From: Dichetophora obliterata
Lineage: Eukaryota > Arthropoda > Insecta > Diptera > Sciomyzidae
Reading direction: 5' to 3'
DNA: 64,000 bases
Assembly (NCBI GenBank): GCA_963920525.1
Contig: OY986438.1
Coordinates: 128,411,420-128,475,419, forward strand
In this document: positions 1-64,000 of the stretch, piece after piece
How the letters are laid out: every line of letters starts with the position of its first letter
Position numbering within the stretch: the first letter of the stretch is position 1
The notes under the pieces: generated by a model
Seen by the model: the letters and a program-made list of their open reading frames with translations, nothing else
Told to the model about the DNA's origin: nothing
Databases searched by the model: none
Made by a program: the position numbers and the translations under genes

Positions 1-3000
1 ACAGTTTCAATAACTTCAATTAAATATTCTTTTGGTCCTTCCTTTTTCTTGAATGTTCGTTTAGTTTTAACTTGTTTTATGGGCTGGCCAAGTTCATTGG
101 TCGTATCATGAACTTCTGACTCTGGTGCCATTTCTTCAACCCGAATAATGTATTCTTCTTGATCATTCGCTACTTTTAGTTTCTTTGGTTTTGGTACTTT
201 GATTTTAACTGGAATATCTTTTATCTCTTGTGTTTCTTCTGTGATCTGGTTTTCATTCAATAATTCTTCAGGTTCCTTAACTTCCTCAACTTGAGGACTG
301 AGAAGCTCCTCAATAACACTTGTAACATACTTTTTGACATCTTCCTTCCTTATTTTCTTAGGTTTTTTTGTTGGTTTCTTAGTTTCAACAACCACTTCTT
401 CTTGCAAATCATTTGACTGTACTTCATCAATTTGCACAATAGAAATCTCTGCCATCGGTTGATCTTTTTCCGAAGTTTCGGATATTTCAAATACTTCAAC
501 TTTTGGACCTTGCTTACGTTTGACTTTGCGTTTTGTTGTAGTTTTTTCTTTAAATTCTCCATTTATTTCAGTTACTTCAATCGTTTCTATTGCCGGTGCA
601 ATTTCTTCTACAAAAACCGGCTCTTCTAAGGCCTTTTTAAAGGTTTCTGTTACCTTTATGGAAGCGACATCGTCTTTAGTTATAAGAGTTTTAACCTTTT
701 CTTCTGTAAGGGCTATTTTGTAGTTGTCAAGCTCCTGTGGCTTGCTTTCTTCTTCTGCCGTAAGTACAGCTTCCGGAAGCTCAAGAAATTCTTCTGGTTC
801 CAAATAAACTTCTTGCACATCGAAATCGTGCACTATTACAGGAACTCCATCTATCAGCTTTTCTGATTTCTTATGAAGTTTTTTAATTTTTTTGGGCTTT
901 TTCGGTTTTTCGTCGATATCAGTTCGCTCATAAAGTTCTAGTTCTGTCTTTGGGATTTCTTGCTCGATTAGGGATCTAATGTAATCATCTAGGTCGTTCT
1001 TTTTAATCTTTTTCCTTTTTTGATGCTCTGCAATTTTAACTTCTTCTATTCCCTCATTTTTTTTATCGGGATGCTGCTCCAAGGTAGTAATGGTTACATC
1101 GGCTATTGGTTTATTCTCTTCTTGAGTTTCTATAATTTCAATGGTATATTCCTTATCTCCTTCCTTCTTTTTTATTTTTCGTTTTGTTATTTTCCGTTGA
1201 GTAGTTTCGCCATTTTCATCAGTTATTTCTTTGTGAACAGTTTCGGGTGCAAACTCTTCAATATGAATGGTGTAAGTTTTTGGCGAAGTACGTTCTTTCA
1301 GTTTTTTATCCTTTTTCAATTTTGTTGGCTTTTGCGGAGCTTTTTCGTCCGTAACGCCAATTTGGAACTCCATTATAGTTGTTTTTATGGGTTCTTGATT
1401 TTCTGAAACATTATCATCGATATCTTGTTGCTCTTTAAAGGTTTTATCAGGTTTGCTTTCAATAACTTGTATTCTACTTGTTTCCTCAGCATTATCTTTA
1501 TTTTCAAGGAAATGTTTTTGTTCATCACATATGGTTTTTATTTCACCTTTCAAGTTTTCTTTTTCTGGAAGTTCGTCAACAACTGTTGTTTTGTAGAAAA
1601 TATCATCGTCGTAATGTTCTTCTTTTTGTTTTTGTTCCTGATCATCAATAACAACGTTTTCCTGCGTTAATTTTTCCGGCTCTTCTTCAACAATAGAAAC
1701 AATGTAATCTGCAACTTCTTCCTTTTTCATTTTCCTTACTGTTTTCTTAGGTTTAGTTGAAACGGGTTTCTTTAAGGTGGTATTTTCTTGTTGCTTTTCG
1801 CTCTCGGACGTTATTAAAGTTATTTCAGCTTCGGGTTCATCATCAACTTGTTTTTCTATAATTTCAATAGTATATTCTTTTGAACCTTTGGTTTTTTTAA
1901 TTTTTCGTTTGGTTATAACTTCTTCTGATGGTTTTTCATTTTCAGTTTCTTTCACAACTATTTCTACTACCTTTGGAAGTTCTTCTACGATGAGTGGGAC
2001 ATCATCAGATACGAAGGTTATAAATTGGTCTTCAATTGGTTTTTCGAATTCCTGGGTTTCTTGAGAAGTAGAAGTTTCTCTAGGAGCTTCAAATTCTTTG
2101 TATTGAATATTGTAATCTGGGTGTTCCTCTTCTGGCAGCTGTTCTATAATTTCCTCGCCAGTTACCAACATTTTCTTTTTTGACTTCTTTGTTTTTGGTT
2201 TCTCTGGAGCGTCATCCTCAATTATATTTACTTTCAGTTCATCGGACTCTATTGCTTTAGAATCTTTTGGTTGGAGTTTCGATTTCTTAGCTTTTTTGGG
2301 TTTTCCATCAATTTCTATCTTTTCGTATTGCTCCAGTTCTGTCTTTGGGATTTCTGCATCTATAAGCTGTTGAATATAAGCATCCAGCTCGGCCTTCTTC
2401 ATTTGTGTTCTCTTTTTCTTCTTTCTTGGGGTTTCTAGATTTTCTGGTAGTGAATCTTCGAAAGGCTCTGTCGTGGTAACAACAACTTCATACACTGTCT
2501 CAGAGTCCTCTGATGGTTTCAATTCAACAATTTCAACAATATTCTCTTGATTGCCCTTCTTTTGAAGTATTTTTCGTTTCTTTACAACTTCTTTTTGGAC
2601 ATCACCTTGTTCGTCAGAAACGTCGCGTTCAATGAATTCTGGTTCCAGTTCTTTGACTTCAATCGTATAAAAATCGTTGAGCTGGTGGTCTAAAGACTCA
2701 TCGGTTGGTTGTTCCTTTAGTTCAGCTATAAATTCTTCAAGTTCTTGCTTTGGCATACGCTTTATTTTCTTTTTTTTTTTAGATTCTTTTTTAAGGATTT
2801 TGTCATTTTCTTCATCTATAATTGTGACAATTACTTCGTAGGTCATATCTTCATTCTCTCTTGGTTCAGTTTCGAGAATTTCTATGAGCTGCACTTCAAC
2901 CGGTGTTTTACGCTTAATTTTTCTTTTTTGTATAACTTGTTTTCTTGTTTCTCCATTTTCATCGACTATATTACGTTCAATTGTTTCCGGTAACGTTTCA

Positions 3001-4540
3001 ACAAGTTCGACTATATGAAATGGTTTTAAATGAAGGTCTTTCTGATCTACATCTGGTTTTTTTGATGACGGTTTTCTTAATTTTAAGTCTTTCTGTGGAG
3101 TTTCTTCAGTTTCTTTTGGCTTTCCAGGTACGATGGGATATGATATTGTTTCTGGTATAGGCTTTGGTTTTGTTTTGCGCTTATATTTGACTTTTTCTGA
3201 CAATTCGATGTTATCATCTTCCAGTTCAGCACCATATTTTTCAGATTCACTGAGGCTACTTTCATTGTCGCTTATGTTAAGAGGCTCAAACACTAAGGAA
3301 TCGTCTTCTTTAACTGGCTTCTTACCTTTTTTTCTTTGTTTTGGTTTCTCTTCTTCTGGCTTAGGTTTCTCAATTAATTCTTCTGGAACCGGTTGGTCGA
3401 ACTTAACTGGTTTTAAAAGCACCTCTTCAGGTTGGTCAGCCTCTTTAGGCAATTTTCCTTTTCCAATTCTAATTTTCTTTATTTTCTCAATGTCAGTATC
3501 TTTTTCAGGTTTCTGTTGACGTTTATATTTTTCTTTGGGACTCTCAGTAGCCTCTTTGAGTAGCTTCATTGTTTCAAATTCTTCCAAGTCAAGTGCTTCT
3601 AGCACTTCTTCAGGAGCTTCAATGCTCTTAAATTTCTTTGGACGTTTCTTAAGAGTCTTTAAGGCTTCATCAACGTTGCGGGAAAGCTCACCACAACCAC
3701 GCTGGACATCGAGTTCTGTCACAACTGCCTTGAAACAGTATGGAGCATAGGGTATAAAACTAATCCGGCTCTTTAATTTGAATCCTTTAAAAGAAGCTTC
3801 CGGTTTCTTAGCTGCATCTTTTGGTCTTTGTTTTGGTTTCTTGAGCTTAAGCATTTGTGGCAATTCGGCCACGGATGTTATTTCAAGGAACTTTGATTTC
3901 TTAATTTCAACCCTTTCAATTTTCATCGGCACCAATTTCTCTGATTTAGGTAATTTTACCGAGGAGTCCCTACGTGCTCTCTGAGGCAATTCCATTTCTG
4001 TGCGCTTGTATGGCATTATAACAGTTTTAGGTATTTCTTGATGTATTAAAAATTGAATATACTCATCCAAATCGTCCTTCTTTACTTTCTTCATGGACTT
4101 CTTTTTTTTCATCTTTTTTGGTTCTGTTGAAATATCGACAACATTAACTTCAAGTTGCTTTGGGCTTTTTTCTTCTTCGCCCTCACTTGCAGTTAGGACA
4201 ATAACAGTATTTTCATCCTCTTTTCCAGTTTCCTTTGTAGTAACTATTTCGATAGTTTGTTCATGATCACCAAGTTTCTTTTTAATTTTCCGTTTTGAAA
4301 TAGTTTTTACTTTTGGTTTATCAACTTCTTCTTTCTCTGCAGCCGAAGTCAACGGAACTTCTGTTACTTCTTCCGGCAAATACTCAACAACTAGTTTCTC
4401 AGGTGTCTCGTCAATAAGTTCAAATTTTTCCTTCGTCTTTTTAGTCTTTTTTATATGTTCTGGTCGAGTTTCGTGTGTTTGTGTTTTGTCTTCACTTACA
4501 TCATCGGGTTCAATGATTGTGTATTCTTTGTTGGCTTCGT
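1..4540 (-). CDS. sls: sallimus (titin/kettin) exon, diverged PEVK spring segment, continues beyond the left edge
   Basis: Reading the minus strand from 4540, one frame stays open for the whole 4.5 kb to the window edge (about 1,513 codons). The exon starts after a good acceptor (pyrimidine-rich, ending CGTGCAG at 4541-4547) and completes a phase-1 codon (Asp). The protein is rich in K, E, P and V with no globular domain, which fits a titin-type PEVK spring lying in the I-band of the sarcomere. Two motifs alternate irregularly. One is a core such as DENGETTQRKITKRKIKKK followed by KEYTIEIIET, clearly related to the 70-residue module of the giant upstream exon. The other is a probably helical segment such as DLDDYIRSLIEQEIPKTELE. 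A Cys-containing stretch near 3660-3760 (PYAPYCFKAVVTEL) is less PEVK-like. No stop codon was seen, so the C-terminus lies outside the window. The identity as sls rests on gene context and the shared module. Confidence 0.85.
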
Positions 4541-5079
4541 CTGCACGAGAAAAATATTTGATTTAAACTAATGCTTATACATACCAACTTTTATGTTATG
4601 ATATTGAGAACATAGTTTCATAGGTATGATACTGAGAATATGATTTGATTGGTGACTTTGATTGATTACCTTTATAATCAAACATATAAATGTACATATT
4701 AATTTTTTTATGACTTATTACTTAAAAAGTATATTTTGAAGAAAATATTTGCTTATATAATGAGAGAACATTTAAGAATGAGTTTCAGTGTTGTTTCATG
4801 TTCATCATAGTGTCATGACTTTACTTTTATTAATTATATTCCCAATTAGATATGATTGTTATGGCCTTGGAGCAGCTTACACATGTCAATGCTGCATTAA
4901 ACGTCTAAGGCATCACTTACCAAAGAGCTTCTTTTTAAACAGTCGATATCTTTCGACCATATGCATTTAACAATTACGCATGTTTTCTTATAAAATACAG
5001 TTAATACTTTAACAAATGTCATTTCTTGTATAAATACAATACAAGAGAAAAACCTTAAATGGATAAAATGCCAACTCAC
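4541..5079 (-). other. sls intron (539 bp)
   Basis: Noncoding AT-rich sequence between the donor ACAG|GTGAGT (exon end 5080) and the acceptor at 4541. It is a phase-1 intron. Short plus- and minus-strand ORFs here resemble nothing I know. No mobile element or RNA gene was seen. Confidence 0.8.
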
Positions 5080-5310
5080 CTGTAAATTCGTTGACCTCTA
5101 CAATCTCAATGTTGTATGGTGTCGGCTTTTCCATATCATTAATCGGTTCTGTATCACTCAGTACCTCCTCAACAAGTACGCCTTGTTCTTCAGAAATCGT
5201 TTTATTTTCTGATTGAATTGTTGTTTCTCCATCTTCATTTTGTACTGATTTAAAAGTAGTTATGAATACGGGTTTCTCTGATTCAGTGTTAACGGGTATA
5301 GTTTTTTGCT
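5080..5310 (-). CDS. sls: sallimus small exon, PEVK-like linker
   Basis: A 231-bp exon (77 codons) begins after the acceptor AACACAG (5311-5317) and ends at a strong donor ACAG|GTGAGT. It is phase 1 at both ends, so it could be skipped without a frame change. The encoded peptide is acidic and contains a faint copy of the module core (KSVQNEDGETTIQSENKTI) followed by TPYNIEIVEV, the same order as in the large repeats. It links the 24-kb spring exon to the diverged PEVK exon and is separated from the former by a 181-bp intron (5311-5491). No separate function can be assigned. Confidence 0.82.
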
Positions 5311-5491
5311 CTGTGTTAATATATATGTAAATTTGATATATATGTGATGTATAATTTTAATATATTTATAAATGTATATAAGGAATTGAAAAGCCCTCGT
5401 AGTAAATAAGTTTTTTTTTTAAATATTTTAGTTAATATATATTGTGTTAATGATAATATTGTGTAATGTTTGGAGTGTATTGTGTTCTTAC

Positions 5492-8400
5492 CCTTAGAAA
5501 TTTGTTTTGAAGGTTTTTGTTTTCTTTGTTTGACTTTTGGCAACATTTCATCATCCAATGTACTAAGGTCTATTATATTAGAGAGACTTTCATTGCTCAC
5601 AACTCGAATCAGAGAAAAGGGTTCTTTTCCTTCCTCCTCAATCGTTTGAATTTGATAATACTCAGGTTCTGGAGATTTTTCCTTTTTGAAAGTACGTGTC
5701 TTAGTAATTTTCTTTCTTGGTTTTTTATCCTTAGTCAAAATCTCTGAAAACACAATTTCCTCTGGTAACTCCTCTATAGGAATGGGTTTTTGAATACTTT
5801 CTGAAGGATACATTTCTTCAACGTTTACTGAAGCAATAGGTGTATCGTCATCTTCTTCTTGTACGAATTGAATAGTCGTTATTTCATCCTTATCATCATC
5901 TAAGTGTTTTTTAATAGATCTAGTTTTAACAGTAGTCTTTTTAACTTTTCCTTGGGGAGAAGTCGTTTCAAAAACCGTTATATCCTCAGGCAACTCAACA
6001 CTTTGAAGTGGTTTCATAATGGAAAAATCATCCGTTAAAGGTTTCTGAGTAACTATGACAGAAACCAAAGGTTCACTACCATCACATTCGACAGTTTTTA
6101 TTTCAGTTTCTTCCTGAACTGATCCCTTTGTTTTTTTTATGACTCGCTTTTTGGTTTTCACAACCTGTGGAAAACCATCATCGTTAATAATTTCTTCCGT
6201 AATCGATTCTTCGGGCAGCTCAAAAACGGGATATTCTTCTTCATTTGGTACTTGTGGAAAGGGTTCACTGAATTCTTCCACTGTAACTTTTGTAACAGGA
6301 ACTTTCTCATATTCTTCCACAGTTTGAACTTTAGTAATTTCCATTTTGGGTCCGACAATTTTTTTAATAACCTTTGTTTTGATGACTGTTTTTTTCGGAG
6401 TTCCATCTTCCTTTTTAGACATAACAATAGCTTTTCGTTCAGGTAGTTCAAAGATTGAAACTTCATCTGATGGTTTTTGAACACGAATTCTCTTTTTCAA
6501 TTTATCATGTGAGGTAGCACTAGGTTTATATTCTATTGGAATTTCTTCAACAGTGACGGTGTATTCAGGCATTTTATCTTCTTCTTCAACAGTTTCAATT
6601 TTTGTGACTTCCTGTTTGTCGCCCTTGATCTTCTTGATAACACGAGTACGAATCTTGGTTTTCTTTGGCTTGCCTTCTTCAGTTACTGTTTCGATGACGC
6701 GAACTTCTTCTGGAAGCTCAGTCACATCCTTCGGCAGTTCTTCAACAGGTATCTCTTCTACTGTGACAGTAGTTTCTGGTTGTTTGTCATCTTCTTCAAC
6801 AGTTTCAATCTTTGTTACTTCCTGCTTGTCGCCTTTGATCTTCTTGATGACACGAGTACGAATCTTGGTTTTCTTTGGCTTGCCTTCTTCAGTTACTGTT
6901 TCGATGACACGAACTTCTTCTGGAAGCTCAGTCACATCTTTGGGCTGTTCTTCAACAGGTATTTCTTCTACTGTGACAGTAGTTTCTGGTTGTTTGTCAT
7001 CTTCTTCAACAGTTTCAATCTTTGTTACTTCCAGCTTGTCACCCTTAATCTTCTTGATAACACGAGTACGAATCTTGGTTTTCCTTGGCTTGCCTTCTTC
7101 AGTTACTGTTTCGATGACACGAACTTCTTCTGGAAGCTCAGTCACATCCTTGGGCTGTTCTTCTACAGGCACCTCTTCTATTGTGACAGTAGTTTCTGGT
7201 TGTTTGTCATCTTCTTCAACAGTTTCGATCTTTGTTACTTCCTGTTTGTCGCCTTTGATCTTCTTGATGACACGAGTACGAATTTTGGTTTTCTTTGGCT
7301 TGCCTTCTTCAGTTACTGTTTCGATGAAACGAATTTCTTCTGGAAGCTCAGTCACATCCTTGGGCTGTTCTTCAACAGGTATCTCTTCTACTGTGACAGT
7401 AGTTTCTGGTTGTTTGTCATCTTCTTCAACAGTTTCGATCTTTGTTACTTCCTGCTTGTCGCCTCTGATCTTCTTGATGACACGAGTACGAATCTTTGTT
7501 TTCTTTGGCTTGCCTTCTTCAGTTACTGTTTCTATGACACGAACTTCTTCAGGAAGCTCAGTCACATCCTTGGGCTGTTCTTCAACAGGTATCTCTTCTA
7601 CTGTGACAGTAGTTTCTGGTTGTTTGTCATCTTCTTCAACAGTTTCAATCTTTGTAACTTCCTGCTTGTCGCCTCTGATCTTCTTGATGACACGAGTACG
7701 AATCTTTGTTTTCTTTGGCTTGCCTTCTTCAGTTACTGTTTCTATGACACGAACTTCTTCTGGAAGCTCAGTCACATCCTTGGGCTGTTCTTCAACAGGT
7801 ATCTCTTCTACTGTGACAGTAGTTTCTGGTTGTTTGTCATCTTCTTCAACAGTTTCAATCTTTGTAACTTCCTGCTTGTCGCCTCTGATCTTCTTGATGA
7901 CACGAGTACGAATCTTGGTTTTCTTTGGCTTGCCTTCTTCAGTTACTGTTTCGATGACACGAACTTCTTCTGGAAGTTCAGTCACATCCTTGGGCTGTTC
8001 TTCAACAGGTATCTCTTCAACTGTGACAGTAGTTTCTGGTTGTTTGTCATCCTCTTCAACAGTTTCAATCTTTGTAACTTCCTGTTTGTCACCCTTGATC
8101 TTCTTGATAACACGAGTACGAATCTTGGTTTTCTTTGGCTTGCCTTCTTCAGTTACTGTTTCGATGACACGAAATTCTTCTGGAAGCTCAGTCACATTCT
8201 TGGGCTGTTCTTCAACAGGTATCTCTTCTACTGTGACAATAGTTTCTGGTTGTTTGTCATCTTCTTCAACAGTTTCAATCTTTGTAACTTCCTGCTTGTC
8301 GCCTCTGATCTTCTTGATGACACGAGTACGAATCTTAGTTTTCTTTGGCTTGCCTTCTTCAGTTACTGTTTCGATGACACGAACTTCTTCTGGAAGTTCA

Positions 8401-11400
8401 GTCACATCCTTGGGCTGTTCTTCAACAGGTATCTCTTCAACTGTGACAGTAGTTTCTGGTTGTTTGTCATCTTCTTCAACAGTTTCAATCTTTGTAACTT
8501 CCTGTTTGTCACCCTTGATCTTCTTGATAACACGAGTACGAATCTTGATTTTCTTTGGCTTGCCTTCTTCAGTTACTGTTTCGATGACACGAACTTCTTC
8601 TGGAAGCTCAGTCACATCCTTGGGCTGTTCTTCAACAGGTATCTCTTCTACTGTGACAGTAGTTTCTGGTTGTTTGTCATCTTCTTCAACAATTTCAATC
8701 TTTGTAACTTCCTGTTTGTCACCCTTGATCTTCTTGATGACACGAGTACGAATTTTGGTTTTCTTTGGCTTGCCTTCTTCAGTTACTGTTTCGATGACAC
8801 GAACTTCTTCTGGAAGTTCAGTCACATCTTTGGGCTGTTCTTCAACAGGTATCTCTTCTACTGTGACAGTAGTTTCTGGTTGTTTGTCATCTTCTTCAAC
8901 AGTTTCAATCTTTGTTACTTCCTGCTTGTCGCCTTTGATCTTCTTGATAACACGAGTACGAATCTTGGTTTTCTTTGGCTTGCCTTCTTCAGTTACTGTT
9001 TCTATGACACGAACTTCTTCTGGAAGCTCAGTCACATCCTTGGGCTGTTCTTCAACAGGTATCTCTTCTACTGTGACAGTAGTTTCTGGTTGTTTGTCAT
9101 CTTCTTCAACAGTTTCAATCTTTGTAACTTCCTGCTTGTCGCCTCTGGTCTTCTTGATGACACGAGTACGAATCTTGGTTTTCTTTGGCTTGCCTTCTTC
9201 AGTTACTGTTTCGATGACACGAACTTCTTCTGGAAGCTCAGTCACATCCTTCGGCTGTTCTTCAACAGGTATCTCTTCTACTGTGACAGTAGTTTCTGGT
9301 TGTTTGTCATCTTCTTCAACAGTTTCAATCATTGTAACTTCCTGCTTGTCGCCTCTGATCTTCTTGATGACACGAGTACGAATCTTTGTTTTCTTTGGCT
9401 TGCCTTCTTCAGTTACAGTTTCGATGACACGTACTTCTTCTGGAAGCTCAGTCACATCCTTGGGCTGTTCTTCAACAGGTATCTCTTCTACTGTGACAGT
9501 AGTTTCTGGTTGTTTGTCATCTTCTTCAACAGTTTCAATCTTTGTTACTTCCTGCTTGTCGCCTTTAATCTTCTTGATGACACGAGTACGAATCATGGTT
9601 TTCTTTGGCTTGCCTTCTTCAGTTACTGTTTCGATGACACGAACTTCTTCTGGAAGCTCAGTCACACCTTTGGGCTGTTCTTCAACAGGTATCTCTTCTA
9701 CTGTGACAGTAGTTTCTGGTTGTTTGTCATCTTCTTCAACAGTTTCAATTTTTGTTACTTCCTGTTTGTCGCCTTTGATCTTCTTGATGACACGAGTACG
9801 AATCTTAGTTTTCTTTGGCTTGCCTTCTTCAGTTACTGTTTCGATGACACGAACTTCTTCTGGAAGCTCAGTCACATTTTTGGGCTGTTCTTCAACAGGT
9901 ATCTCTTCTACTGTGACAGTAGTTTCTGGTTGTTTGTCATCTTCTTCAACAGTTTCAATCTTTGTTACTTCCTGCTTGTCGCCTTTGATCTTCTTGATGA
10001 CACGAGTACGAATCTTAGTTTTCTTTGGCTTGCCTTCTTCAGTTACTGTTTCGATGACACGAACTTCTTCTGGAAGTTCAGTCACACCTTTGGGCTGTTC
10101 TTCAACAGGTATCTCTTCTACTGTGACAGTAGTTTCTAGTTGTTTGTCATCTTCTTCAACAGTTTCAATCTTTGTAACTTCCTGTTTGTCACCCTTGATC
10201 TTCTTGATAACACGAGTACGAATCTTGGTTTTCTTTGGCTTGCCTTCTTCAGTTACTGTTTCGACGACACGAACTTCTTCTGGAAGCTCAGTCACATCTT
10301 TGGGCTGTTCTTCAACAGGTATCTCTTCTACTGTGACAGTAGTTTCTGGTTGTTTGTCATCTTCTTCAACAGTTTCGATCTTTGTTACTTCCTGTTTGTC
10401 GCCTTTGATCTTCTTGATGACACGAGTACGAATCTTAGTTTTCTTTGGCTTGCCTTCTTCAGTTACTGTTTCGATGACACGAACTTCTTCTGGAAGCTCA
10501 GTCACATCCTTCGGCTGTTCTTCAACAGGTATCTCTTCTACTGTGACAGTAGTTTCTGGTTGTTTGTCATCTTCTTCAACAGTTTCAATCTTTGTTACTT
10601 CCTGCTTGTCGCCTTTAATCTTCTTGATGACACGAGTACGAATCTTGGTTTTCTTTGGCTTGCCTTCTTCAGTTACTGTTTCGATGACACGAACTTCTTC
10701 TGGAAGCTCAGTCACATCTTTGGGCTGTTCTTCAACAGGTATCTCTTCTACTGTGACAGTAGTTTCTGGTTGTTTGTCATCTTCTTCAACAGTTTCAATC
10801 TTTGTTACTTCCTGTTTGTCGCCTTTAATCTTCTTGATGACACGAGTACGAATCTTGGTTTTCTTTGGCTTGCCTTCTTCAGTTACTGTTTCGATGACAC
10901 GAACTTCTTCTGGAAGCTCAGTCACATCTTTGGGCTGTTCTTCAACAGGTATCTCTTCTACTGTGACAGTAGTTTCTGGTTGTTTGTCATCTTCCTCAAC
11001 AGTTTCAATCTTTGTTACTTCCTGTTTGTCGCCTTTAATCTTATTGATGACACGAGTACGAATCTTGGTTTTCTTTGGCTTGCCTTCTTCAGTTACTGTT
11101 TCGATGACACGAACTTCTTCTGGAAGCTCAGTCACATCTTTGGGCTGTTCTTCAACAGGTATCTCTTCTACTGTGACAGTAGTTTCTGGTTGTTTGTCAT
11201 CTTCTTCAACAGTTTCAATCTTTGTTACTTCCTGCTTGTCGCCTTTGATCTTCTTGATGACACGAGTACGAATCTTAGTTTTCTTTGGCTTGCCTTCTTC
11301 AGTTACTGTTTCGATGACACGAACTTCTTCTGGAAGCTCAGTCACATCCTTGGGCTGTTCTTCAACAGGTATCTCTTCTACTGTGACAGTAGTTTCTGGT

Positions 11401-14400
11401 TGTTTGTCATCTTCTTCAACAGTTTCAATCTTTGTAACTTCCTGTTTGTCGCCTCTGATCTTCTTGATAAAACGAGTACGAATCTTGGTTTTCTTTGGCT
11501 TGCCTTCTTCAGTTACTGTTTCGATGACACGAACTTCTTCTGGAAGCTCAGTCACATCCTTGGGCTGTTCTTCAACAGGTATCTCTTCTACTGTGACAGT
11601 AGTTTCTGGTTGTTTGTCATCTTCTTCAACAGTTTCGATCTTTGTTACTTCCTGCTTGTCGCCTCTGATCTTCTTGATGACACGAGTACGAATCTTTGTT
11701 TTCTTTGGCTTGCCTTCTTCAGTTACTGTTTCGATGACACGAACTTCTTCTGGAAGCTCAGTCACATCTTTGGGCTGTTCTTCAACATTTATCTCTTCTA
11801 CTGTGACAGTAGTTTCTGGTTGTTTGTCATCTTCTTCAACAGTTTCAATCTTTGTAACTTCCTGTTTGTCACCCTTGATCTTCTTGATAACGCGAGTACG
11901 AATCTTTGTTTTCTTTGGCTTGCCTTCTTTAGCTACTGTTTCGATGACACGAACTTCTTCTGGAAGCTCAGTCACATCCTTGGGCTGTTCTTCAACAGGT
12001 ATCTCTTCTACTGTGACTGTAGTTTCTGGTTGTTTGTCATCTTCTTCAACAGTTTCGATCTTTGTTACTTCCTGCTTGTCGCCTTTGATCTTCTTGATGA
12101 CACGAGTACGAATCTTTGTTTTCTGTGGCTTGCCTTCTTCAGTTACTGTTTCTATAACACGAACTTCTTCTGGAAGCTCAGTCACATCCTTGGGCTGTTC
12201 TTCAACAGGTATCTCTTCTACTGTGACAGTAGTTTCTGGTTGTTTGTCATCTTCTTCAACAGTTTCAATCTTTGTAACTTCCTGCTTGTCGCCTCTGATC
12301 TTCTTGATGACACGAGTACGAATCTTGGTTTTCTTTGGCTTGCCTTCTTCAGTTACTGTTTCGATGACACGAACTTCTTCTGGAAGTTCAGTCACATCCT
12401 TGGGCTGTTCTTCAACAGGTATCTCTTCAACTGTGACAGTAGTTTCTGGTTGTTTGTCATCTTCTTCAACAGTTTCAATCTTTGTAACTTCCTGTTTGTC
12501 ACCCTTGATCTTCTTGATAACACGAGTACGAATCTTGGTTTTCTTTGGCTTGCCTTCTTCAGTTACTGTTTCGATGACACGAACTTCTTCTGGAAGCTCA
12601 GTCACATCATTGGGCTGTTCTTCAACAGGTATCTCTTCTACTGTGACAGTAGTTTCTGGTTGTTTGTCATCTTCTTCAACAGTTTCAATCTTTGTAACTT
12701 CCTGTTTGTCACCCTTGATCTTCTTGATGACACGAGTACGAATCTTGGTTTTCTTTGGCTTGCCTTCTTCAGTTACTGTTTCGATGACACGAACTTGTTC
12801 TGGAAGCTCGGTCACATACTTGGGCTGTTCTTCAACAGGTATCTCTTCTACTGTGACAGTAGTTTCTGGTTGTTTGTCATCTTCTTCAACAGTTTCAATC
12901 TTTGTTACTTCCTGTTTGTCACCCTTGATCTTCTTGATAACACGAGTACGAATCTTGGTTTTCTTTGGTTTGCCTTCTTCAGTTACTGTTTCGATGACAC
13001 GAACTTCTTCTGGAAGTTCAGTCACATCTTTGGGCTGTTCTTCAACAGGTATCTCTTCTACTGTGACAATAGTTTCTGGTTGTTTGTCATCTTCTTCAAC
13101 AGTTTCAATCTTTGTAACTTCCTGCTTGTCGCCTCTGATCTTCTTGATGACACGAGTACGAATCTTGGTCTTCTTTGGCTTGCCTTCTTCAGTTACTGTT
13201 TCTATGACACGAACTTCTTCTGGAAGCTCAGTCACATCCTTGGGCTGTTCCTCAACAGGTATCTCTTCTACTGTGACAGTAGTTTCTGGTTGTTTGTCAT
13301 CTTCTTCAACAATTTCAATCTTTGTTACTTCCTGTTTGTCACCCTTGATCTTCTTGATGACACGAGTACGAATTTTGGTTTTCTTTGGCTTGCCTTCTTC
13401 AGTTACTGTTTCGATGACACGAACTTCTTCTGGAAGTACAGTCACATCTTTGGGCTGTTCTTCAACAGGTATCTCTTCCACTGTGACAGTAGTTTCTGGT
13501 TGTTTGTCATCTTCTTCAACAGTTTCAATCTTTGTAACTTTCTGTTTGTCACCCTTGATTTTCTTGATAACACGAGTACGAATCTTGGTTTTCTTTAGCT
13601 TGCCTTCTTCAGTTACTGTTTCTATGACACGAACTTCTTCTGGAAGCTCAGTCACATCTTTGGGCTGTTCTTCAACAGGTATCTCTTCTACTGTGACAGT
13701 AGTTTCTGGTTGTTTGTCATCTTCTTCAACAGTTTCAATCTTTGTTACTACCTGCTTGTCGCCTTTGATCTTCTTGATGACACGAGTACGAATCTTAGTT
13801 TTCTTTGGCTTGCCTTCTTCAGTTACTGTTTCGATGACACGAACTTCTTCTGGAAGTTCAGTCACATCCTTGGGCTGTTCTTCAAAAGGTATCTCTTCTA
13901 CTGTGACAGTAGTTTCTGGTTGTTTGTCATCTTCTTCAACAGTTTCAATCTTTGTTACTTCCTGCTTGTCGCCTCTGGTCTTCTTGATGACACGAGTACG
14001 AATCTTAGTTTTCTTTGGCTTGTCGTCTTCAGTTACTGTTTCGATGCCACGAACTTCTTCTGGAAGCTCAGTCACATCCTTCGGCTGTTCTTCAACAGGT
14101 ATCTCTTCTACTGTGACAGTAGTTTCTGGTTGTTTGTCATCTTCTTCAACAGTTTCAATCTTTGTAACTTCCTGCTTGTCGCCTCTGATCTTCTTGATGA
14201 CACGAGTACGAATCTTGGTTTTCTTTGGTTTTCCTTCTTCAGTTACTGTTTCGATGACACGAACTTCTTCTGGAAGCTCAGTCACACCTTTGGGCTGTTC
14301 TTCAATAGGTATCTCTTCTACTGTGACAGTAGTTTCTGGTTGTTTGTCATCTTCTTCAACAGTTTCAATCTTTGTTACTTCCTGTTTGTCGCCTTTGATC

Positions 14401-17400
14401 TTCTTGATGACACGAGTACGAATCTTGGTTTTCTTTGGCTTGCCTTCTTCAGTTACCGTTTCGATGACACGAACTTCTTCTGGAAGCTCAGTCACACCTT
14501 TGGGCTGTTCTTCAACAGGTATCTCTTCTACTGTGACAGTAGTTTCTGGTTGTTTGTCATCTTCTTCAACAGTTTCAATCTTTGTTACTTCCTGTTTGTC
14601 GCCTTTGATCTTCTTGATGACACGAGTACGAATCTTGGTTTTCTTTGGCTTGCCTTCTTCAGTTACTGTTTCGATGACACGAACTACTTCTGGAAGCTCA
14701 GTCACATCTTTGGGCTGTTCTTCAACAGGTATCTCTTCTACTGTGACAGTAGTTTCTGGTTGTTTGTCATCTTCTTCAACAGTTTCAATCTTTGTTACTT
14801 CCTGCTTGTCGCCTTTAATCTTCTTGATGACACGAGTACGAATCTTAGTTTTCTTTGGCTTGCCTTCTTCAGTTACTGTTTCGATGACACGAACTTCTTC
14901 TGGAAGTTCAGTCACATCCTTGGGCTGTTCTTCAACAGGTATCTCTTCTACTGTGACAGTAGTTTCTGGTTGTTTGTCATCTTCTTCAACAGTTTCAATC
15001 TTTGTAACTTCCTGTTTGTCACCCTTGATCTTCTTGATAACACGAGTACGAATCTTGGTTTTCTTTGGCTTGCCTTCTTCAGTTACTGTTTCGATGACAC
15101 GAACTTCTTCTGGAAGTTCAGTCACATCTTTGGGCTGTTCTTTAACAGGTATCTCTTCTACAATGACAGTAGTTTCTGGTTGTTTGTCATCTTCTTCAAC
15201 AGTTTCAATCTTTGTAACTTCCTGTTTGTCACCCTTGATCTTCTTGATAACACGAGTACGAATCTTGGTTTTCTTTGGCTTGCCTTCTTCAGTTACTGTT
15301 TCTATGACACGAACTTCTTCTGGAAGCTCAGTCACATCTTTGGGCTGTTCTTCAACAGGTATCTCTTCTACTGTGACAGTAGTTTCTGGTTGTTTGTCAT
15401 CTTCTTCGACAGTTTCAATCTTTGTAACTTCCTGCTTGTCGCCTCTGGTCTTCTTGATGACACGAGTACGAATCTTGGTTTTCTTTGGCTTGCCTTCTTC
15501 AGTTACTGTTTCGATGACACGAACTTCTTCTGGAAGCTCAGTCACATCCTTCGGCTGTTCTTCAACAGGTATCTCTTCTACTGTGACAGTAGTTTCTGGT
15601 TGTTTGTCATCTTCTTCAACAGTTTCAATCTTTGTAACTTCCTGCTTGTCGCCTCTGATCTTCTTGATGACACGAGTACGAATCTTGGTTTTCTTTGGCT
15701 TGCCTTCTTCAGTTACTGTTTCGATGACACGAACTTCTTCTGGAAGCTCTGTCACATCCTTCGGCTGTTCTTCAACAGGTATCTCTTCTACTGTGACAGT
15801 AGTTTCTGGTTGTTTGTCATCTTCTTCAACAGTTTCAATCTTTGTTACTTCCTGCTTGTCGCCTTTAATTTTCTTGATGACACGAGTACGAATCTTGGTT
15901 TTCTTTGGCTTGCCTTCTTCAGTTACTGTTTCGATGACACGAACTTCTTCTGGAAGCTCAGTCACACCTTTGGGCTGTTCTTCAACAGGTATCTCTTCTA
16001 CTGTGACAGTAGTTTCTGGTTGTTTGTCATCTTCTTCAACAGTTTCAATCTTTGTTACTTCCTGTTTGTCGCCTTTGATCTTCTTGATGACACGAGTACG
16101 AATCTTGGTTTTCTTTGGCTTGCCTTCTTCAGTTACTGTTTCGATGACACGAACTTCTTCTGGAAGCTCAGTAACATCTTTGGGCTGTTCTTCAACAGGT
16201 ATCTCTTCTACTGTGACAGTAGTTTCTGGTTGTTTGTCATCTTCTTCAACAGTTTCAATCTTTGTTACTTCCTGCTTGTCGCCTTTGATCTTCTTGATGA
16301 CACGAGTACGAATCTTAGTTTTCTTTGGCTTGCCTTCTTCAGTTACTGTTTCGATGACACGAACTTCTTCTGGAAGCTCAGTCACACCTTTGGGCTGTTC
16401 TTCAACAGGTATCTCTTCTACTGTGACAGTAGTTTCTGGTTGTTTATCATCTTCTTCAACAGTTTCAATCTTTGTAACTTCCTGTTTGTCACCCTTGATC
16501 TTCTTGATAACACGAGTACGAATCTTGGTTTTCTTTGGCTTGCCTTCATCAGTTACTGTTTCGACGACACGAACTTCTTCTGGAAGCTCAGTCACATCTT
16601 TGGGCTGTTCTTCAACAGGTATCTCTTCTACTGTGACAGTAGTTTCTGGTTGTTTGTCATCTTCTTCAACAGTTTCAATCTTTGTTACTTCCTGCTTGTC
16701 GCCTTTGATCTTCTTGATGACACGAGTACGAATCTTGGTTTTCTTTGGCTTGCCTTCTTCAGTTACTGTTTCTATGACACGAACTTCTTCTGCAAGCTCA
16801 GACACATCCTTGGGCTGTTCTTCAACAGGTATTTCCTCTACTGTGACAGTAGTTTCTGGTTGTTTGCCATCTTCTTCAACAGTTTCAATCTTTGTAACTT
16901 CCTGCTTGTCGCCTCTGATCTTCTTGATGACACGAGTACGAATCTTGGTTTTCTTTGGCTTGCCTTCTTCACTTACTGTTTCTATGACACGAACTTCTTC
17001 AGGAAGCTCAGTCACATCCTTCGGCTGTTTTTCAACAGGTATCTCTTCTACTGTGACATTAGTTTCTGGTTGTTTGTCATCTTCTTCAACAGTTTCAATC
17101 TTTGTAACTTCCTGTTTGTCACCCTTGATCTTCTTGATAACACGAGTGCGAATCTTGGTTTTCTTTGGCTTGCCTTCTTCAGTTACTGTTTCGATGACAC
17201 GAACTTGTTCTGGAAGCTCAGTCACATCCCTGGGCTGTTCTTCAACAGGTATCTCTTCTACTGTGACAGTAGTTTCTGGTTGTTTGTCATCTTCTTCAAC
17301 AGTTTCAATCTTTGTAACTTCCTGCTTATCGCCCTTGATCTTCTTGATGACACGAGTACGAATCTTGGTTTTCTTTGGCTTACCTTCTTCAGTTACTGTT

Positions 17401-20400
17401 TCTATGACACGAACTTCTTCTGGAAGCTCAGTCACATCCTTGGGCTGTTCTTCAACAGGTATCTCTTCTACTGTGACAGTAGTTTCTGGTTGTTTGTCAT
17501 CTTCTTCAACAGTTTCAATCTTTGTAACTTCCTGCTTGTCTCCTCTGATCTTCATGATTACACGAGTACGAATCTTGGTTTTCTTTGGCTTGCCTTCTTC
17601 AGTTACTGTTTCGATCACACGAACTTCTTCTGGAAGCTCAGTCACATCTTTGGGCTGTTCTTCAACAGGTATCTCTTCTACTGTGACAGTAGTTTCTGGT
17701 TGATTGTCATCTTCTTCAACAGTTTCAATCTTTGTAACTTCCTGTTTGGCACCCTTGATCTTCTTGATGACACGAGTACGAATCTTGGTTTTCTTTGGTT
17801 TGCCTTCTTCAGTTACTGTTTCGATGACACGTACTTCTTCTGGAAGCTCAGTCACATCCTTCGGCTGTTCCTCAACAGGTATCTCTTCTACTGTGACAGT
17901 AGTTTCTGGTTGTTTGTCATCTTCTTCAACAGTTTCAATCTTTGTAAGTTCCTGTTTGTCACCCTTGATCTTCTTGATGACACGAGTACGAATCTTGGTT
18001 TTCTTTGGCTTGCCTTCTTCAGTTACTGTTTCTATGATACGAACTTCTTCTGGCAGCTCAGTCACATCCTTGGGCTGTTCTTCAACAGGTATCTCTTCTA
18101 CTGTGACAGTAGTTTCTGGTTGTTTGTCATCTTCTTCAACAGTTTCAATCTTTGTAACTTCCTGTTTGTCACCCTTGATCTTCTTGATGACACGAGTACG
18201 AATCTTGGTTTTCTTTGGCTTGCCTTCTTCAGTTACTGTTTCTATGACACGAACTTCTTCTGGAAGCTCAGTCACATCCTTGGGCTGTTCTTCAACAGGT
18301 ATCTCTTCTACTGTGACAGTAGTTTCTGGTTGTTTGTCATCTTCTTCAACAGTTTTAATATTTGTTACTTCCTGCTTGTTGCCTTTAATCTTCTTGATGA
18401 CACGAGTACGAATCTTGGTTTTCTTTGGCTTGCCTTCTTCAGTTACTGTTTCGATGACACGAACTTCTTCTGGAAGTTCAGTCACATCCTTGGGCTGTTC
18501 TTCAACAGGTATCTCTTCTACTGTGACAGTAGTTTCTGGTTGTTTGTCATCTTCTTCAACAGTTTCAATCTTTGTTACTTCCTGTTTGTCACCCTTGATC
18601 TTCTTGATGACACGAGTACGAATCTTGGTTTTCTTTGGCTTGCCTTCTTCAGTTACTGTTTCTATGACACGAACTTCTTCTGGAAGCTCAGTCACATCCT
18701 TCGGCTGTTCTTCAACAGGTATCTCTTCTACTGTGACAGTAGTTTCTGGTTGTTTGTCATCTTCTTCAACAGTTTCAATCTTTGTAACTTCCTGTTTGTC
18801 ACCCTTGATCTTCTTGATAACACGAGTACGAATCTTGGTTTTCTTTGGCTTGCCTTCTTTAGTTATTGTTTCGATGACACGAACTTCTTCTGGAAGCTCA
18901 GTCACATCCTTGGGCTGTTCTTCAACAGGTATCTCTTCTACTGTGACAGTAGTTTCTGGTTGTTTGTCATCTTCTTCAACAGTTTCAATTTTTGTAACTT
19001 CCTGTTTGTCACCCTTGATCTTCTTGATGACACGAGTACGAATCTTGGTTTTCTTTGGCTTGCCTTCTTCAGTTACTGTTTCTATGACACGAACTTCTTC
19101 TGGAAGCTCAGTCACATCCTTCGGCTGTTCTTCAACAGGTATCTCTTCTACTGTGACAGTAGTTTCTGGTTGTTTGTCATCTTCTTCAACAGTTTCAATC
19201 TTTGTAACTTCCTGTTTGTCACCCTTGATCTTCTTGAAAACACGAGTACGAATCTTGGTTTTCTTTGGCTTGCCTTCTTTAGTTACTGTTTCGATGACAC
19301 GAACTTCTTCTGGAAGCTCAGTCACATCCTTGGGCTGTTCTTCAACAGGTATCTCTTCTACTGTGACAGTAGTTTCTGGTTGTTTGTCATCTTCTTCAAC
19401 AGTTTCAATTTTTGTAACTTCCTGTTTGTCACCCTTGATCTTCTTGATGACACGAGTACGAATCTTGGTTTTCTTTGGCTTGCCTTCTTCAGTTACTGTT
19501 TCGATGACACGAACTTCTTCTGGAAGCTCAGTCACATCCTTGGGCTGTTCTTCAACAGGTATCTCTTCTACTGTGACAGTAGTTTCTGGTTGTTTGTCAT
19601 CTTCTTCAACAGTTTCAATCTTTGTAACTTCCTGCTTGTCGCCTCTGATCTTCTTGATGACACGAGTACGAATCTTGGTTTTCTTTGGCTTGCCTTCTTC
19701 AGTTACTGTTTCGATCACACGAACTTCTTCTGGAAGCTCAGTCACATCTTTGGGCTGTTCTTCAACAGGTATCTCTTCTACTGTGACAGTAGTTTCTGGT
19801 TGTTTGTCATCTTCTTCAACAGTTTCAATCTTTGTAAGTTCCTGTTTGTCACCCTTGATCTTCTTGATGACACGAGTACGAATCTTGGTTTTCTTTGGCT
19901 TGCCTTCTTCAGTTACTGTTTCGATGACACGTACTTCTTCTGGAAGCTCAGTCACAACCTTCGGCTGTTCCTCAACAGGTATCTCTTCTACTGTGACAGT
20001 AGTTTCTGGTTGTTTGTCATCTTCTTCAACAGTTTCGATCTTTGTTGCTTCCTGTTTGTCGCCTTTGATCTTCTTTATGACACGAGTACGAATCTTAGTT
20101 TTCTTTGGCTTGCCTTCTTCAGTTACTGTTTCGATGACACGAACTTCTTCTGGAAGCTCAGTCACATCTTTGGGCTGTTCTTCAACAGGTATCTCTTCTA
20201 CTGTGACAGTAGTTTCTGGTTGTTTGTCATCTTCTTCAACAGTTTCAATCTTTGTTACTTCCTGCTTGTCGCCTTTAATCTTCTTGATGACACGAGTACG
20301 AATCTTGGTTTTCTTTGGCATGCCTTCTTCAGTTACTGTTTCGATGACACGAACTTCTTCTGGAAGTTCATTCACATCCTTAGTCTGTTCTTCAAAAGGT

Positions 20401-23400
20401 ATCTCTTCTACTGTGACAGTAGTTTCTGGTTGTTTGTCATCTTCTTCAACAGTTTCAATCTTTGTAACTTCCTGTTTGTCACCCTTGATCTTCTTGATAA
20501 CACGAGTACGAATCTTGGTTTTCTTTGGCTTGCCTTCTTCAGTTATTGTTTCGATGACACGAACTTCTTCTGGAAGCTCAGTTACATCAATCGGCTGTTC
20601 TTCAACAGGTATCTCTTCTACTGTGACAGTAGTTTCTGGTTGTTTGTCATCTTCTTCAACAGTTTCAATCTTTGTAACTTCCTGCTTGTCGCCTCTGATC
20701 TTCTTGATGACACGAGTACGAATCTTGGTTTTCTTTGGCTTACCTTCTTCAGTTACTGTTTCTATGACACGAACTTCTTCTGGAAGCTCAGTCACATCTC
20801 TGGGCTGTTCTTCAACAGGTATCTCTTCTACTGTGACAGTAGTTTCTGGTTGTTTGTCATCTTCTTCAACAGTTTCAATCTTTGTAACTTCCTGCTTGTC
20901 GCCTCTGATCTTCTTGATGACACGAGTACGAATCTTGGTTTTCTTTGGCTTGCCTTCTTCAGTTACTGTTTCTATGACACGAACTTCTTCTGGAAGCTCA
21001 GTCACATCCTTGGGCTGTTCTTCAACAGGTATCTCTTCTACTGTGACAGTAGTTTCTGGTTGTTTGTCATCTTCTTCAACAGTTTCAATCTTTGTAACTT
21101 CCTGCTTGTTTCCTCTGATCTTCTTGATGACACGAGTACGAATCTTAGTTTTCTTTGGCTTGCCTTCTTCAGTTACTGTTTCGATGACACGAACTTCTTC
21201 TGGAAGCTCAGTCACATCTTTGGGCTGTTCTTCAACAGGTATCTCTTCTACTGTGACAGTAGTTTCTGGTTGTTTGTCATCTTCTTCAACAGTTTCAATC
21301 TTTGTAACTTCCTGCTTGTCACCCTTGATCTTCTTGATGACACGAGTACGAATCTTGGTTTTCTGTGGCTTGCCTTCTTCAGTTACTGTTTCGATGACAC
21401 GTACTTCTTCTGGAAGCTCAGTCACATCCTTCGGCTGTTCTTCAACAGGTATCTCTTCTACTGTGACAGTAGTTTCTGGTTGTTTGTCATCTTCTTCAAC
21501 AGTTTCGATCTTTGTTACTTCCTGCTTGTCGCCTTTGATCTTCTTGATGACACGAGTACGAATCTTGGTTTTCTTTGGCTTGCCTTCTTCAGTTACTGTT
21601 TCGATGACACGAACTTCTTCTGGAAGTTCAGTCACATCCTTAGGCTGTTCTTCAAAAGGTATCTCTTCTACTGTGACAGTAGTTTCTGGTTGTTTGTCAT
21701 CTTCTTCAAAAGTTTCAATTTTTGTAACTTCCTGTTTGTCGCCTTTAATCTTCTTGATGACACGAGTACGAATCTTGGTTTTCTTTGGCTTGCCTTCTTC
21801 AGTTATTGTTTCGATGACTCGAACTTCTTCTGGAAGCTCCGTTACATCAATCGGCTGTTCTTCAACAGGTATCTCTTCTACTGTGACAGTAGTTTCTGGT
21901 TGTTTGTCATCTTCTTCAACGGTTTCAATCTTTGTAACTTCCTGCTTGTCGCCTCTGATCTTCTTGATGACACGAGTACGAATCTTGGTTTTCTTTGGCT
22001 TGCCTTCTTCAGTTACTGTTTCTAGGACACGAATTTCTTCTGGAAGCTCAGTCACATCCCTGGGCTGTTCTTCAACAGGTATCTCTTCTACTGTGACAGT
22101 AGTTTCTGGTTGTTTGTCATCTTCTTCAACAGTTTCAATCTTTGTAACTTCCTGTTTGTCACCCTTGATCTTCTTGATGACACGAGTACGAATCTTGGTT
22201 TTCTTTGGTTTGCCTTCTTCAGTTACTGTTTCGATGACACGAACTTGTTCTGGAAGCTCGGTCACATCCTTGGGCTGTTCTTTAACAGGTATCTCTTCTA
22301 CTGTGACAGTAGTTTCTGGTTTTTTGCCATCTTCTTCAACAGTTTCAATCTTTGTTACTTCCTGTTTGTCACCTTTGATCTTCTTGATAACACGAGTACG
22401 AATCTTGGTTTTCTTTGGCTTGCCTTCTTCAGTTATTGTTTCGATGACACGAACTTCTTCTGGAAGCTCAGTTGTATCAATCGGCTTTTCTTCAACAGGT
22501 ATCTCTTCTACTGTGACAGTAGTTTCTGGTTGTTTGTCATCTTCTTCAACAGTTTCAATCTTTGTAACTTCCTGTTTGTCACCTTTGATCTTCTTGATAA
22601 CACGAGTACGAATCTTGGTTTTCTTTGGCTTGCCTTCTTCAGTTACTGTTTCTATGACACGAACTTCTTCTGGAAGCTCAGTCACATCCCTGGGCTGTTC
22701 TTCAACAGGTATCTCTTCTACTGTGACAGTAGTTTCTGGTTGTTTGTCATCTTCTTCAACAGTTTCGATCTTTGTTACTTCCTGCTTGTCGCCTTTAATC
22801 TTCTTGATGACACGAGTACGAATCTTGGTTTTCTTTGGCTTGCCTTCTTCAGTTACTGTTTCGATGACACGAACTTCTTCTGGAAGTTCAGTCACATCCT
22901 TGGGCTGTTCTTCAACAGGTATCTCTTCTACTGTGACAGTAGTTTCTGGTTGTTTGTCATCTTCTTCAACAGTTTCAATCTTTGTTACTTCCTGTTTGTC
23001 GCCTTTAATCTTCTTGATGACACGAGTACGAATCTTGGTTTTCTTTGGCTTGCCTTCTGCAGTTACTGTTTCGATGACACGAACTTCTTCTGGAAGTTCA
23101 GTCACATCCTTGGGCTCTTCTTCAACAGGTATCTCTTCTACTGTGACAGTAGTTTCTGGTTGTTTGTCATCTTCTTCAACAGTTTCAATCTTTGTAACTA
23201 CCAGTTTGTCACCCTTGATCTTCTTGATGACACGAGTACGAATCTTGGTTTTCTTTGGCTTGCCTTCTTCAGTTACTGTTTCGATGACACGAACTTCTTC
23301 TGGAAGCTCAGTCACATAATTCGGCTGTTCTTCAACAGGTATCTCTTCTACTGTGAAAGTAGTTTCTGGTTGTTTGTCATCTTCTTCAACAGTTTCAATA

Positions 23401-26400
23401 TTTGTAACTTCCTGCTTGTCGCCTCTGATCTTCTTGATGACACGAGTACGAATCTTGGTTTTCTTTGGCTTGCCTTCTTCAGTTACTGTTTGGATGACAC
23501 AAACTTGTTCTGGAAGCTCGGTCACATCCTTGGGCTGTTCTTCAAAAGGTATCTCTTCTACTGTGACGGTAGTTTCTGGTTGTTTGTCATCTTCTTCAAC
23601 AGTTTCAATCTTTGTAACTTCCTGTTTGTCACCCTTGATCTTCTTGATAACACGAGTACGAATCTTGGTTTTTTTTGGCTTGCCTTCTTCAGTTACTGTT
23701 TCTATGACACGAACTTCTTCTGGAAGCTCAGTCACATCTTTGGGCTGTTCTTCAACAGGTATCTCTTCAACTGTGACAGTAGTTTCTGGTTGTTTGTCAT
23801 CTTCTTCAACAGTTTCAATCTTTGTAACTTCCTGTTTGTCACCCTTGATCTTCTTGATGACACGAGTACGAATCTTGGTTTTCTTTGGCTTGGCTTCTTC
23901 AGTTACTGTTTCGATGACACGAACTTCTTCTGGAAGCTCAGTCACATCCTTGGTCTGTTCTTCAAAAGGTATCTCTTCTACTGTGACAGTAGTTTCTGGT
24001 TGTTTGTCATCTTCTTCAACAGTTTCAATCTTTGTTACTTCCTGTTTGTCACCCTTGATATTCTTGATAACACGAGTACGAATCTTGGTTTTCTTTGGCT
24101 TGCCTTCTTCAGTTACTGTTTCGATGACACGAACTTCTTCTGGAAGCTCAGTCACATCCTTGGGCTGTTCTTCAACAGGTATCTCTTCTACTGTGACAGT
24201 AGTTTCTGGCTGTTTGTCATCTTCTTCAACAGTTTCAATCTTTGTAACTTCTTGTTTGTCGCCTCTGATCTTCTTGATGACACGAGTACGAATCTTGGTT
24301 TTCTTTGGCTTGCCTTCTTCAGTTACTGTTTCGATGACACAAACTTGTTCTGGAAGCTCAGTCACATCTTTGGGCTGTTCTTCAACAGGTATCTCTTCAA
24401 CTGTGACAGTAGTTTCTGGTTGTTTGTCATCTTCTTCAACAGTTTCAATCTTTGTAACTTCCTGTTTGTCACCCTTGATCTTCTTGATGACACGAGTACG
24501 AATCTTGGTTTTTTTTGGCTTGCCTTCTTCAGTTACTGTTTCGATGACACGAACTTCTTCTGGAAGTTCAGTCACATCCTTGGGCTGTTCTTCAACAGGT
24601 ATCTCTTCTACTGTGACAGTAGTTTCTGGTTGCTTGTCATCTTCTTCAACAAATTCAATCTTTGTAACTTCCTGTTTGTCACCCTTGATCTTCTTGATAA
24701 CACGAGTACGAATCTTGGTTTTCTTTGGCTTGCCTTCTTCAGTTACTGTTTCGATGACACGAACTTGTTCTGGAAGCTCGGTCACATCCTTGGGCTGTTC
24801 TTCAAAAGGTATCTCTTCTACTGTGACAGTAGTTTCTGGTTGTTTGTCATCTTCTTCAACAGTTTCAATCTTTGTAACTTCCTGTTTGTTACCCTTGATC
24901 TTCTTGATAACACGAGTATGAATCTTGGTTTTCTTTGGCTTGCCTTCTGCTGTTACTGTTTCGATGACACGAACTTCTTCTGGAAGCTCAGTCACATCCC
25001 TGGGCTGTTCTTCAACAGGTATCTCTTCTACTGTGACAGTAGTTTCTGGTTGTTTGTCATCTTCTTCAACAGTTTCAATTTTTGTAACTTCTTGTTTGTC
25101 GCCTCTGATCTTCTTGATGACACGAGTACGAATCTTTGTTTTCTTTGGCCTGCCTTCTTCAGTAACTGTTTCGATAACACGAACTTCTTCTGGAAGCGTA
25201 GTCACATCCTTGGGCTGTTTTTCAACAGGTATCTCTTCTACTGTGACAGTAGTTTCTGGTTGTTTGTCATCTTCTTCAACAGTTTCAATCTTTGTTACTT
25301 CCTGTTTGTCACCCTTGATCTTCTTGATAACACGAGTACGAATCTTGGTTTTCTTTGGCTTGCCTTCTTCAGTTACTGTTTCGATGACACGAACTTCTTC
25401 TGGAAGCTCTGTCACATCCTTCGGCTGTTCTTTAACAGGTATCTCTTCTACTGTGACAGTAGTTTCTGGTTGTTTGTCATCTTCTTCAACAGTTTCGATC
25501 TTTGTAACTTCCTGTTTGTCACCCTTGATCTTCTTGATGACACGAGTACGAATCTTGGTTTTCTTTGGCTTGCCTTCTTCAGTCACTGTTTCGATGACAC
25601 GAACTTGTTCTGGAAGCTCGGTCACATCTTTGGGCTGTTCTTCAACAGGTATCTCTTCTACTGTGACAGTAGTTTCTGGTTGTTTGTCATCTTCTTCAAC
25701 AGTTTCAATCTTTGTAACTTCCTGTTTGTCACCCTTGATCTTCTTGATAACACGAGTACGAATCTTGGTTGTCTTTGGCTTGCCTTCTTCAGTTACTGTT
25801 TCTATGACACGAACTTCTTCTGGAAGCTCAGTCACATCCTTGGGCTGTTCTTCAACAGGTATCTCTTCTACTGTGACAGTAGTTTCTGGTTGTTTGTCAT
25901 CTTCTTCAACAGTTTCAATCTTTGTAACTTCCTGTTTGTCACCCTTGATCTTCTTGATAACACGAGTACGAATCTTGGTTTTCTTTGGCTTTCCTTCTTC
26001 AGTTACTGTTTCGATGACACGAACTTCTTCTGGAAGCTCAGTCACATCTTTGGGCTGTTCTTCAACAGGTATCTCTTCTACTGTGACAGTAGTTTCTGGT
26101 TGTTTGTCATCTTCTTCAACAGTTTCAATCTTAGTAACTTCCTGCTTGTCGCCTCTGATCTTCTTGATGACACGAGTACGAATCTTGGTTTTCTTTGGCT
26201 TGCCTTCTTCAGTTACTGTTTCTATGACACGAACTTCTTCTGGAAGCTCAGTCACATCCTTGGGCTGTTCTTCAACAGGTATCTCTTCTACTGTGACAGT
26301 AGTTTCTGGTTGTTTGTCATCTTCTTCAACAGTTTCAATCTTTGTAACTTCCTGTTTGTCACCCTTGATCTTCTTGATAACACGAGTACGAATCTTGGTT

Positions 26401-29400
26401 TTCTTTGGCTTTCCTTCTTCAGTTACTGTTTCGATGACACGAACTTCTTCTGGAAGCTCAGTCACATCTTTGGGCTGTTCTTCAACAGGTATCTCTTCTA
26501 CTGTGACAGTAGTTTCTGGTTGTTTGTCATCTTCTTCAACAGTTTCAATCTTAGTAACTTCCTGCTTGTCGCCTCTGATCTTCTTGATGACACGAGTACG
26601 AATCTTGGTTTTCTTTGGCTTGCCTTCTTCAGTTACTGTTTCTATGACACGAACTTCTTCTGGAAGCTCAGTCACATCCTTGGGCTGTTCTTCAACAGGT
26701 ATCTCTTCTACTGTGACAGTAGTTTCTGGTTGTTTGTCATCTTCTTCAACAGTTTCAATCTTTGTAACTTCCTGTTTGTCACCCTTGATCTTCTTGATAA
26801 CACGAGTACGAATCTTGGTTTTCTTTGGCTTTCCTTCTTCAGTTACTGTTTCGATGACACGAACTTCTTCTGGAAGCTCAGTCACATCTTTGGGCTGTTC
26901 TTCAACAGGTATCTCTTCTACTGTGACAGTAGTTTCTGGTTGTTTGTCATCTTCTTCAACAGTTTCAATCTTAGTAACTTCCTGCTTGTCGCCTCTGATC
27001 TTCTTGATGACACGAGTACGAATCTTGGTTTTCTTTGGCTTGCCTTCTTCAGTTACTGTTTCTATGACACGAACTTCTTCTGGAAGCTCAGTCACATCCT
27101 TGGGCTGTTCTTCAACAGGTATCTCTTCTACTGTGACAGTAGTTTCTGGTTGTTTGTCATCTTCTTCAACAGTTTCAATCTTTGTAACTTCCTGCTTGTC
27201 GCCTCTGATCTTCTTGATGACACGAGTACGAATCTTGGTTTTCTTTGGCTTGCCTTCTTCAGTTACTGTTTCGATGACACGGACTTCTTCCGGAAGCTCC
27301 GTCACATCTTTGGGCTGTTCTTCAACAGGTATCTCTTTTACTGTGACAGTAGTTTCTGGTTGTTTGTCATCTTCTTCAACAGTTTCAATCTTTGTAACTT
27401 CCTGTTTGTCACCCTTGATCTTCTTGATAACACGAGTACGAATCTTGGTTTTCTTTGGCTTGCCTTCTTCAGTTACTGTTTCTATGACACGAACTTCTTC
27501 TGGAAGCTCAGTCACATCCTTGGGCTGTTCTTCAACAGGTATCTCTTCTACTGTGACAGTAGTTTCTGGTTGTTTGTCATCTTCTTCAACAGTTTCAATC
27601 TTTGTAACTTCCTGCTTGTCGCCTCTGATCTTCTTGATGACACGAGTACGAATCTTGGTTTTCTTTGGCTTGCCTTCTTCAGTTACTGTTTCGATGACAC
27701 GAACTTCTTCTGGAAGCTCAGTCACATCCTTGGGCTGTTCTTTAACAGGTATCTCTTCTACTGTGACAGTAGTTTCTGGTTGTTTATCATCTTCTTCAAC
27801 GGTTTCAATCTTTGTAATTTCCTGTTTGTCGCCTTTGATCTTTTTGATGACACGAGTACGAATCTTTGTTTTCTTTGGCTTGCCTTCTTCACTAACTGTT
27901 TCGATGACATGTACTTCTTCTGGGAGCTCAGTCACATCCTTCGGCTGTTCTTCAACAGGTATCTCTTCTACTGTGACAGTAGTTTCTGGTTGTTTGTCAT
28001 CTTCTTCAACAGTTTCAATCTTTGTTACTTCCTGCTTGTCGCCTTTGATCTTTTTGATGACACGAGTACGAATCTTGGTTTTCTTTGGCTTGCCTTCTTC
28101 AGTTACTGTTTCGATGACACGAACTTCTTCTGGAAGCTCTGTCACATCCTTCGGCTGTTCTTCAAAAGGTATCTCTTCTACTGTGACAGTAGTTTCTGGT
28201 TGTTTGTCATCTTCTTCAACAGTTTCGATCTTTGTTACTTCCTGCTTGTCACCCTTGATCTTCTTGATAACACGAGTACGAATCTTGGTTTTCTTTGGTT
28301 TGCCTTCTTCAGTTACTGTTTCTATGACACGAACTTCTTCTGGAAGCTCAGTCACATCTTTGGGCTGTTCTTCAACAGGTATCTCTTCCACTGTGACAGT
28401 AGTTTCTGGTTGTTTGTCATCTTCTTCAACAGTTTCAATCTTTGTAACTTCCTGTTTGTCACCCTTGATCTTCTTGATAACACGAGTATGAATCTTGGTT
28501 TTCTTTGGCTTGCCTTCTTCAGTTACTGTTTCGATGACACGGACTTCTTCCGGAAGCTCCGTCACATCTTTGGGCTGTTCTTCAACAGGTATCTCTTTTA
28601 CTGTGACAGTAGTTTCTGGTTGTTTGTCATCTTCTTCAACAGTTTCAATCTTTGTAACTTCCTGCTTGTCGCCTCTGATCTTCTTGATGACACGAGTACG
28701 AATCTTTGTTTTCTTTGGCTTGCCTTCTTCAGTAACTGTTTCGATGACACGTACGTCTTCTGGAAGCTCAGTCACATCCTTGGGATGTTCTTCTACTGGA
28801 ATTTCTTTTACTGTGACAGTTGTTTCTGGTTGTTTGTCATCTTCTTCAACAGTTTCTATCTTTGTTACTTCCTGTTTGTCGCCTTTGATCTTCTTGATGA
28901 CGCGAGTACGAATCTTGGTTTTCTTTGGCTTGCCTTCTTCAGTAACTGTTTCGATGACACGAACTTCTTCTGGAAGCTCAGTCACATCCTTGGGCTGTTC
29001 TTCAACAGGTATCTCTTCTACTGTGACAGTAGTTTCTGGTTGTTTGTCATCTTCTTCAACAGTTTCAATCTTTGTTACTTCCTGTTTGTCGCCTTTGATC
29101 TTCTTGATGACACGAGTACGAATCTTGGTTTTCTTTGGCTTTCCTTCTTCAGTAACTGTTTCGATGACACGTACTTCTTCTGGAAGTTCAGTCACATCCT
29201 TGGGCTGTTCTTCAACAGGTATCTCTTCTACTGTGACAGTAGTTTCTGGTTGTTTGTCATCTTCTTCAACAGTTTCAATCTTTGTTACTTCCTGTTTGTC
29301 GCCTTTGATCTTCTTGATGACACGAGTACGAATCTTGGTTTTCTTTGGCTTGCCTTCTTCAGTAACTGTTTCGATTACACGAATTTCTTCTGGAAGTTCG

Positions 29401-29671
29401 GTCACTTCCTTGGGCTGTTCTTCAACAGGTATCTCTTCTACTGTGACAGTAGTTTCTGGTTGTTTGTCATCTTCTTCGACAGTTTCAATTTTTGTGACTT
29501 CCTGTTTGCCACCCTTGATCTTCTTGATGACACGAGTGCGAATCTTTTTATTTGTCGTCTTACCGTCTTCATTTATTGTGTCTATGAATTTAACTTCTTC
29601 AGGTAGTTCGGTTGCTCTTTGTTGCTGATTTTCCAAAGATTTTTGATTCAGTGTTTGTTGTGGTGTGTTCT
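5492..29671 (-). CDS. sls: sallimus giant 24.18-kb exon: 110-module PEVK spring
   Basis: One uninterrupted minus-strand exon of 24,180 bp encodes about 8,060 residues of the insect titin (sallimus) elastic region. I place the acceptor at CATAG|AG (29672), which satisfies phase 1 and gives an N-terminal lead ENTPQQTLNQKSLENQQQ. A second phase-compatible AG lies about 40 bp further in. The donor is AAGG|GTAAGAAC at 5492. The exon holds a short lead, then 110 modules of exactly 70 residues (6501-29600), then four diverged modules each opening with ELPE, then a short tail ending QISKG. PEVK residues make up about 59% of the consensus module, with no cysteine and no globular domain. In the titin family such sequence is an extensible, disordered molecular spring in the I-band. 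Both ends are phase 1, so the exon is symmetrical. Its size is extraordinary for a single coding exon. Open translation past the donor to a stop at 5316 is intron read-through. Confidence 0.93.
5560..6500 (-). repeat. four diverged PEVK modules flanking the homogeneous array
   Basis: Immediately downstream (in the gene) of the 110-unit array come four units of similar length that keep the order ELPE..., a Thr/Lys-rich basic stretch with VIKK or SIKK, then an acidic VEE-type end. Examples are ELPERKAIVMSKKEDGTPKK, ELPEESITEEIINDDGFPQ, ELPEDITVFETTSPQGKVKK and ELPEEIVFSEILTKDKKPRK. They vary in length and share little exact DNA with the array. Confidence 0.8.
20341..22100 (-). repeat. 1,260-bp (six-module) duplication inside the PEVK array
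   Basis: A run of unusual variants at 20371-20820 recurs 1,260 bp later at 21631-22080: TTCAAAAGGT, then GTTATTGTT, then GTTACATCAATCGGC in the same order and spacing. A few bases differ between the copies, so it is older than the 420-bp repeats. Confidence 0.7.
25861..27120 (-). repeat. three identical 420-bp higher-order (two-module) repeats inside the PEVK array
   Basis: Blocks 25861-26280, 26281-26700 and 26701-27120 read identically line by line. They share private markers, for example TTAGTAACTT at 26131, 26551 and 26971 and TTTCCTTCTTC near 25989, 26409 and 26829. This is a dimer of two different 210-bp modules copied in tandem. Confidence 0.9.
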
Positions 29672-29882
29672 CTATGGTTGTGTCTTGTGTCGTGTGTTTT
29701 GGGGTGTAAGTTGTTTGTGTTGTATCTGTGTAAAAGATTGTTATATAAGTGTGAATTTTTTGAAAATGCTGTGAAATTTTTGTTTTGTGTAATATGTGTT
29801 TTTGTTGTTGGGTCTGATAGGGATTTGGAAGTTTTACGCCATTTGTTGTTAGTTTTGTTAATTATTGAACTTTTATACTCAC

Positions 29883-32800
29883 CCCTCATAATGTTTACCA
29901 TATGTGATTCCGACAACTGATGTATTGGGGTGATATCTTCAACTGTAATTTTTGCTTTATTAGTAAGCGGTTTAAATTTCTCTTGAGTAAGAGATGTTTC
30001 AAATGTTGTAATTGATTCAACAGAATATGGCAGATTTTCGTCAAAAGAGGTTTGTAAAACTTGACTTGTTTTCTCCATTTTTGAGAATGTATCTTCAGAA
30101 TCATACAAAGTGGGTATTTGTTGTGTTGGTAGTGCATGTTGATATGTATCAGAAAGTTTTACTTGCTGTGTCTTATCTTGTATAGATTTATATGGAATTT
30201 CATGATCGTTTTTAAATACTTGACTTTGCTCATATGATTTATGTGTTTCGTAATTAATAGAAGCGGTGTGTTGACTGTGTGGAATACCGTCTAATATTGA
30301 AGTTTCTTCGGTGGTAGTAAGTGACGTTTGTATTGAAGCCTGCAGATCGCTTAATTGAAGTGTAGGCTCAGTGATCTCCTTATGAGTTATTTCGGAAAAG
30401 GGCACTGTATTTTCATATACTATGATTGAGCTCTTATTTGATATGAACTGCTGTGAAAAACTTGGTTTTGCATTTTCAATGCTCAATGTTTCACCTTTTA
30501 ATGAGTCTTGAAGTTTCTCATCTGGAGTAACTTCTTCACTCAGGTACGTTCTGTGTGTAATGAAAGCGGTATCTGCTTTTGAAAGCATTGGGTTCGATTT
30601 TTCTAAGTTATCCAAAGCATTTAATAAATTTTCTTCTGTTATAGTTCCTAAAAGTTGGGGAGTTTCCAAGCTTGTATGTGCCTTTGGTGGTTCGACTATG
30701 ATATCTGATGAAAGTTGTTCAAGAGTATCATACGGAAAGGTTTTATTTATGGAAACAATTTTATTAAGATCCTTATCAAAAACCGTTTCAGCTCTATTTA
30801 CAATGTGTGGTTTAAAATCACCGGCTTCTTCTACACTTTCAAAAGTGTTAATAGTTGTTGTAGTATGAGATTGAGATTGAGTACTAACGAATTGAGTTGT
30901 TAAATCGTTGGATTTTATGTCTTGTTTCTTTAAAAGTGAGATATCCTCGTATATGATTGCCTCTTGAACTTCTTTAGCTTGATTGGATATGTCATCTAAT
31001 ATGCTTGTTGCAATTTCATGTTTTTCTTTAAGTTTATATGATTCAGAGATTTCATTTAAAATGATATTTTCTTCAGTAGTTATAGCATTTTGGCCATCCT
31101 GAACTAATGTAGCATTATTCTCTGATACTTTAAGTGGGGCCAGATTGTCTTCCTTTAAGAATATAGATTGAGTGGTTGTTAAATGAAGCTTTGCTATATC
31201 TGTTGTGTCAAATTTTAGTTCAGCATGACTTTTTTGCACATCTTCTACTTTTGAAATATCTGTTATGGAGTAATATGGTGCTACTTCACCAATTACCGTC
31301 TCAATATTTGCATTTTCAATGGAAGGTTTAGCTACTTTGGGCATGATGTGTCTGATGTTATCATCTTCTTTGCTGTAAACCATTCCTGATTCAGTTATAA
31401 GCGCATGCTTAAAATTATCGCAAACATTAATATTAGCTTCTTTGGCATTGCGTTCAAAATCACTAAGCATACTATCGATATTTTCTAAGGGGGTTATTAT
31501 GGAGACCATCTGCTCTCTTTGTTGGCCCTCAACCGCAACATTGGCAATTTCTTTTTTAGGTCTAATGACATTTATATTGAATTCCTTCTGCAAAATTAAA
31601 TTCTTAGTTTCTAATTGCGCCTTGCGTTCTGAGGAACTATCTACAGCAAGGTGTGCAACGTTTTCATCGCGTGGGGGAATAACTATTTTCTGTGATTCTT
31701 CGTAGACCAAAACTTCTGAAGTCAAAGTTTCCCGTTCACTGCCCTCGACAAAAGGTTTGGCAAATTTTTCGTGGATACTAGTAGCTGGTACGATTGACTC
31801 CTTTATTAGCACTTCAGCAACTGTTTCAACTTGTACTGGTTTAAATATTTCACTTATTCCTCTAAGAGCTTCTACGGTTTGTTTTATGTTACTGTCAAAA
31901 GATTCGGTTTCTTCAAAGGACTGTGGCTGGATAACCATTGTTTCGTTACATGTTTCCTCAGCAAATGGCTTAGCGGTTGTCAATTTCGTTGAATTTTCAG
32001 GAATTGGTGACTCTTTAGTAAGTATTTGGTCAACGGTTTCTACTTGTATTTGCTTGAATAATTCAGCTATGTTCACTTGAGCTGCTGCTATGGGATTAGT
32101 TGAAGCTTCCAATATTAGGGTCTTTTCAAAAGCTTGAGGTTGAGTTATTATTGTTTCGCGATGTGTGCCCTCTAAAAATGGTTTGGCATATTCCATCTCT
32201 GTTATGGCATCAGGTATAGAAGTTTCCTTCGTAAGGACTTCAGAAATTGTTTCAACTTGAATAGGTTTAACTATTTCATTTAACGATGCTTGTGCGAAGG
32301 CAGCTGGATGCTTTAAGTCATATAATGTTGCTGTATCTTCGTATGTTTGGGGTTGTGTTACTGTAGTTTCGTGTTGTGAGCCCTCAATAAACATCTTACC
32401 AGTTTTGTGTTCCACTTTATCTGCTACAAATTGATTTTCTTTATTAAGCACCTCTGCTGTTGTTTCAACTTGCACGGTTTTTAGTATTTCCTCGATTGCT
32501 ACCAGCGCTTGTGCAGTTCTCTCATTTGGTTTACTTTCTAAATTAACACTCTCTTCGAAAGGTTGTGGCTGCAATACAGTACATTCTCGCTGAGCACCCT
32601 CCACAAAGGGTTTGGCATGCGTAATATTTGGCTGAAATGTGGGAGCTGGCAGAGGCGAATCATGAATATTCATTTCGGTAACATTTATTGAAGACTGTAG
32701 TTTTGAAATGGGTGTCTGGATGGCGTTGGTTAAAAATGTTTGTAGCTTTTTAAAAGATCCTTCCGATTCGATCGATTCATGTAATTGTGTTGTGTGCGAA

Positions 32801-35800
32801 CGTAGCAGTTCGAAATCCGTATTTGCTTGTTGTTGCTGATTTTTCAAATCGATATCATTAGTGAATTTAACACTTTCAAGTATTTGAGTTTCATCTGTAA
32901 TATTTTTGAAGAGCAAAGTCTTTTCAAGTCCTTCTTTCGCCGAATCGGATATTTTACAAAGTGGTGCTAATTCCTGTGTTGTATCTATTGACTTTTGTTC
33001 GTTGATTATTGGTGCGGTTTTATTCTCTGAGACACTGGGCTGGGCTTTTTTCATACCTACTGTAGGTTTAATTTCTAAGCCACTTTCTTTTTCAGCAACA
33101 ACAATATCATGACTTTGTGTGGCACATATATTCGTTACCAGCACACTTTCTAAAGATTGTTCCGGTTGCCGCGATCCTAAGAGTTGTTCACTAGGTTGCA
33201 CTTGCTCACAACTGATTACTTCAGTGATGAGAGTTTCACTGTTTGTTTTATAATTGCCAACTGCATTTATTGTCTTCATAATAAAATCTTCTAAGTTTTC
33301 TAAATTGTGTTTATCATCTACACTCTCTGTCACTGCCGCAGCAAGTGGAGGAGTTTCTCCAATTTTTGCTGTTTCCGCTTTTGCTGCTGATAATGATGAT
33401 AGTTCTGATTCCAGCTCGAGCACATTTATCTTATTAATTAAAACTATAACGTTGCTCGCATCAACACAAGGCTTGGCAGTTTCTCCTTCTTTTTGTTCGT
33501 AAGGTCTTAATACCGATTCTTTCTCAAATATTTCTGGATTTTGCACAGTTATTTCATCGATTTTTTCAGTTGTCAATTTGCATCTAGATTCTTTAGATTC
33601 AAGGGGTTGTATGGACTCGGCAACATGACCTTGTAATATAGTTTCACTGACAATAATAGACTTATGAGCCAACTCATCCTGAGTAACTTCAGCTTGCTTG
33701 GTAGCTTCAGCAGCTGGCGTAGACATTTTTTTTTCTTTTTCGTGTGCAGTTGTTGTGGAAATCTCAATGGCGTCCACGAAACCGACCACCATAATATTAG
33801 TCAAGTCCGTTGATTTTCCTGAAACTGTCTCATAGCTCATGGAATTCTCCAATGCCGCAACTTCACTGTTTAGTGCGGAAATTATTGGGCTTACAATGAC
33901 ATGTGCGCATTCTGCCTTTTTGGGTGATTCATCCAATTCTTCCAGAGATTCAGTTGGTAGCTCGGTTGTGGTGTTGGCAACAGGCAGTGCCATTTCAGAA
34001 CGAATATGTGCAGTTTTTCGACAAAGTTGGTCAGTTATTGCAAGTGGATACTCCTCTTCATGTGCTTGTGCAGCAAACACTTCTACAGGGTGCATTAAAC
34101 TTATATCACTTTGGGCACTTTGTTGATCTTGCAGTGGTAAAGTCTCTAGCAGTAACTCTTGTTCCAAAACCATGTGTTGCTGTACTAAAGTAGAAAATTG
34201 TCTCGCTATACTTTGTTCAGCTAGTGCCAAAACTGGTTCTTGAACCATCTTCGTATCTTTTGTAGTATCTAGTGTTTGTATTTGCGACACTTCAACGGCT
34301 AGGAAAGTTTCCGTAGATTTTCTATCCGAAGCGCAAACTTTCGGTTGTTTGGTTAATTCCAATGCAGTATTTGTTTCATTTGCTTGTACCTCGGAAACTT
34401 GTACCGATTCCAATACATTTGACATGGTCGGGACAATATGCTTCCCTTCAGGCTTATCGAAAATTTCTAATTGTTTGTCAGATTCTAAAATAGATTGCTC
34501 CACAGTTACACCGGCTGACATGGTGTCAATTTGACGAACAGCTTCCAGTGGTTTCGTCTGTTCTTTTATTATTTTCGATGTTGCTAATTCGGGTTGTGTC
34601 TCGGACACTGTTGCCGCCTTAAGATCACCATAAATGCGTGTTGTTTTTGCAACATGCTGCAATGCTTTTACTTCCTTTAACAGTTTCGATTCTTTTTCAA
34701 TGGGCTGCATAGCCTCTGTGATAATTGAGATTTGTTCCGCAAACTCTTGTTTAGCTTCTGCACTTGCTGGAAACATATCATGCACGAGATTTCTTTCTTT
34801 TTCCTGCACTTGCACATTACTTACATTTGCAACAACTTCGGCACTCTCATAGACTACTGTCGACTGTTGCAAGCCTTGCAGTGGAGCTGCAACATCAGCT
34901 ACAGACTCCAAAGTCTGTTCAACATTAGTGGAAACAACTGCGTTTGCCGCTGTTATACTGCATTTTTGTGTATGTTGCTGATCAGGGACATGTACTGGGA
35001 AATCTTTTGTCTTCTCTTCTGGCAAAGTCACAAACGTTTCCACTGTATATAGAGCTGGCGTTTGCTCAACTTCGGCTAAAACGGGAATTATTTTATCATT
35101 TAAGCTGAGATCTTGAGGCATTTCGTTGACTAAAGTTTGTTCTGTAGCTATGATGTGGTGACCAGCTTCCTGCATCTGCAGCACAGCCTGCACTGTTGCG
35201 CCTCTAAATTCAGTCATTTGCTGTTCCAACGGACTATGTAAATCTGGAATGGTGGTCATAACACCCTCTTCAAAGACTAGTTTTGACAAAGCTTTAGTTT
35301 CTGCGGCTGGTCTTCTAATCGAAGTCATGGAATCCACTTGCTCTACAAGCTGAATTTGTTCCACATTCATTGGGACTGTCTGCATAGAAACAGCAGCTTC
35401 AGCAACCACTTCTTTTGGATGGGAAGTGGTTTCTGTAAGGTTTAATTCTTGCTCTACGACATCAACTTGTGTGGAAATATAAGATTTTTGCTCTATCACA
35501 GTGGTTGTGGGATGTGTTTCAAGAGATGGTGAAGGCATATATGCCTTGGTTGTTTCATCAGATACCGTTTCAACAACTTGCAAGCTCGTATATTGAGTTG
35601 TTGGGATGGCTACAGCTTCTAAGCTTTGTGCCAATAAAGTTTTGACCGATTTATGGTTTTCTGTTGTTTCCTGCCCAAGTTCTTCCAACACCACGATACT
35701 CTTAAGTGGAATATACTCCATAGCAGCTGTTGCTGAAGACATTGTTGGCATTTCTTTAATATCTGTCTCAGCTTGAGCTGGTGTGACAAGCAATTGTTCC

Positions 35801-36506
35801 TGTGTTTGAAATGTTACAATATCTGTTGCTGCAGACTCTTCATTTATAGGAGATGTTTTAAAACTATCAACTGATTCATGAACCATCGGCGGCGTGTCTA
35901 TTAGTATTGGTTGCAATTGATCTATATGTTGAATAGCATTTATTGCTTGTGGATGTTTTTTGAGTTTGAGATCGTCAGTAGCTTGCGTTATTTGCACTTC
36001 ATCCACTTGGGTGACACGCATATCAATGAATGCCGTAGTTTCGGAAACTCTTGCTGAAATGTCAGGCTGCTTGGTAAGCTCTTCGGTGGCTATTTCTAGC
36101 ATATCAAGAGATTCTTGTGTTACAACCGATTTTGATGGGGAAATTTTGGCATGAGCTTGTTGTGAACGATTTTGTGCATCGTGTGTGGAAATTTCCGGTG
36201 TTTCTATAACGGGTATTATTTCGATCGTTTCTTGAGGTAATGCCTGAATCAGCACTGTTTCATATCGGCTGTCTGATACAATTTCTGCACACTCTTCTTC
36301 TTCTATCTCTTCCGCTTTATCATGTACCTGTTGTGCTATGTGTTCTGTTGAATCACTGAATTGTTGTTGTAATTGCTTTTTCTGTTTTTTCTGTTTTCTG
36401 TTAGTCTTTTGTGTTTTTATGGTTTCCTGTTGTAGTATAATTTGTTCTTGTTGTACGACTTGTTGTTGCTTTTCAACAAATGTAGCTGCCAATGGCGCTG
36501 TTGTTT
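29883..36506 (-). CDS. sls: sallimus 6.6-kb exon, low-complexity Q/E/T/V-rich linker region
   Basis: An open exon of 6,624 bp (2,208 codons) begins after the acceptor TTACATTCACAG (36507) and ends at a strong donor GAGGG|GTGAGTAT (29883). It is phase 1 at both ends. The protein starts with a Gln/Lys-rich segment (about residues 10-55) and continues as acidic, Thr/Gln/Val-rich sequence with no Ig or Fn3 fold. Between about 31.69 and 32.68 kb it contains five copies of a 71-72-residue repeat with the signature AKPF(V/L)EG...TxxQPQ(S/A)FEE...VQVET(V)AEVLxKE. It sits between the Ig-rich kettin part and the 110-module PEVK spring. It is probably part of the extensible I-band region, but no precise function can be given. 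The translation continuing to 29599 is read-through of the next, 211-bp intron (29672-29882). Confidence 0.88.
31690..32680 (-). repeat. five diverged 213-216-bp coding repeats (71-72 residues)
   Basis: The landmark GGTTTGGCA (plus strand, encoding AKPF on the minus strand) or its variants occur at about 31754, 31967, 32180, 32392 and 32609, spaced 213, 213, 212-213 and 216 bp. Each is followed in the protein by E(G/E)..(R/N)ET, QPQ, FE and then VQVET..VL.KE. Sequence is unrelated to the 70-residue PEVK module despite the near-identical period. Confidence 0.8.
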
Positions 36507-36998
36507 CTGTGAATGTAATGTAATTAGGTGAAATGCGAATTTATTACTAAAAAATGTTAAGGACGTTGTAACGTTTATTAAGGCTAAGAGTTACATTGGT
36601 GTTTAAAGGACCAGCAGCAGCGCAATAAAAACAGATTATTACAAATGCCGATTTGAATTACTACAAAACAGACAAACAATCGATGACGTTATAAAACATT
36701 GAGTATAACGGTATATTGCACACTCTTTTGTGCAAACTTTAAAAAAAAAACAGTCGAATTTTTTCTGGCTTAAAATTTATTGCTTACCTCAAGTACATAA
36801 TTTAGGATAGTTGCTGCGATAAAAGCATTTATATAATTTTTGCTAGGAGCTTTATCCAAGTTGGTTCTGTTAAAGTTTTATTTTTCTATTTCTAGTAGCT
36901 GTAGTGTTATTTTTAAGCAAACTTTGCATTCGTGCTTTAATATTATAAAAGGATTTTTTTTTGGTAAATAAAAACTTGTAGTATTAACATATATTAAG

Positions 36999-37004
36999 TT
37001 TATT
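36999..37004 (-). promoter_or_regulatory. candidate polyadenylation signal for the short (kettin-like) isoform
   Basis: TTTATT on the plus strand reads AATAAA on the minus strand, about 380 bp past the alternative stop codon. AT-rich DNA produces such hexamers by chance, so this is only a candidate. Confidence 0.25.
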
Positions 37005-37149
37005 TCTTAAAAGTGTCGAACAACCCCTTGTTTTGTAGAGAAGAGGTGTTAAAAAAATTTTACTTGAAGCTTATATGACAACAGATTACAGGGACGAGCG
37101 AGTAGCAGAGCGTTGATTTTATCTTCGCAGCCCCTTTTTATCAGGTTGT

Positions 37150-37175
37150 AGTAATAGTACATAGTGGTAGTAGTA

Positions 37176-37207
<32 letters not shown>
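37150..37207. repeat. (TAG/GTA)n trinucleotide microsatellite
   Basis: A run of imperfect then perfect GTA/TAG triplets, with shorter islands up to about 37262. It lies in the probable 3' UTR of the alternative terminal exon. Confidence 0.9.
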
Positions 37208-37379
37208 TGGTAGGAAAAATAATAGTAGTAGTTGTGGTATGGCACGTGGTAGTAGAGGTAGTTTTTAATTGATACTGACTTTATATCGTTTTCTTATTAT
37301 AAGTTTAGCAATTGTTAAATATATTTATATATTGTTATTATTAATTGGTTTGTTGTTGTTGTAATCTTCTGCTATGTTT

Positions 37380-37450
37380 CTACAATAGTTCTTGCTCAAT
37401 ATTCAAACCTTCATCGACAACGATCGTACGCTCCTCGACAAATGTTTCCT
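37380..37450 (-). CDS. sls: sallimus alternative terminal exon (short, kettin-like C-terminus)
   Basis: On the minus strand an acceptor (TGCTCTACAAAAAAG, ending at 37451) is followed by a short open stretch that completes a phase-1 codon to Glu. It reads EETFVEERTIVVDEGLNIEQ, then ELL, then TAG at 37380-37382. The stretch looks like real protein in otherwise simple, AT-rich DNA, and its phase fits the exon at 37670-37730. Joining the two gives a protein that ends just before the spring region. Drosophila kettin is known as a short sls product lacking the PEVK part, so I infer this is the kettin-type end. It is short, so chance is not excluded; transcript data would decide. Confidence 0.6.
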
Positions 37451-37669
37451 CTTTTTTGTAGAGCAGGGCAGGGCAAGGCAACACAAGATAGGCAAAGCAG
37501 TTTCAAGCGGTTTTATGGAGTTTTTTGTTTTTTTTTATATACATATATAAAGATATTTTGAAAAAGTAAAATAAAAATGTAAAAAAAAGCAAAAAATTAG
37601 GTTTTAAAAATGTATGAAATCTATAAAGCTTAAACTCAAGATTAGCATGCTATCAGACAGAATTCTTAC

Positions 37670-37730
37670 CAATTTTAATATGTGTTACAGCTTCATGACT
37701 TTCGATCACTTGTGTCGTTTCAACTGTCCT
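37670..37730 (-). CDS. sls: sallimus 61-bp exon at the isoform branch point
   Basis: A short exon between TATATAG (37731) and a near-consensus donor AATTG|GTAAGAATT (37670). It starts in phase 0, matching the end of exon 45655-46688, and ends in phase 1, matching both the alternative terminal exon and the 6.6-kb exon. It encodes RTVETTQVIESHEAVTHIKI plus one base. Because it is the only phase 0-to-1 exon found between the two regions, it is the needed adaptor that lets the Ig part splice into either end. The match of phase on both sides is the main support; the upstream pyrimidine tract is weak. Confidence 0.75.
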
Positions 37731-38279
37731 CTATATATTGCATTCAAATGAATATGTTGTTCATGGAATAATTCATGTTGTCAATTAAATTACATTCAAT
37801 TTTAATAATATTTAAAGAAATGAAAGATAGTAAGATTTTGGTAACAAACAAAACATTTACAATGCTAAATAAATAAAAAAGTCAATTTATTCCCTATTCT
37901 TTTAAAATAAATATACGAATTTTAAATATTATTTGCAAATATATGTATTTTTGCAATTCTTCAAATTTTATACTTGTTGTTTTTTCATTCAAAAATTTCG
38001 AAGGCATTTAGAAAAAAGCCTTATTTATTTATTTATTTATTTACTTGATTGCTAAACCTTAACAGGTTTTATAGCAAATTTAAAATTATAAAATAAGATA
38101 TTTAATACAATTCAAAAATATAAAGTATGATTTGGAATGAAATAATGTATTTTTAACAAACTAAAACGTTTTAGTAAATTGCTTAAAGTATATAATTTTA
38201 TTAAAGTATAAAAAATAATAGAAAAAAAGTTAAGTCAAAATCGATAAAATCAGACAGCATAGCAGGGTTGCGTTTTCAA

Positions 38280-38529
38280 GACAAACAAGGTCAAGTTAGC
38301 AACAATTTTTGTATACGGCGGAGTCGTGTGACAAACAAGGTCTAAAACCCAATAAAACACCACTCCAATAGGTATATATATATAATATATATCGTTCTGT
38401 CTCCCTGAAGCCGGTGAAATCCTGGCTTGACAGGGTGGTTACTCGACAAACTAGGTCAACTTCACCAAACCAATTTTCATAAAATAAAGAAAACCAGTTG
38501 CGAACGCAGGCACCAAGACAAACTAGGTC
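38280..38529 (-). repeat. four copies of a 13-bp motif in the LINE 3' region
   Basis: GACAAACAAGGTC occurs at 38280-38292 and 38330-38342, and GACAAACTAGGTC at 38445-38457 and 38517-38529 (plus strand). All are the same orientation, spaced 50, 115 and 72 bp, between the reverse-transcriptase stop and the A-rich tail. Confidence 0.85.
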
Positions 38530-38816
38530 TTATCGGCCACTCATATTAATATATTACAAATCGATCTAACGTAGTGTTTCAAGAGGTAAAAAGACACCAA
38601 GACACCACGGTACCGTCGACAAGTGTAGTTACAATCATCATGAAGATATGAGGCAACTGAAGATCCCAGGTTTAGGTCCATTCAGATTACTTAGATGTTT
38701 ATCCACCAAAATTTTCCATTTTACGCTTAGGTCCATTTATCCATTAAGATTGTTATATTAATGTGTTTACAAATCACCAGATGCATCAGATATATGTTTG
38801 AAAGAACTTTACATAA

Positions 38817-41700
38817 TCAACGACGGTACTGCAGGTAATATATAATTTTATGTTTGATTGAGTCCATGGATTCACTTAAGGATATAACATCAGATACAAA
38901 ATTAAAATCACCGCAAGCGCTTCTAAGAGGTTCATTTTGCAAATAATTAGTTCTACAAAAGTTCATGTGGAGTAACTCAAAAGATCTTCTAGGACGAAGA
39001 GGAATATTAAAATATATTTTACTCAATAAATATGGACTGTTTACATAGCCATGTAAAAGTTTTATAATCCAACAAGCATTTATCATAATTCTCCGATTTT
39101 TTAAAGAAGGAAGATTTAAGAGTTGTAACCGATATTCATAAGGTGGTAAGTGAAAATCAGTATTACAATAAAGATAGCTTAAGCAAAACAAAATAAATTG
39201 TTTCTGCACTGATTCAATGTCGTCTATGTAACAACCGTATCGTGGGCACCAAACAACTGAAGCGTATTCTAAGATAGGCCGCACTAGGGAAGTGAATAAG
39301 GTTTTCGTTATGAAAGGATCATTGAACTCTTTTGCCCAACGTTTAATAAATCCTAAAGTACTATTTGCTCTATTTATTATTTTATTTACATGAATATTAA
39401 AGCGTAGTTTAGGATCCATTGTAACTCCAAGATCATTGAAACTATCTAAGGACTCCAATGGATAACCACAAATTTTGAAGGTACATTTAATTGGTGGTTT
39501 GCGCGAGAAAGACATATGCTTGCATTTCTTCATGTTGAGGTTCATACGGTTCGTTTTGCACCAGTTATGAAGATGATCTATGTCGGCTTGCAAAAATACA
39601 GCGTCATTATCATTTTTAAAAGAAAGGAAGAGTTTGACGTCGTCAGCAAACATTAAGATGCTGGAATGCATTATGACAGATGGCAAATCGTTTATAAAAA
39701 GTAGAAACAGAAGAGGCCCAAGATGACTTCCCCGAGATACTCCTGAAGTAACAGGAAACTCGTGTGATTTCTTGAGCTTAAAAAGAACAGATTGTGTTCT
39801 ATTGCTGAAGTAAGATTCAATCCACTTTACCAACGGTATAGGAAATCCAACAAGATGTAATTTTAAGATCAGTAGTTTGTGATTTACAACGTCAAAAGCT
39901 TTGCTAAAATCCGTGTAAATAACATCAGTCTGCATGCCTTTTCCAAAGTTTTCTATAGTTTTTGATGTAAATTCGAGAAGGTTAGTAACAGTGGATTTTC
40001 CAGAAAGGAATCCATGTTGGAAAGGAGACATTAAAGATTTAACGCTATGCGATAGTCGTGATGTAACAATTGCCTCTAAAAGTTTAGGCAAAGCGCTCAA
40101 TTTTGCGATGCCACGGTAGTTATCAATTAAAGACCTATTTCCTGATTTATGCAGCGGAATGATAAATGAATGCTTCCAGGCTGCAGGAAAATAGCAGGAT
40201 TTTAATGATGAAGTAAATAGTAAAGAGATTGGAGTTACTAATTCTTCACAGCAGTACGTATTTTAATATACACGAAGGTATGTTATCAGGACCACTTTTA
40301 TATGATGTTTTAATATTTTTTAAAAATGATAAGACTGTGTTTGTGTCAATTATTGGGAAATATATATCCCCAGACTGAATATTGAAAGGATAACTTAAAT
40401 AATCATAGGACGATGATGAATAAGTCGACTTGAAAAAGTCAGCAAAAAGATTGCAAATACTATTATCATTATCAGACTCAACCGAATTATACTTCATAAA
40501 AGAAGGATAGGAATCAATCTTGCGTTTTGTGTTAATAAAGTTCCAGAAGGATTTAGCATCAGATTTGATGTTTAATTTTACTTTTGTTAAGCAGGGATTA
40601 TAGGATTCTTTGCATAACTGTTGATAACTGTATTTAATCGAGGTATAGCATCCAAAATCGCATATGTTATGTGTTTTTTGATATTTTTTATAGTATTTAG
40701 ATTTCAAATTCCTCATTTTTCTTAATTCATTTGTATACCATACCGGACCCGATGTCAAGGAGGCTTTCCTTTGCGGAACAGCTTTAAGAAAACAATCATT
40801 GAGCGTTCTATTAAACGCATATACCGCATCATCAAGACTCTGAGAAGATAAACTATTTGTATTAATATTTAGAATAGAATTCCAGTTTATATTAGACAAG
40901 TTATTCTTCAAAATCACGTAGTTTGTTTTTTTAAAGTTGAACTCAATAGGTGGTTGAGAATCATAATACTGCACAGATGGTTTTGGAAAATTTAAAATAA
41001 TTTCTAATGTTGGATGATGAGAATCTTCGGGTGTAACCAGAGGATCTGATTTAGACACAGAAGCGATATTGCTGTCATCAAAATTCACCAGATCAAGCAA
41101 ACGAATATTTTTGTTAAAAATGCAGTTAAGTTGGAATAGCCCTTGGATTGAGAGCTCGTTTAAAAAGTAATTATCGGATGAACTTTCAGACGAAGGTTAA
41201 AATATTTCAGGAATTTCAGAACAGCAGTTCCAAGAAACGTTTGGCAGGTTAAAATCTCCAGTTATTAAAATATGATCATTTGATTGCAGTTTTGAGCAAA
41301 CTTTACTAATAAAAGCCTTTACTAATAGAAAACTTTACTAAGTTTGCTATAAACTTCTAAGGTAGAAAGGGGAGGAATATATGAGCATGTAATAAAAAGG
41401 CTCAAGGAACCAAACTTAACATGAACACAACAGAATTCAATGTCCAAGGATTCTGGAATTAATAACTCTTCAGAGAAATGTGTCGCTTTGACTGCAATCA
41501 ACACACCCCCACCTTTAGAGCAAATACCAGGAATGGAGTTTCTATCTTTGCGGTATATGTTAAATTTGTTGCACAGAATTTCAGTATTTAGAGTGTTAGG
41601 TTTCAGCCAAGTCTCACTAAAAGCTGTTATATCAAATTGGAAGTTGTGACTCAAAATTAATAAATTATTTAGTTTTGTGTTAATGCCACGAACGTTTTGG
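38817..41700 (-). pseudogene. LINE ORF2: APE endonuclease and reverse transcriptase, broken
   Basis: The endonuclease part (about 41322-41654) shows SETWLKP and GGGVLIAV. A further piece with ITGDFN follows after a frameshift and a short duplication near 41310. The connecting region (40246-41100) ends in a frameshift at about 40250. The reverse transcriptase is open from about 40240 to 38817 and shows YTDFSKAFD, GVSRGSHLGPLLF and the catalytic FADD, then a C-terminal QNEPLRSACGDFN. A stop lies before the second endonuclease half. The enzyme cannot be made in one piece from this copy. Confidence 0.82.
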
Positions 41701-41728
41701 TAAAGGATAAGGAACTGAAAGCAACAAT

Positions 41729-43030
41729 CTAGTTTTTTTGATTCTTGTTAAAAACCGAAAAAGTAGCCAAGGAAGTTGTAGGCCGAGGTCTTGAAATAAA
41801 TTCATGCACCATCGTATTGTCAGGCCAAAACTTTTGATCCAATACCTTATGAAAAAGATCACCAGGCAAAGATATTTTAAAAGAGGACGTAATTCGCTCG
41901 TATGAAAAATTGAATTTGTAAACAGAGATATTTTTATTTACAACATTTAGCTTAGAGTTTATATAGAATAACACGTCTTCACCGGATGTATCAGCTGCAA
42001 AACGAGAAACAAATATAGATTTTGCAGGCTCAATAATCACAAGTTCTTTATGAACAGGGGCTTTGATACTGCTGTTCGATATTTGTTTCGGTATCGCTCC
42101 TGTAGAAACCGGAGTAATTTGAGAAGGTGCAGGGACCACATTTGAGGAAATACAAGTTTCAGCGTAAGTTTTTTTTGTGGCAGAAACGCGAGGAGAATCA
42201 GCATTTTCCTCTATGATTGGTATTGCTTCAACAGAAAGAGAAATCTGATCAGCTGACGCAGCGACCTTAGTTGGTGCGATATTATCAGTAATTTGATCAG
42301 TATGGACAGCTCCAATTGATTGATCTTCAAGCTGTATGTTCACATTAGGGAAAACAGTTAAAGTAGAAGGTAGAACAGTATTATTATTGGGCGATGGCAT
42401 GGCTATATCAGTAGTTTTAGCTGAACTACGAAGATTTTTGTTTGAACGTTTACGTTTTGGAGAATTGTAAGCTTCGTCCATAATTTTAAACTTTTTAAAC
42501 AAATCTTCGTATTCACTCAGTCTATCTTGTGCTACCTTTAGATCCTTAGCCACCTCCAAAAAACCTTTCCGAGATTGTCTAATAAGTTTAAAGATCTCAA
42601 CGTTTGTGAACCTGCAATCTTTACATGACCAACGAAGTCCCTTACTTTCGTTGAGTGCATCGAAGATCATCGCAGTCAACACTGCGCACTTGATATGAAA
42701 AAATGAATCACACAACCACAATCGCGTCGGAAGCTAATTTCATCTGGGGGGGCAGTACAAATGCCCCCATTTAGTACAAATGGTGGTGCAAAAAAAGTTC
42801 ACCAAAATTTCTTCACATGAAACATGAAGAAGAGAGAAAGAAGAGGAAAATATATAATACAAAAATATTATCGTTGTAAAACAACTGATATTTTGAATAA
42901 CTTTTCCTTTTAAATTGTTTATCTAGCTAAAAAAGTGGGGGGCAACTGCCCACCTTGCGCCCCCCGCTTCCGACGCCAATGCACAACCAGCGAGTAACCA
43001 GCCCGTCTGATTCACCTTTTACAGCGCAGT
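41729..43030 (-). pseudogene. LINE ORF1, PHD-finger type, interrupted by a MITE
   Basis: The open part (41729-42721, 330 residues) starts with WLCDSFFHIKC and later W.C..C, the second half of a PHD-like zinc finger, followed by a Ser/Pro/Thr-rich stretch with a KRKRS basic cluster and a C-terminal RNA-recognition-like region. The missing first half (with CAVKGESDG) lies on the other side of the 263-bp insertion at 42719-42981, in a compatible frame. PHD-type ORF1 proteins are known from CR1-like LINEs. Confidence 0.65.
42719..42981. mobile_element. 263-bp hAT-like MITE inserted in the LINE ORF1
   Basis: Terminal inverted repeats CAATCGCGTCGGAAGC (left) and CATTGGCGTCGGAAGC (right, reverse-complemented) match at 14 of 16 bases. 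They are flanked by a perfect 8-bp direct repeat CACAACCA at 42711-42718 and 42982-42989. An 8-bp duplication with CA...TG ends is typical of hAT elements. The interior is G/C-run rich and has no transposase. Confidence 0.82.
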
Positions 43031-43615
43031 TTCGGAAATTGCTAAATTAAAAATATCTAAAATAATAAAATAAAAAAAATTATTTTTTATTTTATGGTGA
43101 GTAGTTTAGATTCTAGATCAATAATACTAAACACGTACCAAAACCGTAAAACACCCTGTATCTTGAAAGTTTTACAATATAGGAGGAAACTGAGTACGGA
43201 GTTGGAACGAGTGTTGAAATTACATATAGGAATGAAAATGGACTTACCGGATCCGAAATTCGTATACTAGTATTATTTATCCAAACATGTATGAATATAA
43301 GGGCGCTACTATTATTTTGACCGCAACTGTATATATATATTTATATTGAAAATTAAATTAAATAACAAGTATTTTAAAAGGATGTAATCCACGTTATCAC
43401 GCTTCAAGATGTATGAGCACGCCGATCAAAGCTGTTTATTTTTATTTATATATATTAATTTGGAACTTTTGGTTAAAGATATCTTTAAAAGTAAGAGCTC
43501 GCAAAAAACACGTCTAAACAGTAAGAAGATAACGAACGATATAAAGTGTTTTTAATCAGTGCAAATTGTAAGAAAATAGGAAGCAAAGATGGATTCCATA
43601 AAACGTCATATCAAT

Positions 43616-44078
43616 AGGGGTATTCACGATGTGGTGTATGTGCTCTTGTGTTCTGTATTTTTGGCAAATTTGATATTTGTAGTAAATGTTGTAAAATTGC
43701 AAAATGCACTGTGTTCAAAATACAACCCTGTGACAAAAATACAACGACGAAACCTTTTGTATGCTTTGTAAATTTCGTTGTGTATTTGATCAGCTGATCG
43801 CAAAAGCATTTCTACTCAGCATGGAGGAAGCTACCGGCTACGCTGTGAGTTTATTTAATACAAATGAATAAAACTTGGTGTTTCGTTTAAATGTAGTTAT
43901 GATTTCCTTTAGTTAAATTATGATTAAAATTAATATTTTCAAATAAAAGTATATACATACACAAATTAGTTGATTTTTAAAATACAATACTTTATTGAAT
44001 GTTCGTCTACAATAAGTTGTAAGTATTGTAAGTTTTGTAAAAAATTTATCACAAATACACCACATCGTGAATACCCCT
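43616..44078. mobile_element. 463-bp non-autonomous DNA transposon with 27-bp TIRs
   Basis: The ends are inverted copies of AGGGGTATTCACGATGTGG followed by TGTAT, about 27 bp with one mismatch. AAT flanks both sides and could be a 3-bp target duplication, which would recall Harbinger-type elements, but this is uncertain. The interior has TTGATCAGCTGATC-type dyad symmetry near 43786 and no transposase. A 60-codon plus-strand ORF across the left end looks like chance. Confidence 0.8.
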
Positions 44079-44444
44079 AATATTCTTAGACCTTTCGCAA
44101 CATGCTATAATAAACCAGGTAGACTTACTAGAATGCCAGCAAAGATTGGTACGCATACGATGTGAAAATATAATGCTACCATATTCTACAAACGAAAATC
44201 AATCTAGGCAAGTTTAAAATATTTAGTTATAGAAAATGTTATCTAGATTAAGCAGTTGAATTAGTAATTGAAGAATATCGAAAAACACCATTAATCTATA
44301 ATGATCACAGTTAGTATAAAAATTATTTCTATAAAGTATATTTTTTTTTAATCCCTTTTGTCTAATAAAAATAGTTCTAATACATTTTTAGATCTGTTCC
44401 ATAAAAATAGTAAAATTACCAAAAGCAACATTAAGAAAAAAATG

Positions 44445-45122
44445 TTGTTTGGTACAAGGTTTGTTGTTTTGCGTAGATTAAAAAAATTCTGGTCCCCCAC
44501 CCCTCTGGAAGAAGGGTTTTAAGTTAAAAAGCTACATGTATCTTAAATTGTCCAAAACTCTTAAATAAAAGGTATTTTTTATGATACAGTTTTAAAGCTA
44601 TAGCATATTTTGTAAAATATCCCATTTTTAAGATTTTACGTAAAAAGTAGGATAAACAATTTAAATAATGGCTCAATTATTATATAATATTAGAAACGTA
44701 ATACAAAAATGTATTTAAAACCCAGTTGGGGAGGCTGAAATTTTTTTAACACCATTATAAAATACGCAAAATATACTTAAAAATTGTTTGGTACAAGGTT
44801 TGTTGTTTTGCGTAGATTAAAAAAATTCTGGTCCCCCACCCCTCTGGAAGAAGGGTTTTAAGTTAAAAAGCTACATGTATCTTAAATTGTCCAAAACTCT
44901 TAAATAAAAGGTATTTTTTATGATACAGTTTTAAAGCTATAGCATATTTTGTAAAATATCCCATTTTTAAGATTTTACGTAAAAAGTAGGATAAACAATT
45001 TAAATAATGACTCAATTATTATATAATATTAGAAACGTAATACAAAAATGTATTTAAAACCCAGTTGGGGAGGCTGAAATTTTTTTAACACCATTATAAA
45101 ATACGCAAAATATACTTAAAAA
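44445..45122. repeat. 339-bp direct tandem duplication, one mismatch
   Basis: Copy 1 (44445-44783) and copy 2 (44784-45122) were compared along their full length. The only difference I see is AATGGCTCAA against AATGACTCAA. Both start TTGTTTGGTACAAGG and end ATATACTTAAAAA. No coding sequence. Confidence 0.95.
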
Positions 45123-45654
45123 CGCTTAGATTTTCCTAAACCACTTTTTGAAATTTCAAAATATTTAAGTATGAATGCAAGGAATTTATTTTGCAGGAAT
45201 GAAAAGCATCAACGATAAGGACGCATCCTGAGAGATTTCAATGATAAAGTCAACAGTTCTCAAATTCTTGTGAATTTTTTGAAAAATGTTAAAATTCAAG
45301 TCTCTATATTCAGGACGCATACCTCAACAGTTATTGTGAAGATGCTTGGAATAATACTGCTTGACTATATAACATAACAACTCGCCTTTTTGGTAAGGTA
45401 AGCTAATATTATTTCTTAATTGCTTTAAATCTTAACTTAACTAAATACGAACTAATGCGAATGTTCCAATAAAATTGTATAGATATAAAAAATTTTTAAT
45501 AAAGATTTATCAAAATTTTCCTATTCATTTTGCATTGGGAATAAATTGACTTTTTCTAGCTAATTTTAAAACAGCATTTTTATTTTTTTAATCAAATTAA
45601 CTCTTTTTTCTGTTTAAACAATCAAACAAACGAATACGAATTCAAAATGCAAAC

Positions 45655-46688
45655 CTCTTTTCCCGATATCTTCCAATCATGCGTTATAAAATCTTCCCTA
45701 ACAAACTTTCTGATCACGATTTCTATCGTTATCTCACAAGTCTGTATCATGCGTATGAATGCCTTGAAGCCCACCGTGGCCGCTAGGACGGTCTCATCTT
45801 CCGTCGTCGATTCACTTAGAATTTGTGATATGAGCTCCTCGTGGCCTTCGCGTTCGACCAACTGCACCAGCGCCGATTGCGATTCAGGCTTTTGAAGCGC
45901 TATGAAAATGTTCTGTTCGTACATATAAATGATTTCCATGATGGTGCAACCATGACGCAATAATAGCCCAATTGTGGCCAAATCACGTAGAGCTGCTTCA
46001 CCAATCGAGCCAAATGTTTCGGCTTCAATTGAGCTAAGCAGCCAGACGACTTCGCGATGCTGTTTCAGGGAGAGCAAATCTTCAATTGATATAGATTTTT
46101 GTGAGATTTTTGTGCGCAGCATTTTGATCGATTCGTTTATCTCAACCGATTCAATAGTCTTCATAGTAGTCGTAGTGGTGCTGGTGCTGGTTTCAGTAAC
46201 GCTTGAGCTCTGCTTTGTGCTAAGCTTCGTTTCGATTTCTTCAACATCGGCAATCTTGCGATCTTTGACCTCTCGCACTTCAGATACGCCACTTTGTTCC
46301 ACTAGTACAGAAACTGGCTTTCGTATCTTAATAATCTGCATGCTTGCTTCCGGTTCCTTAACGGGCACTATTGAGATCGTTGTTTTGTGTATTTCTTGGG
46401 CAGCAGAGCGTTTCGATGCCGTCGCAGCTGTAGATTTCTTCAACAACTTCTTTTTACCTTTGATAACCTTTTTATCAAAGGATTCGGTGATCTTTGCTGA
46501 AGTTGAGGATATATCAAACTTGCCACGCGTCATGGTCATGCCAATCTCGTTGATCAGCTTGCATGTATAATAGCCAATATCTTCAGAGCTTACATTAAGT
46601 ATCTCCAATGAAGCCGACGTTTCATCGACGCTTATACGATACTTATTTGAGGTCTTAAGTTGTACATTGTTGAAATACCATTGAATAT
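45655..46688 (-). CDS. sls: sallimus exon: second half of an Ig domain, linker, conserved helical region
   Basis: The exon begins after CTATAG (46689) by completing an Asp codon (phase 1) and ends phase 0 at AAAGAG|GTTTGC, a weak donor. Residues 1-70 complete the Ig domain begun in the previous exon: IQWYFNNVQL with the core Trp, then EDIGYYTC with the F-strand Cys. A Lys-rich linker (about 75-110) and a Ser/Thr run near residue 180 follow. The last 150 residues (from about SISIEDLLSLKQHREVVWLL to REDFITHDW) look alpha-helical and non-repetitive. The Ig domains of kettin bind actin near the Z-disc; the role of the helical region is not known to me. This segment is the last globular part before the isoform branch. 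Confidence 0.88.
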
Positions 46689-46795
46689 CTATAGATACGA
46701 ATGGAGTTGCATTTGAATTCATAGAAAAAAAAATCAAAGAAGAGGTTGTCGTTTCGTTCTTCCTTAAAAAGTAGTCCTAAACTTGAATACTATAC

Positions 46796-46900
46796 CTGGT
46801 ATGGGATTTCCAGCATATTGTATTGTAAACTTGGCGTTTTCGCCAATGGCTGCGCGGCTATCCCGCATTTCATTCACTAAAGATGGCGAGCATTTAGCAG
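46796..46900 (-). CDS. sls: sallimus exon: first half of an Ig domain
   Basis: A 105-bp exon, phase 1 at both ends, between the acceptor AATTTGTAG (46901) and the donor CCAG|GTATAG. It encodes AKCSPSLVNEMRDSRAAIGE and then NAKFTIQYAGNPIP, the A-C strands of an I-set Ig domain, with an Ile where the B-strand Cys is usual. The domain continues in exon 45655-46688 after a 107-bp intron, where the Trp of IQWYF follows directly. The split inside the domain and the clean phase join make this assignment strong. Confidence 0.87.
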
Positions 46901-47128
46901 CTACAAATTAAAAAAAAAAAAGCAAAAAGCAAATAATTCTAAGTACTACTACAGTCAGAGTTATCGCTGCAAAAATTCGGCATTATATTAGTTAAAAATT
47001 TTTACATAAAATTGTACTTACTTGTGTGTGTGGGCGTGTGTGTGAAACATTAATATGGGTACTTTGGTAAAAAACAGGAGCGAACACGAAAATCTAGACA
47101 GCAATTTATATTGTATTTCAGAGAATTT

Positions 47129-47191
47129 ATTGAAATTCAGAAAAGATCTATTAAAATTTAGAAAAGATCAATTGAAATTCAGAAAAGATCA
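47129..47191. repeat. 21-bp minisatellite, three copies
   Basis: Units at 47129, 47150 and 47171 follow the pattern ATTGAAATTCAGAAAAGATC plus T or A, with a few changes in the middle unit. They cause the repeated LKFRKD in a spurious ORF. Confidence 0.85.
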
Positions 47192-47595
47192 GAAATTTCA
47201 ACTGATATTTTCTGAATTATGTTTGGAATTTGTGTAGTATTGGAAAAAAATGTAAAGCACAAATCTTAAATTCTGTGTTACGATTTCATTCCCAAAATCA
47301 GTATTAAGGATTAATATATGATTTTCAAAGGTCTTCGCTTATTTTTGTTTTTATAAAAGCAGAGTTAACGTAAAAATAATTTAACATCATAAAAACTTTT
47401 CTTAACTGTATTTTAGTATTTTTCAGAAGATAACACAGTCCAATAAGAAAAATAATTGCATACTTTGATCAACGGATTCTAATAAAGGAGACAAAAAAAT
47501 ACACGTATTTCGGCGTTTTAAACGTTTGCATCTGAGTAATTTTTGATATAGTTTTTAAGTTGACTAGAAAAACTGAAATATATGCCTTTTAAATA

Positions 47596-48872
47596 TTGGG
47601 GGTTGGAATTAGTTTTAAAGGTTTTCTAAGAGATGGCGTAACTATCAATAGATCGCATCGGGCACACCTGTGACTATATTTATTTCAAAGCACATTGTCT
47701 AAGCTTCATTTTTCAGTATGTGTCATTCCACTGAAGTGTAAACAACATATATTTTTTTCTCTGTGAACATGTCAACTTTCGTTCCAACAAAACGCAATTT
47801 GCGGGAAGGTTTACTTTTGTGCTTCCATTTGAAGAAAAAAACGGTTGAAGCACAACGCACGCTTACTGAGACTATGCTCCATCGATTTCTACTTGTGAGT
47901 ACTGGTTCCGTCGGTTTAAAAGTGGTGATTTTGATACGGAAGACAAAGAGCGTCCGGGCCAGCCGAAAAAGTTTGAAGATGAGGAATTGGAGGCTTTGCT
48001 CGATGAAGACCCGTGTCAAACCCTTCAAAAATTGTCAGAATCACTGGGAGTCGACTTATCAACGGTCGGCAAACGCTTGAAGGCCATGGGAATGATTCAA
48101 AAGCAAGGAAATTGGGTGCCGTACCAGTTGAAGCCGATAGACGTTGAACGGCGATTTTGCATGTGCGAACAACTGCTTCAACGGCATAAAAGGAAGAGTT
48201 TTTTGCATCGTATTGTCACTGGCGATGAAAAGTGGATCCATTACGATAATCCTAAGCGAAAAAAATCGTGGGGACCACCCGGCCATGCATCAACATCGAG
48301 GGCCAAGCCGAATATTCATGGCGCCAAGCTTATGCTGTGTATTTGGTGGGATCAGAAGGGTGTCGTGTACTATGAGCTGCTAAAACCTAACGAAACCATC
48401 ACTGGGGAACGCTACCAACAACAATTGATGCAATTGAGCCGAGCATTAAAGGTTAAACGGCCGGAATATGCCAAAAGACACGACAAAGTGGTTTTTCAAC
48501 ATGACAACGCACGGCCACATGTTGCAAGAACCGTCAAGGAAACGTTGGAGGCGCTGAATTGGGATGTGCTACCCCACCCGCCTTATAGCCCAGACATAGC
48601 CCCTTCCGACTACCACCTATTCAGATCGATGACGCATGGCTTGGCTGAGCAGCGCTTCACTTCTTACGAGGATACCAAAAAATGGGTCGATTCGTGGATT
48701 GCCTCAAAAGACGAATCGTTCTTCCTGCGCGGAATCCATATGCTGCCAGAAAGATGGGAAAATGTTCTAGCTAACGATGGACAATACTTTGAATAATATA
48801 CATTGTACCGTTGTTTCTAAATAAATGCTCAAAAACCGAAAAAAAACCTTTAAAATTAATTCCAACCCCCAA
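47596..48872 (+). mobile_element. mariner transposon with TA target-site duplication
   Basis: The 1,277-bp element has inverted termini starting TTGGGGGTTGGAATTA. Over the first 30 bp the two ends differ at one position. It is flanked by TA on both sides (47594-47595 and 48873-48874), as expected for Tc1/mariner insertion. It carries one transposase gene on the plus strand, antisense to sls. Length and layout are those of a full-size mariner. Confidence 0.95.
47769..48796 (+). pseudogene. mariner transposase, D,D34D, one frameshift near the 5' end
   Basis: Starts ATG TCA ACT TTC at 47769 (protein MSTFVPTKRNLREGLLLCFH), the usual mariner start, and ends at a TAA at 48794-48796. After LTET, at about 47871-47873, the frame changes. 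The second frame (YAPSISTCEYWFRRFKSGDF onward) runs unbroken to the end. Comparison with the usual family layout suggests a small deletion here. The catalytic residues are present: Asp in TGDEKW, Asp in QHDNARPH and Asp in IAPSDYHLF, with exactly 34 residues between the last two. An N-terminal helix-turn-helix region precedes them. The copy should be unable to make full-length enzyme because of the frameshift. The subfamily looks close to the mauritiana/vertumnus group, by resemblance only. Confidence 0.9.
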
Positions 48873-48959
48873 TAGTTGCTGTGTTCACAGACCTTTAGTA
48901 AAAGTTATATGAAAAATATTTTTGTATATTTATATTTATTAAATTAGCCGTAGAGTTAA

Positions 48960-49150
48960 TAATCTTTATATATAAAAGTCTTCTTCTCCTCCTAAACGGC
49001 TGGGCCAGTTTTGCTGAAATTTGGTGGGTGTGTGCGATTGGGTCTGTAGATGGTTTTATTTTAAAGTTTGACCAGGTAGGTGGCGCTGGTATTGCTGTGG
49101 CATTGTTTAAAGATGTGTTTGAGAGTCTTACTCAGAAACAAATTGAGAAA
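48960..49150. repeat. unclassified repeat segment related to 55.4-57.2 kb
   Basis: The text around 48978-49040 (CTCCTCCTAAACGGCTGGGC, then GTTTTGCTGAAATTTGG) resembles 55438-55475 (CTCCTCCTAAATGACTGGAG, then GATTTTGATGAAATTTT). Both continue into a phrase with GGCGCTG. Such phrases are common in insect Helitron or MITE remnants, but no diagnostic ends were found. Confidence 0.35.
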
Positions 49151-50759
49151 TTGTCATGATTCTTTCACTTTTATGCAAACAAAATTAAAAAAATACAAAA
49201 TGAATGATTACATAGTAAATTTTTTGTTTGATTTTAAATGAATCTTCTTCTCGCTAGGTGGCATAAAAAAAAGTCCTTTTGAACCGGTGTCAAGATATTT
49301 TGGTCCCAATTTATCGGAAACAAAAAAAAATCAAAGTACATATTACATTACAAAGTCTAGAGCACCTATTATGCACATACCCCGCCCTATTTAGAGCGAT
49401 ACTCAAATTCCTAAACAAAAGGGCGTTCCTGCCAATAAAATATATGTCCAAAGTATATCTGGAATCCCTCCTAACAGTAAAAAAGCCCATCGAAAAGGGA
49501 GAGGGTTTAAATATTTTACAAAAACATGTCTGTTAAAATTTTACTACAGGTCCTGTGAACACAATAAATATTTCAAAAGCATTTCAAGAGTAGTTTTCTT
49601 ACTCTTTGTGCTAGTTCATTGCCAAATTATGTTGGTAGAAAGAGTAAACTTAAAACCTATATGTACAGTTATTCAGACTTTAACTTTTAAAACATCGATA
49701 CACGTAAATTTTTCTTTTATTCGTCACTAAAATACTTTGACCGAAGTCTCTAATTTTGGAAAAGATTGAAAATTGGTAAACAGAGTTAATTACTTTATAC
49801 TCATTTAAAGAATAGAGTTTTCCATATGCTTAAACTTGCACAAAAAGAACTCAGCTTAATACTAGTCTGGCTGGTTTTTGTGTCCGCTACTGTATGTTTT
49901 GAAAATATCTGTTTGTTTATCTTTGGATTGTTTGCTTGCTTGTTTGTTTGTTTGTTTTGTTTGAAAAGTTGACAAAATCATGCTTGCCACGTAAACATTT
50001 AAGTTTTTATATTAACATTTAAGATTATCATTTGGTTTGTTTTATGAAAGCGTCACAATTAAAAAAAAAAAATAAGAATTTTTATAATTTTTTAGCCTGC
50101 ACTTTTAACGTATACACAACACTGCGGCATTTTTCTAAATTATACACTATAAATTTAGCATAAGCTGTATGTGGGAAAAAATTTTAATTCAGATTTTATT
50201 CACTAAACAGATAAGTTAGTAGAATTTTGACTCAAGCTGACAAAATATCGAATTATAATGGATAAGCCATTGGTATTGTTTATGGGTTTAGTTAATTTTG
50301 ATAAGTTTAAAAATTAGTGTTAAAAATTGAAATAAATGCGTAATTTTTTGAAATCATTTTTGTTTAATATCAATTTTGTTAAAAGCATTAGAACTGAGGC
50401 AAAAAACCAATTACGTTGTATTAAAAAAAAACTGGCGTATACTTGGGTTTTCCAAAGGGTGGGATATCCAAAACTAAAAGGGTGGGTTGGTTAAGCTTTA
50501 CAGAGCTTAAGTTTGGCATTATAAGCCTTTTACATATCAAGCTATTTATAAGCTTATTAAAAAATTTTTGTACAGACGATTTTTTGGACAGTTATTAAAG
50601 AGTACAAGAGGAGTAAAAAGAGACAGATACGATTTACTGGACACAGATTAAAACACATATACACATAAAAAGGGGTTTTAAACACTTAACTATGCTTTAA
50701 TATACACCAAAAAAAATGGTGCATATTGCCGCATTGTAGATTTTACCGCAATAGCTTAC

Positions 50760-50834
50760 CTTTTAGAGCCTTTTGCATTTCTTCCATATGAATAACCCAT
50801 TCCGGTTTTCGGTAGTCCTTGGATCCAACAATGC
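50760..50834 (-). CDS. sls: sallimus 75-bp linker exon
   Basis: A 25-codon exon between CTTCTTATAG (50835) and the donor AAAAG|GTAAGC, phase 1 at both ends. It encodes IVGSKDYRKPEWVIHMEEMQ and then KALK, a charged inter-Ig linker of the type that separates Ig domains in kettin. It joins Ig exon 51180-51486 (via a 345-bp intron) to the next Ig exon. The strong splice signals and the matched phase on both sides support it even though it is too short to stand out as an ORF. Confidence 0.85.
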
Positions 50835-51179
50835 CTATAAGAAGTGCAATTAAATGCATTAGTTAATGACATAAAGCCCATATTTTCGATACAACTAAGT
50901 TTGTCTTTACATAATTTCTATATAAAAAAATCCTATACTGTGTTGATAAAAATGTTGTTATGATCAGTGTAAGATAGATATAGTTCATAGAGTAAAGGGC
51001 GCATATATAGAGGTACATTTATATGGGATAAGAAGGTTTTTATAATATCATTGTTTTCGAGCGGTCCGCATATCCTAGCTGCAAAATAATTTTTATAATT
51101 ATATGTATAAAACACATATCGTTAAAATAACATGAGCAGTAAAAAAATTTTAATATTATGTGGTCAATTTTTAAGTTAC

Positions 51180-51486
51180 CTTCTTCCACTGAGAAGAGCG
51201 CTGTTGTGACTGCTACACCAAGCGGATTATATGCTTCGAAACTAATGGTGCCTTCATCATCAGGATAAATATTATTGATAACTAGAACCGAGGTTCCATC
51301 TTCGAAATTTTCGATTTGATATTCTTCGGATGCGAATATCTCCTCGTCGTCGCGTAGCCATTTAACTTTGGGTTTCGGTTTACCAATGACCTTAACTTCC
51401 AGCTTCGCTAATTCACCCTGCTTGGGTTCGATTTTCTCTGGTAGTTTTTTAATAATTTTCGGTGGTTGTTCGTCGAGTGAGAATGA
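51180..51486 (-). CDS. sls: sallimus Ig-domain exon
   Basis: A 307-bp exon after the acceptor TTTCAATCAACAG (51487), phase 0, ending GAAG|GTAACT in phase 1. It begins SFSLDEQPPKIIKKLPEKIE and encodes one I-set Ig domain of about 90 residues: KPKPKVKWLRDDEEI with the core Trp, SVLVINNIYPDDEGTISFEA as the E-F strands, then NPLGVAV. Both disulphide cysteines are replaced (LEVKV in strand B, TISFEA in strand F), which some titin-family Ig domains tolerate. Kettin-type Ig domains bind actin in the Z-disc and I-band. This is the most upstream sls exon in the window; the previous exon lies beyond 64000. Confidence 0.9.
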
Positions 51487-52514
51487 CTGTTGATTGAAAT
51501 GTGACAAAGAATCAACTAATTGCATTAGGATACTAAATTATATGACACGTTATTCTTCAATTTATTATGAAATAACTCCTATCTAAATTAAAAATATTTT
51601 TTCTTCGCTTGGTAATTAAATGAAAAAGTTAAATGCTGCTGTTAAGATCTCGGGTTGGAATCCTAGTAACTTTATATTCAATACTTTTTCATTTCTTTGA
51701 ATTTTTTTATGAAAAGTTGTTAGTTTTTAATTCACAATAACTTGTGCTTACAGATTTGCATTTGGCTAAAGAAAACCTTAAACCGAAAAAGGTCAAAGTA
51801 TTGCGGAAATTAAGATGCATGGCAACAGACCGACGCCAAGTCGATAATTTAGAGACCGATACTTTTTCTTGCATGTACGAAGACGGGAACCTGTGTCAGT
51901 TATCCTGAAAACAATAAAGTTGTGGAGGAAAGTCTTCTCTTACATACTCAATCCTAATACTGACAATAATCCTGCCAAAAGAGACGATATCCCAAAAAAT
52001 TTTATTATGTATGACAGCGTAAAGAGTAGAACCTTTGATCAATCATGCCTGACTGAAATGAAATCGTAAAAAAAGCTACGTGGGACGATGGTCTGCCTGT
52101 TGAGCTCAAGTTCGGTCACCAGCTGTCAAAAAACGAACGGTCACAATTTTTTGGTAACCACTACACTATTGCGAACTTATTGTTTTCCATCAAATAAATA
52201 TAATTCAATAATTGGCTTTGGCTAAGGACGCAGAGTAGCGATCACATCTTTGTTGGAAAGAGAGGACAACCTAATACTATAAGGCCAAAATCGACAAACG
52301 GTGGTAAGCTTCAATTGAGTATGTAAGTACGAAGTTTAGGGCATAATTTAATGTAGACTTAACCTTTTCGGGTAAAATGGTCACATATGTATGTGGACAA
52401 AAGTTTTTGTTTTGAAATATTTTCTGATTTGTCGTTAGTTCTTTCAAATATTGGCACAATGGATATAGAAAATACTCTCCCTCATGAGCTTTCCTTTAAT
52501 TTCTCAAATTTGTC

Positions 52515-52808
52515 GCGTAAGAAGGCTCCTCTGTGTGGTAAGTAAATAGTTTTTGATAAATAATGAATTTATTGTAAAAAAAGTACAATGTATCCACATA
52601 TCTGCACATTTAAAAATTATTACTTCAAAAAAAATTTTTTAATGCAAAATGCAAATATGTAGCGTAAGAAGGCTCCTATGCTTGGAAAGTAAAAAAGTGT
52701 TAGTAAATTAAGAGTTTATTGTAAAAAGTACAATATGTCCATATATGAGCACATTAAAAAACTTTACTTTAAAAAAATTAAATTTTTTTTTGCAGAAATG
52801 TCTTAACT
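52515..52808. repeat. 147-bp tandem repeat, two diverged copies
   Basis: GCGTAAGAAGGCTCCT starts at 52515 and 52662, and each is followed in the same order by TTTATTGTAAAAA, AGTACAAT and TCCA(C/T)ATAT. The copies have several small indels. Confidence 0.75.
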
Positions 52809-53562
52809 AGACCCTATTTAGTAAGAATAATACCTTAAAAAATACTTTTTCATTTTATTTCTTGGTGTGGGATTGAAGAGGTCAAGAGGGGAACCTCATG
52901 TAAACGACTGTTTGTTAAATATTTTTGTACAAAAAAATTAGGGCATTTATTAATATTCATATATCAGACTATTGACGATAAAGTCTACATGAACAGAATT
53001 AAAATTTTAAAATAGCGCTGTTGCATGGAGCGGAATTTTCATTCATACTGCTCGGAAAAATGTGACATTTGGCGTCAGACCCAGTCTCCAGAAATTTCAT
53101 GTTGATCGCGTAATGCCTTAACCTGCAAACTTCGGCTTAAAGTTGAGAAAATGGGAAAACGGGCGAAAATTTCACTACTTTGAGGTATTTGGTCATTTTT
53201 CAGGCACTATGCATCCATTTAGTTTGTTGGAAATATTTTCATTGTAAGGAATACATACCTACCTTTCCAAAAAGTATAAGAAGACCAAAATCGGTTGATA
53301 TATAATAAACATCTTCATGAATGCATAAAAAGTTAACTATAAGACACTCACTGAAATTTGCATCTTAGCATCATTCCATTCTATCACGATGAGACGCAAT
53401 AAAAGCATGGAAAAGAGATATAAAGTTCATTGAGAATGAAAACACCGAATTTTTTCTTCTCACAGTTTTCACACCATCCATGAACCGTACTCAGTAGAGC
53501 TCGATAAACAATGTTCATTGCTTGTGTGGAATGAGTGTATACAATAAGTTGAATGAGTAACG

Positions 53563-54909
53563 ATGGCACACATTCTTAGCTCTCTAACTCACATTATAAA
53601 TTATTGTTTTACTACATCGTCTTTTCAACGTTTGTGGAAATCTGCTATAGTAACGCCAGTGGCAAAAAAAAATACAGCTTGTGAACCGAAGGATTTCAGG
53701 CCTATAAGCATCCGGTCTTCATTATCCAAAGTATTTGAATCTATCATGGCTAACCAAATATCATCATTCTTAAGTGAAAATAATCTTTTGTCTTCATTCC
53801 AATCTGGTTTTCGCGCTGGTCACAGTTGCTCTACTGTGACGGTTAACGTAATGGATGATATAAGGTCTTATTATTATGATGATAGACTAACTCTATTGTG
53901 TCTGCTTGATTTTTCAAAAGCATTTGACCACTGTTAGTCATGAACTCCTTTGTCAAAAATTAAAATATTTCTTTGGTTTCTGCGACAGTGCCACTCATTT
54001 GTTAAGAAGCTATTTGACAAACAGACTACAAATAGTGAAGGTCGCTACTAATTTTTCATACTATAAAGCTGTTTGCTGTGGTGTGCCTCAGGGATCGGTT
54101 CTTGACCCGCTGCTCTTCTCCATGTTCGTGAATGACCTTTTTCACTGCTGCACATATTCGTCCATGCATGCTTATGCTGATGACGTTCAGATTTACGTGT
54201 CTGGTAGAATAAACCTCATGGAAGATTTAGTATGCAAACTGAATGAAGATCTTGACAGTATTAACCAATGGGCTATGAAAAATAGTCCTTACCTTAATGT
54301 ACTTAAGTCGTATGTGTTGCCTGTCTCTAAAGAAAAAATAAGCCTTGACTCCATTCCAGACGTTATATTGGGTGATAAAATCATAAAAATAGTTAATAGT
54401 GTTGTAAGTCTTGGATTTAATATCAATGCTTCAATTACGTGCACAGATCATATCAACAGTGTAGTCCGCAAAATCTATTACATTGAAATCTATTATATTG
54501 ATCTAAGACGTAAACTTGTAATTCAGCTCGTTGTTCCCGTCATAACATATTCTGAACTTGTATACAGCAAGTTAGACTCGCAGTCTCAACTTAAATTGCA
54601 GATCGCATTTAATCATGCCACTCGTTATGTCTACGGCTTGCGCAAATTTGATCATTTAGCTCAATAAAAAACTGTATACTTGGGTGGGATATCATAAGCT
54701 ATTCTAATGCCAGGAATTGCATTTTTTTACACAAACTCATACACCACTAAACTCCTTTCTACTTATTTGAAAAACTGCAATTTAGTCGGTCAAATAGAAG
54801 CCAAGTGATAATTATACCTAGTTTTAACTTTCTAAACTCCACAAGACTATTCTTCATTAATGCCGCTAGATTATGGAATTCATTGCCTAGTAGCTTAAAA
54901 TCCATAGCG
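53563..54909 (+). pseudogene. reverse transcriptase fragment of the 53.6-kb LINE
   Basis: The first part (53563-53937) has SAIVTPVAKK, FRPISIRSSLSKVFE and LLDFSKAFD. A one-base insertion near 53928 shifts into the second part (to 54667), with GVPQGSVLDPLLF and the catalytic YADD. An early stop at 54665-54667 and further disruption separate it from the C-terminal ARLWNSLP segment. Endonuclease and ORF1 are absent. It differs clearly from the other two LINE families in the window. Confidence 0.85.
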
Positions 54910-54998
54910 TAAAAAATATCCTTCAAACATGCTATTATGAAGCACTTTTCATCACATAATACTTAACAAAATATCAGATCCTTAGCTCTATATGACAT

Positions 54999-55035
54999 TG
55001 TCTCTCTCTCTCTCTCTCTATCTCTCTCACTCTCT
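54999..55035. repeat. (TC)n microsatellite
   Basis: An almost unbroken run of TC dinucleotides in the 3' part of the LINE copy. Confidence 0.9.
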
Positions 55036-55429
55036 TGTTTGCTCTTTCTTAATTTAAGTTCTATCTGTCTTATGAATTTACATTTGTTTTACATAAAAAT
55101 TTTTTGATAACACTTTTAATTGTATAATAATAAATTTAAATTACCTTAGATTTAAGTTTAAATGTTTTATAATAAGTTAAATTCAAATTATGTTCAAACT
55201 ATAAAAGAACCTTGTTCTTAATGTACTATTATAAAATAAATAAATAATAAAATAATAAAAATAATGGCACATGGAACTGCCCGAGCAAAGGGTGTGGTGG
55301 GTGCATTCAAATGATTTCAATAATAGAAAAACTCGAGAACATTGAATGAAATATTGCATGAAAATGCATGGCCAACGCTTAATTTTTTAGAACTAAAAAC
55401 TATGTATAAAATTCTTCTGTACGTGTGTT

Positions 55430-57260
55430 TGTAATTAAACTCCTCCTAAATGACTGGAGCGATTTTGATGAAATTTTTTGTATGTGTTGAAGTGGGATAA
55501 AAACCAGTCGTAAATTCCCAAACTAATCATACGATTAGCATGAAACTTTGTATACAGAGGTTTTCAGGTGCGATGTTGGCGGTATCTATTTTGATCTATC
55601 CTTAACACCAGAGGATGCTGCAGTAAAATTTAAAAAAAAAACTCAAGAACTCCTCAACGCGCTCATATGATAATAATGCAAATTTGTGTATAGGCGTGTT
55701 TGGATACAATAAATATTTTGGCTTTATCAATCTTGATCTATCTTTATACCCAGAGGGCGCTGTAGTACAAATCTTTTATGAAACCGCAAAAACTCCTAAG
55801 TTGCTCATGTGATTAGTATGAAAAATTGTATTGAGAAATTTGTAGATACTGTAAATGTTTTGGCACTAATAATTTTTATCAAACTCTTACACCAGAGGAA
55901 TGTGCTGTAGTACAAATCTGTTAGAAAACCGCCAACAACTTCCTAGCACTCACTCAAAAAAATCTGCTTGCCCTAAATGAAGAAACTGTGGCTTCAATTC
56001 ATAGGCATGGGTTTTTCTATATTCTATAGAGATTTCTCCTTAATGTAGAAAATTTTTACATGATTTGACGACCGCACGTCTTGATTTCGTTGCAATGTTA
56101 TCAAAACAGCTTCTTAGTTTTGAAGACAAGTTTTTACTTAAATATAAGAAATGACGATATGATAAAAGTTAAATTTTCAAGAATTGTATACAAGCAGAAA
56201 TAATTTGAAGAAAAACTGTATTGATATCAAGTCTGCTCGCTACATTCTACAGCGTGATTTCATAAATTTGGAGAAACATAAGTTACAAAACTTGGATATT
56301 TTATAGAAATACATGTAAGTTTTTTTTCTTTTGTACACCACAAGTGATTTATTTTAAGGATGCATTGCTTATATTTCTAGAAAAAATGCTTTAAAATTAC
56401 TTACGAAGCGAACGATTTTTAATGAAGCAAATTAATCGACGATTATTGAACAACAGCGATGGTCGAATGGATAAGCCCATGCACTTACACTCACGCGGCC
56501 GAGGTTCAAGTCTCCGGATAATGGTAATTTTTCAATTTAATTTAATGTTAATAATAATAATGTTTACAGTTTTTCTCAGTATAAAAATCATAATTCTCAC
56601 AGTATGCTGTTTAAAATCTTATAAAAGTGTTTTTTTTTGCAAAAATTAAAAAGTTTTTCCAGGAGATTGATGAAAAATTTCTTATTTTCAAAGAAAATTT
56701 TTCTCTTACTTATAGCTGAGGATTAATAAAAAGTAGAAAATTTCTTATTTTCAAAGAAAATGTTTCTCGTAGTTATAGCCACTGTAATAAGATTTCAACA
56801 CAATTGCGATAAGTATCTTCAATTTAGCGAATAGTTCGTAAATGATTGGATAATTTTCCTAAAATATTTCCAACTTCTGGTGTCATTTTAACTAATAATA
56901 TATACTTCATTTTTAGAAAATCGGTCATGGCGATATATTAAGCCCGATTTTCTAACGATTGGGTGCTATTTTTCTAGATTTTCTGGAAACTTTTTTCTGA
57001 GTGCTTCTTAATTTGAATTAAAACTTGTATGTAGGGGTTTTTAGGGGGAACAAATGTTTTGGAGCTATCTATTTTGATCTTTCTTTAACAACAGAGGGCA
57101 CTGAAGTACAAATGTTTTACAAAACCTCCAAAAAGTCCTAAACTGCTCATATGATTAGAATTATAATTTATATAGAAGTCTTAAATTACGACGAGAGTTT
57201 TGTCGCTATCTATTTTAATCCATATTGAACACTATCATTTCATCAGGAACTTTATCCAAA
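55430..57260. repeat. diverged tandem repeat family, unit about 140 bp
   Basis: A recurring order of phrases, CTCATATGATTAG-ATGAAA, then TTTTGGC-TATC-TTTGATCTATC, then CCAGAGGGCGCTGTAGTACAAA, is seen at about 55526, 55662 and 55804 (spacing 136 and 142 bp) and again at about 57050-57240. The copies are too diverged to set exact limits. An unrelated stretch (55960-57000) separates the two clusters. Confidence 0.6.
56453..56526 (+). ncRNA. tRNA-like segment (degenerate tRNA or SINE head)
   Basis: TGGTCGAATGGATAAGCC resembles a tRNA A-box/D-arm of the Ser/Leu kind, and CGAGGTTCAAGTCTCCG, about 40 bp later, resembles a B-box/T-arm with four of five stem pairs. The two presumed acceptor strands do not pair, so it is not a working tRNA. 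AT-rich sequence follows, as in a tRNA-derived SINE. Confidence 0.35.
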
Positions 57261-57716
57261 TCAAAATCTTCGCGCTAACTACCGGAAAGGTCAGAACAAT
57301 GTCTGACCGGGCTAATTAGATTTATATTAGTCCGAGAGGCAGCGTTGCATTTCAGAAAAACATTTCTGAAATCATGATTTATTGAAATGATTCTCTTTAA
57401 TCAGTCGTTCAATGATCTGAGCATCAGCTGAATCAAAAGATATGGAGCTGGCCGTAAAAAAATGTAAACTATGTAGAAAAAAAAGAATTAAAGCAAAACA
57501 ATTTCTGAAGTCTTAAAAATTCGTGGAGTTACTATTAGAATAGTTAAGTTTGAAAAAATAACAGCTGCATAAAAAATTCTGTAGTAATCGTCAGCTACCC
57601 TTATGAACCGGTAAAAAAAGTGAAGGTAAAAAGTATTTCTGAAGTCACAAAACTTATATGGCGTATTTATTTATAGCACCTTCAAAAGTACAAAGAAAAT
57701 ACATTCTATTTTCTTA

Positions 57717-60700
57717 AATATATTCTACCATAACTGTGGCGGCATGAGAAGCAAATTAAACAAACTTTATGTTGACGCTAAGTCATGCCACTTCAATGTC
57801 CTAGTATTCACTGAGACATGGCTAAACGAAACCTTCAATAATGAGGAAATTCTTGATAGCAATTGGACTGTCTTCAGAAAGGATCTGGACTACTCCTCAA
57901 CAGGTCTTTCTCGAGGAGGTGGTGTCCTTGTAGCATCTCACAATTCCCTTTCAAGTGAGCTAATAGACACACCTAACCATAAACTGTTCGATCACCGAAT
58001 TATTAGAGTTTGTTCAGGTAAAAGTCTCAATGTGTACAAAGGTGTCGTTTACATTCCTCCCGGCTCAAGTGAAACAACATACAATGAGCTATGTGAAACA
58101 CTGACCACCTTTACCTCCTCCCTAAAAGAGGAAGATAAAGTTGTTATTCCTGGTGACTTCAATCGCCCAAATATATCTTTTGTCACCGACGAAAACGACA
58201 ACTTTCTTTTTCCTGTAAATGTTTCTAATGCCATAGACTTCAACTTACTTAGCACCTTTTATGGCAGTGACTTGCAGCAAGTCTCTTCTGTACAAAATCA
58301 GAATGGCAGATGGTTGGACCTAATTTTTACTAACTCGTATGAAGAAGTGAAGGTTAGTCCATGCATGGGAGCAGAAAATTTATTAACCAACACTGTTCAT
58401 CATACAGCCTTAAAAGTTGTTTTCTCTGCTAATGACATCAACTTTACCCAGTCTTATTATAACACCATTGCGTACGATTACCTCAACGCCGATTATGAAA
58501 GAATAAAATGTTATCTTAGTTCTCTAAATTGGAATCATATTCTATTCAATTCAATTTAGATTTAGACAGTGCTGTCTCTATATTTTATCAGCACATTTTT
58601 ACCGCTATCGAAAGTTATGTGCCAATAATAAAGAAAAAGAATAAGTTCACAGAACCATGGCTAGACAAGAATCTCAGATTTTTGAGGAATCAAAGTAATA
58701 AAATCTACAAACTTCTCAAAAACACTGATAATATAAGCGATGAACTGAAGCTTAGATATGACGAGCTATCAAGAGAGTTCTCTATCAAGTCAGAAGAAGC
58801 GTGCAAGTTGTACACGAACATCATCGGAGAAAAAATTGTCCAAGAGCCGAGAAAATTCTTTGACTTTGTTAACATGAAGCGTAAATCTAGCGGCTATCCA
58901 TCGTCTATGTTTAAAGGTAATGTCACTTCGTCCAATTCTCTTGAAATAAGCAACTTGTATGCCGATCACTTTAAGGAGGTCTTTTGTCTTCCTACCACCT
59001 TATCTGAAACTTCTCCTAGCTCAACTATTATAGTTGATAGTTTATATTTAACCCAGGAAGAGATTTCTAATGCAATAAAAGAACTGGATATATTAAAGGG
59101 ACCAGTAGCTCGTTCCTGTAACAAAATCGGCAAGTTACCGATTTGTGTGACGTCACGCGTTAACGATCCCTAGTTACCGATTTCGTGACAACTAATGTTT
59201 GTGTACGTTGAAATCGGTAAAAATTCGGTCCGTGATGAAAAAGAACACAAATCGAGAAGAAACGTTGCGAAATTGAGTCAAATAGCAAGCAGCTGTCTAC
59301 TTGCATTTATTTTTTTTATGTGCGCTAAATTTTATAATAAAAAGGTGATGGTCTTGTTATTAAAAAGTGATTATTTGATTATTTATATGTGTTATAATAT
59401 TTGCGGAAATAATCAACTATTATGATTGTAATTAATTTGACAATAATAAAAAACTTAGCAAATATTTGCAACCGGGTTCTTTTGCATTGCTCTAACAAAT
59501 ATTCTGCATTACCTTGAAAGTTAAAACGTTTTAAAACAAAAACAGTATTATAAACAGAGTATTCCAATAAAAAAATGTAACTTAAGCGTAAATACCCGTT
59601 TAAGAATATTAATTCGGTAGATCGGTAGAATTCTCACTTGCCGCAGAGTGAGTGAGAAAAACATGAAGTTTTATCGATTCACTTTTCTTACACAAACACT
59701 TTTTTTAAAGATTCTATTGAAGTGAAATCGGAACATGTGACAACTTATCGATTTGGAACAAACTAATAGAACAAAAATCGATTCAGATTATTACACAAAC
59801 AGTGTAGGTGAGAATTACGTCAGATTGACGTCAAATCGGTAATATGGATCGGTAACTGCGATCGTTATGAGTTACAAGAACGAGCTACAGGACCAGACTT
59901 AATACCTACAAGCTTTTTGGTGCGATGTTTAGACCAACTGCTATTGCCATTACACATAATCTTTAACGAATCACTGGTTTGTGGGACATTTCCTTCATAT
60001 TGGAAATCATCCCATCTTACGCCAATTTACAAGAATGGTGATAAAAAATCAGTTGAAAATTATAGAGGCATAGCAATCTTGTCAGCCATTCCAAAACTTT
60101 TTGAAAAACTTATTTGTGAAAAGCTAACAAGTTTCATTAACCCACGTCTAAATGAGCAGCAACACGGGTTCCGAAAAGGGCGATCTACCACCACTAATCT
60201 CATGATTATGGTATCAGATGTTTTAGTCAAAATGGAAAAAGGGCACCAAATAGATGCTGTTTATACTGATTTTAGTAAAGCTTTTGATCGAGTTGATCAC
60301 AACATTCTTATATAAAAGTTAGAAAAATTTGGTGTTGCAGGGTTCATACTAAGTTGGCTAAAATCATATTTAAACGGCAGATCCCAGTTTGTTAAATTCC
60401 AGGGAGTTCTATCGAAAAAAATTGCAGTCTCCTCGGGAGTTCCGCAAGGTAGTCATCTTGGTCCTCTTCTTTTCAACATATTCATATCCGATCTGTCAGA
60501 AGTTCTTAACGATATCCGACATCTTATGTATGCAGATGATTTAAAAATGTACTATTCAATTCAATCAGATGTAGATGTAAATTTTTTGCAATCAAAATTG
60601 TTGTCTCTTGAGCAATGGTGTTTTCAAAATAAACTACATCTTAATGTCAATAAATGCAATGTTATTAGCTTTTCTCGTAAAAACAACGTAACATTACATA

Positions 60701-61368
60701 CCTACCACCTCAATAGTATCGAACTAAAAAGGGTCAACCATATAGTGGATCTTGGAGTTGTCTTAGATTGCAAGATGCGCTTTAATCTGCACTATGATAA
60801 AATTGTGTCCAGGGCCAGCAAACAGCTCGGTTTTATAAAAAGGCGTGCAAATGAATTCAAGAATATATGGGTCACTACATCCTTGTACCGTGCATTAGTG
60901 CGCCCAATACTTGAATATGCATGCATAATTTGGAATCCATCTTTCGATTCCCATAGAGAAAGAATTGAGTCTATTCAAAAGCAGTTCTTACTATACGCGC
61001 TTAGAGATATGTACAACCCCCATGATTATTGTAGCCTCCCATCATATGAACATAGACTCAGCCTTTTAAATTTGATGCCACTATCAACAAGAAGATCGTT
61101 ATTGGGCTCATGCTTCACATTTGATGTAATTAATGGTGCTATTCACAGCGAATATATTTCTAATATGATTTCCTTTAACGATCCAATTAGGCGCACTAGG
61201 CATACTCGATTGTTAACTGAATATCAGCACCAAACTACACATGCAAATAATGAACCCATCAATCGTTGTTGCAGAGAATTTAATAATATCTCTATATACT
61301 ACTCACCTTCTATGTCCAAATTCTCTTTCAAGCAAACCCTATATAAATCACTCAGTAATCAGAATTAA
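57717..61368 (+). pseudogene. LINE ORF2: APE endonuclease plus reverse transcriptase, broken in three places
   Basis: The endonuclease (57744-58559) shows FTETWLNE, RGGGVLVASH, VIPGDFNRP and GRWLDLIFTN. A frameshift near 58550 leads to the linker region (to about 59104, ending LKGP), where a TIR element is inserted. Coding resumes at about 59889 with GPDLIP and shows PIYKNGDKKSVENYRGIAIL, YTDFSKAFDRVDH, SSGVPQGSHLGPLLF and MYADD. One in-frame TAA lies at 60313-60315. The C-terminus has NNEPINRCCREFN. Apart from these three lesions the enzyme is whole, so the copy is not very old. Confidence 0.88.
59105..59888. mobile_element. 784-bp non-autonomous TIR element nested in the LINE
   Basis: The ends are inverted copies of GTAGCTCGTTC(C/T)TGTAAC (18 bp, one mismatch). 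The LINE text on both sides shares GGACCA (left GGGACCAG, right AGGACCAG), a target duplication of about 7-8 bp that suggests a hAT-like or P-like mechanism. Subterminal copies of TTACCGAT or its inverse occur near both ends (about 59136, 59172, 59211, 59834, 59849). Together with GACGTCA motifs (59149, 59828) they look like transposase-binding repeats. No transposase is encoded. Confidence 0.8.
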
Positions 61369-62159
61369 CCCAGGCCTCAGATAAACTACATACATGTATG
61401 GATTTATATGTATAAGCATTTAGTTTAATAAATCAAAATTCTTTAACATCCCTCTCCAAATCTCCCATTTACGTCCTTTTGTCCTTATAGTCTTTAAGAA
61501 TAATATATATACATCGTATCTTAAGTGTGTATATAGTCTCTCTTGTTTTCCTCCTCTTCTCTTAGTTTTGACATGGGGTTTGAAATCATGTCAATCCGGT
61601 GGGCGGAGTATGCCCACTAAGAGCACCAAATAAAAAATAAAATAAAAACAAGGAAAGGGGAGAAGAAAAACAAAAAACTTAGTAATCTAAACTTAGTAAT
61701 AAGTAAACAAAACCTGTTAGAATAAGTAAATTTTATTGCCTTGTTTGGCCAATAAATAAATAAATAAATAAATAAAATAATCAGCTGTACTTCTAATGAT
61801 GATAAGGCCGTCAGCTGGGGGTTAAAGGTGTCGAGTGCGCATAAGATCTCAGCTTCAAGTAATTAATTTAACTAGCTAACTGACGATCTTTCCACTATTA
61901 TATCTGCAGCTTAGTATTGATTTCATTAATAATAGTATACAAACTGTTCTATATAAAAATTTGAAACTTTATTAAATTTATTTAATCCATGTTTTGTTAC
62001 TTAAAACTTTTTAAAAGTGTGTTTCTTTTTAAACAAGTATTTTTTATTCATAGAATAAATATTTTTTTATAAATTTTTTTTATTATTTTTTATTCATATA
62101 AAAATTATTGTTTCAGAAAACCATGAAATAGTTGCAACGCTACCTCTCGGACTATATGT

Positions 62160-62465
62160 TTTTATTTATTTATTTATTATTATTTAACTATCAACAATCA
62201 TTTAACCATTTTGAGTCATTACAAGTTATTTATATTAACGATAAGATATAAGACTAATAAGATGTAAACATAATTATATTAAAGAATATTACACTTTTAT
62301 AAATTCATTCTAAGCAATGCTTAATAAATAGTCTTTTAAAAGTGTGTCTATTCAAAGTGAGATCTATTTGAACATTTATGGAATTGAACGCTATGCACAT
62401 ATTATTAATAGGATCATTACGGCCATAGTTAGTCCTATGATATGGAATGTAAAAAAATCTCTTTG
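62160..62465 (-). mobile_element. 3' end fragment of another CR1/Jockey-group LINE
   Basis: On the minus strand a short open piece (about 62465 to the TGA at 62305-62307) reads RFFYIPYHRTNYGRNDPINN and then MCIAFNSINVQIDL. This is the C-terminal signature also seen in the other two CR1-type copies here (NEPINRCCREFN, NEPLRSACGDFN). An AAAT-type tail (TTTATTTATTTATTTA on the plus strand, 62161-62183) ends the fragment. Everything upstream is missing. Confidence 0.75.
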
Positions 62466-62640
62466 CCTAAAATATCTCTCAGGCGCATAGATAAGAGAGA
62501 TAAATAAGAGAGCGAGGAGTGGCGCGCAGTCAATGTGTGACATCATTATAAATGATATTAGTACAGTATATCGAGAGCTAATATTCAATATAACCTATCT
62601 ACAAAAATAACTTTTTTCAGAAAAATAAAAAAGTTATGCT

Positions 62641-62995
62641 GGAAACCCTATCCACCATCTTGAATTTTAAAATTCTGACTTCAGATTTGTTATCAGTGAC
62701 TCCCTAACACTGTTAAATGATGTTTAAAACTCTTAAAAATACATATTATTAGGTGGCAACCCTATTATTTCAAAATTTTATAATTTTGAAATGCTGACCA
62801 CGGATTCGGATTCAGCGACCCATTTTTATCTGATGTTCGCATCAGCATCGCATTTGTAAAAATAAAAAATAGCTGGCAGCCCTATTACCCATTTTTATTT
62901 TTAAAATTCTGACTTCAGATTCGAATTCAGCAACCTCCTAGCACTGTTAAATAATGATGCGTGACCCATTTTTACCTAGTGTTCGAGCCAGCACC
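62641..62995. repeat. diverged tandem repeat, unit about 113-121 bp, three copies
   Basis: (A/G)CCCTAT at 62645, 62758 and 62879 is followed each time by AATTTTAAAATTCTGACTTC-like text and GATTC-(A/G)-AATTCAGC-AACC. No coding potential. Confidence 0.6.
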
Positions 62996-64000
62996 GTATT
63001 CGTTCTCTGATATAAATCATCTATTGCCAGTGAACAAGCTTTCGTTGCATTGACTGCAGTGAGCTCTCTGACAACGATATCTTAGATCAACAATATCAAT
63101 GATCTGTTTTTTATTGCTCTATCATGTTTTGTTCGTCTTCGCTGCAATCACACACATGATTTCTTTGCAGCAAGCAAGACAGTGCAGTGTAGTGTGAAAT
63201 GAACAAATGTTTTGAAACTGGTTTTAAGTGCACCTACGCAGGGCTCTATTTTCAATGCATTTCCTTTTCTATTTTACCCTGCCATTGTAATCTGACGCAA
63301 ATTTTTTACTATTTTCTTGAATAATTCCGAAAAATTGTGTAGATGAGCCCTTTTGTATTCACAAACAAAAATAATAATTCAAACATTTAAGGGGGAAAAC
63401 TTTGCTAAACTCTCTTCTATTTTTTATGAAAATAAATCTCATAGGTGGCAGATGAGTCAACGATTTCTTTGCCATAAAAAACACATTTTCGTGGAAAATG
63501 TAGATAGGTCATATTAAATATAAGCTCTCGATATGATACATATGATGCATATACATAGTTATATATTTGTAATATATATACAGCGCCTGTCCAACCGCAT
63601 GTGCAAGGCAAGTTGAACTTAATAATTTTTAAATATTATTTAGCATTTTCTTATTTATTTGCGAAATTGGCACGTTTGAATTATATTTGAAATAAATTAA
63701 AAAGATACCTTAGTTTGCTTATAACTTAAATATATTTCAACGAAAATATTTTTAATATTTTATCATAAAATTCAAATAACTTTGAATTGAATATTAAAAT
63801 TTGAAACTTGATAAGAATATTAAAACGTATCACCTTGTATGGAAAAAAGTAAACCTTATTTTGACACCATCTCAATTGTTAGACTTTTGAATGACATTTT
63901 CGAAAATAAAATTTTTTCTATACAGTCCCTATGGTGCTTTTTAAAAATTTTCGGTTAATCTTTGGTGTTTTTTGTCCGATCTGGAAAAATTATATGGGTG

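Follow-up and report, generated by a model that had tools for sequence, protein, structure and literature searches.

A giant exon of 110 tandem PEVK modules in the probable sallimus gene of a fly

A fly locus in which one reading frame runs through thousands of codons of near-identical repeats raises the question of what that frame is: a coding exon, and if so of which gene and to what effect, or a repeat that happens to lack stop codons. The window, that is, the whole stretch of 64,000 nucleotides analysed here, consists of A, C, G and T only, with no Ns, and its minus strand carries an ORF at 5319-29861 of 8,181 codons without a stop. The first-pass annotation of this DNA had described one giant, phase-matched coding exon at 5492..29671. 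Both the gene structure and homology to other insect proteins support that description, and the original observation of a giant repeat exon is confirmed at the level of the sequence. One of its two limits, however, has to be moved.

The donor of this exon (termed exon B below), CTAAGG followed by GTAAGA directly past position 5492, is the one already chosen, and it stands. The acceptor required for a start at 29671 does not: it is preceded by ...CAACCATAG, a poor tract with a pyrimidine fraction of 0.40. Three other acceptors that were scored have pyrimidine fractions of 0.55-0.65. An in-phase acceptor at 29726 (...CAATCTTTTACACAG, followed by AT) has a pyrimidine fraction of 0.60 and places the exon start at 29725, which adds 54 bp. 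Translation from 29725 opens with DTTQTTYTPKHTTQDT, which has a counterpart at the equivalent place in Glossina P0033 (DTTQTPHIPEHTIQDT) and in Teleopsis P0006 (DTTQTHTSEHKPHNQT), the DTTQT start being kept in both flies. Because the upstream acceptor is stronger and this start is kept in two flies, exon B is more likely to extend from 29725 to 5492 than from 29671 to 5492. Inside the array, a few GT sites score like real donors, the best of which (AAGGTAAGC) is present in 2 of the 110 modules, and 108 of 2,871 AG sites have a pyrimidine fraction of 0.6 or more; cryptic splicing within the array could in principle occur. The motif GTAAG is found 4 times in the array, whereas 300 synonymous shuffles contain it 21 times on average and never fewer than 11 times. 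Selection against cryptic donors is not claimed from this figure, because the modules are copied from each other. At 25 of the 31 third positions open to a silent C/T change, just 0-2 of 108 modules carry one, and codon 16 (2 of 108) is unexceptional among them.

By homology, the gene can be identified as sallimus (sls), the I-band titin of insects, in a schizophoran fly, since the Ig exon of the window is 90% identical to Teleopsis titin and exons A, C and D match fly titins (Table 1). The same Ig exon bears out the earlier attribution of the DNA to a fly, and the placement as schizophoran follows the lineages of Teleopsis and Glossina. An Ig I-set domain was matched at 51184-51528 (E 4.7e-18). 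The parts of the gene are collinear with those of other flies: the Ig exon, the small exon, exon A and the array follow in this order in Teleopsis P0006, and the tail of exon B, exon C and exon D follow in this order in Glossina P0018. Exon D contains seven diverged copies of the array module with other sequence between them. The sequence with a partial Ig domain at 45670..46752 is absent from the corresponding place in the Teleopsis protein, so that this exon, or these exons, are possibly optional. The kettin-type Ig series, most other Ig domains and the C-terminal Fn3 domains of such a gene lie outside the window, and an Rfam scan of the window gave no match.

Table 1. Features of the sls locus within the window, in order of transcription
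Feature	Coordinates	Strand	Evidence and remarks
Ig I-set exon of sls, boundaries approximate	51184..51489	-	90% identical to Teleopsis dalmanni titin over 102 residues
Small sls exon (GIVGSKDYRKPEWVIHMEEMQKALK), boundaries approximate	50760..50836	-	Match to Teleopsis P0006
Exon(s) with partial Ig domain and unique sequence	45670..46752	-	Match to beetle and moth titins
Exon A, long unique fast-evolving exon upstream of the array; donor GT at 29882	29883..36506	-	25% identical to Teleopsis over 2,251 columns, E 9e-137
Exon B, giant PEVK exon, corrected 5' boundary	5492..29725	-	24,234 bp, 8,078 codons, no stop, phase 1-1; ORF, splice sites, homology
Tandem array in exon B, 110 modules of 210 bp / 70 aa	6510..29609	-	TRF, module count, selection pattern
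End of exon B, four diverged modules, spacing 75-76 aa	5493..6449	-	Profile; 49% identical to P0018 (Glossina), 57% to P0025 (Drosophila)
Exon C, 77 codons, phase 1-1	5080..5310	-	64% identical to Glossina P0018 over 69 residues
Exon D, second PEVK exon, cut by window edge	1..4540	-	38% identical to Glossina P0018 over 1,555 columns

Most of exon B is taken up by the array. TRF reports a period of 210, 109.4 copies, 95% matches and 0% indels at 6573-29546. In the translation, the array starts at residue 84 of the ORF, with the first ELPEE, and continues as 110 consecutive modules of exactly 70 residues each, with zero stops and zero indels in 23.1 kb; four diverged modules C-terminal to the 110 bring the total in exon B to 114. 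The module consensus is ELPEEVRVIETVTEEGKPKKTKIRTRVIKKIKGDKQEVTKIETVEEDDKQPETTVTVEEIPVEEQPKDVT, to which the modules are on average 97.5% identical as protein and 96.9% identical as DNA. As DNA, 105 of the 110 are distinct, as protein 73, and a pair of modules shows about 9.5 differences in 210 bases. Proline, glutamate, valine and lysine together make up 57% of the array, and all 157 windows of 250 residues in exon B exceed 40% P+E+V+K, the measure of PEVK sequence given in PMC12063666. The calculated mass of the array is 887 kDa. Three statements made from the DNA alone, namely 110 modules of 70 residues, a spring of about 0.9 MDa and an insect titin-type PEVK composition, are thus in agreement with the module count, the calculated mass and the residue fractions.

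The array bears a mark of selection on protein. The 108 inner modules show 649 differences from the consensus, of which 469 are synonymous, 180 missense and none nonsense, where about 176, 453 and 20, respectively, would be expected without selection. Third positions hold 484 of the 649, and pN/pS over all differences from the consensus is 0.15. When each of the 161 variants is counted only once, about 5 nonsense changes are expected and 0 are found (p about 0.006, by hand calculation). Moreover, pN/pS falls with the frequency of a variant, from 0.85 for variants seen once to 0.37 (2-3 modules), 0.30 (4-10 modules) and 0.04 (more than 10 modules). This means that a change in a single module is nearly free, and that it is removed on spreading.

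These figures bear on the view that the region is a satellite-like tandem repeat or a pseudogene without a coding role. Tandem DNA arrays remain open in several frames through repetition alone, and two plus-strand frames of this window, though interrupted by stops, stay open over the array for as many as 3,740 codons at a time; since a tandem repeat opens antisense frames too, openness alone is weak evidence for coding. However, an array without a coding role would not account for the third-position excess, the low pN/pS and the lack of nonsense changes, for the conserved flanking exons and splice sites, or for conservation at the protein level in other insects, and it is extremely improbable. 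Whether the array has its true length is a separate matter. Its 23.1 kb exceed the length of many long reads, and near modules 11-17 a local block of 1,003 bp recurs without a single difference two modules further on, so that assembly might have altered the array and the true gene might have fewer or more modules. This same 1,003 bp is, however, the longest exact in-register internal repeat, which means that no multi-kilobase block has been copied exactly. In addition, almost all modules are distinct as DNA, with differences numerous enough that accurate long reads could tell where each belongs, the whole array is free of indels and stops, and other insects have proteins with 76-86 modules. 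An array length altered by assembly is therefore quite improbable; the copy number of 110 comes from one assembly and is provisional.

The array is also uniform along its length. The commonest variants are scattered across the whole array, end to end, and similarity barely declines with the distance between modules (Mantel r 0.05, permutation p 0.09), modules three or fewer apart being slightly closer to each other (p 0.02). Between species, modules are less alike: module identity is 0.93 within the protein of this window, but 0.78 in comparison with Teleopsis and 0.60 in comparison with the mosquito Armigeres, and the commonest spacing is 70 residues here, 71 in Teleopsis, 83 in Armigeres and 76 in Rhamnusium P0001, with alternating spacings of 74 and 82 in Vanessa. 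On these comparisons, each species carries its own version of the module. Not all arrays are this uniform, as within-protein module identity ranges from 0.50 to 0.95 across the 12 proteins compared. One of six near-identical titins from JGI exceeds the others by a single whole module of 73 aa. The pattern fits a mechanism, which we infer, in which unequal exchange and gene conversion homogenise the array along its full length. Uniformity within a species would be maintained in this way, while selection would act on variants as they spread. The locus is an instance of concerted evolution within a single coding exon, in which selection can be seen at work on variants during their spread.

The module is not confined to this fly. 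The three protein searches yielded 37 distinct proteins in all. An iterated profile finds the module in all 37, and the first profile in 36 of 37, P0019 being the exception. The 37 include near-duplicates, namely six JGI proteins and two isoforms from Trichoplusia. Named insects account for 26 of the 37, recorded as titin, titin-like, hypothetical or uncharacterised, and the other 11 include the six JGI proteins, which are called titin. UniRef labels three moth proteins of the 37 hemolin. The searches reach only 0.55-1.75 times the query length, one of them scored just the 7,973 candidates with the most words in common, and the largest protein returned has 7,892 aa; full-length titins, and possibly larger arrays, are outside this range. 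Within it, the module family is found in flies, mosquitoes, beetles and moths, and the largest count outside the window is at least 86 modules per protein. Vanessa has 85-86 modules and the JGI source 76-77, compared to 114 in exon B. The JGI proteins have 6,759-6,832 aa and come from contigs of 31 kb and more, which, as metagenome gene callers do not splice, suggests that about 20 kb are read in one frame there too. A literature search of titles and abstract openings found no paper on the fold of the module or on such arrays in flies, which is no proof of absence.

The likely role of exon B can be approached through Drosophila. According to PMC12063666, Drosophila sls exons 31 and 32 are optional PEVK spring exons, which are kept in larval muscle and skipped in flight muscle. 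The same source reports that deletion of about 1,700 aa of the sls PEVK made Sls about 0.5 um and sarcomeres about 1.5 um shorter, and that insertion of about 4 kb made sarcomeres about 1 um longer. By analogy, exon B is very probably the main spring exon of sls: skippable, setting I-band length and carrying a homogenised array. Translated in one piece, its 110 modules would give an extensible protein of about 0.9 MDa, which exon A would link to the Ig domains N-terminal of it, and exons C and D to further spring sequence C-terminal of it. As both boundaries are in phase 1, exon B could be skipped without a break of the frame. It would most likely be kept in muscles with a long I-band, such as those of the larval body wall and the leg, and skipped in flight muscle. 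Where it is included, the titin that spans the I-band would be longer, and with it the I-band and, by feedback, the sarcomere, an effect that other workers have demonstrated in Drosophila. The most likely reading of exon B is an optional titin spring by which I-band length is set.

If this reading is correct, the locus is a natural experiment far beyond the engineered range, a single skippable exon encoding a uniform spring of about 7,700 residues. In Drosophila, a shortened or lengthened sls spring alters the length of the sarcomere to a greater extent than its own (PMC12063666). Extrapolated at about 0.75-0.9 nm of sarcomere per residue, larval sarcomeres would be about 6-7 um longer with exon B than without it, and this predicted difference would be visible by light microscope. 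The fly would therefore offer a natural test of the idea that spring length sets sarcomere length.

It has further been considered that each module is not shapeless but a foldable four-stranded beta-meander with alternating charge (acidic-basic-acidic-acidic), so that 110 weak units would unzip singly under load. This proposal concerns the physics of the module and is compatible with exon B being an optional spring. An AlphaFold2 model of three array modules, which used real relatives, predicts strands near residues 5-12, 18-32, 35-46 and 52-61 in each (mean pLDDT 71, pTM 0.34, middle module mostly 74-87). The same strand plan is predicted for a module of exon D (pLDDT 82.6, pTM 0.58). Pairwise alignment of this module with the array module is not significant, though the iterated profile links the two, and four relatives are common to the alignments behind both models. 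Among 25 sequences out of an alignment of 38, the consensus positions G, RVIKK, G-KQE-TEI and P-TTVTV are common to flies, mosquitoes, beetles and moths; with species weighted, the cross-insect consensus of this set has about 60 positions, at about 37 of which a single residue has the majority. The charge pattern S1<0, S2>0, S3<=0 is present in 95.6% of 1,364 modules, and in 95.3% of those outside the window, in a set picked by a profile that favours this pattern and containing near-duplicate JGI rows. Against folding, strand-type hydrophobic spacing does not rise above shuffles in 29 of 32 proteins and is beyond 2 sd in only 3, whereas helix-type spacing is beyond 2 sd in 6 of 32, including the protein of this window (10.1 vs 7.0, sd 0.4); this result slightly lowers the likelihood that the module folds. 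In addition, the module has no aromatic core, and fold searches gave no clear match to any solved structure. A foldable module is thus a doubtful alternative to a disordered spring.

Rather unlikely is the wider proposal that insect titin PEVK regions would consist of more than 100 charge-zippered, reversibly foldable beta-meanders, forming an unrecognised domain family in flies, mosquitoes, beetles and moths, and that species would tune I-band and sarcomere length by array expansion and homogenisation, here to 110 copies in one exon. The spring may, on the predicted models, be a chain of foldable units, and if the module folds, insect PEVK could no longer be seen, as it usually is, as a spring without shape. 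Several database matches were set aside. The Pfam family TetR_C_38 matches the array above its curated cut-off (44.6 and 29 bits), and a PDB sequence, 1si2, matches at E 0.54; both look like chance matches of a charged repeat. DUF6013 and other Pfam matches are below their own cut-offs and also look like chance, and three pieces scanned against NCBIfam gave no match. In a trial alignment, excluded from the results, three diverged modules of the window aligned at 0%.

In size, exon B is not without equal. The first-pass annotation had taken it to be larger than any coding exon, a claim that has to be withdrawn, since exon 2 of h-fibroin in the caddisfly Phryganopsyche brunnea measures 27,606 bp, or 28,008 bp in a second allele (Table 2 of PMC12576367). 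That exon is likewise a single giant repetitive coding exon, and its alleles vary in module content according to the same source; h-fibroin is, however, a silk protein unrelated to sls, and its exon is larger than exon B. A literature search for a ranking of the largest exons yielded no usable ranking, and no paper was found for the PKZILLA-1 exon. Giant exons also exist in MUC16 and human titin. Within sls itself, exon B (8,078 codons) is more than four times the size of Drosophila exon 32, which encodes about 1,700 aa (PMC12063666). Fully stretched, the array would have a calculated length of 2.7-2.8 um, and it had been proposed that this is longer than an insect half-sarcomere. PMC12063666 gives relaxed Drosophila sarcomeres of 8.5 um in larvae and about 3.4 um in flight muscle. 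The proposal holds for the half-sarcomeres of Drosophila flight muscle (about 1.7 um) and leg muscle (about 2.5 um, derived from sarcomeres of about 5 um), but not for those of larval muscle (about 4.25 um). As a general statement it fails, and Drosophila flight muscle also skips PEVK exons (same source).

In sequence, the module can be set beside other PEVK regions. The PEVK of projectin is described in PMC13322953 as divergent in sequence and unstructured, whereas the sls module has a consensus across insects. Two pieces of Drosophila sls, P0025 and P0035, contain the same module (ELPEEVRVVETISEDGKPKKKKIRTRVIKK...) at a spacing of 71 aa; in P0035 it follows exon-A-like sequence, and P0025 combines it with a match to the tail of exon B. 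Both pieces are partial. Vertebrate titin also has an extensible I-band region rich in P, E, V and K, but its PPAK units have about 28 residues, compared to 70 in the module described here. Pfam matches at E<=1 for three modules include no PPAK family. Crayfish I-connectin (Fukuzawa 2001), found in giant sarcomeres, is reportedly also an arthropod I-band titin with very long extensible regions. Other close counterparts are the long tandem arrays of the same module family in Vanessa P0010, JGI P0002, Henosepilachna P0011, Rhamnusium P0001, Armigeres P0005 and Teleopsis P0006. These six have 25-86 modules, which are lower bounds for several partial proteins and fewer than in exon B, and their spacing is 71-83 aa, mixed, or in alternating pairs of about 150-156, compared to 70 here. 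Their within-protein identity is 0.58-0.95, and 4 of the 6 are less uniform than exon B. Exon B is an extreme, strongly homogenised member of an already known kind of array.

Exon D, a second PEVK exon of sallimus (sls), carries further copies of the module that forms the tandem array, and these are separated from one another by linkers, some of them lysine-rich. The presence of seven diverged copies in this exon indicates that the array module is the unit from which the wider PEVK region is built. Within the array itself (29609-6510, minus strand), modules ~11-17 form a local higher-order repeat, in which a stretch of 1,003 bp recurs unchanged with an offset of two modules. No other exact duplication in the array comes close to this length: the next is 583 bp long, at this same location, and the one after it 305 bp.

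Features in and around the sls exons
Feature	Position	Strand	Description
Exon D	3-4540	-	seven diverged copies of array module; profile scores 13.7-38.0
Non-LTR-type retroelement pieces (reverse transcriptase, endonuclease)	38820-40262	-	domain matches
	53891-54664	+	domain matches
	57630-58556	+	domain matches
	60316-61365	+	domain matches
339-bp unit, two head-to-tail copies	44445-45122		99% alike; close to Ig-containing exon
Reading frame: partial Ig domain, then unique sequence	45625-46776	-	matches beetle and moth titins
Mariner-type transposase reading frame	47870-48793	+	Transposase_1, E 7.7e-28

The Ig-containing reading frame has no counterpart at the corresponding place in the Teleopsis protein (P0006). 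It is possibly an optional exon, or else a terminal one. The mariner-type frame, at whose start an HTH_48 match covers only the last 20 domain positions, lies between sls exons on the strand opposite to sls. The non-LTR-type pieces occur on both strands, and are placed between, or upstream of, detected sls exons.

Among the JGI titins found by homology, P0002, P0003, P0004, P0007, P0008, and P0009 are separate records of nearly the same protein (98.9-99.97% identity). P0002 is longer than the other five by exactly one 73-residue module, and is a copy-number variant that differs by a single unit.
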